From Ligustrum vulgare (Eukaryota; Streptophyta; Magnoliopsida; Lamiales; Oleaceae), in contig OY743190.1 of assembly GCA_963555705.1 (NCBI GenBank), forward strand, positions 11,879,501 through 11,943,500: DNA of 64,000 bases. Reading direction: 5' to 3'. Below are positions 1 to 64,000 of the stretch, piece after piece. The position numbers and the translations under genes were made by a program. The notes under the pieces were generated by a model that saw only the letters and a program-made list of their open reading frames with translations, was not told where the DNA came from and did no database searches. Position 1 is the stretch's first letter. Every line of letters starts with the position of its first letter.

Positions 1-2085
1 ACTTCGGCATCAACATTTAAGCCCATGCCCTGAAGGATAGCTTCGTATTTCTGCTGCATACTGTCAATCTTACTCTGTACCTCTGCTGCATACTCTTTTC
101 TGACACGTTCGGTGGTACCAACCTCCAAATCCTTCATGATAATATCTTTAATATCATCTACCGACACAACCCCTCTCAATCGTATGCTGGCTGAATCAGG
201 TCTGCCATATACATCCCTCACCATGACATATACACCATATCCCCTAACCCGACCAGGATGATCCTCCTTAGCAAGGGCTTCCGATAAGATGTCGTGGTGT
301 CTCCTTGGAACAAATGTCCCTAGAGTTGCTTTCGGAGATTTTTGAATATGTTCTTTAAAAAAAAAAAATGAAAACTAAATATTAGTACTTAAGCGAAATT
401 TCATCATATTATGAAAAAATTATAGGCTATACTTACAATTTTTCCGTACACCCCCCTCGTTTTCTCGTTGGGGATGTAATAAGATCCGTCTTCTTTCTTC
501 TTTGATCTAGCTCGAATCTAATCTAAGCTGCGATCGTCACTTAACTTGGATGAGCTAAGTGACACACACAAAGATGCAGAAGACAGTAGTGGGTCTGATA
601 AAAGCCACTGTGGCCTCATCCCTGCATAACCAGCGGAGCCCAAAAAATGTGGATGTTCGTTGTGCAACTGGCTTTCCCTGGCCTTCTTGCTTTTTTCCTT
701 GAAAGATAAAGCATCACATTCATTAGTTTTCAACTAAATAATAAAAATAATTAAGAATCATCACACAGGAGAGTAGGAGTTATAATGTCATATACCTTGA
801 AAATCTTAGTCTCACGCTCTTTCTTGAATTGCTCCCATTTTTCTTCGGTCAAGTAATTATATAGCATAGTAGGTGATGCGTATCTTGGGTGCTTATTGTT
901 AATGAACTTATGCAACAACTTACTCTTGAAATCTTTCCATCGGAACCCAGCAACTCTTAAAATAATTCGTTTCCTTTCGTCGTCGGGTATGCTGAACTCC
1001 TTCTGAAATACAACAATAATATGCGATATAAATACCCATAACAAAAAAATATATAATGAATTATTAAGTTACTATGTATGAAGTGATGTAATACCTTTAT
1101 ATCTTTCCAAATCATGTCTTTAAGGCCTTTAGGGACTTTAGTCCAATCACAAATATTTATATTCACATGAATACAGACCAAAGACCCTATATAAGAATTG
1201 AAGTTCTTCTTATGGGGTCCGATTGGCCTATTGTGTTCATCAAATTTAATCGCACTTACTTTATCCCCCTTCCTTTTCATGTTTTTGCAACTAGTTGGTC
1301 CTTTAGTCTTTTTTTTTTTACTGATACACTGATCATCAGATGAACTGGAAGAATCGGCCATGACTTTCATGGGACTTGCACGTATCTGCGTATATAACAA
1401 AACAAAAATATATAAACAAATTAGTAAGCGAATAGTAACAATGAATAGAGCATATATGAACATTATTAAAAAGTTCTGAGTAAGAAAGTAAACGATCTTA
1501 CACAATTATATTGTCTCACGAACGACGGTCAATCCACAATCCTTCTTCATGATCCTCACGCATGTAATTTATTTCAAGATTATCTTCCCTTGTAATTGCA
1601 TCTGGTTGTATACAAATAGAAAATGGTGGAGTTTCGTCGAAACGATCATACTCTTCTTCGAAAATAAAGGCTGTTCACAATCATTAAACATGCTATCGAA
1701 AATATGATCAGACTTTTCAATGAAATCCTCTTGTATGTCACACATCATTTCATCTATCCGATCACTATCCACATCATTTTGATCATTGTCCAAATTATTC
1801 TCCCCTTGATCACCCTTATCATCACCGGTACTCGTCCTAGGAAGTATACTCTCACCGTGCCATATCCACCTATGCATAACCTTCCTTAAACCCACGACGA
1901 ATCAAATGACTCTTGACTTGCTCAGAGCTACGGAACTTTCTTAGATTCTTACAATCACAACAAGGACACAAAAGCATTTCTTCACCTTCTTTTATTTTAT
2001 TTTCCTCAGCACATTTCATAAACTCTTCAACTCCTTTCACATATTCATGTGTATTACGTCTCCCATACATCCAACTCCGATCCAT
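1..2085 (-). pseudogene. CACTA transposase (TNP2-type N-terminus joined to plant transposase_24-type C-terminus), decayed, continues past left edge
   Basis: The chosen start (2085, MDRSWMYGRR) opens a transposase-associated domain: a W-M-Y motif, a cysteine cluster C-P-C-C-x-C, then S-H-L and a W-x-W-H-G-E motif. A one-base frame change near 1885 separates the two halves. The next segment (1870-1569) holds the usual acidic linker and the P-L-F stretch that precedes the catalytic TNP2 domain. The catalytic domain itself (several hundred residues) is absent, and the reading passes directly to a TNP2-tail-like stretch near 1510-1640. Exon-like blocks at about 1380-1090, 1010-760, 720-440 and 350-1 then give the C-terminal plant transposase_24 region, including a G-R-V-R-G-Y-G motif near position 240. 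An acttac motif at 434-439 is a plausible splice donor on the minus strand. The gene runs off the left edge. Confidence 0.75.
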
Positions 2086-2096
2086 ATCTAATAACA

Positions 2097-2945
2097 CATA
2101 TATCAAGATATTCACCATATTTTAAAACGAATGAAATCACCTTAACTTATTATTTACATTTTTATTTATAAATCTTACGAAAATTTTGACAAAATCTCCC
2201 CTATAAATTGGACTTAACCAACCTGTAGGGGGAATCAAAATGCCACAATGAAACTAAAATATTTAACTTCAACATATTCAAAACTCAAACAAAACTCCAG
2301 TCAAACTTCAACATTATCATCTAGTCTAAAATATTCATTCTCAGCATATTAAAAACTCAACCATTTTTATCCCCTTAATTATTCAATATATATGCTCATA
2401 TCTCCAAATTAACACAACATAATAATCTCAACTCACCAAATCGTCCAATAAGTACAAGACATCTCAAATAATTCATTTATAAATACCTCACAATCATCAC
2501 TTATCCGCAACTAATTCAAAATACATATATCAAGATATTAACCATGTGTTAATATGAATGAAACCACATTAACTTATTATTTACATTTTTATTTATAAAA
2601 TCTTACGAAAATTTTGACAGAATCTCCCATATAAATTGGACTTATCCAACCTGTAGGGAGAATCAAAATACAACAATAAAACTAAAATATTTAACTTCAA
2701 CATATTCAAAACTCAAACAAAACTCCAGTCAAACTTCAACATTATGTCTAAAATATTCATCCTCAACATATTAAAAACTCAAACATTTTTAGCCTCTTAA
2801 TTATTCACTATATACGCTCATATCTCCAAATCATCATAACATAATCATCTCAACTCATCAAAACATCCAACAAGTACAAAACATCTCAAATAATTCACTT
2901 ATAAATACCTCACAATCATTACTTATTCGTAACTAATTCAAAACT
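2097..2945. repeat. Imperfect tandem duplication (2 x about 425 bp) within the CACTA element
   Basis: The block starting tatcaagata at about 2100 is repeated from about 2528. The two copies share long identical runs such as cttaacttattatttacatt and the box around 2195-2235 (tctccc...ttggactta...ccaacctgtaggg), again at 2623-2663. They differ by scattered substitutions and small indels. It lies between the first coding exon and the GC-rich leader, so it probably sits in the 5' untranslated region or promoter side of the transposase gene. A similar box occurs inside the unrelated LTR at 46459-49573. Confidence 0.8.
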
Positions 2946-3159
2946 CAAATAAAATTAACATTCTAGAATTCAATAAAGCTCCAATTTTTAAAAATTGAAT
3001 GTATACATCCACTAACACAAAATCAATAATCTAAAATTGAAATTCAAACTAAACTAATAAGATCATTTAAATCAACCAACATAATAAATAAAAATGATAA
3101 CTTCAATTATAATCTAACAAAATGAACAAAATAGTTTAACTTAAAATATGAAAAATTAC

Positions 3160-3420
3160 CGTTTAGTAGTGGACCTTGTGGGGTGGGTGGTGGTGGCTAG
3201 AGTGGGATGGTACGCGGGTTTTGGGTGGGTGGTGGCGCGGGTGGGGTGTTGTGGTGGCGTGCAGGGGCGGTGGCGCCGGGGGCTGGTGGCAAGCGCGCAG
3301 GTGCTGTGGCGCGCGGGGGCTGATGGCGCGAGGCTGAGGTGGATGGTGGGGGTGGGGTGTTAGAGCATAGGGTGGAGGGGTGGTGGCGGCGGCGTGAGAA
3401 TGTAGGACAATGACCTCGAT
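3160..3420. other. GC-rich leader of the CACTA element (no credible gene)
   Basis: This stretch is rich in gtggtgg/ggcgcg on the plus strand and contrasts sharply with the AT-rich surroundings. Reading frames here are long only because of composition: one strand gives a His/Pro-rich frame and the other a Gly/Val/Trp-rich frame. Its location just inside the terminal repeats suggests the 5' leader of the transposase transcript. Confidence 0.5.
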
Positions 3421-3522
3421 TGAACTGAAATTGTTGCGTGAAATGGTTGGAGCTGGAAACTTTTGGTGATGAAACCGGGAAAATGAGTGAAAATTTGGTG
3501 GAGGCACGAAAATAAAACCTAA

Positions 3523-3775
3523 GTATAGGCGTCGATTCTTTTTAAAAGGCGTCGGTTCTTTTTAATAAAACCTAAGTATAGGCGTCGGTTCTTAAAAAGA
3601 ACCGACGCATATAGGAGTTTTATAGGCGTCCGTTCTTATGCAAGAACCGACGCCCTTAAGCGGCCGGGTTAGTTGGCGTCGGTTGTTTCCTAACAACCGA
3701 CGCCATTATTCAATATTTATTTACAACTTTGCCATCGCTTTTTTACAGGCGTTGTTTTCCTTGAAAAACGACGCT
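3523..3775. repeat. CACTA subterminal inverted repeats (GGCGTCGGTT hairpins)
   Basis: Five or so copies of ggcgtcgrtt(c/g)tt occur in both orientations. They form hairpins such as gcgtcggttctt/aagaaccgacgc at about 3581-3608, another at 3626-3653, gcgtcggttgtt/aacaaccgacgc at 3676-3704, and a diverged gcgttgttttcc/gaaaaacgacgc at 3749-3773. Such subterminal arrays are the usual transposase-binding sites of CACTA elements; binding itself is inferred. Confidence 0.8.
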
Positions 3776-3820
3776 AATTTGATTTTTTTTTTTTTTGTTG
3801 ATATTTTTGTACTAGTGTAT

Positions 3821-4643
3821 ATTATATTGTTTAATCTATTTAATACTATGAATAAAACTCTGATAGAAATTTAATATATGTAAATGGCTGGATGTCCATT
3901 CAGATGATGATGCTGTTTTCTTATCATATTTGATTTCTTGATACAACTTTGCTACACTCAAAATAAGTGTGATAATGAGCTTACGTGATACAATTTTATT
4001 TTTTCACACATTCATCATTTTTTAAATCAATAAACTAACACTACCACATCACCTAATTGTTATCTTCATTGTCAATATAATTGTGCAAGTAGCAAAATTC
4101 ATCAACAAGCTAGCTGATAGCTAAAAAGCTAATTGGGAGGTGATAGTGGATAGCTGATATATATATATGCTAATTGATTGAAATAGGAGTGTTTGATAAA
4201 ATTAGCTGAAAAACTAGCTCAAAAATACAAAATAAAATAAAAGGAAGAAATATTTTAAATATTCAAATGGCATAGGGGTGTAATTTTAAAAAAATAAAGA
4301 GGCTAAAAATAGAATAAAAAATGAAAAGATCATGGAGCTTATTTGAAAAGCTTTCAAAAGAAGTTTTTGAAATAAGTTCAAGTTTCTCAAATAAGCTTAT
4401 CAACTAATCGGAGCTTATTTTAGTAGATGAAACTTATAAGCTCTCCAAATAAACTATAAACTAGCTTATTTGGCTTACCAAATGTATCCTAATGTATTTA
4501 ATATTTAGTCAAATAAACATGGTAGGCATGTAGGAAATTATTAAGGGGCGTTTGCACAAATACTAAACTTTTTGTATCATAATTGAAACTTACTTCATTT
4601 CAAATAGTCACTGAAAATTATTTAAATTTATTTTTTTAAAAAA
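3821..4643. other. Intergenic, with AGCTT-rich MITE-like stretch
   Basis: No gene is visible. From about 4090 to 4490 there are many agct/agctta words (tagctgatagct, gagcttattt, aagcttatcaacta, actagcttatttggctta), a pattern typical of old short inverted-repeat elements. I could not define exact termini or a target duplication. Confidence 0.35.
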
Positions 4644-5540
4644 TGTTAGAATATTTTGTATATAGTGACGCCAAAGAAATAGAATATTATATATGAATTT
4701 CGTTCTGACAAATAGACGAAATAACTATGCGGAAAACAAGAAAAAAGAAGAAATGGACAAAGTCGATGCAAGTGTTGAACACTTTGTCCTTAAGTCAAAT
4801 TTGCCTGGCAAATGTGCCAATGGTTTATGGAAATCGACTTCAAAGATACAACGACCTCAACTTGTGTTTGTAGCACTTCAAAATACAAGTACAACGAACC
4901 AGAGTTTCGGCTTATGTACTCCAAAATGAAATGAACAAGAAAAATCAAAATTATGCAACAAATATGCAAGAATTTTGTTTAGGAGGAGAAGAGATAATGA
5001 TAATGTTATTCCATATCATTGATGTGTGTTTTAGGACACCCCTATGGTCCTTTTTATAGAGTATGAAAGGTTGTTGACGAAGTGGTATGGATCAATCCAT
5101 GCAACCTTTCCAAACATTGCAACTTTTCAAAAAGATACACATTTTCCGGACAACCGTGCGACCCCCACGCTTATAAGCCGTGCGACCGCACGGATTTACA
5201 CCAAATAGAGATTTAATCATTTTGACGTGTGATCGCACGGTATTAAAATCGTGCGATCGCATGAGCAAAATTTTGACCATATTTTTGTACTTTTCCGTAA
5301 TTTCTCATTCATCCGATATTAATTTCGAAATGCCAAATATAATCTTTAATGTATGTAGAGAAATTTAAATTCTCTTTCGGGGGAGTTGCCCCAAGCCCCC
5401 ACGAAGCGGTGAAGTGGCAAACAAGTTCGCCTAAACCGATTTAGCCGAGTTTGAGTATTTAGCCGAAGTCAACATGAAGTCAGTTTGGTCGGTTTTCAAT
5501 ACTTAACCAATTTTTCAATTTATTAAACCAATATCCAACA
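4644..5540 (-). mobile_element. Solo LTR, family A copy 1 (probably Ty1/copia-type)
   Basis: It starts TGTTAGAATATT and ends AATATCCAACA, so it has the TG...CA ends of an LTR with short inverted termini. It matches the LTR at 6911-7590 over blocks such as atagtgacgccaaa, ctttgtccttaagtc, caagtacaacgaacca, cggcttatgtactccaaa and aaccaatatccaaca. A TATA-like ctataaaaagg on the minus strand (about 5045-5060) suggests minus orientation. The flanks are A-runs, so a target duplication cannot be judged. Three CG-rich palindromic motifs sit at 5178-5270. No coding region. Confidence 0.75.
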
Positions 5541-6579
5541 AAAAAAAAAAGATTTTCATCATAAGTATCATATTATGATACTTTTAAAGTATCATAATAT
5601 GATACTTATGTTACTTTCAAAATTTTGATATCATAACATGAAACTTTTTCAATATTTTATGATACTTAGGGATGAAATTTAGTATCACACCATGATATTT
5701 TATATAATATTTAAAATACTTTGTCTCATGCATAAAATCAAACACTTTTCACTACATTTTTTAGTACAACCCACAACCACCACCATCATTTGATCCATTT
5801 CCAATCGCAACAGAAATTTGAGGAGGGAGGTGGTTCAAGGAGTTCATATGCAACAACAAACTGGTTTTCCTCCCATCACCAGGACTGGAGGATATAATTA
5901 TAATCCCATGACAGGAACCATTTTCATCCCCGTCCTTTGGCTCAGTAGGACTAGGAGAACAACTAGTTCTAGCACAAAAATCAACTCTTTGGCCACTTGC
6001 TCTATTTCTCCTGGAATGCATAAAGTATCTGGTGGAGCTGCTCGATAAGCCACCCTTGTCCATGCCTCCGGGTCTTGATGGTCGAGGTGCCTATGAGTAA
6101 GCCGTTGCTTCAATGAAGGATTTACTGAGCGAACTACTAAATCAACAAGAACTACAGTGGTGGTTGATGCAGGTGGTGGTAGTGGTTGAGCTAGGGTAGT
6201 GCTTGGTGGTAGGCAGTTGGGCGAAATGAAGAGAGTTGTTACAGCAGCGGTGATGGCGTCGAGGAAGAAGACGGTGGCAAGTTGTTGGTTGTGCTGGTGG
6301 TGGCGCTGGTGATTGTACAATGGTAGGAAAGAAGATGAGCAATTGTGCGGTGGAGATAGCAGCAGCAACAGCGATGGTGCGAACGAGAAGGAAGACGATG
6401 AACAACGTATTTTTTAGAATTTGTCTTCTGGGTAGTGAAAATCAATTTTTTTATTTATTTAAAAAACACAATATTGTGCGCAATTATCCCAATTATTAAA
6501 TGGAAGAAGGCAACCATTTAAGGTTTAAATAAAATTTTAACAAATAAAACTACAAAAGTATTTTTAAATACAACTATAA
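5541..6579. other. Intergenic; unassigned low-complexity coding-like patch
   Basis: A tgatactt-rich segment (5560-5700, including an inverted pair around atcataatatgatac) is followed at 5761-6410 by a stretch with overlapping open frames on the minus strand. These are rich in Pro, Thr, His and Ser, and one frame (6405-6142) opens with a hydrophobic N-terminus. I recognise no family, and the frames depend on repeated ccaccac/tggtgg composition. I treat it as unassigned, possibly a decayed transposon or gene fragment. Confidence 0.3.
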
Positions 6580-7683
6580 GAGCATCTCTAATAGGCTCTC
6601 TAAACTTGAGATACTCTTTATTTTGGAGAGTCAACCTTTAAAATTTCACTCCAATAGACTCTCTACTTTATCATTGTAATTTAGAGAGTGGATTTGACTC
6701 TCCAAATTTGGAAAGGCAAACTCACTCTCTATTATTAAATGTATTCAAAATTTCAAGATTTCTACATTAACTTTCTTTATTACATATTTGATATCATTGA
6801 TCATTCACTTTTAAAAAATAAATATTAACTAAAAATAAAGACAAATAATAAATATTTTTATGAAAAAGTAAAATAAAGAGCAAAAAAAAAAAAAAAGAGT
6901 TTGTTGGAGTTGTTGGGTGGATTTGTGAATAGTGACGCCAAATAAGTAGAATGAAAATTTGTAAATCCAAGCTGAAATTTGGACAGAGTAGCGGCAAGGA
7001 AAGTACAAACAAGAAGAAGAAGAAAAGAGGGACAAAGCCGAGGCAAGAGTTGGACTCTTTGTCCTTAAGTCGGATTTGCCCCGCAACGGTGCCTACGAAT
7101 TTCGGCAATCGACTCCCAAGATACAACGGCTTCACTTGTGTTTGTAGTACTTCAAAACACAAGTACAACGAACCAAATTTAGGCTTATGTACTCCAAATG
7201 ATGCAATGAAAGAATATCAAAACAAATGAAATGATTTTGATTTTGGAGAGAAGTGAGGATGAGAAATGTTTATGCATATCAAAAAGTGAGGAATAAGACA
7301 CCCAAAGGGTCCTATTTATAGACCATGAAAGGGTGTGGACGAAGTGTTTGAGGCCCAAAGCATACACCATTTCCAAACAATGCACCTTTATGAAAAGGTA
7401 CCTTCTGGCTGGACAACCGTGCGACCGCACGGTCAAACATTTTGACCTAATTTCGTCATTTTTCGTAATTTCTCATTCATCCGATATTGCCTAAACGGAT
7501 TGAGTCGAGCTTTTGAGTATTAGGCCGAAGTCGACACAAAGTCACTTTAATCGATTTTTCAATTCTCGATTTATTAACCAATATCCAACAGGAGTTGTAA
7601 AAAATCTTACTCTTTAAACTTAAAGATATTCTCTATTATGTGGAATATGCTCTTTAAATATAAATAGTATATTGGAGATGCTC
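6580..7683. mobile_element. Tourist-like (PIF/Harbinger) MITE, split by a solo LTR
   Basis: Terminal inverted repeats GAGCATCTCTAATAG (6580) and, reversed, GAGCATCTCCAATAT (ending 7683) are flanked by a 3-bp duplication TAA at 6577-6579 and 7684-7686. The interior repeats the words ctctctaaact and ctctttaaact. Removing the nested LTR and one copy of its target duplication leaves a MITE of about 420 bp. TAA duplications and these termini are typical of Tourist-type MITEs. Confidence 0.85.
6911..7590 (-). mobile_element. Solo LTR, family A copy 2, nested in a MITE
   Basis: It runs from TGTTGGGTGG to AATATCCAACA and is flanked by a perfect 5-bp duplication GGAGT (6906-6910 and 7591-7595). It shares extended blocks with the LTR at 4644-5540. 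The minus strand carries a TATA box (tctataaatagg, about 7310-7322), suggesting minus orientation. It carries one near-perfect palindrome, ACCGTGCGACCGCACGGT, at 7416-7433. Confidence 0.87.
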
Positions 7684-7848
7684 TAACACAAGTATATTAA
7701 ATTAATTTGCAATCATAAAATGTGGGAATATTATTCTTTTTATTTTTAGTTGGAACATGGAATTAATGCGTAAATTAAAATAGTGGCTTTCAATAAAGTG
7801 TTTATTTTAAGTCGTAACTAAACTGAACTAGGACAAGTTCAGTGAAAC

Positions 7849-8236
7849 TAGGGTTGTCAACGAATAAGTCAAGTTGAAGTTCGAGGCTCAAGCTTTTAGG
7901 GGGTAGGCTATTTTTGGCTCAAGTCGAGTCGAGCCAAGCCTAAGCTCGTCCTAAAAAATAAGGCTCTGCTCGAAATTTTTCGAGCCGAGCTCAGTCGAGC
8001 TGACTTGAATCTAGTGTTTTGAAATCTTATTTTATTTTTATAACAAAATATTGAAAATATATATGTACAATGAGCCGAGCTCACAGTTGCATTTAAAGAA
8101 ATTTTTGGGCAAACTCTTTTTTGGCTCGAGTTGAGTCGAGCTAAAGCTCATTCCTAAAAAAACTCGGCTCGAGCTTTGGCTCGAAATTTCGAACAAAGAG
8201 CTTTTTTCGAGCCGATAGACCACTTTACCATCCCTA
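7849..8236. mobile_element. hAT-like non-autonomous element
   Basis: Termini are TAGGGTTGTCAA and, reversed, TAGGGATGGTAA. The flanks are agtgaaac (7841-7848) and ggtgaaac (8237-8244), an 8-bp duplication with one mismatch. The interior is full of gctcgag/ctcggct words, a pattern common in this kind of plant element. No coding capacity. Confidence 0.82.
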
Positions 8237-8244
8237 GGTGAAAC

Positions 8245-10881
8245 ACAAGCTTATTATTCAGTTTGATATAAATATGCTTTTATTTATTAATTGATAGATA
8301 GTTATAGTATAAAATATGTATAAAATTAATGAACTTAATAAATATTATAAATTTGTTTGTCATAAACACTAATTTTTCAGATTGTTATTGAGCGGCATTT
8401 GTTTGGTATTCCTGTCATTGACTGTCCTTTTTGGTTCATCTAAATAACTTATTAAAATTTGAGTCAAAATCAACATTAATTAATTTTAATAACATATATT
8501 ATGTGACCCACTATTTTTTTACAACACATTTCGTTAGTTTTTATCTAAATTTACTAATAATCTTATATTCATCTAAACTAAATAGGAACCTAAATAGTGT
8601 TGCTTATTCTAGTTTAACATCTCGAACTTTATCCTCAATAATATATATATATATTTTGGTTGTTGTTGATACAAGTTTCAAGCTCGATATATCAGATTAT
8701 GCCTATGCTTGGTTTAGCTTAAAATCTAATGTTTAGTAGATTTTTTTTTTAAATTAAAATAAATAAATAAATGAAATGTGTGGTTGAAAAATGAATAAAA
8801 TTTATGGATTCTGTGTTGTAAATCTTATGAAATGTATGGTTGAAGATTAGATTGAAGAAATACAATATTTTAATGCCTACATTTACAGAATCACAAATTT
8901 GTGTGCAAAATGGACCCAAGAAGTTGCAGCCACCACTTTCTCCTGCCAAAAGTCAGTGGTAGATAAGAAGTCTTTGTTCTTATTCATAGGTCCAACTTTG
9001 GTAGCCTAAATTTTATCTTCTATGGTGGGGGAACCATATAGAGAAATGGTCAGAGCTATATTGAGAATTATGGCTTTTGATTCGAAGAGCCATTTTTTTG
9101 TTTGTTTATAAATTCAATTATAAATTACACAATTTCTCAAATCAATTTTTAATCATGCACATTTTTTCTCTCCATTTTTTAATCACACATATACAATAAT
9201 CTGATTTATAATCTCTCACAGCCTCCGAACCGAGATTATATTAATGTGTATACGGGTAATTATAATATCGTTATATACTCCATGTCCTTTTCTTGAATGA
9301 GAATAGTTTAAAAACTGTGGTTGTGTAATATATTAATGCATATGGGTAATTATAATATAAGACTTTTTCTCTTGTGGTTGTGATTATAAAATTATTATTA
9401 TCTACGCAATTAAGAAATGTCAATTATATTAATTGGAAAAATAAATTTTATGCTCTTTTTTTTTTTTTTTTATATCCTTATTCAATACTTATTCATTAAT
9501 TTTAAATATATATGGCCATTAAATTATTACTGGAACTCTTTAATTAATTTTAAATATATATGGTCATTAAATTATTACTGGAATTATTTAAATAAGGACA
9601 TATTAGGAAATGAAAAAATTAAATACACATTCAATAAAATAAGTAGACTATAATTTGAGACAAGCATATCTTCATTGGACGAGAAATTCATATTATGAAA
9701 CCTTACTAGTAAATCACCCGTACGATGCACGGAAGATATAATTGAAAAATATTTATTAAATAAGTTGTAAAAATACAATGTTCGACATAAATTGTGCATT
9801 CATATATAATGAAAAATATTCATAAAAGTAAAACATAAAATTACGACTTGCATATTTTTTTTAACAGCTAATTATTCATTCTCTAATTTTTTTTTTTAGT
9901 CTATTTAGACTAAGTAAGATATCAACATGTCATTTATTCTATACTTTACAATTTTAATTTAATGACTAAAGTCGAATTTACGATTATTTGATTTCTAAAA
10001 GTTAAAATATTTACAATTTTCAATTCGTAAAATGAAATAATATGAAATACAATTTTTAATTAAATTTTATTGAATGAATATTACATATATAATTAACTTT
10101 TATATATATATAAAAAATCACCTATACATCTCAATTTATAAATTGAGGCTTAACCCACAAGATATAAAACTTTATCATTTATTCATACAAAATTGATTCT
10201 TAAAAAAAAAAAAAAAAAAAAAAAAAATTCAATGTTCATTCTCAACCAAACATTCTTTAAAACTCATTTTTCACAATTACACATATTATTTTTGTACATG
10301 TTAAATAAACGTGTAGACCATAATCTGCTTTTAAATAGAACGATTTTGTTAACACCTTCTATTTTACAAATTGAACCAATAATTGAAACCTAAAGTTGTA
10401 AAAAATTAAATGATTTAATTGAATTTATTTAGAAATATCGGATATCTATTATTTCCTTCAATTGATAAGAAAAAAGATTCGAAATTAATCATTTAAGTCA
10501 AATTGATTTAGGTAAGAAATGATATGTATCATTTTAGGACTTAAATGAAATAAATTAAAAAGATTGGATGTTGGAAAAAGTAAAAAAATATAAATAAAAC
10601 TTTTACCTTTTGTATTTAAGACGATTTTAAGAATGATATGTTTAGAGTTTACTCTTATTTGTTAATTTGTATTAAATTTTTCGTTGAGATCTTGAATTTG
10701 ACACTCATATTGCATATTTTTCTATTTGAAAATAATGTAATAATTATCAAAAGAATAAAAATAATTTATAATTTGATTTTTTATAAATATTTGATTTTTC
10801 ATAAATTATTTACTACGTACATTAATTGAACTCTCATAATTCTTTTATTAAAATAAATTAAGAAAATTCCTAAAATGCTAA
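8245..10881. other. AT-rich intergenic DNA without a supportable gene
   Basis: Short simple tracts are present: an (A)n run at 10203-10226 and a (T)n run at 9458-9471. Two imperfect repeats of atatatggccattaaattattactggaa sit at about 9510-9590. Around 8760-8870 and 9085-9190 are fragments of the same dispersed MITE family seen at 11752-12160 (words such as tttttaatcacaca and ctctccattttt). Nothing reads as a conserved protein. Confidence 0.5.
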
Positions 10882-11408
10882 GGGTCCGTTTGATAGCGAT
10901 GGTAGAATTTGGGTGGAAAGAAAATGAATTTCAGGGAATTGAATTCTAGGTATTGAATTACTGGGAATTAGAAGTTTAATGTGTTTGATTGGTTTAATTT
11001 TCTAGGTGGAAAAAGTAGGGAATTTTTCAACTTTTGTTGTTTGATTGACATTATTTTCCATAGAAAATAAAGTAATTTTTTGCTATTTTAATCATTTTTT
11101 TTTTTTTACTTTTTAAATATATTTGTACTTGATGATGATAATGTTATTTTTTGTAAAGAAAATAAGTCAATTAACAACAACAAAATTGATTAAACGTGTC
11201 CAAAATCATTTTCCATCTATCATGGAAAATATTTTTCTACCAAAACCCAAAGAAAATCTTTTTCACCAAATCAAGAAAAATGGAAGAAAAAGTGGGGTCC
11301 GCGAAAAAAGTTTTACATGGAAAATTTTGTCAAACAAACAAACCAAAAGTGAGAATTGAAAAACATATTCCATTTTTCATGAAAAATTTTGTGTAATCAA
11401 ACGGACCC
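10882..11408. mobile_element. Tourist-like (PIF/Harbinger) MITE
   Basis: Terminal inverted repeats are GGGTCCGTTTGAT at the left and its exact reverse complement ATCAAACGGACCC at the right. They are flanked by TAA on both sides (10879-10881, 11409-11411). At 527 bp there is no protein signature: the apparent frames at 11123-11396 are rich in Lys and Phe from AT-rich composition. Class and boundaries are well supported. Confidence 0.88.
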
Positions 11409-11751
11409 TAATTGAAAATGAGCGAAAAATTAAGTGCATAAAATTGACGATTATTATATAAGTATGTATAGATTTGAAGCAAAGCAAGTGAATGGCTTAG
11501 AAAGGGCACAGGCACAGCTCATACGACAATTCTGATCATTCATTGCTTATATTAAGATAAGTTACATTCATTTCAATGCATAAACAGACAAACAATGTAA
11601 GCGTCTGGTTGTATTTCAAATTGTCATTTTTTCATTTCCCGTCGCGATTATTCTCATCCCTGCCACCGTGGTATGTTTTTGTTTCCATAAATTTGTAAAA
11701 ATTATTTAAAAAAATCTCGCCTACGTGCTACTTGTACAATGATTTTATTTG

Positions 11752-12160
11752 TAAATTTTCGTTTGGTAAAAGAATTTTTTTTTTTACAAACAAAACAATT
11801 TTTCAAATTATTTTTTAATCACACATTTTCTCTCTCCAATTTTCAACAATTATTTTTTATCTCAAAATCATGAATAAACAAGTTTGAATTATAAACTGAT
11901 TTATTTATGATTTTTAGGTAAAAAGTAGTGATTTAAAATTGAAGAGAGAATGTATGGTTAAAAAGTGATTTGAAAAATTGTGTAGATTATAATTTGGTTT
12001 ATAATCTAAAAAAAGCATGTTAACGAACACATGTTTATTTATGATTTTGAGATAAAATTTGTGGTTGAAAAGTGAAGAGAGAAAATTTGAATAGTTAAAA
12101 AGTGATTTGAGAAATTGTGTTATTTATAAATCGTATACCAAATTGTTTGTAAATAATATA
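11752..12160. repeat. Foldback MITE-like repeat
   Basis: The left arm (about 11795-11885: caaattattttttaatcaca ... ctctctccaatttt ... ctcaaaatcatgaataaac) reappears in reverse orientation at about 11898-11985 and again at about 12025-12120 (gtttatttatgattttgaga ... gtgaagagagaaaa ... ggttaaaaagtgatttg). A further forward copy is at about 12540-12635. The arms pair with one another, so this is a palindromic non-coding element family present several times in the window. Confidence 0.65.
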
Positions 12161-12440
12161 TAAAAACTTAAATTACACCGAAAAATACATAATTGAGATT
12201 AGGCCAATGGTTAACTTAACCATTATAATTATATGTAATGTAAAACGCTAAAGGAACTGAATTTGATGATCGAAAGTTGTACCGAATTTTTGTGGATGGA
12301 TGATTTTGAAGTTGATATAATGGGTGAATAAATAAATTGTTATCACGTGTGTAGATGTAAAATTTTACATTAAAATTTCGATACATGTAGCAAGATTCTA
12401 ATTATATGAAGTCCAATCACCAATGAAAGCGCAGGTTAAA

Positions 12441-12465
12441 ATGGGACTGTAGCCGACAGTCCCAT
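12441..12465. repeat. Perfect 10-bp hairpin at the edge of the MULE region
   Basis: Arms atgggactgt (12441-12450) and acagtcccat (12456-12465) with loop agccg. Comparable GC-containing hairpins occur at 14341-14364, 14556-14583, 14600-14636 and 16031-16050. Confidence 0.7.
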
Positions 12466-12699
12466 ATTAATTTAAAATTTTTTTTTTCCAACTATTTTGT
12501 TTTTAGCATCTGTTTGGTAAAATGATATATTTTTAAACAACACAGTTTTTCAAATCATTTTTTAACCACATACATTTTCTCTCTTCAATTTTAACCATTA
12601 CTTTTTACCTCAAAATCATAAATAAACAAGTTTATAAACCAAACAATGTTACCAAATGGTTAATTACTTAATACATGTTTGGTGAAATTAAAAATTATC

Positions 12700-13140
12700 T
12701 CTCCGAATTCGACTTTTGATGTATTTTTTTAAATTATTTGCAATATTTTTTTGTATAATCTTTTTTCAGTGAATTGTCATATCAATATTTTTTTTTATTT
12801 TTTTCTACATAACTTGTTACTTCAATTTCGACTTTTGATGTAGTATTGCTTTAAATTATTTTTAATATTTTTTGTATAATCTTTTTACAGTTGAATTGTT
12901 AAATCGGTCTTATTTTCTCTACATGACTTGTCACTTCAATTTCGACTTTTATTTTATTTTGTGTTTAAATAATTTTCAAAGTTTTTTGTACAATCTTTTT
13001 GCAGTTGAATTGTCAAATCAACTATTTTGTTTTTCTTTATCTTTACATGACTTATCACTCTAATTTCGACTTTTGATGTATTTTTTGTATAATCTTTTTA
13101 AAATTGATTTGTCATATTAATATTTGTTTTTCTTTAAATG
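12700..13140. repeat. Tandem repeat, about 4 units of about 110 bp
   Basis: Each unit carries ttttgtataatcttttt(a/g)cagt(t)gaattgt, then a pyrimidine stretch ending acatgactt(a/g)tcac, then aatttcgacttttgatgta. Units begin near 12725, 12830, 12945 and 13070 and differ by indels. The array leads directly into the MULE transposase fragment and may belong to its long terminal region. Confidence 0.7.
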
Positions 13141-13248
13141 ACTTCTCATTTCATTCTCGTTTTTTATGTAATTATTTCTATAAATTCTCATCTTCTTACC
13201 CATTATACCAACCAAACTATTTCACTTTCTTACAACATTTTCTCTATG

Positions 13249-14161
13249 TGTTTTTCGGTTGATTCCGATTCTAGGAGCTCATACGTCTACTTTGGAGATG
13301 CTGTCGTGTTTGACACGACCTACAATATCAACAAGCACTCAATGGTGTTCGCACCATTTATTGGTGTCAACCACCATCGTCAAACTATTGTATTTGGATG
13401 TGGCCTACTAAGTGATGAGAAAATGGATTCTTTCATTTGGTTGTTCTTGAAGTTTCTGGAAGGCATGTCAACACAACAACGTCCTGGTGTCATTATCACT
13501 GATCAAGATGGTGCCATTTCTAGAGCGATCGGTCAAGTATTCCCCGACACACTACATAAATTTTATTTGTGGCACATTTTGAATAAGTTTTCAGAGAAGA
13601 TGGGTCCTGTACTTTATAAGGAAATATACCATGATTTGGTAAACATCATATTGGAGTTTGAGAATTCGTACGAGTTCGAACATCGCTGGTTTGAAGTGAT
13701 GGAGACCACTGCCCTAGGGGATAACGAGTGGCTGTGTCATATGTATGTAATAAGAGCCCGTTGGATACCAGCATACGTGAAGCACATCTTTTCTGCAGGG
13801 ATGTCTAGCAGTCAACGATCAGAAAGCAACTATGCATTCTTTAAAAGATATGTGGACAAAAAAAAAATACATTGATGAATTTTATCACAAGGTTTTCCAA
13901 TGCCTTGACTCACCAACGATAGAAAAACTTGTCCAACTTTACTGCCAATTTGAGTTAATAGACAATATCATATTTAAGCTTTATTTTTCTCTCCCACAAT
14001 ATGTTTAATATTTTTTTATTCATGACATTAGGACGCAACTGGTGGACGAGCCATGTGAACCACAACACTCATGGAATGATAATCAAGATAATATGTACAC
14101 CAACATTGCTAGCAATGACTATGGAGAGTTCCAAGGGTTTGACAACAATGGCTATCATTAA
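13249..14161 (+). pseudogene. FAR1/MULE transposase fragment, frameshifted
   Basis: The frame through 13875 encodes a MULE-type transposase core: S-S-Y-x-Y-F-G-D-A-V-V-F-D-T-T-Y near the start, then P-F-I-G-V-N-H-H and I-I-T-D-Q-D (a typical acidic catalytic site), followed by L-W-H-I-L and R-S-E-S-N. This matches the central domain of FAR1-related proteins and MULE transposases. The N-terminal FAR1 DNA-binding domain is missing. The frame breaks in an A-run at 13859-13867, after which Y-I-D-E-F-Y continues in another frame. A C-terminal remnant at 14032-14161 reads as Asn/Gly-rich but is also broken. Origin is a transposon rather than a host FAR1 gene, judging by the flanking arrays. Confidence 0.72.
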
Positions 14162-14340
14162 GTTATATTTTTTTCAATTTGTATATTTCTTAATTAAGAT
14201 CGTTTATGTCAAATCTATTTCAATTTATATTCGTTTTGTTTTTGCTCAAATTAATCGTCAATTAATTTATAAAAAAGAATACAAAAAACTTTTGAAAGAA
14301 ATGAAAAAAACGACGTCAAAAAAAAAATGAAAGGGAATTT

Positions 14341-14364
14341 TAAGGGCTGTCGTTACCGCCCTTA
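14341..14364. repeat. Short hairpin (taagggc/gccctta)
   Basis: 7-bp perfect arms (14341-14347 and 14358-14364) lie directly before the inverted copy of the MULE array motif. Confidence 0.6.
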
Positions 14365-14555
14365 AAAAAAATATTGATATGACAATTCAACTGAAAAAAT
14401 ATTATAGAATAAAATATTACAAATAAAAGGAAAAAGGTGATTTGAAAATGTGTGGTATATAAACATATTTATAAATAAAATTTTTTATTTTACCACATAT
14501 GATATTTACCAAATTAAAGAACAATAAAAATTGTAAAAAATAAAAAATAAAAATA

Positions 14556-14636
14556 AAAGGGGTTGTAAGCCAACAACCCCTTTGCTCTGTGTAGTCCTTG
14601 CGCTCCAAAGCGCAGGATATCCATGCGTTGGAGCGC
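14556..14636. repeat. Two consecutive hairpins upstream of the SCPL gene
   Basis: The first has 11-bp perfect arms aaaggggttgt (14556-14566) and acaaccccttt (14573-14583). The second has 9-bp perfect arms gcgctccaa (14600-14608) and ttggagcgc (14628-14636) around gcgcaggatatccatgcg. They lie 340-420 bp before the SCPL start codon and probably mark the end of the MULE. Confidence 0.7.
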
Positions 14637-14737
14637 AGTGGATCAAACTTGTTCAAATCATTTGTTAAATTTCCATTCACCAATTCAATCAATAATTCAA
14701 TATTATGATAGTATACAAATTTCTGTTTCTTCCCTCA

Positions 14738-14803
14738 CACGTGACATCTCTCCTCCACCTACCACATATTGTTGTTCATTTTCTGTACATCATTTACCAC
14801 GTG
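14738..14803 (+). promoter_or_regulatory. Two G-boxes (CACGTG) in the SCPL promoter
   Basis: Perfect CACGTG hexamers at 14738-14743 and 14798-14803 are 60 bp apart, 174-239 bp before the start codon. G-boxes bind bZIP and bHLH factors in plants; light, jasmonate or abscisic-acid control is inferred, not shown. An AT-rich TATA-like stretch (tttatatatt) follows at about 14923-14932. Confidence 0.5.
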
Positions 14804-14976
14804 AAAATTTGTGAGCCAGACGTTTACACTTTACAGTTTACAGTATTACTATTACTATTCTTCATTAGCTGCGAGCACCACGCGATATTAATTTTTTATT
14901 TGCAAGCCAATGATCCCTTGTAACTTTATATATTGAGTGATACATTTTTTCAAAAGCTCGATTTCAGGGTTGATTA

Positions 14977-17900
14977 ATGATGAATTGGATAGGGTTGTAC
15001 GGACTTCTTCTTCTTCTACTACTACTCTCGAACAATGGAGAATCAAAGATAATCAAGACTCTTCCCGGTTATTCGGGTACTCTTCCGTTCAAACTCGAAA
15101 CCGGGTTAGTTCCTTCGTTCTTCGTTTTCCTTGTGGAGTTATTATGGTTATAGTACTAGACGGTTTAAAATTTTGAATTAAATTTTTTTTTTTTTTTTTT
15201 CAAAATGATTGATTAGATACATAGGCGTCGGAGAAGATGATCAAGTACAAATGTTCTACTATTTTATTGAGTCTGAAAACAACCCTGCAACGGACCCTCT
15301 TTTGCTTTGGATGGCTGGTGGACCTGGTTGCTCTGGTTTATTTAGCCTCGTTTTCGATATTGGTAATCTCTCCCTACAATAAACTACGTGAATTTTTTAA
15401 AAATCTCAAAAGACTTGGACACTGAGAAAAATCAAACACAAATTGAAGATATCAAAAAATCTGGGCTTTAACGTTGAAAAAACATTATCCGAAAAGCCAT
15501 ATTTTTGCTCCCTTTTGGTTTACGTGATGCTTTAAGGGTTTCTTCAAAAACAAATTTGGGGATTAGTTAATTATTTTAGCAAGTTTGAGTAAAGCAATAT
15601 GAAAACCTGTGAAAGGAACAATGAAAAAAAGTACCAAGTATTTCTAAAATAAAAATTACTAATTTTCTTATTTATAAATTATTTTTCTTATATATAACGT
15701 AAATTTACTCAAAACTGACTTTTTAGTAGGGATGCACCAAAAAATCGCGAAATCACAAAATGAACCTATCTTGTTGGTTTGAGGCCACATGAATTCGTAG
15801 TTTATTTTCTCTTAAATTGAAACAAATCGTTTCAAAATGATTTTATTGAAGTTTTGATTTTCAAAAATAGCAAAAAATCTAACCAAATCGTTTTTAATTT
15901 TTTAATTAAAAATTAATTTTATTAATTTGAATTTATTGTTTTTTTCCTAAAAAGTCAAATTTAACTATGAAAAATTAATTTATTAATTTGAATTTACCGT
16001 TTTGAGGGGCCCACCCCCTATTGTGAGGGACAGTACCCCATGCGGTACTGCCCTGCGCGCGCGCACATATGTTGGAAAGAGAAAATTTTCATAATCCAAC
16101 GCAATTATTTTGTCCTCAACTTGCAAAAAGCATATTTTTAAATTTTTGTTTATTGACATTTATATCCTTTTGATATTGAATATTTATTATTTTGATACCT
16201 CAAATTGTACTTCATAATGAAACTTGTATTATTCTCACACCAACTGGTGAGCTTGTCTGTAGGTCCATTTACTTTTGATGTTGAAAATTATGATGAAGGC
16301 TTACCATCTATTCTTATAAATCAATATGCATGGACCAAGGTAGAAACATCTCTCATTCCTTGCATTTTTCAAGTCATATATGTATGTATGTCTTCCATAG
16401 CTCTCTACATTTATAATATGGGTAAATAATTTTCAGGTTGCCAGTATTATATTCGTAGACGTGCCTGTTGGTACTGGATTCTCATATACAAACAGTTCAA
16501 AAGATTTCCCTTCCTCGGATACCAAAACAGCAAAAGATGTTGACACATTTCTTAGGAAGGTTAGTCGACATTATTAATCATAGATATTTTATTCTTAGGT
16601 GAAAATTGAGGCAATAGAAATGAGTTATTATGTGGAACTTATTAGTAGTCATTACAAATTTCGACCTATATGTACTCCCCCACCTTATTTTCGGGTTATT
16701 GAACTAACAATATATTTGAGAATAATGATATGCAGTGGTTATTGGATCATCCTATGTTTATCAAAAACCGTTTATATCTTGCGGGTGAATCCTATGGAGG
16801 AAAACTTACTGCAGTGGTTGGCTTGGAAATACTACGAGGTAGTATATATGAAAAATGAAGGGGGGAAAATCTTATAAGATTCTATTTTGATATTGTTTAT
16901 CCACAAATCAAGCTTGATTAAGTTGTTAGTCTTGATTGTAATGCAGGAAACAAAGCAGGACTTCAACCACAATTGCCCTTCCAAGTATTGAACACAAATA
17001 TACGAATTTATCCTTATTTATTTTCCAATAATACCAAATATATATTTCGTGTTAATGGTGGAGTACTTTTGAAATTAAAACAGGGATACATTATTGGCAA
17101 TGGACTAACAGATGTAAATATTGATTTTAATGCACGAATTCCTTATGCTCATCGCATGGCACTTATCTCCGATGAGTATTTTGAGGTAAACTTTTTTTAT
17201 TCAATTATTTTGATGATAAAATGAATGTTATTCGCATGTAATTATAATGGCACAATTTCAGTTAGCAAAAACTAGTTGTGGTGGAAAATATTACAATCGT
17301 GATCCGAATAATCTGCAATGTGCAAATGCCCTTCAACCGATAGATGAGGTAACAATTCTTTTTATTTTTCATTTCTTTAACATTTGTCATGGTTGTAAAC
17401 ACTAAACAAGTTCCTTTGCAGTGTTTAAGTAAAATAAACCAAGTTCAAATTTATCAAGAAAGTTGTACATACGAAGAACCAGATGATTTTGGATGGGGTA
17501 AAAAATTTATGGTAGCAAGAGCGCGAAAAATAAAGCGTGGAGACAATTCAGTTGACCATCTCCTCCTCCCAACAGCAGAACAACATTGTCAAGTAATTTA
17601 AATCCTATATTTATTTATGCATCAATAGACATTGGCTTCATATTTTATGTTAAGACTCGACCTGTCTTTAAAGAAAGAACTTTATAAAATTAATTTTGGT
17701 AGAAAAGAAATTTATAGTAACTTATTTATTATCTAAGCCGTTCGTCCTCAGTTTCTCACCAACATTTTTCTTTTGTACAGGATATTTTTTTAATATCTGA
17801 TAGTTGGGCAAATGATCCGACTGTTCAAGAAGTTCTTTCTATTAGAAAAGTACGTTAATTATAGAAAATGATTTAATATTTAGTATGCTTTATCACGTGC

Positions 17901-18880
17901 TAGCTGTCAACCAAAAAAAAAATTACCCATTCAAAATGTTTACAGTAATCTCGTGTAATTTGATTATAGGGAACAGTACAAAAGTGGAAAACGTGCTATG
18001 ATGGAATTCCCTTTGAACAGAATGTAGAAAGTGCTCTTGGATTTCATAAAGTCTTGATGAAGGAAGGATTAGATGCTTTAGTATCCAAGTAAGTGATATT
18101 AGTTTCTTTCTTAACAGAAATTGTAACTTAATTTGTTCACAGTTTAATCTAATAGATCAACTAAATATATAGATATTATTGGAAGAGCATTAAGCAAAAA
18201 ATTTAACTATATAGATATGCAAATTTAGTTTATGTTGTCTAATTATTCTTCTCTTCTTTCCAGCGGTGATCTGGACATGGCTGCACCATATTTAGGTCCT
18301 TTAACATGGATTCGAATTCTGAATTTGACCATTGATAAAAGCTGGAGAGCTTGGCTTGTTAATGACCAAGTCGCGGGGTTTGTTTCTTTTTTCTTTTTCT
18401 TGATGATACACACACGGACGTGGAGGTTTGATCTGACGCCCATCATGTACAACATAAAAACTTCTCACCTCCAATGGTGGGTTGTCAAGTGTCCAACAAT
18501 TTTTTAATTTTTAAATTTTTTTTTACATTGGGCACTAGGCAAGCGGTGGGGGCAGTTGATATGTTGTTTACGGTGGGCAACATATCAAAATTTCACACAC
18601 GCAAACACCATATATATCATGGTAATTTTTTTCTAAAAATTGCAATGTACTTTACCCCTTGAAGATACACGGAGAAATACAAGAATAACGACTACCATCT
18701 CACATTTGCAACAATCAAGGCAAGACAAGTTTGAGTGTGTTGTTTCTTACAATGATTTGAAGACACAAGAAATAAAAGCGTGTTTTTATTTTACAGGGTG
18801 CAGGACATATAGCATCATGGTACAAGCCTGAAGAATCCCTAGCAATGATCAGTCGATGGCTCTCTCAAAGCTCTCTATAG
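14977..18880 (+). CDS. SCPL: Serine carboxypeptidase-like protein (SCPL acyltransferase-type clade), 14 exons, intact
   Basis: Exons: 14977-15104, 15217-15362, 16263-16339, 16437-16559, 16736-16838, 16947-16984, 17084-17185, 17262-17348, 17422-17592, 17781-17849, 17970-18088, 18264-18377, 18665-18719, 18797-18880. All phases join to one frame of 471 codons plus stop, the usual SCPL length. The first ATG of ATGATG is followed by a Leu-rich signal peptide (residues 1-23), then L-P-G-Y-S-G, G-G-P-G-C-S-G (oxyanion loop), G-E-S-Y-G-G with the nucleophile Ser177, G-D-L-D (390-392) and G-A-G-H with His448: a full S10 triad. The family acts in the vacuole or secretory route, either hydrolysing peptides or moving acyl groups from glucose esters; which of these applies here cannot be told. 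Gly after S-Y (usually Ala or Ser) is unusual. Intron 13 has a GC-AG donor (AAG/GCAAG); the other 12 introns are GT-AG. Confidence 0.93.
16031..16050. repeat. GC-rich hairpin in SCPL intron 2
   Basis: Arms cagtacc (16031-16037) and ggtactg (16044-16050). It sits in the 900-bp intron 2 next to ggggcccaccccc and a gcgcgcgcgc run, an abrupt GC patch in AT-rich intron. It resembles the hairpins around the MULE and may mark a small insertion. Confidence 0.5.
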
Positions 18881-18988
18881 GTATAAGAGACGGACATGTT
18901 TTGGGGGTTCATCTGTGTCTGTGACCTTAATGCATCGATCGTTTTGGAAATTACTTCTCTTTTGCGTTATGAAAAATGTGGTTCGAGA

Positions 18989-18994
18989 AATAAA
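18989..18994 (+). terminator. Candidate polyadenylation signal of the SCPL gene
   Basis: AATAAA lies 109 bp after the SCPL stop codon in an AT-rich 3' region. It is the canonical plant near-upstream element; the cleavage site itself is not determined. Confidence 0.5.
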
Positions 18995-18999
18995 GTTTT

Positions 19000-19512
19000 C
19001 CACTTGTATCATTATCTTCTACTCCTTATGCGTGGACAAATGTATCCTGCTTTTCATTTCAATTGCAATTTTTGGTGATTTAGCTTGATGTTGATGCTGG
19101 ATTGTGTATTCTTAAGTTCAGGCGTGGGTCGGTTTTGGGCTCAACCCTGAATTAAAATCGGCCAAGTCAATTTGGTCACAAACCAAATCAAATCAAACCG
19201 ATCCAAACTAATTCTTAAGTCAATTTTGGTTTTGACCCAAAAAAAAAAATAAAGAAAAAAAAATTACATTACCAAAATTTAATATAGAGGCACAACAGAA
19301 AACCCAAGTTCAAATATAACCTTCCTAAGTCAAACCCAAGTCAGCAATTACACATACTCAATCTCAGGAACTAAAAATGGCTTCGGTTCTGGATGGGAGC
19401 GATCTGAGAATATAAGAATTGGATAGTGTTGGTCCTGTGAGTCGTGAAGCATGAGGTGAATTACAAATTAAGCACTCTTTTGTAGCTTGTAGCCAAAATG
19501 GGAAAAAATTTC
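19000..19512. other. Intergenic, repeat-like but unassigned
   Basis: At 19120-19245 there is a patch of cggttttggg / aaccaaatcaaa / gaccca words and an A-run, typical of old short non-coding elements. No termini or gene could be defined. Confidence 0.35.
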
Positions 19513-20204
19513 TAGGAATGACAACGGAGCGGAGAATACTCGAACCCGACGAGGACCCACTCCGAACGGTGTGGGGAATCCTCGACAAAAACGGGGATGG
19601 GGCGGGGATGGGGATAAAAAAGTATCCTCGAATTTGAGACAAGATGGGGATGGGGACGGGGATGACTGTATTATCCCTATCCCACCCCACCCTGTCCCGT
19701 CCCGGATCCTCATCCCCAATTAACAAGTTCCATTAAAATTTAAAAAGCTAAAAAAAATTCCTATACTATCTGTACAAAAATCCTATGATGTCAAAAATTT
19801 CTTGCACCAAAAATTTATCACTTATCAAATCATAAATTTTAAATACTTATTTTGAAAAAGTTACTGATTATTAGTTATTAAACTCATCGAGTCGTATTTT
19901 TTCATCTAATCAAATATAAAATAAAGACACAAACAAATAAGAATATATATTCGATTAATGTCCAAATAATGTGTAACGATTATTAGATTTAGAAAATGTT
20001 AAGGTTGTTCTTACATGTTTCCTTATATTGTCTGCATAAAATTATTTTAAAACTTATAAAAAAAAATACAAATGAGGATTTAAATGAGATTTTTTCCATC
20101 CCCTGCCCTGCCCTGATTAAATGGGGATGTGGATGGTAAATCGTTAATGAGACGGAGACAGGGAAAGGCATCCCAACCTCATACCTGCCCCGTTCTCATT
20201 CCTA
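19513..20204. mobile_element. hAT-like non-autonomous element
   Basis: Terminal inverted repeats TAGGAATGACAACGG and, reversed, TAGGAATGAGAACGG are flanked by a perfect 8-bp duplication AAAATTTC (19505-19512 and 20205-20212). Internal ggggatgggg/ccccatcccc blocks near both ends are also inverted. The minus-strand open frames at 19468-19726 are composition-driven and not a transposase. Confidence 0.88.
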
Positions 20205-20336
20205 AAAATTTCCTATAGCATGGGGGGTAGGGCTAAATTTTCCCACTATCTAATTAACATAGAATTTTTTTATAAAATTATTCATTTATTTCAAATGTAA
20301 TTGACTTAATTATTAGAAATTAATATCTTCTCATTA

Positions 20337-20752
20337 TGTGGCCCATATTATATATCCTGATTTAATTAGGTAAACTGCTGAATTAATAGAAACTTGGTTT
20401 AATTAAAAGTATTTCCTATTAATACTACAATCTTGATGGACGATTGAGATTAAAAGACAATAGAAAATTCGGACCCTCTCTCTACTTATATATACTGAAC
20501 TCAAATTTCATCATTATAGTTCAATCTTATGAAACGCAATTAAAGGCTTAGGCTAAGAGAGAGAAGACGAATTTCATATCAATATTTTCTTCGAGATTGA
20601 ATTAAAGTTGTGACAGGATCTCATAACTTTTCAACATTATTGCTATGGATTCTGGTATGTTTTATGATTTACAGTAATTAATTTGTATGGTCAAGATTCT
20701 GAATAGAATCATGTCTAATTTTATATGTTCCGTATAAAGATTATAGATTACA
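20337..20752 (+). repeat. Probable 5' LTR of the Ty1/copia element
   Basis: It starts TGTGGCCCATATTA and ends ...gattaca, three bases before a primer-binding site. It contains a tatatat TATA-like region at about 20489-20496. No second copy was found at the 3' end, so the start coordinate is tentative. Confidence 0.5.
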
Positions 20753-20754
20753 TA

Positions 20755-20767
20755 TGGTATCAGAGCC
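20755..20767 (+). other. Primer-binding site (initiator Met tRNA)
   Basis: TGGTATCAGAGCC is the classical sequence complementary to the 3' end of plant initiator methionine tRNA, used by many Ty1/copia and Ty3/gypsy elements to prime reverse transcription. Confidence 0.8.
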
Positions 20768-21252
20768 TAGCTTGGTCCATAATTATTAATTCTATGAATG
20801 AATAAATATGATCTATCACATCTTCCGCAACTATATGTACTTACTGGATTCTGATTTCTGTTGAAATCGAGATGGGCAATTTTTTTTAAATTTTTTTTTT
20901 TATGAACTAATGTTGGATTATCAGATCTGTGTGTGTAAGATTAATACGTATGAATTTATGCTATGTATATGTACATCAGTTGTTTAATATCATTATGGAT
21001 TCAATCAGTTGGTTTTGAATTGGGGCATGATTTTTTCAAATCTGGTTTTGGGAATCTGGTCAATTGTTACTATGTATGGACATGAATATCTCGAATTTGG
21101 GATTTTTGCAGGGTGGTTGGATTTCGATGTTGATGTGTTGAATGTATGGATGAAATCGTTTGGAGGTGAATACCGATCGACTGGATTGGTGGTGGCACAA
21201 CCGCCGTCGACACTTACTGCATTGTCGCACGCGAGCTGCGTGAGGTGATGCG

Positions 21253-24200
21253 GTGATCAGATCTCTTTTGAATGTTAGGTATGTCCCGGGCCTTGCGAGG
21301 AACCTCATTTCCTTGGGCATTTTGGAAGATGAGGGTTATGAGTACATATCTCATTTCGGTACTGTGAAAGTGAGTAAAGGCTCTCTAGTTGTTATGAAAA
21401 GCCCCAAGAGGAACAGATTGTATATCCTTGAAGGTAAAGCCTTAGAGGCCTACGAGTCTGCATTATCTACAATTTATAAAGATAGATCAGACCTTTGGTA
21501 TAAAAGGATGGGACACATAGGGAACAAGGGATTGAAGTGTCTTAGTGATCAGAGTTTGCTAGGAAATGATAGTGTTGCACCTTTAAGCTTTTGTGAGACG
21601 TGTGTTCTAGGAAAGTCACACAGGGTTAGTTTTGGGATAGGTAAGCACAGTACTAACAGACCCTTAGACTACATTCATGCTAATTTGTGGAGACCAGAAA
21701 AAATCCTACAAATGGAGGTAGTAGATTTTTCCTATCCATTGTTGATGACTACTCGAGGAAAGTTTGGGTGTATCCCCTTAAATCCAAATCTGACACTTTT
21801 GGTAAGTTAAAGACCTGGATTGCCTTAGTTGAGAAACAAATGGGGAAAAGTGTAAGAACTCTTAGGACGGACAATGGTTTAGAGTTTTGCAACTTTGAGA
21901 GTTCGATACCTTCTGTAAGGATAGATGTATCAGGAGGCATAGGACAGTGAGATCTACCCCCAGAAGAATGGGGTAGCTGAGAGAATGAATCGGACTTTAA
22001 TGAATAAAGTTAGATGCATGCTGATTAGTTCAGGGTTAGCTAAAGGCTTTTGGGGCGAATCTGTTTGTACCACTGCCTATTTGATAAATAGGTCGCCTTC
22101 TAGTACTGTTGACTTTAAGACTCCCCGAGAATTGTGGACTGGGAAACCTCCAGATTTGTCGCACCTTAGAGTATTTGGTTGTGCAGCCTATGCACATCAG
22201 GTTGAGGGTAAATTAGACCCTAAGGCTACTAAGTGTGTCATGTTAGGTTATCCTGAGGGAGTGAAATGTTACAGGTTATGGGTTTTAGATGGTAAGGGCA
22301 TGAAAGTTATTAACAGTCGAGATGTGAAGTTTAATGAACTTGATATGCCTTGTCTTAAGACCATGGATAAACAGATTGAGAAGGGGGAATCTTCCGTTGA
22401 GAAGAAAATTGATTTTGAGATTAAGAGATTAGGTGAAGATAATCCAGTGGGTAGTGAAACCCAACCTCACGTAGAAGCGGAATAAGAAATCATGGTAGAG
22501 CAACCTGAACTAGAAATTCCTGAAACGGAAGTCCCTGATCAAGAAACATCTACATGTACTAATTTGGAGAACTACCAATTAGTGAGAGATAGGGAGATGA
22601 GTCAAGTTAGACCAAATATGAAGTATGGTTCTTCTAATTTGATTTACTGTGTTAGTTTCAGCTGAAGCCTTAGATTCAGTTGAACCTGTTTCATATGAGG
22701 AAGCAATCAATTGTGAAAAGTCTGAAAATTGGAAAAAGACTATGACGGAGGAGATCCAGTCTCTGAACAAAAATGAGACTTGAAAATTGGTTGAAAAACT
22801 AAGGAATCAGAAGGTAGTTCATTGTAAATGGATCTACAAGTTGAAAGGAGTAGAAGCTAATGACCCTTTAAGATATAAAGTGTTCGCTCTGCAAGTGCAC
22901 GGGTTGCGCAAGTAATAAAGTGAACGTAAGTCCAAGTATCGATTCCACAGAGATTGTTTTAAATCGTATTTTAGACTACCACCTTAACCGGAACAAGAAA
23001 TTTGTTTTGATTTGAGAATTTGATTTGAAAACTAAAATAAAGATTAAACTAAAGAAATAAGGAAAATTTGATTTGTGAAAACTTATGAAATGAATATGCT
23101 AGAATTGAGAATCCACATTAGTTCCATCAATTATGCATTACTCCAATTGTCTAATGATAATTCACGTGATTTTGAAAATCCATATTTCTAATGTTGTTAA
23201 AACTCCCTTTCGGACAAGCAATAACGCTATTCCTAGACACGACCCAACTATATTTCTACACACCCAACTATATTTCTATGTTGAATACGAATGTGCAAGA
23301 AAGCATTAAAGATCTGTGAATATATTATATAATAGCAGATAACACAAAGTATAGGGGTATATTTCTATCCCCTATCGAACTTTGTGGCAATTGAAGCCAG
23401 TCTAATGAATTCCTAATATTTCGAACTTAAGAAAACATAACCTAAAATCATAAAATTGGTGATCAAGTAATTGCATAATAATAAAAGCACGCTTCAATTG
23501 CTCAAACCCATGAATTAATTAAATTAACCAATAAAGTAATACATAAAATCCGGAATTTAATGCTTCATCACAATTCTAACATTTAAAACCTAGCCTAGAT
23601 ACATAATTGAATAAAAATTACAAGAAAAATGGATAGATGTCACCCTATTCATCCCTTGATCTTCAGTCTTCAATTGTGTTCTTGGCTTGGTATGGATCCT
23701 TTGGCACTTCGACAGCGTTCTGGCATGAAACAAGACAATTGGGAACCCTTAATTTCGTGCCCCAAGCCCTGTATTTATAGATGTTCACGAGAATTAGGTT
23801 ACTTGGGGAGAAAGAATGCGGAATTCTGCGTAAAAAGCCCAGCTGCGGCCCAGAAGTTCTACCGTGCGACTGCACGGTACAGAAGTGCGCGATCGCACGA
23901 CTCTGCAGGTCTGTTTCAGTTGCGGATTTTTGCGATCGTGTGACTACACGGTTCTACACTGAATTGCAATTTCTGTCTTTTAAATGTTACAAGTTGGTCC
24001 CTGTCTTTTAATTGCACAGCAAGTCCTCCAACTTCTGATTGTTGTAATTTAGCCCCTGAACTTCTGATTTATTCCAAATTTGATTTTTTCTTCCAATTGG
24101 CCTTTTGATTAACTGCATCAACTCTTAATTTGCTTACTTTGACACTTTTAACATCCAATTGCTCGATTTTAGCTTTAATTCCATTGTTTTCACGACTTTT

Positions 24201-25713
24201 GGGTTATTCCTGAAATATAAATAAATAAATGACATAAAATAAATAACAAATATTCTTGAATAAACAATTAAAATCCTACTTTTAGGATAGAAATAAGTGT
24301 ATAAAATACACTTATCATAAATCTAGATTGATAACTAAGGAATTTACTCAAAGAGAGGGGATATACTATAATGAGATGTTTTCACCTGTCATTAAGTATA
24401 AAACTATCAGGTTAGTCTTAGCCTTAGTTGTCCAATATAATTGGGAATTAGAGCAACTAGATGTTAAGACCTCTTTTCTTCATGGGGAATTGGATGAAGT
24501 GATTTACATGACTTAACCTCAAGGGTCTAAGGTGAAGGGTAAGTCGGAACTTGTGTGCTTGCTTAGAAAGTTCTTGTATGGCCTTAAGCAGAGTCCCAGA
24601 CAATGGTATAAGAAATTTGATGCTTAATGTTTAAAATTGATTTTAAAAGGAGTAAATATGATGCATGTTTTTATATAATAAATGTAAGATAGACTGTGAA
24701 GTTTATTTGTTGTTATATGTGGATGACATGTTGCTTGCTAGTTCTAGTAAAGTTGAAATTGCTAAAATGAAAAACCTTTTAAAATCGAAATTTGACATGA
24801 AAGACTTAGGAGAGACAAGAAAGATTCTTGGCATGGTTATTAAAAGGAATATGGCTGATAATAGACTGCTTATTAATCAAGAGTCTTATTTAGACAATGT
24901 GATAACCAAATTTGGCATGAAACTTGCTAAGTCTATCAATATACCATTAGCTGCACACATGAATTTTTCATCTGTACAATGTCCTAAAAATGAAGATGAA
25001 AAACATGAAATGAGTAATGTTCCATATGCTAATGACATTGGTTCTGTGATGTATTCTATGATTACCACTAGACCGGACCTTGCATATTTAGTTAATTTCC
25101 TGAGTAGGTTTATGTCTAATCCAGGTAAACATCATTAGGTTGCATTAAAATGGCTATTAAGATATCTAATGGGAACTCTTAAAAGGGGTTAGTGTTTGGA
25201 AGGAGAAGTGATAAGCTTGAGTTTAAGGGATATGTAGATTCTGACTTTGCAGGTGATAAAGATTAGATGAAATCTACCACTTCTTACTTTTTCTGTTTGG
25301 GTGATAATTGTATCACGTGGAAATCATAGTTGCAATCTATTGTTACACTCTCCAGAACTGAAGTTGAATATATTGCACTCACTGAAGTTGTAAAGGAATG
25401 CATTTGGTTAAAAGGCTTATAGTGTGAATTGAACTTCTTAAATGAAACTGCTATGAAATTTACTGATAGTCAAATTATTTTAACGTTATGTAAAAATCCT
25501 GTTTATCATAAAAGATCTAAGCACATTGAGGTAAAGTATCATTTAATTAGGGAGAAGTTATCTTCAGGTGAGTTTAAACTGCTTAAAATTGCAACTGATG
25601 ATAACTCTACGGATGTTGGGAAAAAAGTACTTGCGGTAGGAAATTCAACAAGTCTTTATCAATTCTTGCTATTGATAATTGTTAGTTGTTTTGCAGGTAC
25701 TAGGCTGAAGTGA
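21253..25713 (+). pseudogene. Ty1/copia polyprotein (integrase, reverse transcriptase, RNase H), multiply broken
   Basis: Block 1 (21253-21700) has the GAG-pre-integrase region (L-W-Y-K-R-M-G-H-I-G) and C-x2-C of the integrase zinc finger. After a frame change near 21700, block 2 (21690-21930) has the integrase core (V-D-D-Y-S-R-K-V-W-V-Y, then R-T-D-N-G). Block 3 (21985-22485) has the integrase C-terminal half, including G-C-A-A-Y-A-H. Block 4 (22640-22880 and 24318-24630) is the N-terminal reverse transcriptase, split by the nested LTR and a stop at 24514. Block 5 (24665-25138) has the catalytic Y-V-D-D and T-R-P-D-L-A-Y. Block 6 (25140-25713) is RNase H with several stops. The Y-S-R-K-V-W-V-Y and D-N-G-L-E-F-C-N wording is Tork-like. 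Confidence 0.88.
22881..24317 (-). mobile_element. Solo LTR in reverse orientation nested in copia reverse transcriptase
   Basis: On the minus strand it begins TGATAAGTGTATTTTATAC and ends ...TGCAGAGCGAACA, so TG...CA ends are present. The 5-bp flanks are taaag (22876-22880) and taaat (24318-24322), one mismatch, and removing the insert rejoins the reverse-transcriptase reading. The starting words resemble those of the LTR at 36504 (TGATAAGTACATTTTTTGTAC), which carries a TGGCGCC-type primer site, suggesting an Athila/Tat-like Ty3/gypsy source. It carries CG palindromes at 23861-23900. Confidence 0.8.
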
Positions 25714-25805
25714 ACGATGATGATTTATAAGACCACACACACAAATGGATGGCACTTGTAATCGGGAAAATTGGTAATGGATTAAGGTAACCCAAGGTGA
25801 AGATT

Positions 25806-26257
25806 TGTGGAATAAAGTGGTGGTTCACTTAATTCACATGACATCCTATGATTGGCTCCCATTTGAATTTTGAAATGAATATAGAGGGGGGAACTCCTCT
25901 TGGTTCAAAAGCCTTGGCATAGAGTTGAGTGGAGAGGTAGAAGTGGGAGATGACCAATATCTCCGGCGAAATCTTGCTACCTCCGACGAACCTAGATACG
26001 GTTGCTATTTCTCGAGGACGATGGTGCAGTGTTCCGGTGTGTTCAAGTGGTAGAAATCTGAGCTCAAAACAAGAAAACAACATTGCTTGGTTCTTTCATG
26101 GCTGCTGGACATTCTTCACGTTGTTGGGAATGAGCTTTGAATACTCAACACCATTATGATTGAATAGCATGGCTCCAGACTAAGAACTCGATGGGAAAGC
26201 CTCATCAACTGAACTGATTTTATTGTTCGATTTAGATATCACTTTGTATGTTATACA
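25806..26257 (+). repeat. Putative 3' LTR of the copia element (mismatched to the 5' LTR)
   Basis: It follows directly on a purine tract after the RNase H remnant, begins TGTGG and may end at ...gttataca (26257). Sequence content differs from 20337-20752. It is called an LTR from position only. Confidence 0.4.
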
Positions 26258-26862
26258 AAGAAACCTAAATGAAATATTTCCTTAAAGTTCAATCATTTGT
26301 TCTGTTGTTGACCTTAACATAAAAATTGAAGTCTCTGTTCTCTTTGTTGTTTTGAGACCATTTTCTGTTTTTATTTTCGAAAACACTAAAAACGTGTTCT
26401 CTTTACCATTTTCGAAAACGCATTTTGGAAAAAAAAATTTGTACACAAAACGCAAAACGTCCAAAACCTCGTTTTTGGCGTTTTGTGTGTATTTTATCAA
26501 AAAATGTTCAAAACGCGGAAAACGCGTTTTGAGATTTATTTTTTTTAAGAATTGTCCTAACTTAGAACTAAGCTTAATATAAAGTAGGTTTTTTTTTTTA
26601 AATTGTTTTTTTGAATTATCCTAACTTGGAACTAAGCCTAAATAAAGATTTTTTTTTTTAGAATTATCCTAACTTAGAATTAAGCTTAAATAAAATTTTA
26701 TTGAATTCAATATCAACATTAAAAAAAAAAAAAAAGTGAAAATTCTTGTTGTTATATTTCAAAAATGCCTTAATAAATGGACTCTGATGAAAAGAACTTG
26801 CATTTTCTGGATTTTAATAGAACTAGAGTTTCCTCAAATCCCGAACCTGATCAAGCTGTGTT
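26258..26862. other. Intergenic, with aacgcgtttt repeat
   Basis: The words tctgttgttgacctt (about 26298) and many aaaacgc/gcgtttt motifs recur at 29400-29590, in related but not identical form, on the far side of the solo LTR. This suggests one older repeat split by insertions. A tandem (26547-26690: cctaacttagaactaagctt... x3) is also present. No gene. Confidence 0.4.
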
Positions 26863-28099
26863 TGTAGCGACCGAGAATTTTCGTAACTTAAATAAATATT
26901 ATTTATCTTTTAAAAAAAAATATTCTCAATTTTCCTTATTTAATTATTTTAAGTCCAAAATACTTAATTCAATTTTTATCTCAAAATTTATTTATTCTCA
27001 AATTTATTTTCAGTCCAAAATATATCAGTTTTAAATACATTGCCTAATTGAAGTTAGTCTAATTTTTAGTTAATTATCCTAAACTAATCCTACCTAACTA
27101 ATCCACCTAATTGCACCCCAACGTTTTCTTCTTTCCACCAATGCAATCATCATGTTGTCCCAAACAAATATCTTGCTTTAAATCTCTTTCCACTTCATTC
27201 TCCACCACTAAGCATCTCCAACTAATATAAAGAATAAATATCCTATATTTTCCCCCTTTTTCCATCATTATTTACACATAACACATGGAAAATTCCCTAC
27301 TAATGCATCACCAAAGTCACGACCATCCTCCAATTTATGGCAAACATCAATAATTCCTTCAAATTATGATGTTTCCACTAATCCATTTCTTTTCTTTTTC
27401 TTTTCCCATCACTTCATCATTTTAAATTCTCTTCACCCACACATCTATCTCAATACTCTAGACTGCAATAGGTAACTTCTCAACACTTATGAAGCCTCCA
27501 TCGTATGCAAATTTCAATTACAAACACTGTGCACGAGCCACAGTCGATCCACCACTTTCAACACCATCAAGCATCATCGCTACCTCCACCTTCATCGCCA
27601 AAAACCAAGCCGCCACCACCACCTTCTCCCACTGTTACGACCAACCCACCAACCAATCTGCTAAGCTGCCACCTTCAACGCCAAATCGAATCATGAACAT
27701 CACCACCACCATCACAATTGAGCACCACCACCACCATCATCACAATTGAGCACCACCACCACACCAACTCCAAATCGCCACAACACCACGGTCGAACCAC
27801 CACCAGCCACCACACGAAACCACCCCTGCCCAACTCCAAATTCCCATCAATCATCCAAAATCAAACTCCAAACCAAGAAATAGAAGAAGCCCAGAACATT
27901 ACCTCTACCGTCAATCCTTTTCTGGCCGGATTTTCGTCGGGGAAACTCCAAAATCGCGATCTCAGCACCACCCAAAACCGAGACTTCACAGCCCCAAAAA
28001 TCTTCCATTTTCGTACACCTTCAACCACTCACCGACGTCGCCACTAGATGGTGGCCTGCCGTTGGATTTTTGGCCGACGACCGGGATTGGGGAGAGGGG

Positions 28100-28138
<39 letters not shown>

Positions 28139-29247
28139 GAGAAATGTGTATATGTATATTTATTTAGTTTTGAAAAATATATTTTTTAGTCCCAAGTTTT
28201 AAAAATTAGCTATTTCAGTCCCTCAGGCTTTGAATAGTTTAATTCCAGTCCTTTTAGCTTAAAATATTTTAATTCAGCCCTTTCAGTTTTAAAGTTACTT
28301 ATTTCAGCCCCAGTTTTTGAAAGTGATCATTTTAGTCCCCCAAGTCTTCAATTTAGTATATTATGACCCTGAGTTTGGACTAAAATATAATTTGGTCAGG
28401 AACTTTTCGAGTTTATTAATTTAGTCCCTAATTTCAATTATTAGCACAAAGTCCCAAATCTTTACATTTTCCCATTTTAGTCTGAGTTTTATACTTTTAA
28501 ATTCTTCCAATTCAACTCTCAAGTTTACTTTCAATTACAAAACTTTAATTTAAAGTTTCTAATAGAAATCATTTATTTTATGGCTAGACGGGGCGCGAGA
28601 AAATTAAAATTATTATTCCCGTTTGCTCAATACTCGAGAAATTAAGGTAGACAAATCTACAAGTTTACATTTTTTTCAAAAAGTGCGCATCAATAATTAT
28701 TTGGATTATAAGTTTAGCATGTATGATTGTGTTCATGAGAATTACTTGCTTTCTGAGCATGAGACTATATTACGAGAATTTACTTGCTTAAATGCATGAG
28801 ACTTGAACTTGTATGTTATTTACTTGTTCATGAGAATACTGGTGATCGTTAGATACCTGAGACTTGAATATCATGATTATGTGTTTTAATTTATAATGTT
28901 AAATGATTATTATGCGCAAGTCTACTGAGTATTTCTATGAAATACTAACGTTTTCCAAAACAAATTTTGCAGGTGACGAAGTTGGTAGCGAGGTGTGCGA
29001 TGGTGGCCATTATTGAGATTTTAGAAATGTTTTATTTGAAGTTAAAACTTATTTATTTTATGTTTGTTCCAAGTTTATTTTCAAATTATTTCAATATTCG
29101 AATTATTGACCTTTTGGGTCAAACTTTATAAAATTATGTGAAATGAAATTTCAATTGTTGTTTTATTTTTAACTAAATCATTATTTTCAAAATTAATTTG
29201 AGACGATGAAGTGGCGTTCCGAGTGTTCAGAATCCGGGGGCGTTACA
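26863..29247 (+). mobile_element. Solo LTR, Ty3/gypsy-type (TGTAGCGACC family), 2.4 kb
   Basis: It begins TGTAGCGACCGAGAATTTTC, ends GAATCCGGGGGCGTTACA, and has a perfect 5-bp duplication GTGTT (26858-26862 and 29248-29252). The terminal words match those of the LTRs at 40682-44134 (reversed), 51020-52962 and 62814 onward, so all are one superfamily. The interior includes a Pro/His/Thr-rich open stretch (27489-28047), a (CT)n run at 28100-28134, and a series of pyrimidine-rich agtccc/ttagtccc lines at 28180-28500. The open frames are not a known protein. Confidence 0.88.
28100..28134. repeat. (CT)n microsatellite
   Basis: About 17 uninterrupted CT units inside the solo LTR, just after its GC-richer leader-like part. 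Confidence 0.95.
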
Positions 29248-29637
29248 GTGTTAATATAGACTCTTAATGCTCACATTAGTGTGTTGTATGTAACCATGTT
29301 TTCAGTGTATTGTGAAAGGAAATTTAAGTTTGAGCATTAGTATTCAGCAAGCAAATTAATTAAAAATAGTTTAAATAGTATTTTGCAAAATTTTAAACAG
29401 AACGTGTTTTCCAGCTTTTCATTTTCAAAAACAGTTTTCAGAAATGACAAACCAAACGCGTTTTCAGCAAATTTGAAAACAAAAATAAAAACAGGATATA
29501 CAAAATATTTTCGAAAATGAAGTTACAAACAGAACGCCACCTAAATATTGTCACGTTTCAACATTTGATCTGTTGTTGACCTTTAAAGTGAAAATTTAAG
29601 AAGTACAGGAAATATTCGTTTGAGATATTTTGTAAGT

Positions 29638-29680
<43 letters not shown>

Positions 29681-30116
29681 GGTCTACGTTGATATCTTGA
29701 AGATACATCAAACACGTAAATAATTTCATTATGCCCGTTGATTATATTCTTGATCAGCTTTGCAATTTTATGACCCATTATTTCATAACAGGTACAGTAT
29801 TTTTATATTCTTAAATTCATAATTTAATATGTAGAAAAGAAAAATATATTAATATCTAGTGAGAGGCTGGTTGTACTCCATAGAATACACAACCTACCCT
29901 TACATAAATCAATGTAAATAATTACAAACTTTATTTCATTATACTTAGCCCGGATGTAGATTAAATTTGCTAACTTTTCAAATTAAAATTAATAATTATT
30001 TTTAACCACACATTTCACCAAAATCACAACTTTTCAACATATTCCATCCGTTTTATAAAAAACTACTAAGTCTACATAAACAATGTCATAATATTTTCAA
30101 CACGTCTCGAGGCTTA
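29248..30116. other. Intergenic; aacgcgtttt repeat and (TAA)n microsatellite
   Basis: 29390-29560 is full of aaaacag/gcgttttc words (partner of 26280-26530). A (TAA)n microsatellite of about 13 units is at 29639-29677. The remainder is AT-rich with no gene. Confidence 0.6.
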
Positions 30117-30279
30117 GCCCTTGTTTGGTATTGATAAAAATCAGATTTTTAGTAAATTTTAATAAAAGTTGATAAGATGTGTGATCGAAAAGTTATGGAT
30201 CCTATAAAAAGTAATTAAAATTAAATGTTAACTTTGAATTAGATTAAAATTTTAAAAGATAGTACTACCAAACAGGGCC
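30117..30279. mobile_element. Short Tourist-like MITE
   Basis: Termini GCCCTTGTTTGGTA and, reversed, GGCCCTGTTTGGTA are flanked by TTA on both sides (30114-30116 and 30280-30282). 163 bp, non-coding, about 150 bp beyond the 3' end of the ZIP pseudogene. Confidence 0.8.
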
Positions 30280-30425
30280 TTAATTAGTATATCGATACAA
30301 CTATCAAACAATTTAAGTTGTTGAGTACTGTACATAAAACCAGCCTTGTTATTAGGGGCATTGTAAGGAACTTCCATGAGAGAACCATAAGATAGAGGAA
30401 AATGGAACATAAAAGAGAAGGGAAA

Positions 30426-33187
30426 TTATGCCCATTTGGCCAGAAAAGACATACATCCAGCACCTAGTAGAAGTGAAATATTTGTTCCCAACTGAAGTCT
30501 AACGTTGCTCTGCATCCTAGGATTCATAAAATCTGCTGCTAATAGATCAACAAGTGCCATGTTAATAAGTATCCCGGACGAAGCGGAATTCAAAATCCCT
30601 TCATCGATAACAGCGGTCGGGCTATTTTCTTTGTACACATTCGATATTCCAATTCCAATTCCAATCGCGATCCCTACTGGGGTCGTGAAGGAGAAAAAGA
30701 GTGTCATAATTGTCGTCGTTAGGGACTGAACTTGGCCTAATCACGCAAAGAAAACGTGGGGACACGGAATAAGTTTCTTGCTACCATTCTGAAATCGGAA
30801 TAAATGATGTGAAGATTACGATAACATGAATATGAACCATAAAATCGAATGATGAAAACATTATGACAACATTCGCAACTTTTTCGATTCCGAAAATTTA
30901 GGATAAATTTGGTACTTGGGAGATGCAACCACCAAGTTGTTGGGAACCTGGGTTGCTCTACTCACAAAAATTGATTTCTTGTGATAGATCATCCCGTTAC
31001 AGGATTTTCTGTTCTATGTATTTAACTTGGAATAAATAATTTTGCACACAAAAATGATTTTGAGAAGATTACCTTTGTAGCGTGCTTTACAATAATCTTC
31101 ATCAACTGTTTCTTGATTTCACCAAAGCTTCAAACCCTCAAGCTTTCCCCGGTGTTCTCCAATGGCAGTTGTGCAGGTGTGTGGTCACCTTTCTCAAGAC
31201 CTAGGTTAAACTAGGATTATGGTTTCTTTGTAAAGAGAAAACACACACTACACACTTTAGTGTGTGTTTCGACACTTTGCCAATTAGGTTAAGAAAAATA
31301 GTCTTGTAAGACTATTTGTAACCTCTTTACACTCCAAAACCCTACCAGGCCTAGTACCATAACCCAGGCCCATTTCTGCACAACCCAATACAGGTAATAA
31401 GCCTGTATAAACCCATTATAGTGAAGTCACCGAGGGAACCTGATCGGACCCAATTAAACTAAGCTCCAATAAATTAATTATGACCCGATCAACTCTTGAT
31501 CAGTAAAAATTAATTTATTAATCACATTCTATTCCACTAAAAGAACGAGATTGCACTCTTAGTAAAATTGAAATTACTGAAACAATTAATCAATAATTAT
31601 ATCCTCTGACTTATTGTTCTTACATGTCACCCCCGTAGATCAACTTGAATATTCGGAGCAAGTTAAAATGACCAAAATGCCCTTCTCTGAATATTCATAA
31701 ATTCTCAACTCTCATCTTCTATCTAACAGTTCGATGTGATCACATCACATCATAGAATTCAACAGTCACTGTCGAATTACTGAGCTCAGATTCAACTGTC
31801 CACTAGAAGAACCAGTGAGATTATGATCATACCTAAAAGGTGACGGATTCCATAATACGAATATATGTTCCTCGTTAGTTCACTTTAATTCCAAAGTACC
31901 GAGATATTGATCAACAATTGATCTCACCCATTGATACCTCAAAGAACTTCAAGTTAGTAATCGAAGTCCATTATCCGATTAGGATTAAGGTCCCACGTAC
32001 AATAGTCAAGTGAAATTAAACTTGTATGGTCAATGTCACAAATTAATTTCACGTGGTCCCGTCCAATACATTCCAAACGTACTCTCAATTTTATTACCAA
32101 AGTCAAAGATAGACTTTAATAACATCGAGACGTTCTTATCAAAATAAATTGTCCATATTTATTTACTAATCGTGAACGTTAATTTTAGATCGAATTACAA
32201 ATTGAATCTTTCTGTGTTTAACAACTTAAACACTCAATCTGTAATATTAAATCGACTCATGGACAAACGCAACTTTATATTAATGCAATCAATAAACATT
32301 TTATTTTTGAATGTCGTGAATTATACTCTATGGGCATATCTAATTCCAACAGTCCCATACCCTCAAAGAACTGATGGCAAGAAAGGGCAGCCAATAGAGT
32401 CTTTACTGTATCCGGGCTATTTGAAGCTCCTAATGAAATTCCAATTACCACTGAGTGCACCACAATTCCCAATTCCAAAACCTACACAAAACAAACATTA
32501 CAATATGATCGGTCATCAATCACCTCGTCTAAAAGTTTAAACAGTTAATCTAGAACTTACTTGTGATATTATGTGCTGCCTTACAAGATCAAGAGCACCG
32601 GTCTCATTATCCGGAATCGCAGCCCCATGAGCATGACCATGCAAAGCGTGAGTGTGTACGTGGACGTGTCCGGCGTGTTCGTCACTAGCCTCTTCATCCA
32701 CGTTCACCTGTTTAGCCTTGTTGAAGTGCATCTTTTTGTAGAAACTGGTTGCAATTATGTCCACCATGAATGTCCCAATTCAAGCCACCATTTCCACGAA
32801 CCCCACGAAGGGAAATTTTTCCCATGGATTGTGGCTGAGGCAAGGAGATGTCAAAGTCTCGAATGCTTCAGGAAGGATGTGGATGAACTCAGTAGCTAAA
32901 ATCACTCCAGCTACAAGTGCTTTGATCATAAAGAATATGTCATTTTCAGGGCGTAAAGCTTTGACTTTTCTGCCAAGAAGTGGGATACTCACACCAATGC
33001 CACCAGAAACAAGAACAGCAGCTATGGAACTCAGTTTGTACTTAAGGGCCTCATTTTTATTCCCGTGATCGGATTCATCATTACACGTACGCTCTCCGGC
33101 TACCACCGTCGGAAGTGACAGAACAAGAAGGAATGTCAAGATTATGATCTTATCCTTATCAGAATAACACCATTGAAAACTGCTCAT
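30426..33187 (-). pseudogene. ZIP: ZIP-family (ZRT/IRT-like) zinc/iron transporter, broken by stop, frameshift and LTR insertion
   Basis: The chosen start is 33187 (M-S-S-F-Q-W). Exon 1 (33187-32561) has a signal-like hydrophobic N-terminus, transmembrane helices with I-P-L-L-G-R and A-G-V-I-L-A-T, F-I-H-I-L-P, and then the long loop rich in His ([14 protein letters not shown]), the metal-binding variable region. An in-frame TGA (32780-32782) sits in helix 3, where the family has a conserved small-residue stretch. Exon 2 begins 32481 ([14 protein letters not shown]) and includes the metal-binding H-Q-F-F-E-G-M-G. It is split by a 1.4 kb solo LTR between 32352 and 30937, then resumes as L-G-G-C-I-S-Q to 30916. 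The last exon (about 30747-30426) has a frame shift near 30735, then [11 protein letters not shown] and ends normally in L-L-A-K-W-A. Three independent lesions make it a dead gene in this haplotype. Confidence 0.9.
30938..32351 (-). mobile_element. Solo LTR, family B copy 1, inserted in a ZIP exon
   Basis: On the minus strand it begins TGTTGGAATTAGATATGCCC and ends ...CCCAACA. It matches 33259-35237 almost throughout. It splits the codon run for G-M-G / L-G-G-C of the ZIP gene. The expected 5-bp duplication is imperfect: the target ccaagtccc appears as ccaagt on the left and only gtccc on the right, consistent with a 3-bp loss after insertion. Starting words suggest a Ty1/copia source. Confidence 0.83.
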
Positions 33188-33258
33188 GTTGAAACAGAGC
33201 AAGTGAGAAGACAAGTTTCTGAAATTTTGAGGTATGGAGTCGTGTCTTTTGCAAGTAC

Positions 33259-35237
33259 CATTAGGAACCCGGGTTGCTCTACTCACAAAAATTGATTTCT
33301 TGTGATAGATCATCCCGTTATAGGATTTTCTGTTCTACGTATTCAACTTGGAATAAACAATTTTGTGCACATAAAAAGAAAAAGATATTACCCTTGTAGC
33401 GTGCTTTACAATAATCTCTTTTCGCTGCTTCTTGATTTCACCAAAGTTTCAAACCCTCAAGCTTTCCTCGGTGTTCTCCAATGGCAGCTGTGCAGGTGTG
33501 TGATCACCTTTCTCAAGACCTAGGTTAAACTAGGCAGTGGCGGAACTAGGATATATAACGGTAGTAGGCTAGAAAAAATATGGGGGTGGAGATTTTTTTT
33601 TTCTTTTTTCAAGCAAAAAATAAGAATAATTTAGACTTCAAATTCGTAAATATAACAAAATAATTTTACTTAAATGTCAAGTTTACTTAATTTTATTAGT
33701 GACGCATCCTTCTACTCTCTACACGATGAAATTTATCAACGATAACATCCGTATCAATTCCAAGAGCAATTTTTCTCTCAATATAAATGACCATGGAATT
33801 TGATGGATTACCAATCTACCACAAGAAATTATAGGTAAAACCTTTCTATAATAAATAAATTAACTACCATCTACCACAAAAATCCCTAATTCTAAATAAG
33901 CCCTAAATAACTAAAATGAATTTATCACCAAATTCAACACTCAAAACAATTAATAACCCACTAATAATTAAACTACCAGATTAAGAAATAACAAAAAAAA
34001 AAAAAAATGTAACATTGACATAATTAGATTTACCAGTCGGCGGGCGCGAAAAGGGAACCAGTAGCAAGGAAGCGCTGTCGCAACCAGGGCAGCGGAAGGG
34101 CCGGTGCGGAACGCTGGGAGCTCGTCGGTTGGTGGCGGCAGAAGCAGCAGCAGTAGTTGAGGACCTAAAGGTTGAAGTTCTTGTTCCTGTAACCTGTTGA
34201 GTGAAGCCCGCAAAGCTAGAGGATGAGAGGAATGAGGTCGCGGTTGTGAACTTTTGAATTGTGATATGGATTCTGCTATTATTGGATTGTTATTGGACTT
34301 GAGCCTGCTGCTGGTTGCTGCCTGGACCTTGGAGATTTCTGGAGGGCTAAGCTGGGAGAAGAGTGTGGGCGCCAAGAAGAAGTTCAAAATTTTGAGAAAT
34401 CCTTAGTGGGCTTCAGCGGACTGTTGCCCTATGCCAGTTCCGCCCTTGAAACTAGGATTAGAGTTTTTTTGTAAAGAGGAAACACATACTACACACTTTA
34501 GTGTGTGTCTCGCCACTTTTCCAATTAGGTTAAAAAAAATAGTCTTCGGAGACTATTTGTAACCTCTTTACACTCCAAAACCCTACCGAGCCTAGTACCA
34601 TAACCCAGGCCCATTTCTGCACAACCCAATACAGGTAATAAGCCTGTATAAACCCATTATAGTGAAGCCACCGAGGGAACCTGATCGGACCCAATTAAAC
34701 TAAGCTCCAATAAATTAATTATGACCCGATCAACTCTTGATCAGTCAAAATTAATTTATTAATCACGTTCTATTCCACTAAAAGAACGAGATTGCACTCT
34801 TAGTATAATTGAAATTACTGAAACAATTAATCAATAATTATATCCTCTGACTTATCGTTCTTACATGTTACCCCCGTCGATCAACTTGAATATTCGGAGC
34901 AAGTTAAAACGACCAAAATGCCCTTCTCCGAATATTCATAAATTCTCAACTCTCATCTTCTATCTGACAGTTCGATGTGATCCCATCACATCATAAAATT
35001 CAACAGTCACTGTCGAATTACTGAGCTCAGATTCAACTGTCCACTAGAAGAACCAGTGAGATTATGATCATACCTAAAAGGTAACGGATTCCATAATACG
35101 AATATATGTTCCTCGTTAGTTCACTTTAATTCTCAAAGTACCGAGATATTGATCAGCAACTTTATATTAATGCAATCAATAAACATTTTATTTTGAATAT
35201 CGTGAATTATACTCTATGGACATATATAATTCCAACA
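33259..35237 (-). mobile_element. Solo LTR, family B copy 2, in the 5' leader of the ZIP gene
   Basis: It matches copy 1 (30938-32351) at both ends and is flanked by a perfect 5-bp duplication AGTAC (33254-33258 and 35238-35242). It lacks about 350 bp present in copy 1 (the region after gatattgatca at about 35150) and carries a nested hAT-like element. Its edge is 71 bp upstream of the ZIP start codon, so it displaces the original promoter by 2 kb. Confidence 0.85.
33535..34448. mobile_element. hAT-like non-autonomous element nested in the solo LTR
   Basis: Termini CAGTGGCGGAACTAGG and, reversed, CAAGGGCGGAACTGGC are flanked by a perfect 8-bp duplication AAACTAGG (33527-33534 and 34449-34456). 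Absent from copy 1 of the same LTR, which supplies the empty site. The open frame at 33968-34387 has no transposase features. Confidence 0.88.
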
Positions 35238-35242
35238 AGTAC

Positions 35243-36503
35243 TATATAGGAAGAGGTGCTTTGTCGAATCTTTAATTGATTGGTCAATTAATTCACAAGA
35301 GTATATAGATGGATGGTGATCAAAACCAAGCAAGAAAAGATGAATTTATACTGTTTCTATGTATCTTTGAATTTGTATGGGTTGTCTAGCAATGACGTGT
35401 GCAAAAATGTTCTTTTGTCTACAGTCAACGTATGGACACGTGGTCGTGAACATTGGTTCATCACATTCCAATCAAACGTGATTGGAATGTGATAGATCAA
35501 TGTCTACATGTCACATCGACAGTGGGTACTATAATTTTTACTCATCGTGAACTTTCATGACAATTTTGCTTAATTAAGAACAACCTTTAAAAGTAATAGT
35601 AATTTAAAGAAGAAAATGGGGAAAAAAAGGGATGTCATCGAACATGTAGGACTAAATTTATTCTTTTGCATCAAATAGATGTTCTGAATAATATAACCCG
35701 TGACTACTTGAGTATTGTGTACACTATCGCAAAATGTTCAACTTAAACAATCTTAAAAAAGTAAAAATTGAAAAGTTAAACTTAAACAAGCTCCGATACT
35801 GGATGAATCTAAGACATTATTCCAGTACGAGTAGTCATACAAGCCCAAATTACAAGGTAAAATAAAAAATAAAAAAATTTGACGAATCCAGCACGAACGA
35901 TCGAACGTGTTAACCATAATAACCTTTATACCTTGTTCGTATAAATCATAAATATTAAAAGGGGCCCACTAAATTACTTAACAATAGTAATCTAATAATA
36001 ATAATATTATATGCTTTCTTTTCATGTAAATGGATAACTTTACTTAGTGGGCTAAGAGTGGAGACAAAATGTTGTCATGCAAATCACCTTTCAAAAGGAT
36101 TAACAACGTAGATTTCATCGAACTAGACAAATAATGTCTTTAGTACGTTGAAATTTGTTACTTTGAACACATAATGTCGTTAGTATGTCTTTCTCTTTCT
36201 TGTTCAGTAACAGAGCTTTTATCATTAATTATGGCTATTTTCTTTCATATTAAGTTGATTGTGGTTTTGCTTTTATATCTGTCCCGTCTAACCAAAAGGC
36301 TTGCTATTACAAAACAAATGCAGAGTTAAAGTTTTCTTAGTCGATTATGTGCTAATCTATTAAGAAAATTAAAGGCCCTTTTACTCAAAAGTCAAAAATT
36401 GATCACAATATTAAAGTGTTATTTTTTAACACATTTGAATAATTTTTTGAAAGTATAGATAAAGTTATTCTAAAATAAATAAATTCCTTATAAGGGAGAC
36501 AAG
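35243..36503. other. Former upstream region of the ZIP gene; one perfect inverted repeat
   Basis: Single-copy looking AT-rich DNA that would have been the ZIP promoter before the LTR arrived. It holds acacgtgg (about 35437-35444, a G-box/ABRE-type core) and a perfect 15-bp inverted repeat at 35460-35493. No coding region seen. Confidence 0.45.
35460..35493. repeat. Perfect 15-bp inverted repeat
   Basis: Arms atcacattccaatca (35460-35474) and tgattggaatgtgat (35479-35493) with a 4-base spacer aacg. The arms contain ccaat/attgg. It could be a dyad protein-binding site or a small hairpin. Confidence 0.75.
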
Positions 36504-37380
36504 TGATAAGTACATTTTTTGTACTTATTTTGATCTAAAATTTAGATAATTATGAGTATTTTAGAGTTTGATATTACTTAATTGTTTATTTATTTTGATT
36601 GTTTTAAGAAAAACTCGAATTTGGAAGAGAATGAAATAAAACGAGAAAGTCATGTATGGAGTATATGAAGATATCAGTGCACAACTTTCAGTACAAATAT
36701 TTCCAATGAGCCCATAATATATCATTGGAAAGATAATTGAATTTAGAGTCCAACGCAATAAACGGTGCACAAACCGCGGCCGACCTGTAGTCTCCGTTTA
36801 GGCCATGTTTGCCGTGGCCCGATCGCGTTTTGCAACCCGCGGCCTGCCTGTAGGGTTTTTTCGCATTTTTTTTTGGTTTTTTCTTTTATTTTTTCCATTT
36901 GTTTTCAAACTCAACAAGGATTAAACCACTTTTTTTACTTCTAAACTGTAAAAAGACATATTTTAACATAGAAGGAAGTCTCGAGTTCATTATTCATAGA
37001 CATTCTACAAGAAATCAAGGAGAAATTCCTAAAAGTCAAAGGACAATTCAAGAACTTGGGATGGAGATTGGGTCTTGGTGCAAAATTTCTTTCTTCTTCT
37101 CAAATCAATTCAAGAATTTGGTGATGTTGTCAATTTTTCATTTTTTTTTTTTTTATCATGTGCAATCTATTTATTGGGGCGAACGACGTGATATTTGAAT
37201 ATTCAATTCAATTCCCAAGTTTTTAGATTTAAAATTATTTTGTTGATTTTATTATTGAGTTTAATGCATCAATTGCTTGATCACCAATTTGATGAACCGT
37301 GAGTTGTTTTCATAATCCGAGAGGTGAGTTAACACATAAACCAAGTGATAAATTCGACAATTAACAAAAAGGTAGAGATA

Positions 37381-39112
37381 CTGATGTGATCCAGACCACG
37401 AATACAAGCCCGCACAAAGATTCGTTGATGATCAAAGGAGGACCGATGACTCGATTGCAAACAAAGAAGGCCAACGAAGCAATGGACAAGCTAGTACAAG
37501 AAACAATGGCCAAAACATTGTTCGTGTCATCAAAAGAAGCAAGTACCATGTTGGGACCGAACCAAAACGACGAGTGGATCAACCTCATTCAATGCATCGA
37601 AGAAAATTGTGAAATCTCAGATTTACGGCCGTAACATACACTACTCACGGCCGTAACGAGTCTACCGCAAAAGAACTGAAATTTTGAAGGATTGGATTTA
37701 CGGCCGTAACTTACAGTGTCACGACCGTAATGCAGCCTCTGTTAAAATTATGAATCTCAGGAAAAAAAGGAGTTACGACCGTAAATAAAGTCTCACGGCC
37801 GTAACTGTGAATCAGAAAGCTTCTTACGGCCGTAAAGGAAGAAGTCACGGCCGTAAAAGTTAATATCCGTAATTTTAGGGTTTTTATTTATTTCCTTATT
37901 TTTAAGTATTTCTTACCTAGTATAATTAAAAATCTTTAGTCAGGTTTTGATCATATTTATAGGGATGTAATTTTCATTATTCCACACACAACTTTGATAT
38001 TATTATTGAGAGGCTATTTTACTTTCAACAACCTTATTCTTCATTGAATAAAATCCGAACTTGCGAGTTATTCTTGTTTGTTCAAATCTCGGTGAGAATT
38101 TGACGCGATCCCGGTCGGGGAATCTCGTCGAACACGCGGAATAACGAAATTTAAAATCTAGGAAAGATCTAAATCAGATCTGACACGAAAATAACAAGAA
38201 TTAAAATACTGGAAAGATAGATTGACGATAGGACATTGACCCAAGATTCACGACGCAAGAAATTGACGATGCGGAATCGAGATCCAAGGTTTTCGAAACA
38301 CCACAGGGACTTGTCAATTTCCTTGATAAGATTCTAATCGGACACGCCACAAATATTCTCGCGAATATTTGATAAGTACAACGCCACAAATATTTCCACA
38401 ATATTTGATAGGTCGGATTTGTTCTTGAAGAACACAAAAGGGACTCCTCAACCTTTCAATTGGAGAAAACTCTCTCAACTATATTAATCTCAAAATCAAT
38501 CTTAAACTGTCTTTACAATGAATTGAAAAAGCGTATAAATAAGCAAAATAACCTAGCATCTAATTTACTCAAAATAGAATTCTAATTAGACTAAAATTCT
38601 AAACTAGGAAAATAACCAAAACAATAAAAGGAAATAAAATATTTGAATATTCCCGAAAATCTGGCCGAGCTCGTTTACGGCCGTGACAAAATATCTTACG
38701 GCCATAATCACCTTTCTGATCAAAACTGTACCATCAGTTACGGCCGCGATGAATTTATTACGGCCGTGAAAATGTCCCTGTTTGAATGTTACGGCCGTAA
38801 CTTCAAAGCTTACGGCCGTAAGCCTCTTTCTGCAGCAAATCTTCATTTTTCCTCGTCAATTGATTACGGCCGTGATAGTAAGATTTACGGCCGTGAATAC
38901 ATGGGTTACGGTCGTGAAGGTTTTCTTTTACGGCCGTAATGGATTTTCTGCATAAATAATTTCTTTTACTCGATTCGGCTCGATCCGTCCCTCTTCTTGG
39001 CTTGATCCCAACATGGAACTTGCTCCGTTTTCCACGTAGATCATTGTCATATTGTCGATGGCTCGACTTCGCCCTTCGATGCCTGGTCCGGATCACATCA
39101 GAATTAATATTG
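37381..39112. mobile_element. Inverted pair of related segments with 17-bp terminal inverted repeats, nested in the LTR
   Basis: The left end TGATGTGATCCAGACCA (37382) and the reversed right end TGATGTGATCCGGACCA (39111) match in 16 of 17 bases. Inside each end the two halves are homologous in opposite orientation (for example gcaagtaccatgttgggacc on the left and, reversed, gcaagttccatgttgggatc on the right), and each then runs into an array of ACGGCCGT palindromes. The left half also encodes 68 residues (37429-37634) resembling the tail of a Ty3/gypsy polyprotein (G-P-M-T-R-L-Q-T-K-K). This could be two LTRs of one family joined head to head or a foldback transposon. Flanking duplications are not clear. 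Confidence 0.6.
37622..38940. repeat. Clusters of ACGGCCGT palindromes (about 17 copies in two blocks)
   Basis: Block 1 (37622-37860) and block 2 (38675-38940) each hold 8-9 copies of ttacggccgtaa or a near variant (tcacggccgtaa, ttacgaccgtaa, ttacggccgtga), usually in pairs 15-25 bases apart. The blocks sit in the two inverted halves of the 37381-39112 insertion. Spacer sequences between palindromes are mostly unrelated. Confidence 0.85.
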
Positions 39113-39740
39113 CTTGTAATCAAGAGGTCATTATATCCTTGTAATTGTATTGGTTGCTTTGTTCAATTAATTTTAATTGGATCCATAAATCGTGGTTCTT
39201 GGCCTTTTTGGGTCGATTTCAATATTTTGTGGGTTGCGTAGTTACAATTGTTACGTGGTTTGCATTAGATACATAGTTGTGATTGTCGTGATATTTTTGA
39301 ATTTTTATTGTTGAATGCATCTGGTTATGGCTTATTCTGACCAATAATAGAGATATGTGGTTGATCTAACTAGCTAGAACAAATTTAAACTGGAGAGGAA
39401 AATTTTGGATAAAATTGCAAATTCGATCAAACACTATTTTAGAAAAAGAATTTGAGATATGAAATTGAATGGGATAACAAGGTCATTATCGGGAGTCCCA
39501 ACACTTTTAATTCATAAAAACAAAAATCAAACTTTTCATTTTTTTTTATTTTCATATTTAATTTCTTTCACTATTTTATATAATTTAGAAATCACAATGT
39601 TGGCATTTATTTGTAGTTTAGGAATTGATTAATCGAAACTAATAATAAATAAGTTAGTCCTCGTGGGATCGACATTTCGAACTCAAAATGTTTGTTTTTA
39701 CTACTTGTTTGCGATATTGTGCACTTGCAATATTTTCACA

Positions 39741-40681
39741 ACAAGTTTTGGCGCCGTTATCAGGGACTAATTTTTATTTATTATTAGTTTAGATTAATCT
39801 CTTTTATTTGCTATTTTTATTTTTCACATTGATCTCTTTTATTTGTTATTTGTTATTTTTCTATTAGGTATTCATACTGAACACTCAAGATGACTGCGGT
39901 TGACTTCAATAAAATGCTTGTACATGACTACTTCATAAGGCAACAACAATTGATTGATCAAGGAGTTGAAGAGGAAGATATGCTTATGAAAGATTGTATC
40001 ATAGGGTATCGACTATAAGAGATAAAAGCTGAATATGAAATTAATGAAGATGTCCTAAATAACTTTTTAGCTGGATTTTTTATACGCTTTACAAAATTTG
40101 ATGAGAGTTATTTACCCTTGAAATTATTCCTTCTACCAAATTTATATGAGTGTCAATTAAATGAATTACCTCCATTGGACTTTCAACAAATTCAAGAAGA
40201 TGAAAAAAATTGCTATGAAAATGTCATTGTTTCTTTGTCAACAATCTTGAATTCAGACATTGAGCTCGAGAAAACTTCAAATTAGGAAGAAGATTATGTT
40301 GAGACTTGAGAATGAGGTGTTGATTTTAATTGAGAACATAACGAGTGTGGAGCTAGCAAGCAGTCTTTGGACTCAATTGATTTTCTTAAAAAGGAAGACA
40401 AGCACTGCTACAAGAAACAAAAGTAAAAGTGGAATAATTGTCAAACGAGCCATATATATTGTTTAATAAATAATAAATATAAATATAAGTAGTAATAAAA
40501 AGTATTATAATCCAAATAATTGTGAACTAAATCTGCAATTACTGAATATTTAGTGTACAAAATAAAGTAAAAAATTGATTAATTGTGTTGCCAATCAGGT
40601 AGAAAGTTTTGCCACACCTCGTCCGACAAGGTCATGAGATAGTAGTTAAATAATAAGAAGTCACTCAAGATTGGCACTCTA
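39741..40681 (+). other. Interior of the 36504 element: primer site and a short broken reading frame
   Basis: After the primer-binding site, the first ATG (39890) opens M-T-A-V-D-F-N-K-M-L and runs 42 codons to a stop. Recognisable continuation without stops follows in pieces to about 40466 (E/I/L-rich, including L-W-T-Q-L-I-F-L-K-R). I do not recognise a gag or pol family. The interior looks short and largely non-coding, as in LARD-type elements. Confidence 0.4.
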
Positions 40682-43600
40682 TGTAGCGCCCCGAGTTCCG
40701 TATACCCGATTCACTACGTCATTTTCTGTCTAAATTTTTCGAATAATATTTTTGCGGAAGAAATAATTGAAATTCATTTTTGGCAACATTAAATAAACTG
40801 TAATGGCCGCTAAAATTGAAAACATTTATGAAACCATTTGAAATAGTAAATCGAACCATTAATATTGTAAAGAAATTGCCAATATCATAATTTCTCAAAT
40901 AAATGAACTTCTCTAAATTATTCGATTGTTTGGAAAATACGGAAATCATTAACGTCAAACTTTCAACCGTTCAACGATTATTGCCACCATCATTCATCGC
41001 TCGCCACCGTCTCCGAAATCTGCAAAACTGTTAAAAAGTAGGGTGAGTATTTCATGGGGGAAATACTCAGTAGACTCATCGCAAATTAATTTAATTTATA
41101 AGATGATTAAACACATAAATCCCGGCTCTTTATAAAACGGTCATTGATAGAGCTTCTTTATAAAACGGCTCTTGATAAAACTCATATTGTGCATTACAGC
41201 ACGGGACATATTATGCAAATCATAGGCTCTTTGAAATTAGCTCTTTGAAAACCATATACTTATAAAAACATTTTAATTATGCCGAGCATAATTTCTTTTG
41301 AAAGCATAACATAAGATAGGATTGAAATCCTCATAAACATAAATAGACACAAGAACTTTACCGAACTTAGGTGGCAAGAATTCTTATGCAGTAAAATCAT
41401 AATAACAGTAAGTTTTCATCATAACATAGGATAAGATCGAAATCCTCATAAACATAAGAATTTTACCGAACTTAGGTGGCAAGAATTCTTATGTAGTAAA
41501 ATCATAATAACAGTAAGTATACCAAAACATAATTCATGAAATTCATAGGGATCATTTCCATCATAACATAAGATAGGATCGAAATCCTCATAAACATACG
41601 CGACAGGAATTTTACCGAACTTAGGTGGTAAATCCTCATAAACATATGGAAAGACAGGAATTTTACCGAACTTAGGTGGTAAATCCTCATAAACTTATGG
41701 AGACACAGAATTCTACCGAACTTAGGTGGTAAGAATTCTTATGTGCATAGCAATGATCCAAAACATATAAAACATTATCGTAAAAACATAGGGTATACTT
41801 ACTTTTCATAAAAACATAAGGTATATTTACCTTTCATAAAAACATACTTGTTTTTCTTAAAAATTGACTTTCACAAGTCACATGACATTTATATGAAATC
41901 ATAATTTAAATCAATTAATAAGTGCGAGTCTACCTCAAATCCGACGAGTGCAAAGTTGAGCGGGAATGACTTCAATTTCTTTAAATTCTCCGTACGCTTC
42001 GTCTTAGCCAATAAGTCACTTTAATATATCGAATATATAGTTCAAAATGATAAATTATAATTTGAGGACTAAAATTGATGTTTTGAAAGTTGAGGGACTA
42101 AAATGAATACTTTTGAAAGTTCAGGGACTAAAATAGATATTTTGAAAGTTGAGGGATTAAAATGAATACTTTGAAACTTGGGCTTAAAAGTAAATCAGCA
42201 GGTATTGAAATAAAAGAGTTTAAAGTTAAAGGGCTGAAGTAAATCATTTAAAACTTTGGGGCTGAAATGGATAACTTAAAAAGTTGGGGACTGATTTGAA
42301 AACCTTTAAAACTTCAGGGACCAAGCTGCAATTTCTGAAAATTAAATATATATCTCAGCTTTACTCTCTCTCTCTATCACAACTCGTTCAGTTTAAACGA
42401 GGAGAGAACCAGGGGAGAGGAGACGAACGGTGAACGGCGGTTCCTTTCTGCGAAAACCGACCCTTCAGCCGGCGGTTTCGCCGTCGAAGCGCCGTCGCAA
42501 GGCGGGGTGAGCTGCGGTGTGGTTGTATGAAGATTTTAGGGCTAAGTTATGTGCAAAAATTGAAGAGAAATCGAGGTAGACTGAGGCTGAAGATTGAGGT
42601 TTTTCCGGCGATAATCCGGCGATCGAGGTAGGTAGGTATTTTGGGTATTCTATTTCTTAATCTTTGTGGGTTTTGATCTGGATTTGAGTTTGGGTTTGGT
42701 GAATGGGTGAGTGATGGACTTGAACTGAAATTGGGTGTGGGAATTGATGATGATGAATTTGGGTTGCGTAGTGATTGGTGGTTTAGAGATGATGGTTTAA
42801 TGGTGTAGCCGGTTGTTGCCAGTGGTGGAAGGTTTTGTCAATCTGCAGGTGGTTCGATGGTGAAGTCACAGTGAGGTGGATTGTGGTGATGTCCGGTGAG
42901 GATGATGCTGATTTGAAAATGATGGTGAAAAGAAAACTGAATTGGAGGTTCGATTGAGACAGCAGTTTGGTGATGATGATGAATACTGTGGTTTTACAAA
43001 TTGGTTGATGGTTGAGGTGCTACAGAGTTGTGATTTGTGGTATTGCAGTGAACTTGGTTTGCTGTATGTATTAGATTTGGTATTGAATTGGAAATGGCAG
43101 CTGAATTGGATTGGGTTGGTGAAACGTTGTGAGTAATCAGGGTGATGATAATAGGATTCAGCAGGTTATAGAGTTGAGGCTGTACTGATGATGCTGGTTG
43201 GTGTAGTGTGGTGTAGAGTTCAACTTGGGCGGTAGGGAATGGCTTTCGGCTGTGCAGGTGCTGAGATGATGATGTTTATATATATTGTATTGTGGAATCT
43301 AGGTACATGGAAGTGTGAGTTGTGCCATGTATATTGAAATGAAGTGGAGGTGTAGCTTTTGGCTAAAGAGGGTTGTGGGGTTAATTGGTGATGATGATAA
43401 AGATAATGGTTGTGGATGGAGCTTAGACAGAGGAGATGGAAAAACGCTTGTCATTATAATTGGCATTAGTTAGTGTATTTGAAATGAATGATTATGAGTT
43501 AGTGGAGAATTAGGTTGTAAAAATGGTGTGATAGAATCATTATGTCTCAAAACATAATGATATAACTTTGTGGAAAGAAAAGAAAAATTTGTGAGGTTGG

Positions 43601-44134
43601 CCGAGTTCTTGATGAAAATTGTTATAAAGAATTTGGTGTAATATGAAATAGAAAATGGTGTAATATTCTTTATACAAAATGATGATGTTTTGGTGTAAAG
43701 AAGAAAACATGTGGGAAAATTTTGGTTTAGTTAAATAGGATTAATTTAACTAAAAATTTGACTAACTTCGATTTGAAAATGTATTTAAAACTGATATATT
43801 TTGGACTGAAAATAAATTTGAAAATAAATAAATATTGAGATAAAAATTGAATTACGTATTTGGACTTGAAATAATTTGAATAAGGAAAATTGAGATATTT
43901 TAATAAATTTGGAATTCAAAATGATTTTGAAAATAATACTTTGAATAAATAATTAAATAACATATTTTTAGAAATTCGGATTTTAATTTAAAATCGAACA
44001 AATTCGATATTTCTTGACTTGGCTAGACGAATTCGTCGCGGCGTTAACTTCAAAATAATAAATGAAATAGTAGCGACACAATTTTCTAAATATTAAAATA
44101 ATTATTTATTGCATAAAAATTCTGGGTCGCTATA
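40682..44134 (-). mobile_element. Solo LTR in reverse orientation, TGTAGCGAC family, 3.45 kb
   Basis: A perfect 5-bp duplication CTCTA (40677-40681 and 44135-44139) brackets TGTAGCGCCCCGAG ... TTCTGGGTCGCTATA; the final CA has mutated to TA. On the minus strand it starts like the LTRs at 26863 and 51020. From about 41290 to 41870 it contains, in reverse, the same internal repeats as the 51020 LTR (cctcataaacat / accgaacttaggtgg and aaaacataaggtat / ttacctttcat). The frames at 41502-41690 and 42942-43136 are not genes. Pyrimidine or purine-rich lines such as ttgagggactaaaatgaata occur at 42060-42300. Confidence 0.87.
41290..41750. repeat. Tandem repeat within the reverse solo LTR
   Basis: Five or so units of catataggatcgaaatcctcataaacat..., each followed by gaattttaccgaacttaggtggcaagaattc, starting near 41305, 41415, 41565, 41625 and 41685. 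One unit of the same sequence is present in each 51020-element LTR at about 52555-52640. Confidence 0.75.
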
Positions 44135-44345
44135 CTCTACTTTGCCTAGTCTTACTTCCCAGGTTGGATGGAAACACTATGGCACAAGGACAAGATGATC
44201 GAAGCCTTGTCTGAAAGTGACAAAGCAACCAGACATCCATTTTCGAAGCGAGGCATCATAGTTCGTTGCAATGTATTTACTATTTTTGAAACGATGGACA
44301 TTTACTTCACGAGACATCTATTTTGCACATTGACATATTTGATAG

Positions 44346-44558
44346 TGTTATAAATAATATAAATATATGTGAATGACTAATTATCATTATACCTTTGTAA
44401 ACTTTATATTATTATGATTTTACCATTGATCACCCCTATAAATAAGGGCATATTGGTTCATTCTAAACACATCTAATGAGAAGATTTCTCTCAATTCTCT
44501 CCATCTCTCTATTCTTGTTATATAGAATTTGGTAGTTTTACAATACGTTATTTGCACA
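44346..44558 (+). repeat. 5' LTR of a Ty1/copia-type element (outer element of the nest)
   Basis: It begins TGTTATAAATAATATAAATAT and matches 62058-62262 over about 200 bp, including ataccattgatcacccctat, ttcattctaaacaca and tttggtagtttt. TATAAATA at 44437-44444 is a good TATA box, giving plus orientation. The 3' edge is approximate because both copies are diverged there. Confidence 0.82.
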
Positions 44559-45414
44559 AGTCTCTAGTCAATTGAGTAATATAACGAGAATATGTTCTAC
44601 AATTGCATTTAAATGATGAACCTCTGTACCAGAAACTTGATTATTATTAATTAACATTTCTTTTCCCAAATCTAGTATTTTTGGCATTGGAAAATATTTT
44701 ATATCTCGTGGATTTGAAAAATCATTTCTAAATCCATAGAAAAATCGGAGTAATTGTATAACCCGAAACTTTCAAATCAGATCTATGTCAAACCGTACAT
44801 CAAATCGACGATCGGAGATCAGATCTGGAACCACAACGACGAGACGAATCTCTGGAGCCGAGGCGTGTCATTGGTCGGAGCAACGGCGCGTGAGGACACG
44901 TGACAATTATTACAACGAAGATCTCAAAAGATAGTTTGTTCGTATTGACATTTCGAATTTTTCTATGGTCTTACGTTTTTGTTTGGTGCGGTTTGGACAT
45001 TTTCCGGTGGTCGAATGTGACGATTTTTTAAAAACTATTTTTCGGGCACTTTCGGTGGGATTTTGAACTTCGGACCAAAGTAAGTTTATTCTAAATTAAA
45101 TTTCAAATATGTTGACGGTTCGATTTATCCATATGAGCAATATCTTAAAATATGAACGATTTTGTCCTTGATAATACGTTAAAGTATATTAATCGTAAAT
45201 TAACAATTAATATGTAATCAATGACATAAATTAAAGATTTTAAATAAGGTACAAGTAATATAATTATTATCATACCTTGATGCATTAAGTTATTATGAAA
45301 TGAATTTATGCATTGACTAATTATGACTTATTTATCATAACAAATTGGACTATTATGAATACCTTGACTGGATTTGAAGATATGACTCTCTCACTTATGA
45401 AAGGTAATTGTTCC

Positions 45415-45725
45415 ATTATGTTGATACCACCTATATGGTTGGTTTTATCAGTTTTAAATATACATATTATGTTACCACCTATATGGTTGGTTTTATCAGT
45501 TTAAATATTACGTTATCACATATATGGTTGGTTCTACTGATTTTAAATATTTCTACTCTTATTGTTATTTGATATTTCGAAAAATGGTACTAGAAGTTAC
45601 CATTACCAAAATTTAGATAATATTTTATAAAATAATACCAGAAGTTACCATTACCAAAAGTTGTTAGATGTTGATGATAATATTTTATCAAACGGTACTA
45701 GAAGTTACCAATATCTGTATTGAAA
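45415..45725. repeat. Short tandem repeats in the copia interior
   Basis: Three copies of accacctatatggttggtttta-type units (45426-45545) are followed by three copies of gaagttaccattaccaaaa-type units (45590-45705). Similar (a)ccagaagt words recur at 59780-59960 and 61045-61180. No reading frame is preserved. Confidence 0.65.
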
Positions 45726-46022
45726 GGAAAGATGAAAATAAATTATCCAACAAGAAAAATGTTGATATATGATGGTAAGATAATATCACATGATAACACG
45801 GATATAGCTAATGCGAAAATAATCTCATCACTATTATGAGATGAATATTGTAAATATCTGGAAAAGTTATTGCACAAGCACTTATGTACTCCAAAAGAAG
45901 TAAAATTCATTAACTAAATATACTGAAAGGATATTATTATTGCTCTTGAAAAAGTACCCAAAAGTCATACTGAAACATTTCGAGAAAGGGGATAATGTAA
46001 AACACACAAAAACAAAAAAGGG

Positions 46023-46023
<1 letters not shown>

Positions 46024-46058
<35 letters not shown>
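46024..46058. repeat. (GT)n microsatellite
   Basis: About 16 GT units following a G-run, just downstream (in the gene direction) of the decayed LOG copy. Confidence 0.95.
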
Positions 46059-46059
<1 letters not shown>

Positions 46060-47034
46060 CATTTATAAAATCCTCAAAAAGTAGAGATGTGTTTCAATTG
46101 TAAGAATACTCTGTACTCTACCATTCCTAATCTTTTTGAGGTACAAAAGGTTAAGTTTAAACATTTATAAAATCCTCAAAATTGGATGTGTGTTTCAAGA
46201 GTAAGAATACTCCGTACTCTACCACCCCTAATCTATTATGAGGTTTACAAGATTAAGTTTACATTAGTCGGACTCCATTTTCGCTTGATTCACCTTCCTT
46301 GCGACCAATCTATCTTAGTTCGTGGTAGATTTTGTATTTGAATATATGATTGCAACTTATCCAGTAGTTCCTCGATAGTAGGATCAGAATAATGATCCTC
46401 CTAGAAAATAGAGAGATGAATCCCTATTCCACAATTTAATCCAGAAATGTTAGCAAACTGTAACACCCCAAGTTTAAGATCTAAAACCTAAGCGTGTTAA
46501 CTTCCATTCACATTAAATGCGGAAATAATCGTTTAAAACATTTAAACTTTTCATTTACTATTATAAAAATTTTACAAAAATTTCGACAGAGTCTCCTCTG
46601 TAAATTGGACATAGCCAACCTGTAGAGGGACATCAAAACCATTTTTAAAATACACATCGCAACTCATTCAATCCAAAACATCATCCAAACCATTACAATA
46701 AGTCCCAAACTCCTCAACAATATAATTTCAAGTAAATAAACCTTAGCAAATGAAATAAGAGGAAATTTAACCTCAATAATACATGAATTAAATAATAAAT
46801 AATGAGAAATTGAAATAAATTCTAATTTAACTTTATTTTAAAAGGGTTGAAGCGGGGATAGCCTGAGTCAGCTGTCGAGTGCTCTCCTCGGATCACCTAA
46901 CTTTCATCACCTGAAATGTTGGGGAGGGATTGGGGTGAGCTAAAGCTCAGTAAGTAAACTTTATGCACGTGATGCATGCTCATGACATGAAATTCCTTAA
47001 ACCATTCAAAGTAATTCCCCTCATTTACTTTACT

Positions 47035-47240
47035 TTTCAAGACATTCATACCTTCTAAACTTTCACTTAAACATTTCAAAAAAAACTTTAACTTCATTTA
47101 AAGACTTTCATTTCAAATCTTTCATTTCATTTCAAAACTTTCACTTCATTTCAAGACTTTCATTTCAAGACTTTCACTTCTTTTCAAGACTTTCATTTCA
47201 TTTCAAGACTTTCGTTTCAAGACTTTCACTTCATTTCTAT
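47035..47240. repeat. Tandem repeat of ttcatttcaagactttca units
   Basis: About ten short, slightly variable units of 17-22 bp with no coding content, inside the 3.1 kb LTR and 80 bp before the hairpin array. Confidence 0.8.
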
Positions 47241-47319
47241 CGTGAACTCAATTAGTGTATCTTCTAGCCAATTACAATGCAGTGGGCAATATCCCTTATT
47301 TAGGATCAGATTATCATTT

Positions 47320-47765
47320 TTCCACCGTATAGCGGTTTAATATTTGCCACCGCTAAGCGGTTTAGCAATCGTCACCGCAAAGCGTTTTAGTATTTGCCAC
47401 CGTCAACCGGATTAGCAATCGTCACCGCAAAGTGGTTTAATATTTGCCACCGCCAAGCGGTTTAGCAATCGTCACCGCAAAGCGGTTTAATATTTGCCAC
47501 CGCCAAGCGGTTTAGCAATCGTCACCGCAAAGCGGTTTAGTATTTGCCACCGTCAACCGGATTAGCAATCGTCACCGCAAAGCGGTTTAATATTTGCCAC
47601 CGCCGAGCGGTTAAGCAATCGTCACCGCAAAGCGGTTTAATATTTGTCACCGCCAAGCGGTTAAGCAATCGTCACCGCAAAGCGGTTTAATATTTGCCAC
47701 CGCCGAGCGGTTAAGCAATCGTCACCGCAAAGCGGTTTAATATTCACCACTGCAACAGCGGTTTA
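47320..47765. repeat. Hairpin tandem array (ACCGC-N3-GCGGT), 8-9 double units of about 49 bp
   Basis: Each double unit reads caccgcaaagcggtttaat, attgccaccgccaagcggt and a linker to the next. Both halves are short palindromes (ACCGCaaaGCGGT and ACCGCcaaGCGGT). Variants such as accgtcaaccggat and accgccgagcggt partly preserve pairing. The array shows the regularity of a satellite-like expansion inside an LTR. Confidence 0.9.
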
Positions 47766-50330
47766 ATTTGGGTATGCTGGTCTACAGCGCCCCATTTCTA
47801 TCTCACATCTTTCATGGCATAGAAGTACATTCATTTATTCTTAAAACTTGGGATACATACTCTTTGAGAACAATCTAACTTTCCACACTTTTCCTTTAAA
47901 ATCATTTGACTTCCCCAGTACTCAATGACAAATGCATGCTTGATGATGCAATTAACATAAAATATATGAATACTTGGGCAGTTTCCAATTTGAACAATAT
48001 ATTTTTATAAGAAGTAACGAAAGCATCGAAAACGAGCAATATGCAAAGTTGTCACTTGAGCACAGAAATTTCACATTAACTTTCAACTTTAATAAAAATA
48101 GGGGGAGTTTACTTACCTGTAGTCCTTAGTAGTTTGCTTAATATGCAGGTGGAAGTCTTGGTTGCCCGCGACGTCAATGTACCGTTTCTCCTAATTAATT
48201 TCCATCCATTAATAAAAGTATGGCTTTTAGTGAAAACTACCTTCAACACTCTTAACTGAGGTCGAGACTATCATGTAACTCATAATATAACAAACACATT
48301 TAACACCACATATAATATCCTATTCGAAGTAATACATTAAGTTCAAGGTATTTTGAAATCTCACTTATCAATTCCACAAATCAAAGCCAAGCATTACTTA
48401 TCAAAAATGATCTTGAACTAAAATTTTATAACTTTGAACATAATTTCAACTTAAACTAACTTGTTCTTAAAAGGTTAAAGTTTACTCTCCTATACCATTA
48501 TCCCAAAATTTCAAAATCACACATGTTTGTTTAAATAGTCATATACATATTCATGATCATATATACATACATTCACACCTCAAATTTGATATTATGGCAC
48601 ATAAATTAATCAAAAGTTCATGAGTCTCCAGTTTGAGAAATTCTATTCTATTTTCATCATAACAAAAGTCTGAATACATACCTATGCCCACATCCAAAAT
48701 TTATATATTTACCCACATCTATACCTACATAATAATATACACATTCATATACATCAATACTCACACACATAAACATCCCAAATCCCTAATTGATGGTAAA
48801 TTTCGAAAATCAACAAGAACTGAAATCTGAAAATTGTGAGGAATCACATATATACTTACTTAATTCCTATATACACCAATATATGCATAAAATTCAACAT
48901 ATAAAAATTGTGTATGTGTGTGTGAAAAAGAAACGTGTATGCGGTTTCGTGGGTGTGTAAAAACCGTGCAGCGGTTTCGCGTGGGAGAGGGGCGGAAAAG
49001 GGCTACCGTGAGTGGCGGTGGTGCGCCGACGGGTTGGCCGGTGGTGCGCCGACGGAACTGAGGGAGAGCGAGGCCGAGAGACAGGGAGCAAGGCGGAGAC
49101 CAAGAGAGAGGCGTCGGGTGAGAGATCGCGTAGGGAGTGAGAGAGAGCGTGAGTGCGAGATATGAGAGTGTGAGGTTTTTAGGTTAGGTTTAAATGTTTA
49201 ACTTTTGGAAAATTGCAATTCAGTCCCTCAACTCTCGTAAATTGGTAATTTAGATTCATAACTTTCAAATAAAATTCCAAAGTGTCACCAAACTTTTCCC
49301 AACTTCAATTTAATGCAATTTAGGCAACTACTACTCAAATACAATAGAAATGGAAAGTAACAATTAAAATAAACAATTAGACATAGAATTGTACGTAAAC
49401 AATTTATAAACATTTTAATTGGTACATTGATCGAGACGGCGTCCAAGTCCTTCCACTGCAAGATAATTCCAATTATAGACGTTAAAAATCATAAAATTAT
49501 AATTTATAATAACATTCACAAGAATATTACGTGAAATTTAGAATTGCAAGTAAAAATGAAAAGCGGTCTTACACAAACCATCAAAGAAATTATTAACATT
49601 TAAAAGTTCAATAGGCTTGCTATGGAGATCCAACTGAGCCCAAGAGGTAATATTAAAGATTTGTTCTAAAGTACCAAAACCTCCAGGCAGGGCCATGAAG
49701 ATATCATAACCATATAACATGCAAGTTATTCATTCATGGATAGATAATGTATGTACTTCATGCCCTCGTATTTTGCCCGCAATATCTATCAAAGGAATAT
49801 GTATAATGCCTATGACCTTCGATTCCTTTGTTTGAGCAGATTGAGAAACGCAACCCATCAATCCACTGCTACCCCCTTCGTATACTAGATTGATACCTCT
49901 CTCTCCCAACTTCTTTCCTAGATGCACTGCTGCTTCTAGATATCTAAATCCTTTCCCGATTCTTGATCCATAAAATACACAGATAGTTTTGATTTTTCGA
50001 ATTTTTGATTCTTCAATCTTTTAAGAGTACAAGGAAGGAAAACTTTCAAGAAAAATGTTATTTTGGAATGCATTAAACTGCTAAATTATTTGGCTTTTTA
50101 GACCTAAAAATCTTCACTATTTTACTGCTCGTCTTTTGAAAAAGTTGCTACTTAATTTTGATTAAATGACACTACTTTTGATTATATCTATGATAACATA
50201 TTTAATACTCTATAATGGACACTCTTTCGGTAGTCTCTCAATGACAGACTATTAATATGCGAAAAAATGAAAAATGAAATACTTTATTAAAATATATATG
50301 TATACATATATACACTATACTGATTTACCT

Positions 50331-50866
50331 TGTATCAATACTGAATAGTCGAAACATCCATATTTGTTACAGACTGGCAAACTGGATCTTTTACTATTAT
50401 ATTCTTGAGACTATAACGGTCTTTATCATCTTTGAATTGAGCCTATAAAGATAGTAGCTCATGCTCCACATACCCACAAAGGTGGGTCTCAATAGTCAAT
50501 CAGATATCATCCAAAGACTCCTTATTCAGTCCACCCTTAATGAAATATATTTTATCATCTCGATTTACGAATGTATTTCCTACTGATTTACAATGGATAT
50601 CACATGTCCATCGAGTACATTTGTAACAACATTTAATCTTTTTGCTCTTCACTTCTTTGCAAAAGTACTCTTACCTAAGTTAGGCATAAATCTGTTAATT
50701 CACCAGCTAATCAAACTTTTGCTTCTATCAACCAACAAACATCTTCTGGGATACCTTGATCCATCAGCAGCCTCAACCTTTCAATTCGAACTCAGTAAAT
50801 CTTTTTCAAAACATTTACTGGAAGATTAGAATAATATTTACGAATATTTGATAATATAACATCCAT
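50331..50866 (-). pseudogene. Viral NABP-like gene, copy 2 (decayed)
   Basis: Homologue of the open gene at 56193-56744. The ATG (50864-50866) aligns with residue 17 of the open frame, which supports that Met as the real start. Stops and small indels interrupt the frame, and the terminal TAA has become CAA. The cluster C-Y-K-C-T-R-W-T-C-D-I-H-C is kept with all four Cys and their exact spacing, while flanking residues changed. It lies 314 bp upstream of LOG copy 2 in the same direction, the same order as in the open cassette. Confidence 0.75.
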
Positions 50867-51299
50867 TTTCACGGATCAAAACTTCTTTCCATACGATCTA
50901 TTTAAATGTATTATTGAACACATAAAGAGCGGAGGCTCTGCATGACATTGATTCCACCAAGAAAAATGGGAATAAAATATTGAAAAATTGGGAACAAAAA
51001 TTATTTTCTTGGGATATCGTGTAGCGACCAAGAATTTTTACGCGATTAATAATTATTTTAATAGAAAATCGTGTCGCTACTATTTCACCCATTTTTATTA
51101 AGTTAACGCCACGACGTATTCGTATAGCCAAGTCAAGAAATAATCGAGATCGTTCGATTTTAAATTAAATTCCGAATTTCTAAAAATATCTCCATTCTCT
51201 TGATTTAAAGTATATTAAGTCTAAGTACTTAATTCAATGTTATCCCAATATTTATTTATACAAAAATTACTTTTATTATTTAAATTAAGAAAATATATG

Positions 51300-51800
51300 C
51301 AAGCATGAGAGGTTCCATTATATATAATAATTATGAGAATCTTAATTTAATAAATATGGAAAAGTATATAAATGGTTGATAGATTCCATTATATGTAATC
51401 ATGAAGAGCATAATATTTGTATAAATATGGAAAAGTATATGAATGAATTATATACTCCATTATATATAATCATGAAGAGCATAATATTTGTATAAATATG
51501 GAAAAGTATATGAATGATTGATAAGACTCCATTATATGTAATCATGAAGAGCATAATATTTGTATAAATATGGAAAAGTATATGAATGAATTATATACTC
51601 CATTATATATAATCATGAAGAGCATAATATTTGTATAAATATGGAAAAGTATATGAATGATTGATAAGACTCCATTATATGTAATCATGAAGAGCATAAT
51701 ATTTGTATAAATATGGAAAAGTATATGAATGATTTATATACTCCATTATATATAATCATGAAGAGCATATTATTTGTATAAATATGGAAAAGTATATGAA
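51300..51800. repeat. Tandem array A in the LTR (about 7 units of about 69 bp)
   Basis: The unit is roughly actccattatat(g/a)taatcatgaagagcataatatttgtataaatatggaaaagtatatgaatga, with alternating tgattgataag and attatat junctions, which implies a higher-order two-unit period. The same array occurs at 57960-58460 in the other LTR. Confidence 0.9.
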
Positions 51801-52024
51801 TGGTGCTTTACTTTAAGAAAATGATGTGTTAAAATTAATAGAATTGAATGATTATGTTTACAATATGCCAACTTTATACATCTATTTAAACCCATCTCTT
51901 TTACACACAACTCTACACATATACACTTATTTCCAATCTCTTGACAAAATCCACAAGTAAGAGAAATTCAAGGTGGTCAAGAAAGTTTTGGTCCATTTAC
52001 TACTACACTTCATTTTAATCTTTT

Positions 52025-52450
52025 AAAAGGTAAGTATATCTTATGTTTTTATGAAAAGTAAGTATGTTTTTATGAAAGGTAAATACACCTTATGTTTTTA
52101 TGAAAAGTAAGTATGTTTTTATGAAAGGTAAATACACCTTATGTTTTTATGAAAAGTAAGTATGTTTTTATGACAAGTAAGTATATCTTATGTTTTTTAT
52201 GAAAAGTAAGTATGTTTTTATGAAAGGTAAATACACCTTATGTTTTTATGAAAAGTAAGTATGTTTTTATGACAAGTAAGTATATCTTATGTTTTTATGA
52301 AAAGTAAGTATGTTTTTATGAAAAGTAAATACACCTTATGTTTTTATGAAAAGTAAGTATGTTTTTATGACAAGTAAGTATACCTTATGTTTTTATGAAA
52401 AGTAAGTATGTTTTTATGACAAGTAAGTATATCTTATGTTTTTATGAAAA
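52025..52450. repeat. Tandem array B in the LTR (about 30-bp units)
   Basis: Units of gtaagtatgtttttatga(a/c)aa alternate with gtaaatacaccttatgtttt or gtaagtatatcttatgtttt variants. Matching array at 58685-59105. Each unit begins with a perfect plant 5' splice donor consensus (aaaa/ggtaagtat-like), which is curious but unproven functionally. Confidence 0.85.
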
Positions 52451-52964
52451 TGTTTGGATCATTGCTATGAAATCAATCTCACAAGATTGTTATGGGTTCC
52501 ATATGATATGTTTATGATTATGCTAAGGGGACCGGAGTTTAGTAGCGCTACACATAAGAATTCTTGCCATTTAAGTTCGGTAAAATTCTTGTGTCTCCCT
52601 ATGTTTATGAATATTTCAATCCTATCCTATGTTATGATGAAAATGATCCATATGCTTTCAAAAGAAAATTTATGCTTGGTATACTTACTGGGATTTTATA
52701 AATCTCACTCCACGATATTTACCATTTTCAGATAATTGAAGGTTCGAGGCGGTCAACATGGAAGTGGCAAAAGTGGTTAAGATTGATGAGATAATTATGT
52801 TGAACTTTATGTAAGAAAATTATGTTCTATTTTTATTCACAAATAAAATTATGGGATTCTAATTATTCTTTTGAATAATTTTACATTACTATTTAAGTCT
52901 CGATAATATGATATGAGTCACTTTTTGTGGCACTCGAATGGTCGAGAATTCGGGTCGTCACAGT

Positions 52965-52976
52965 TGGTATCAGAGC
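52965..52976 (+). other. Primer-binding site of the young element
   Basis: TGGTATCAGAGC, complementary to plant initiator Met tRNA, two bases after the 5' LTR end. Confidence 0.9.
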
Positions 52977-55000
52977 AAAGAGTTTTAAAAACGATTCTGT
53001 AGATTTTTGAAATTTTATTTCTTTAAAAAAAAAAAAAAAAATCACTATTCATGTGAACAGTAAAACGACGTGCTATTCATGATGAACAGTGAACGAAATC
53101 ACTATTCATTATAAAAAAAAAAAGTTGAATTTTCACATGTCAAGTATGGTTATGATTTTGAAAAGCATGATGAAATTTGATGTGCGAATTTCAAGGACAA
53201 AATTCATTTTAAGTAAGGGAGTTTGTAATGTCCTGAAAATTTTATGGAATATAATTAGTTAGTGATATGATGTTTATATTGATGTCTTTGATAAATTTCT
53301 AGAAGTTCGGGGACTAAAGGAAAAATAAGATTTGACGATAAATTTTATTTGGGTTAAGTTATTAATTATTGATGGGGAGATAATTACTATATCGATATTG
53401 GATTTGTTTTGAAGACTGTGATTAATTAGGAATTATGATTCAAGAAAATGTTGATTTGGATACAACCACATTAAATTATTGTTGATTAAAGGAAAATAAG
53501 ATTATATGAAATATTTTAACTCATCACTCTACTATGTCACTCTCCACGTATTGACTCCTCGAACCAGGTATGTTATATGCTTTGCAAGTCATTTACGATT
53601 TTATTAAGACATGTTAAGTATGAAATCTTCATATGTTATGAATCTTTATGTGTTACACATAATATACATGTCAAGTATGATATAAATTGATAGAAGACTC
53701 AATTTTTTTATTCTTTTCAATGTAGAATCATGAGACAGAGAGGATATTTATATGAATTTTGGTGCATATTAAGCTTAGTAAGATTGACTCAATTAGAAAT
53801 TAAGTTGGGTTGTAACTTTTGCCCAAAATATATGGAATAATATATTAAACAAACAAAATTGATAATGAATTCGTACAATAATTTATCCCTTTATCACTAC
53901 CTTTGTGTAAAAACAAGGGAAAAACTGTGGATGGTTATTAGTACTTCCTCTTCAAGTTTCAATTTTCGGTTCAATAATTTATCCCTTTATCACTACCTTT
54001 GCTTAAAAGCAAGGAAAAACTGTGGATGATTATTGGTACCACTCTTCAAGTTTCAATTCTGAAAAAAAAAAAAAAAAAAAAAAAAATTCAGAAAGAAAAG
54101 AAAGAAAGAGAACGGGTGTTGAGCATAATGGGAATAATATGACTTAAGAATGATTTTCAAAATAATTGTTGTCCTCGAGTTTAGAAATGATAAACCTTAA
54201 ATGGACTTTGCATAATTGATTTTAGACATGGCATTAAGTATGAGAAGTCAACAGAAATGATTAGAAATATGTTCAGATTATCTATCATTTAGATTTAATG
54301 AGAAATAGCGAGCCAATTTTATGAATTTTTATGAGATGTTAAGATTATAAGTGATATGATTTTAATGAGACTTTTATGAGAAGCATTATGAAGTTAGAGA
54401 TTTAAAGATTTGGTTATTGGGAATTAAGTAATGGATATTATGTTGAGTAAGTGAATTATGCCTCTATATTGAAGAGAAATTTATTATGAACTTTGGCCTT
54501 GTGATTAAATTTTGGGAATATGATTTATGACTTATAAATATAAGTATGAGTAATCTTTTGAGCCAATTAAGGTATTGAAGGAAGTGATATTGTGATATTG
54601 ACGACTATGATTTGAAATTTCTATGTTGAGGAATTATGAATTGATTTTCTGGAATATTTTTTTTATGATATTGAAGTTTGATGAAATTGTGGTCAATTTT
54701 TAGATCGTTGTGATCAAATGTGGAATTATTTATTATTGTGAGTTATGAAGTATGCTTACGGTTTGAATAAGTCCAAATTTCAAAGGAAACTCTGCTTAGA
54801 ATTTTATCGTTTGGAATTAAGAGCATAGTATGGTATGCAATCACTAAGAGAATTGAGGTTAGACATGCAAATTCATTTACATCACAAACGAGATTTAGTA
54901 GATGATAACAGAGATATTTATTATTTTCTCGTAAGGAGAACACACAAGAGTCACATTGGAAAGAAATACATGAAACACGCAAAATCAAAAGAAAGCAACA
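52977..55000 (+). other. Non-coding interior of the young element with an older gypsy boundary
   Basis: No gag or pol is readable. At about 53190-53232 a second 3'-end signature appears: tttcaaggacaaaattcatt, then taagggagtt and TGTAATGTCCTG, which looks like the junction of another gypsy interior with its LTR. 53883-54060 is a diverged tandem pair (ataatttatccctttatcac x2), followed by an A-run at 54061-54086. The rest is AT-rich without conserved frames. Confidence 0.5.
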
Positions 55001-55024
55001 TGGGAAATTCCTCAAATTGAGAGA

Positions 55025-55240
55025 TGTGTTTCCGGAGTAGCCGTATCCTACCACCTCTGACCTTTTGAGGAAATAAAGAAACCTTCAAAGAGGTGTGTTT
55101 CGAGAGTAAGAATACTCCGTAATCTACCACCTGGAACCTTTGAGGTACACACAAGATTTAAACATTAAGGAAATCCTAGGAAATTAGAGGGGTGTCTCGA
55201 GAGTAAGAATACTCCGTACTCTACCCCCACCTATTCTAAG
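55025..55240 (-). repeat. Triplicated motif downstream of LOG (gtaagaatactccgtactc)
   Basis: Three copies (about 55035, 55100 and 55200) of a gtgttt(c)gagagtaagaatactccgtactctacc-type block follow the LOG stop codon (reading on the minus strand). Copy 2 of the cassette has two such blocks at about 46090-46215. Their conservation downstream of both genes suggests they are part of the cassette. Confidence 0.75.
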
Positions 55241-55242
55241 AT

Positions 55243-55896
55243 TCATAAAGTTAAGTTTACATTAACCGGACTCCATTTTCGCTTGATTCCCCTTCCTTGC
55301 GACCAATCTATCTTAACCCCTGCTGGATCTTGTATTGAGATATATGACTGCAGCTTATCCAGTAGTTCATCAATAGTAGGAGTAGAAATAAGGAGCCTTC
55401 TGGAAAATGGAGAGATGAATCCCTGTTCCACAGCATAATCAAGAAAGGTTAACAAGCCATCAAAGAAATTGTTAACATTCAGAAGCCCAATAGGCTTAGT
55501 ATGGAGATCTAGTTGAGCCCACGAGGTAATGTTAAAGATTTCTTCTAAGGTACCAAAACCTCCGGGCAGGGCTATAAAGGCATCAGAACCATATAGCATA
55601 CAAGTTATGCGTTCATGGATGGATAATGTTTGAACTTCATGCCCTCGTGTTTTGCCTGCAACATCTACCAAAGGGACAGGTATGACACCGATTACTTTTG
55701 ATTTCTCTGCAAGAGCAGATTGGGAAACACAACCCATTAGACCACTGCTACCACCCCCATACACAAGAGTGATACCTTTTTCCCCCAGTTTCTTTCCAAG
55801 ATCTACGGCCGCTTCTAGATAACTGAAGCCTTTCCCCACTTTTGATCCACAAAATATACAAATAGTTTTGATCTGTCGAAGTTTTGGTGCTTCCAT
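55243..55896 (-). CDS. LOG: LOG-like cytokinin riboside 5'-monophosphate phosphoribohydrolase, intronless, inside an LTR element
   Basis: 217 codons, full length for the LOG family, which releases active cytokinin base from its riboside monophosphate in the cytosol. Visible motifs are F-C-G-S (15-18), L-V-Y-G-G-G-S-S-G-L-M-G (44-55), H-E-R (94-96) and P-G-G-F-G-T-L-E-E (111-119), the family signature with its catalytic Glu. The plant family has an Arg-Lys pair after the HxR position; here Arg96 is kept but the next residue is Ile, so substrate binding may be altered. Plant LOG genes have several introns and this one has none, so it arose by reverse transcription or came from a non-plant source. 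The start ATG (55894-55896) is the first in frame and aligns with the lost ATG of copy 2. It lies 296 bp after the NABP-like gene in the same direction and is antisense to the host element. Expression is unknown. Confidence 0.9.
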   Translation of the reverse strand: MEAPKLRQIKTICIFCGSKVGKGFSYLEAAVDLGKKLGEKGITLVYGGGSSGLMGCVSQSALAEKSKVIGVIPVPLVDVAGKTRGHEVQTLSIHERITCMLYGSDAFIALPGGFGTLEEIFNITSWAQLDLHTKPIGLLNVNNFFDGLLTFLDYAVEQGFISPFSRRLLISTPTIDELLDKLQSYISIQDPAGVKIDWSQGRGIKRKWSPVNVNLTL

Positions 55897-56192
55897 CTTT
55901 GATAGTATAGAAGAGAAAACTTACGAAGAAGATGTGATTTTGGGATGCCTGAACTATGAAATATGTTTGGCTATTTAAAGCCGAAAAAATTTACTGTTTT
56001 TGATTGATTATGAAAAAGTAAAGATTTACTTTTGTCAAAATCGGCCAACTTTTGACTGTTTTACCAAAGATATCACCTTTCGGTGATTTATTTCCAGCTT
56101 TATCAAAACTCGAGAAAGGAAAATATATTTTATTTCCAAAACGCGTGAAAGAAAACAGCAAAATATTTTAAATGTGTATCAAGAGATTTACC

Positions 56193-56744
56193 TTATATCA
56201 TTGTTGAACTGCCAGAAGCCTCATTTTGTAAAACAGACTGGCAAACAGGATCTTTTGCTATTATATTTTGGAGACTATAACGATTTTTGTCCTCGTTAAA
56301 CTGAGCGTATAAGGAGAGAAGTTCACGTTGCACATAACCACTTGGGTGCGTCTCAAGAGTCAGTCGAATATCATCCAAAGACTCCTTACTCAGTCCACCC
56401 TTTATGAATTTGATTTTATCATCCCGATTAGTAGAAGAATATCCTACTATTTTGCAACGAGTATCACAGTTCCAACGAGCACATTTGTAGCAACCATTCA
56501 GCCTTTTTGCTCTTCGTTTCTTTGCGAAGGTGCTTTTGCCTAAACCAGGCATGTGCTTTGGAAATGTCATAGGTAATTCACCAGATAGTCGAACCTTTGC
56601 TTCGATCAACCAGCGAACATCTTCTGAAACACCATGAGCCATCAGCAACCTCAATCTTTCGAGTCTTATTCGATAAATTTTCCTCAGATCATTCATTGGA
56701 AGACTGGAATAATACTTGCGAATGTTTGTAAGAATGATATCCAT
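56193..56744 (-). CDS. Putative viral nucleic-acid-binding-protein-like (carlavirus NABP type) gene with Cys cluster
   Basis: The open frame begins at 56792, but the Met at 56744 is preferred because copy 2 keeps that ATG and has a stop upstream of it. From that Met the product is 183 residues. It has a helical, Arg/Leu-rich N-terminal half, then G-K-S-T-F-A followed by the basic patch K-K-R-R-A-K-R (residues 91-97 of the long frame) and directly a cluster C-x2-C-x4-C-x3-C (Cys101, 104, 109, 113), then a charged C-terminal half. A basic arginine patch leading straight into a small Cys cluster is the hallmark of the 11-14 kDa nucleic-acid-binding proteins of carlaviruses and relatives, which bind RNA/DNA and affect silencing and transcription. 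The Cys spacing is tighter and the protein longer than usual, so the match is a proposal. The alternative is an unclassified small zinc-finger protein. Confidence 0.55.
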   Translation of the reverse strand: MDIILTNIRKYYSSLPMNDLRKIYRIRLERLRLLMAHGVSEDVRWLIEAKVRLSGELPMTFPKHMPGLGKSTFAKKRRAKRLNGCYKCARWNCDTRCKIVGYSSTNRDDKIKFIKGGLSKESLDDIRLTLETHPSGYVQRELLSLYAQFNEDKNRYSLQNIIAKDPVCQSVLQNEASGSSTMI

Positions 56745-57439
56745 GTTTTTGATGGATCTAACCTCTTCCCAGCATGAACTATTTAAAAGCATTAAGGATC
56801 GGAGGGAATCCGCGTGATATTGATTCCAGCAAGAAAGCGCGGAATAGAATAATGGAAAAGAGGGAACAAGAGTTTATACGCCGTTTACTTTCTTGATAAA
56901 AGGAAGATTTGATGATGACGGGATTTGAGATATGGAATATTTTCTTGGATTTTGGGTACTGATATTTTGATATAATAATCAAGGTATAGAAATAATACGG
57001 GGATACGTGAAAGTGAAATAAGGACTGTATTGAATCAGGATTAATAAGTTTGTGCAAGTGAAAGGAATACCTTACGGGAAATGTTATGATATTTGAGTTA
57101 AGAATTTTAATTATTTGGGAGATATTTGTTTATTGAATTTTGCAGAAATTTTGGGTTACAAATATTGGAAAGATAAACTGATGATTATGTTGATATGTGA
57201 ATAACATGTTTGGGTATATTACATAGAGAATATTCAGGTAATCGTTTTAATTATTTTGGGATATTTGGTGATAAGAAGAAATGACAAATTATTATGGTAT
57301 GATATGTTAGTAAAGATTTATTGAAATTTTAGAGATATTAATACGAATATTTGAGGTCACATGATACGATGATAAATGACAAGTTACATGAATACTACAA
57401 GATATGATGAAATATCACATACGATTGGGAATTTTCATT

Positions 57440-57660
57440 TTGATTCAGAAGAATTTATGAGTAGACATATGTCTATTATTGATAGAAAAGTCCATGTCTT
57501 AAGAAAACAAATTGATGCATTTAGTCAAAGTCCAGTGGGTTAAATATGGTTGGGTTAAATATGGTAGCGATGATGCTACATAAGAAGAAGAAGAAGAGAT
57601 TCTGATTAAGTGTTCAGAAATCATAAGATCAAGTAAGATTAATTTCGAGGACGAAATTAT
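57440..57660 (+). pseudogene. Chromodomain-region remnant at the end of a Ty3/gypsy pol
   Basis: Between about 57440 and 57645 the plus strand reads, with stops and a short duplication, I-I-D-R-K-V-H-V-L-R, then (W)-V-K-Y-G-S-D-D-A-T, E-E-E-E, and ends S-K-I-N-F-E-D-E. That is the order of the C-terminal chromodomain region of chromovirus integrases (I-L-D-R-K ... V-L-W ... A-T-W-E). It identifies the parental lineage of the element as a chromovirus. It is the only pol trace I can read. Confidence 0.65.
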
Positions 57661-57675
57661 TTTAAGGGGGTAAGT
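57660..57675 (+). other. Polypurine tract of the young element
   Basis: attttaaggggg (57659-57670) followed by taagtt and then TGTAGCG of the 3' LTR, preceded by tttcgaggacgaaatt, a wording typical just upstream of Ty3/gypsy 3' LTRs in plants. Confidence 0.85.
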
Positions 57676-57676
57676 T

Positions 57677-59618
57677 TGTAGCGACCAAGAATTTTTACGC
57701 GATTAATAATTATTTTAATAGAAAATCGTGTCGCTACTATTTCACCCATTTTTATTAAGTTAACGCCACGACGTATTCGTATAGCCAAGTCAAGAAATAA
57801 TCGAGATCGTTCGATTTTAAATTAAATTCCGAATTTCTAAAAATATCTCCATTCTCTTGATTTAAAGTATATTAAGTCTAAGTACTTAATTCAATGTTAT
57901 CCCAATATTTATTTATACAAAAATTACTTTTATTATTTAAATTAAGAAAATATATGCAAGCATGAGAGGTTCCATTATATATAATAATTATGAGAATCTT
58001 AATTTAATAAATATGGAAAAGTATATAAAAGGTTGATAGATTCCATTATATGTAATCATGAAGAGCATAATATTTGTATAAATATGGAAAAGTATATGAA
58101 TGAATTATATACTCCATTATATATAATCATGAAGAGCATAATATTTGTATAAATATGGAAAAGTATATGAATGATTGATAAGACTCCATTATATGTAATC
58201 ATGAAGAGCATAATATTTGTATAAATATGGAAAAGTATATGAATGAATTATATACTCCATTATATATAATCATGAAGAGCATAATATTTGTATAAATATG
58301 GAAAAGTATATGAATGATTGATAAGACTCCATTATATGTAATCATGAAGAGCATAATATTTGTATAAATATGGAAAAGTATATGAATGATTTATATACTC
58401 CATTATATATAATCATGAAGAGCATATTATTTGTATAAATATGGAAAAGTATATGAATGGTGCTTTACTTTAAGAAAAGGATGTGTTAAAATTAATAGAA
58501 TTGAATGATTATGTTTACAATATGCCAACTTTATACATCTATTTAAACCCATCTCTTTTACACACAACTCTACACATATACACTTATTTCCAATCTCTTG
58601 ACAAAATCCACAAGTAAGAGAAATTCAAGGTGGTCAAGAAAGTTTTGGTCCATTTACTACTACACTTCATTTTAATCTTTTAAAAGGTAAGTATATCTTA
58701 TGTTTTTATGAAAAGTAAGTATGTTTTTATGAAAGGTAAATACACCTTATGTTTTTATGAAAAGTAAGTATGTTTTTATGAAAGGTAAATACACCTTATG
58801 TTTTTATGAAAAGTAAGTATGTTTTTATGACAAGTAAGTATATCTTATGTTTTTATGAAAAGTAAGTATGTTTTTATGAAAGGTAAATACACCTTATGTT
58901 TTTATGAAAAGTAAGTATGTTTTTATGACAAGTAAGTATATCTTATGTTTTTATGAAAAGTAAGTATGTTTTTATGAAAAGTAAATACACCTTATGTTTT
59001 TATGAAAAGTAAGTATGTTTTTATGACAAGTAAGTATACCTTATGTTTTTATGAAAAGTAAGTATGTTTTTATGACAAGTAAGTATATCTTATGTTTTTA
59101 TGAAAATGTTTGGATCATTGCTATGAAATCAATCTCACAAGATTGTTATGGGTTCCATATGATATGTTTATGATTATGCTAAGGGGACCGGAGTTTAGTA
59201 GCGCTACACATAAGAATTCTTGCCATTTAAGTTCGGTAAAATTCTTGTGTCTCCCTATGTTTATGAATATTTCAATCCTATCCTATGTTATGATGAAAAT
59301 GATCCATATGCTTTCAAAAGAAAATTTATGCTTGGTATACTTACTGGGATTTTATAAATCTCACTCCACGATATTTACCATTTTCAGATAATTGAAGGTT
59401 CGAGGCGGTCAACATGGAAGTGGCAAAAGTGGTTAAGATTGATGAGATAATTATGTTGAACTTTATGTAAGAAAATTATGTTCTATTTTTATTCACAAAT
59501 AAAATTATGGGATTCTAATTATTATTTTGAATAATTTTACATTACTATTTAAGTCTCGATAATATGATATGAGTCACTTTTTGTGGCACTCGAATGGTCG
59601 AGAATTTGGGTCGTCACA
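57677..59618 (+). repeat. 3' LTR of the young Ty3/gypsy element (1942 bp)
   Basis: Near-identical to 51020-52962. Differences I can see: t/a near 58029, t/g near 58480, one T missing in a T-run near 58851, c/a near 59523 and c/t at about 59608. Both tandem arrays are preserved in register. Confidence 0.95.
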
Positions 59619-59623
59619 TATCG

Positions 59624-60580
59624 TTCCTTACCTTTTTCGATATAAGAGAAGACTTGATGGCAAGATTTGAAACATGAAATATTTTCTTGGATATCGTACC
59701 TGATTTTTTAATCCAATAAAAGTAATTAATGTATACTGATTTGTACTATAGAGAAATTCGTACAAGGAAAATATATATTGTATTGAACTAGAAGTTCATA
59801 TGTACAAGTGAAATAAATATTGAAATGAACCAGAAGTTCATACGTACAAGTGAAATATATATTGTATTGAACCAGAATGTTCATTGATACTGTATTGAAC
59901 CGAATGTTCATACATAGAAGTGAAATAAAATCATATTGAACCAGAAGTTTTATAATAACGGTTATATCATCAAAAGCCTCAAATTCTTTTCTATGTGAAC
60001 AAATTGAATAGAAATTGTTTCTCATACAACTATATCATGTATATGTCAATATGATGAAACAAGGATTAGCTCGTGAAGCTTTATAATTTATAAGAAGCGA
60101 TATATACACTCCATCAAAACGCACTTAGATATATAATTGAAATTATATCCCTAATTAGAAATGAAATATTGCGGCATTTTTAGCCAATTGATATAATATA
60201 AGATTTGCGAATATTATGGGGGAAAACATGCCTGAATCACAATTATGTCTGAAGCATAATGACGATCGATTCCAAAAACAAATATCTCTTGAATAATTGA
60301 GATGATCCCTTTGAGGCTAAATACTCATGGTGAGTAAAATGGACATAGTTAAATGATAAGAGATTCAGGTACCTGATGATGGAAAAGATAAAGAGATCTC
60401 TATATGTTATGTATATGTTGAGATGAATTGGAATCGACAAATAAGTCGACTAAATACTTTACACAACTCTCTTGTGAAAATGTGGTTGATGAAATATAAA
60501 ATACTTTGGCCAAATATAAAATCTCAATGTAGGGATTATTGTTAAAGGACCTGAAGTCCAAACACTTAAATGTGTAAATC
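59624..60580 (+). other. Copia interior beyond the nested element, non-coding
   Basis: 59624-59760 is the upstream flank of cassette copy 2: it aligns with 56885-57060 of copy 1 (shared gatttga...gatatggaatattttcttgga-like words). 59760-59960 contains four repeats of ttgaaccagaagttcatac / gtacaagtgaaata. The rest has no readable frame. Confidence 0.55.
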
Positions 60581-60584
60581 CAGC

Positions 60585-60830
60585 AGTTATTTGTACAAAT
60601 GAAAAATGTTACATAGTCGTAAAAGACAACTCGTTACGCGCGAAATTTTTCAAAGAACTGTCATAATATATGGTGGATGAGACTATAATCAAAATCATTA
60701 GCTTGAGCTCTTTGATATACCAATGAGTGAGATCAAAATGTATAATTCTTATCTCGGTACTTTGGGAGTATTCTTTGATGTACCAGTTGATCACAATACG
60801 TCGAGATTTCAAGTAAAATGATTATAGATT
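60585..60830 (+). pseudogene. Ty1/copia RNase H remnant
   Basis: The segment tttgtacaaatgaaaaatgt and onward reads, with stops, C-x-x-Q-M-K-N, then a K-T-T-R-Y-A-R-N-F-like run. This corresponds to the C-terminal RNase H region of copia elements (A-Q-M-K ... R-T-K-H-I ... F-F). Heavily decayed, short, and supported mainly by position before the 3' motifs and LTR. Confidence 0.45.
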
Positions 60831-61339
60831 ATATTTGAAATTGATATCTATTTCAATGATTTATTATACTTATGCAAATTAGAAATTATGGTTTATGAGA
60901 TGCAAGAACATACATGTATAATTATTGAAAAACTCAATATACCCAAAATAGTATCATTTCAGAATGATACAAATAACCCCATGATATAATATGTTGAAAT
61001 TGGAGTATACTATTATTGTAAATTATATTTGATATCTATGAAATTGATTATTTACCAGAAGTGAATTCGAAAATGAATATCTAATTATTCACCAGAAGTG
61101 AATTCTAGAAATTGAAATTGGATAATGTTTAATTATTCACCAGAAATGAATTCTAAATTCGATTATTCACCAGAAGTGAATCAATTTTAAGATTTTAAAA
61201 ATGCAATCGATCAATTAGTTAAACATTGCTTGATATAGCATGTTATGAGCTATGAACAATTTATACAAAGTTCATCATAAAAGATATGTTTTCGAGATTG
61301 AATCAATATACTTGTGATATTCCATGAGTGGAATAAATG

Positions 61340-62057
61340 CGCTCTGCACTATTTTTTTTTTCTTAGCTGGGGTTTTGTTCCACACGGTTTTCTTAACAAG
61401 GCTTTTGACGAGGCAGTACTTATGACGTATTAATGAGAATAATGTACTTCGCTAAAGTTTTGTCCCACAGAGTTTTCCTAACAAGGTTTTCAAGGCATTA
61501 TCACAGCTACCTATGAGCTATAATTTAGCAACACATTTTTGTACTAGAATGATATCAACAAATGAAGAAAAGCATAGACATCTTATGAAGAATGTTATGA
61601 TATCGGTTACACACAAGGTGATTTTTATATATACATATTCCAGATGAAAGATGATATCAATGTTCAAGAAGTTCCTGAATACTCGATTGCACACTTCAGG
61701 AGGAGAATCATGATGTACTCTTTTTCCTTCATCCAGGTTTTATCTTATTAGATTTTCCTGACAAGGTTTTAACAAGGCAGTGGTTGTACTCTTTTTCCTT
61801 GGTTCAGATTTTATCCTACTAGGTTTTACTGACAAGGTTTTAACGAGACAGTACTTCAGAACTTCAAGATTCAGTACAAGATTTGTTCTACTTATCATTT
61901 GATGTCATTTCGAACATTAGATTCAATAATTTACGATGACCAACATCAGGAGGAGCAGCTGTACTCTTTTTCCTTCACTCAGATTTTATCTCACTGTGTT
62001 TTCTTAGCAAGTTTTTAACGAGGTAGACAATTGTGTAATAGGTCATTCAATGGAGAG
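61340..62057 (+). repeat. Copia 3' motif series (ggttttatcccac...aacgaggcagt) and purine tract
   Basis: Five diverged copies of tttttcctt...ggttttatctcact...gttttcctaacaaggtttt...acgaggcagt begin near 61355, 61440, 61718, 61780 and 61960. This motif series stands between RNase H and the 3' LTR in several plant copia lineages. It ends in aatggagag at 62050-62057, the probable polypurine tract. Confidence 0.75.
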
Positions 62058-62262
62058 TGTTATAAATAATATAAATATACGTGAATGACCAATTACCATT
62101 ATACCCTTGTAAACTTTATGTTATTACGATTGTGCCATTGATCACCCCTATAAATAGGGGCCCATTGATTCATTCTAAATACACCTGAAGAATTTCTCTC
62201 ATTCTCTCTACCTCTATTTCTTGTTCTTTTAGTTTTTGGTAGTTTTCCAACAATTGTGTGCA
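62058..62262 (+). repeat. 3' LTR of the outer copia element
   Basis: TGTTATAAATAATATAAATAT ... tttggtagttttcca..., matching 44346-44558. Contains the TATA box ctataaatag (62149-62158). Divergence from the 5' copy is clearly greater than between the young element's LTRs. Confidence 0.8.
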
Positions 62263-62813
62263 TTGTGTCCCACATTTTAGAAAAAGAGAACAAAGAATCA
62301 AGAAAGTACAAATCATGGTAGGTACAACATTACTACGTTAACAAATTCTTGACAAAGAGTCTGACAAAAACTCTCACTTAGGGGGTGGGGGTCGATAATC
62401 ATTGCTCTGACCCCACACATCACGCGTGAGAACTTTTGTCAAGCTTTTTGTCAAGAACTTTTTTAAAATATGATAATTCATGTATTAATATTATTACAGT
62501 TGAGAGGTATACTCAAAGGAAATCTACCATTCAATGACAGTATGACAAGTAGCACAAGGTTGGATAATTTTTTGCCTTCCATATTTGATATAATGAAGAC
62601 AAATAGAGATTCGTATCTTATTTAACCATTTGATTTAGTATTCAATATATGTTTATCCTTTGTCTTTATGAAGTTTCGATTGAGGAAGGATGTAATGAAT
62701 AACATATTCGTAAAACTGAATCAGTAACAAAATATGTTTTATTTGAAGGCGATATGGAAGCTCAAATGCATTAGGAAATTAACAAAAAAAACTTGGATAT
62801 GAGTGTAGCGACT
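62263..62813. other. Intergenic, no gene seen
   Basis: AT-rich. One inverted pair stands out: ttcttgacaaagagtctgac (about 62345) against gtcaagctttttgtcaagaa (about 62437), around a gggggtgggggtcg block. No open frame of note. Confidence 0.5.
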
Positions 62814-64000
62814 CAGAATTTTTACGCAATTTTATAATTATTTTTAATATTTAAAAAATTGTGTCGCTACTATTTCACTCATTGTTTTGAAATTAACGCC
62901 GCGACGGATTCGTCTAGCCAAGTCAAGAAATATCGAATTTGTTCGATTTTAAATTAAAATTCGAATTTCTAAAATTATATTATTTTAATTATTTATTCAA
63001 AGTATTATTTTCAAAATGTATTTTTCAGTCCAAAATATATCTGTTTTAAAAGCGTTTCTTGATCAAAGATAGTTAAATTTTTAGTTGATTTCATCCCCAC
63101 GTTTTCTCCTCCTTTCTTTTCTCTTTACACCAAATCCATATCATATTAAATCAAATTATGATTATTCCATTCAATGATTTTATTTTCCACTATTCCCCAC
63201 AAATTCCTTTACAGCTCCATTTTTCATTATCCTCAGTACTACTCCGCCGAAAGCCATTCCCTACTGCCCAAGTTGAACTCTACACCACAAACCTCCCATG
63301 TGCAAACTCAATCTCAGCATCACCACCACAGCTTTTCCATCATTATATCAATCCACTAACTCACAACCATTCACTGCAAAGGCATCTTCTACTGCCCAAA
63401 TTGAACTCCAAACCAACACTGCCCTCTACCTCCATCAACCTGATTCAATTCATCGATTCATCACCAAACAAAGTTTCAACAATTCTGCTGCTATCAAACA
63501 CCCAATCACCGAAGACAATCACTCGGCTGTTTTCATTTCACCACAGCGAACATCATCTCCTCCGCCCTTCGAAACCACTAGTCAACCACACAATCCATCA
63601 CCACAGCCCACATCGCCGATAGAACCACGGCCACAAATAAACCACCCACTGGCCACTTCGATTATGACAACCAATCGAACCCAAAATCAAGAAATAAACT
63701 ACCCAACAATCACGATCTCACACCAAAATCCCGTGCCTAAGCCCAACCTTTTGTACACCGCCGGTGTTGCGCCGGCAGTAGATCGGATTTCTTCGTCGAT
63801 CGCAACCTTCGTCCTCTCGCCCTTTTCTCTCTGTCTCTGCCTCGCCTCGCTCTCTCTATCTCTTGTTTCTCCAAGTCGTGAAATGAAAGAGAGAGAATAA
63901 GATCTGAATATTATATTTGATTTTTCAGAATTTACTCTTTGGTCCATGAAGTTTTAATTTGTTTCAAATCAGTCCCTATGTTTTAAAAAGGTTTTATTTC
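62814..64000 (+). mobile_element. LTR of the TGTAGCGAC family, truncated by the window end
   Basis: TGTAGCGACTCAGAATTTTT at 62814, followed by gtgtcgctactatttcac and aattaacgccgcgacg, matches the starts of the LTRs at 51020 and 57677 and the reversed end of the 40682-44134 LTR. The Pro/Ser/His-rich open frames at 63158-63900 occupy the same relative place as those at 27489-28047 in the solo LTR, so they are LTR leader composition rather than genes. Whether this is a solo LTR or a full element cannot be seen. Confidence 0.8.

Follow-up and report, generated by a model that had tools for sequence, protein, structure and literature searches.

A 64,000-nt stretch of the Ligustrum vulgare genome (the window) contains, at 51020-59618, a young LTR retrotransposon without gag-pol that carries two genes in antisense, one LOG-like and one encoding a virus-like nucleic-acid-binding protein (NABP). 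A 6.3-kb element with short LTRs serves as another carrier of the same LOG/NABP pair, and both genes are under purifying selection, with dN/dS of about 0.1-0.4. Based on anatomy, copy number, linkage, the two carriers, and this selection, we consider it moderately probable that the young element is a non-autonomous LTR retrotransposon whose two-gene accessory cargo acts in trans, against silencing and for cytokinin activation.

Anatomy of the young element and its cargo

The intact LTRs, TATCG duplication, primer site, and polypurine tract listed in a preliminary description of this DNA were all found, with the duplication present on both sides (Table 1). The LTRs are bounded by TG..CA and are 99.7% identical, differing at 4 substituted sites and by a single 1-nt indel in their interior. 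Of 15 copies sampled from the genome, 14 have the same PPT/LTR junction. We take the PBS, TGGTATCAGAGC, to be of the initiator-Met type, and we presume a resemblance of the LTRs, PBS, and PPT to Tekay-like chromoviruses, there being no pol here for classing. Rfam and tRNA scans gave a low yield.

The preliminary description further held that gag-pol is replaced by two antisense frames, which our results bear out. At the ORF level, the cargo genes are the only ORFs of at least 120 aa in the young element, and the pol of a Ty3-type locus discussed below (L001) had no match in the 64-kb window. The element therefore lacks the coding capacity of an autonomous LTR retrotransposon.

Table 1. Features of the young element, its cargo, and the surrounding old carrier
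Feature	Position	Strand	Details
Old carrier, 5′ LTR and primer-site region	44346..44664	+	74.9% to L042 element (6.3-kb carrier) 1-325
Old carrier, degenerate LOG	5′ part 49574..50017, 3′ part 46248-46459	-	
Solo LTR-like insertion splitting old LOG	46459..49573	.	TSD CAAAC; read by eye
Old carrier, degenerate NABP	50350..50905	-	
TSD TATCG	left 51015..51019, right 59619-59623	.	5 bp
Young element, 5′ LTR	51020..52962	+	1943 bp; 99.7% identity with 3′ LTR
PBS TGGTATCAGAGC	52965..52976	+	exact match
Second PPT and LTR-start relic within young element	53187..53260	+	72% match to 57641-57715
Putatively transferred cassette (LOG, NABP, flanks)	55009..57063	-	79.5% to L042 6.3-kb carrier positions 1908-3910
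LOG-like ORF	55243..55896	-	217 aa; tail KRKWSPVNVNLTL; PF03641 E 2e-33; PDB 2a33 E 2.3e-57
TATA-like TTTAAATAG 5′ of LOG	55972..55980	-	alignment of copies
NABP ORF	56193..56744	-	183 aa; C-x2-C-x4-C-x3-C; PF05515 and PF01623 above cut-off
TATA-like TTTAAATAG 5′ of NABP	56779..56787	-	alignment of copies
PPT AAGGGGG	57664..57670	+	
Young element, 3′ LTR	57677..59618	+	1942 bp
Old carrier, 3′ LTR start	62058..62165	+	85% to L042 LTR 1-104

The LOG ORF is intact, full-length, and intronless, as first described. By profile match and alignment it contains the PF03641 domain with the PGGxGTxxE motif that marks the LOG enzyme family, and its product resembles, and is predicted to belong to, this family of cytokinin-activating enzymes. 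We built a tree from 116 of 120 relatives, the window protein, and 48 of 120 controls (after length filters, taking every second control). Relatives and LOG1/LOG3-type proteins form separate groups with support of 100, the window protein falling outside the LOG1/LOG3-type clade (support 100). A C-terminal basic stretch with LxLxL occurs in 93 of 120 relatives compared to none of 120 LOG1/LOG3-type controls; the window tail reads VNVNLTL, a weakened form that departs from the strict LxLxL of the EAR repressor motif. Counting by eye, we found TTTAAA upstream of LOG in 21 of 22 aligned copies, most others reading TTTAAAAAG; the old outer copy is without it.

The NABP frame is open from 56792 (199 aa), but the ATG at 56744 is the start in most aligned relatives, giving the 183-residue product for which similarity to viral NABPs had been proposed. 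This similarity is confirmed at the profile level: the protein matches the Pfam families Viral_NABP (PF05515, E 2.1e-7) and Carla_C4 (PF01623, E 9.2e-5), both above the Pfam cut-offs, and all 25 members of alignment A1 match the two profiles with E up to 0.01. The C-x2-C-x4-C-x3-C cluster is nearly invariant across 90 aligned proteins. Upstream of the gene, a count by eye gives TTTAAATA in 21 of the 22 copies aligned, the exception being L044. Fold searches with two NABP models (pLDDT 58.5 and 72.5) returned no significant viral or PDB match.

Copies, carriers, and probable transfer of the pair

Across the 1.385-Gb genome, the exact 52-bp LTR start occurs at 3,875 places, a count that includes both LTRs of an element and solo LTRs, and an exact LOG 50-mer occurs at 3,246; reversed-pattern controls gave 0 in each case. 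Within C1:1-39.6 Mb, LTR neighbours 5-8 kb apart are on the same strand in 40 cases and on opposite strands in 2, and the LOG 50-mer lies inside 35 of the 40 same-strand pairs, always in antisense. Of 20 copies drawn with the LOG 50-mer, 15 keep both frames open and 5 lack a full-length open LOG; in an NABP-ranked sample of 20 loci, the corresponding numbers are 8 and 10. Given thousands of exact 50-mer matches and a second carrier with the pair, we rejected a single-capture artefact; the cassette is not one host locus captured once, a case that the preliminary description had allowed for. The one candidate checked as an autonomous partner, L070, was rejected as consisting only of an LTR end and flank, and no such partner was found.

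A second, degenerate LOG/NABP pair lies within the window outside the young element, which is inserted into an old broken copy of a different LTR element of the 6.3-kb type. Two LTR starts, one on the minus strand at 44134 and one on the plus strand at 62804, were rejected as ends of this outer element, no PPT adjoining them. For the 6.3-kb carrier, LOG adjoins NABP on the same strand in all 20 sampled NABP loci; an LTR pair flanked by an exact TSD was seen in 12 of these 20, and their PBS and PPT are almost alike. No non-cassette frame longer than 186 aa was found in 16 carriers. The PBS (CGTTATCAGCACGAG) and PPT of the 6.3-kb carrier, which has no long frame besides the cargo, presumably resemble those of Ty1/copia elements. 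The best explanation is that the cargo module is older than the 8.6-kb carrier and that about 2 kb was transferred from the 6.3-kb family or a relative. The proposal that the LOG and the virus-like gene have travelled together and been re-mobilised is strongly supported because two different carriers hold the same pair.

Relatives of the pair also occur in other plants. In a contig-length comparison that gave seven equal-length pairs, three (873, 905, and 1018 nt) could not accommodate the two genes and were set aside as chance.

Selection and the proposed role of the cargo

Between the inner and outer copies, dN/dS is 0.19 (0.12-0.32) for LOG and 0.15 (0.09-0.24) for NABP, and among pairs with dS>0.05 it is below 1 in 118/118 NABP and 44/44 LOG pairs, indicating that both genes are constrained. 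We note that low dN/dS in a young burst partly reflects few source copies and that these ratios do not separate element-level from host-level selection. A benefit in trans would be shared by broken copies, leading to weaker selection on each copy. This counts against a cargo acting in trans, as do the 8 of 20 NABP-ranked loci with both genes open, the weakened tail of the window LOG, the lack of a significant fold match, and the missing autonomous partner. Co-divergence was not significant for 6 independent pairs (Mantel r 0.36, p 0.18); with 3 further Orobanche models included, r was 0.77 (p 0.0002), these added models being near copies.

Could the pair be functionless, a LOG retrocopy and an old NABP sequence that were caught and amplified, with open frames reflecting youth only? 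The family is young, at 4 substitutions per LTR pair, many sampled copies lack an open LOG, as given above, and related sequences inflate apparent conservation. We nevertheless regard this as unlikely, as dN/dS between the two carriers stays far below 1 even where dS reaches 0.4-1.0, the pair is found again in other plants, NABP occurs in another carrier, and TATA-like sites are kept 5′ of both genes.

Derivation of the cassette from a DNA virus or pararetrovirus of plants that encoded both proteins, its endogenous copies later being taken up by LTR elements, would agree with the match of NABP to viral families, the compact gene pair, and the TATA-like site of each gene. This origin appears improbable, since NABP was absent from IMG/VR in two scans and from phage records, and 17 of 20 own-genome loci examined lie between LTR pairs. 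Furthermore, the NABP frame of L001 comes immediately after a Ty3-type integrase, in sense orientation and with a PPT-like stretch behind it; its protein is above the PF05515 cut-off and just below that of PF01623 (20.5 vs 20.9 bits). The IMG/VR scans, run with NABP, LOG, and pol, yielded 24 distant LOG loci (23-39% identity). An origin from florendovirus ORF2 was rejected, as this ORF encodes a 45-58 kDa protein without known relatives according to the available part of PMC4241990; a term match in the available part of PMC13308828 gave nothing relevant. A betaflexivirus replicase-like sequence is described from cucumber (PMC3136472, in part).

Still less probable is a host benefit, in which the numerous LOG copies serve the plant and the genes are maintained by selection at the host level: purifying selection on LOG is strong (0.07-0.16 against the window copy), but near-identical copies by the thousand, bearing LTRs and TSDs, are the expected product of element amplification rather than a host gene family, and broken copies are common. 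We know of no host role of NABP.

Under our preferred reading, a cargo acting in trans for the element, transcription of the two genes would run on the strand opposite to that of the element, probably with a separate TATA promoter for each, and the element would be copied by enzymes from another element. The 8.6-kb family, having received the cassette, would have spread to thousands of copies. NABP may enter the nucleus, bind nucleic acid, and weaken host silencing or alter transcription, like flexivirus CRPs. We infer that LOG is enzymatically active, releasing active cytokinin from its nucleotide, and those LOG relatives whose EAR-like tail is intact may bring in co-repressors of the TOPLESS type. 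The cell would be shifted towards a dividing, permissive state, to the benefit of the element.

A broader and more doubtful possibility is that a portable module, composed of a CRP-type nucleic-acid-binding protein and a LOG whose tail resembles a nuclear signal and a repressor motif, has passed among unrelated flowering-plant LTR lineages as a counter-host kit altering cytokinin state and silencing, so that carriers even without gag-pol reach thousands of copies; the CRPs of flexiviruses may be derived from retroelement genes of this kind, and not vice versa. If true, transposons would steer plant growth hormone and silencing through a shared gene kit, and mobile DNA could supply a single plant genome with thousands of additional ORFs for hormone activation. 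The puzzling antisense ORFs found in plant LTR elements would then have a concrete, testable function, accessory genes of retroelements and RNA viruses might be linked, and numbers of LOG genes in annotated plant genomes would call for caution.

Comparison with known systems

LARDs are large non-autonomous LTR elements without gag-pol that are described as non-coding; the element here likewise lacks gag-pol but encodes two kept proteins. LONELY GUY enzymes of the LOG1/LOG3 type have the fold family and the GGG and PGGxGTxxE motifs in common with the element LOGs, which form a separate group, are without introns, and often carry the basic and LxLxL tail. Two Athila-like elements with LOGL4 similarity were reportedly noted by Steinbauerova in 2011 (Genetica 139:1543). 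LTR retrotransposons with a LOG (YgdH) domain are described from Citrus and Populus trichocarpa (PMC9289625, which cites that study), where, as here, a LOG-family gene is an extra domain of a plant element; the available part of that paper makes no mention of a linked NABP, an EAR-like tail, non-autonomous carriers, or thousands of copies. The preliminary description knew of no element with this pair. This stands for the pair, of which we found no report among titles and abstract openings (a set mostly outside subscription papers), but a LOG gene in plant LTR retrotransposons had already been reported.

Grande, RIRE2, Retand, and PvRetro13 also contain antisense additional ORFs inside an LTR element, one with its own promoter, and a regulatory role has been suggested (PMC7264820, in part). 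According to that text these ORFs are without clear database relatives, whereas both cargo genes described here are members of known families, in an element without gag-pol. VANC of the VANDAL DNA transposons is a transposon-borne anti-silencing accessory protein (PMC5735166 and PMC10398659, each in part) and offers an analogy only, from another element class and protein family, with anti-silencing by the present cargo being conjectural. The CRPs of carla-, allexi-, and mandariviruses have, as here, a basic patch beside a four-Cys finger and match PF05515 and PF01623; viral CRPs are silencing suppressors, and CVB p12 is a transcription factor that causes hyperplasia (PMC12172455, in part). Compared to these flexivirus proteins, the plant retroelement proteins are ~182 aa long and have conserved regions at both termini, outside the stretch that matches the viral families, and the carrier of the plant NABP is an LTR element wherever it has been seen.

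Two carriers of one cassette

The LTR retrotransposon in the window, here called the young element, is genuine. It is recent, has amplified massively and is under selection. The preliminary description held that it carries a LOG (LONELY GUY-like, cytokinin activation) frame and a viral-type nucleic-acid-binding (NABP) frame without gag-pol. This was borne out by its LTRs, TSD, PBS and PPT, by a full-length LOG domain with its motif present, and by an ORF scan in which these two were the only frames reaching 120 aa. Between the LTRs there are 4 substitutions and a single internal indel of 1 nt, corresponding to an age of about 0.08-0.15 million years if 1.3e-8 or 7e-9 substitutions accumulate per site and year. 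A second PPT-like stretch followed by an LTR start suggests a mosaic origin of this carrier.

Features of the window
Feature	Position (strand)	Remarks
TGGTATCAGAGC site	20755	with the copia-type pol-like frames
Frames resembling copia-type pol pieces	21253-25138	by eye; motifs presumably marking copia-type pol
LTR starts akin to the window's LTR	44134 (minus), 62804 (plus)	no preceding PPT; probably separate insertions
Old carrier	44346-62165	piecewise match to L042 element, outside young element
Solo LTR-like insertion splitting old carrier	46459-49573	TSD CAAAC; read from alignment and flank letters
Young element	51020-59618	8,599 bp
Second PPT-like stretch and LTR start	53187-53260	within young element
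PPT-like stretch CGAGGACAACAATTATTTT	54176 (minus)	opposite orientation; may be chance
Stretch related to L042 element	55009-57063	2.05 kb, 79.5%
68-nt motif, three times	61714-62027	near 3' end of old carrier; matched in L042 element too

A degenerate LOG and NABP adjoin the young element. Because the element at L042, our reference copy of a second, 6.3-kb element type with the same two genes, aligns along this region, the window contains an old carrier of that type with two interruptions: one is a solo LTR-like insertion, the other the young element. Within the latter, only the cassette stretch is related to the L042 element, and the cassette has therefore been transferred between two kinds of LTR element. 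We infer the direction of this transfer from the cassette being the part common to both.

Other copies in the source genome, proposed as a check, were abundant. A PF05515 profile search returned at least 150 places (7,081 first-look candidates) and none in 14 control genomes. LOG lay downstream of NABP on the same strand in all 20 loci fetched (every fourth of the first 77 places). Twelve had paired LTRs flanked by exact 5-bp TSDs, called by scanning offsets for TG..CA with matching 5-mers, of which a few (e.g., AAAAA at L046) may be chance; these carriers measure 6.26-6.69 kb, with LTR identity of 80.9-100%, nearly identical PBS and PPT, and an antisense cassette. Four more (L036, L037, L048, L050) had an LTR pair with no TSD detected, one (L049) is of the young-element kind rather than a 6.3-kb carrier, and three (L034, L039, L043) were assigned no carrier. 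Besides the cassette, no frame above 186 aa was found in 16 carriers. NABP was open in 18 of the 20 loci, LOG in 10 and both in 8, in a sample ranked by NABP profile score and therefore biased toward good NABP frames.

Amplification and selection

L049, with L054, is a second copy of the young-element type (TSD TATTT). A LOG search of the source genome gave at least 150 places (9,448 candidates); all 150 listed span the full length, are 99-100% identical and lack stops. Of these, 139, located on contigs C1-C4, tie at the lowest score. The expected PPT-LTR junction was present in 14 of 15 copies examined. Across the whole genome we counted 1,953 + 1,922 exact LTR starts (two LTRs per element and any solo LTRs included) and 1,659 + 1,587 exact LOG 50-mers, with 0 matches to reversed-pattern controls for either.

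Among the 100 listed LTR starts, which cover the initial 39.6 Mb of C1, 40 neighbours lay on the same strand at distances of 5-8 kb (median 6,596), versus 2 on opposite strands. A LOG 50-mer lay inside 35 of the 40 same-strand pairs, always antisense; the region holds 71 such 50-mers, so 36 fall outside exact LTR pairs. Among 20 copies read (every fifth of 100 listed LOG 50-mers, all on C1), a sample biased toward well-kept copies by its exact LOG stretch, LOG was open in 15, NABP in 19 and both in 15; 19 could be aligned with the window for more than 1 kb, with identities of 92.6-99.5%. By extrapolation, the genome may hold some 2,400 intact LOG frames. Four LTR starts occur in a run at each of C1:1133697-1153045 and C1:8382792-8403560 (6.4 and 6.9 kb spacing); both are tandem LTR-internal-LTR arrays of the young-element type.

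The dN/dS ratios between copies, another suggested check, indicated purifying selection on both genes. Comparing the young element's cassette with the old carrier's yielded 0.19 for LOG (bootstrap 0.12-0.32; 195 codons, skipping 2 stop codons and the frame-break stretch 149-170) and 0.15 for NABP (0.09-0.24; 172 codons, skipping 5 stops and the stretches before 17 and 74-78). Among open copies, dN/dS was below 1 in 118/118 NABP pairs (median 0.24) and 44/44 LOG pairs (median 0.18) with dS >0.05, leaving aside 35 and 11 lower-dS pairs, respectively. Intact, equal-length copies of the young-element family, pooled against the window copy, gave 0.21 for LOG and 0.41 for NABP.

Relatives of the two proteins

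The viral resemblance of NABP held at the profile level: it exceeds the curated cut-offs of two viral nucleic-acid-binding families, both matched at E up to 0.01 by 25/25 members of our first NABP alignment. Neither of two structure models (pLDDT 58.5 and 72.5) gave a significant structural match, and the relation therefore rests on sequence profiles over ~60 residues. In the viral library, the second- and third-ranked hits of the weaker, first model were flexivirus proteins: an RNA silencing suppressor (E 0.36) and a nucleic-acid-binding protein (E 1.1). The better model's six hits there included no flexivirus protein of this kind. A PDB search returned one hit, meaningless.

A search of related species had also been proposed as a check. 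The best 120 of 413 NABP relatives include Orobanche, Populus, Acer and Xanthoceras, and four Orobanche gene models (P0018, P0020, P0022, P0023) fuse the domains in the order NABP-LOG. Among 107 NABP and 65 LOG entries on contigs <1 Mb, from the best 120 of each search, equal-size, same-source pairs numbered 7, where 120 shifted controls averaged 1.2 (maximum 4); pairs of at least 1,500 nt numbered 4 versus 0.18 (maximum 2). A 3.3-kb contig (L001, DAIEQH010000041.1), which we take to be an Athila-like element, carries integrase domains, then a sense NABP, then a PPT-like stretch. None of the frames listed for the 1 kb beyond NABP is LOG-like. The contig is most likely plant DNA despite its filing under a bacterial MAG (Candidatus Nomurabacteria), a probable contamination.

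In 93 of the best 120 (of 6,876) relatives of the window LOG, basic residues are followed by LxLxL within the final 10 residues, versus 0/120 proteins from an Arabidopsis LOG3 search, a control of LOG1/LOG3-type proteins only. These 120 are sequence relatives, with element location established for a minority at most. EAR motifs recruit co-repressors, and such tails may do likewise; the window family has a weakened form, VNVNLTL. A FastTree phylogeny split 116 relatives plus the window LOG from 48 controls with support 100.

Comparison with known elements

The function of the cassette is putative. Viral CRPs act as silencing suppressors, and CVB p12 is a transcription factor, according to PMC12172455. 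Antisense extra ORFs are reviewed in PMC7264820, and a LOG domain is reported for consensus sequences of LTR retrotransposons from P. trichocarpa and two Citrus species (PMC9289625). LTR elements with extra genes, LOG included, are already known; our searches found no description of LOG paired with NABP, of two carriers for the pair or of amplification on this scale.
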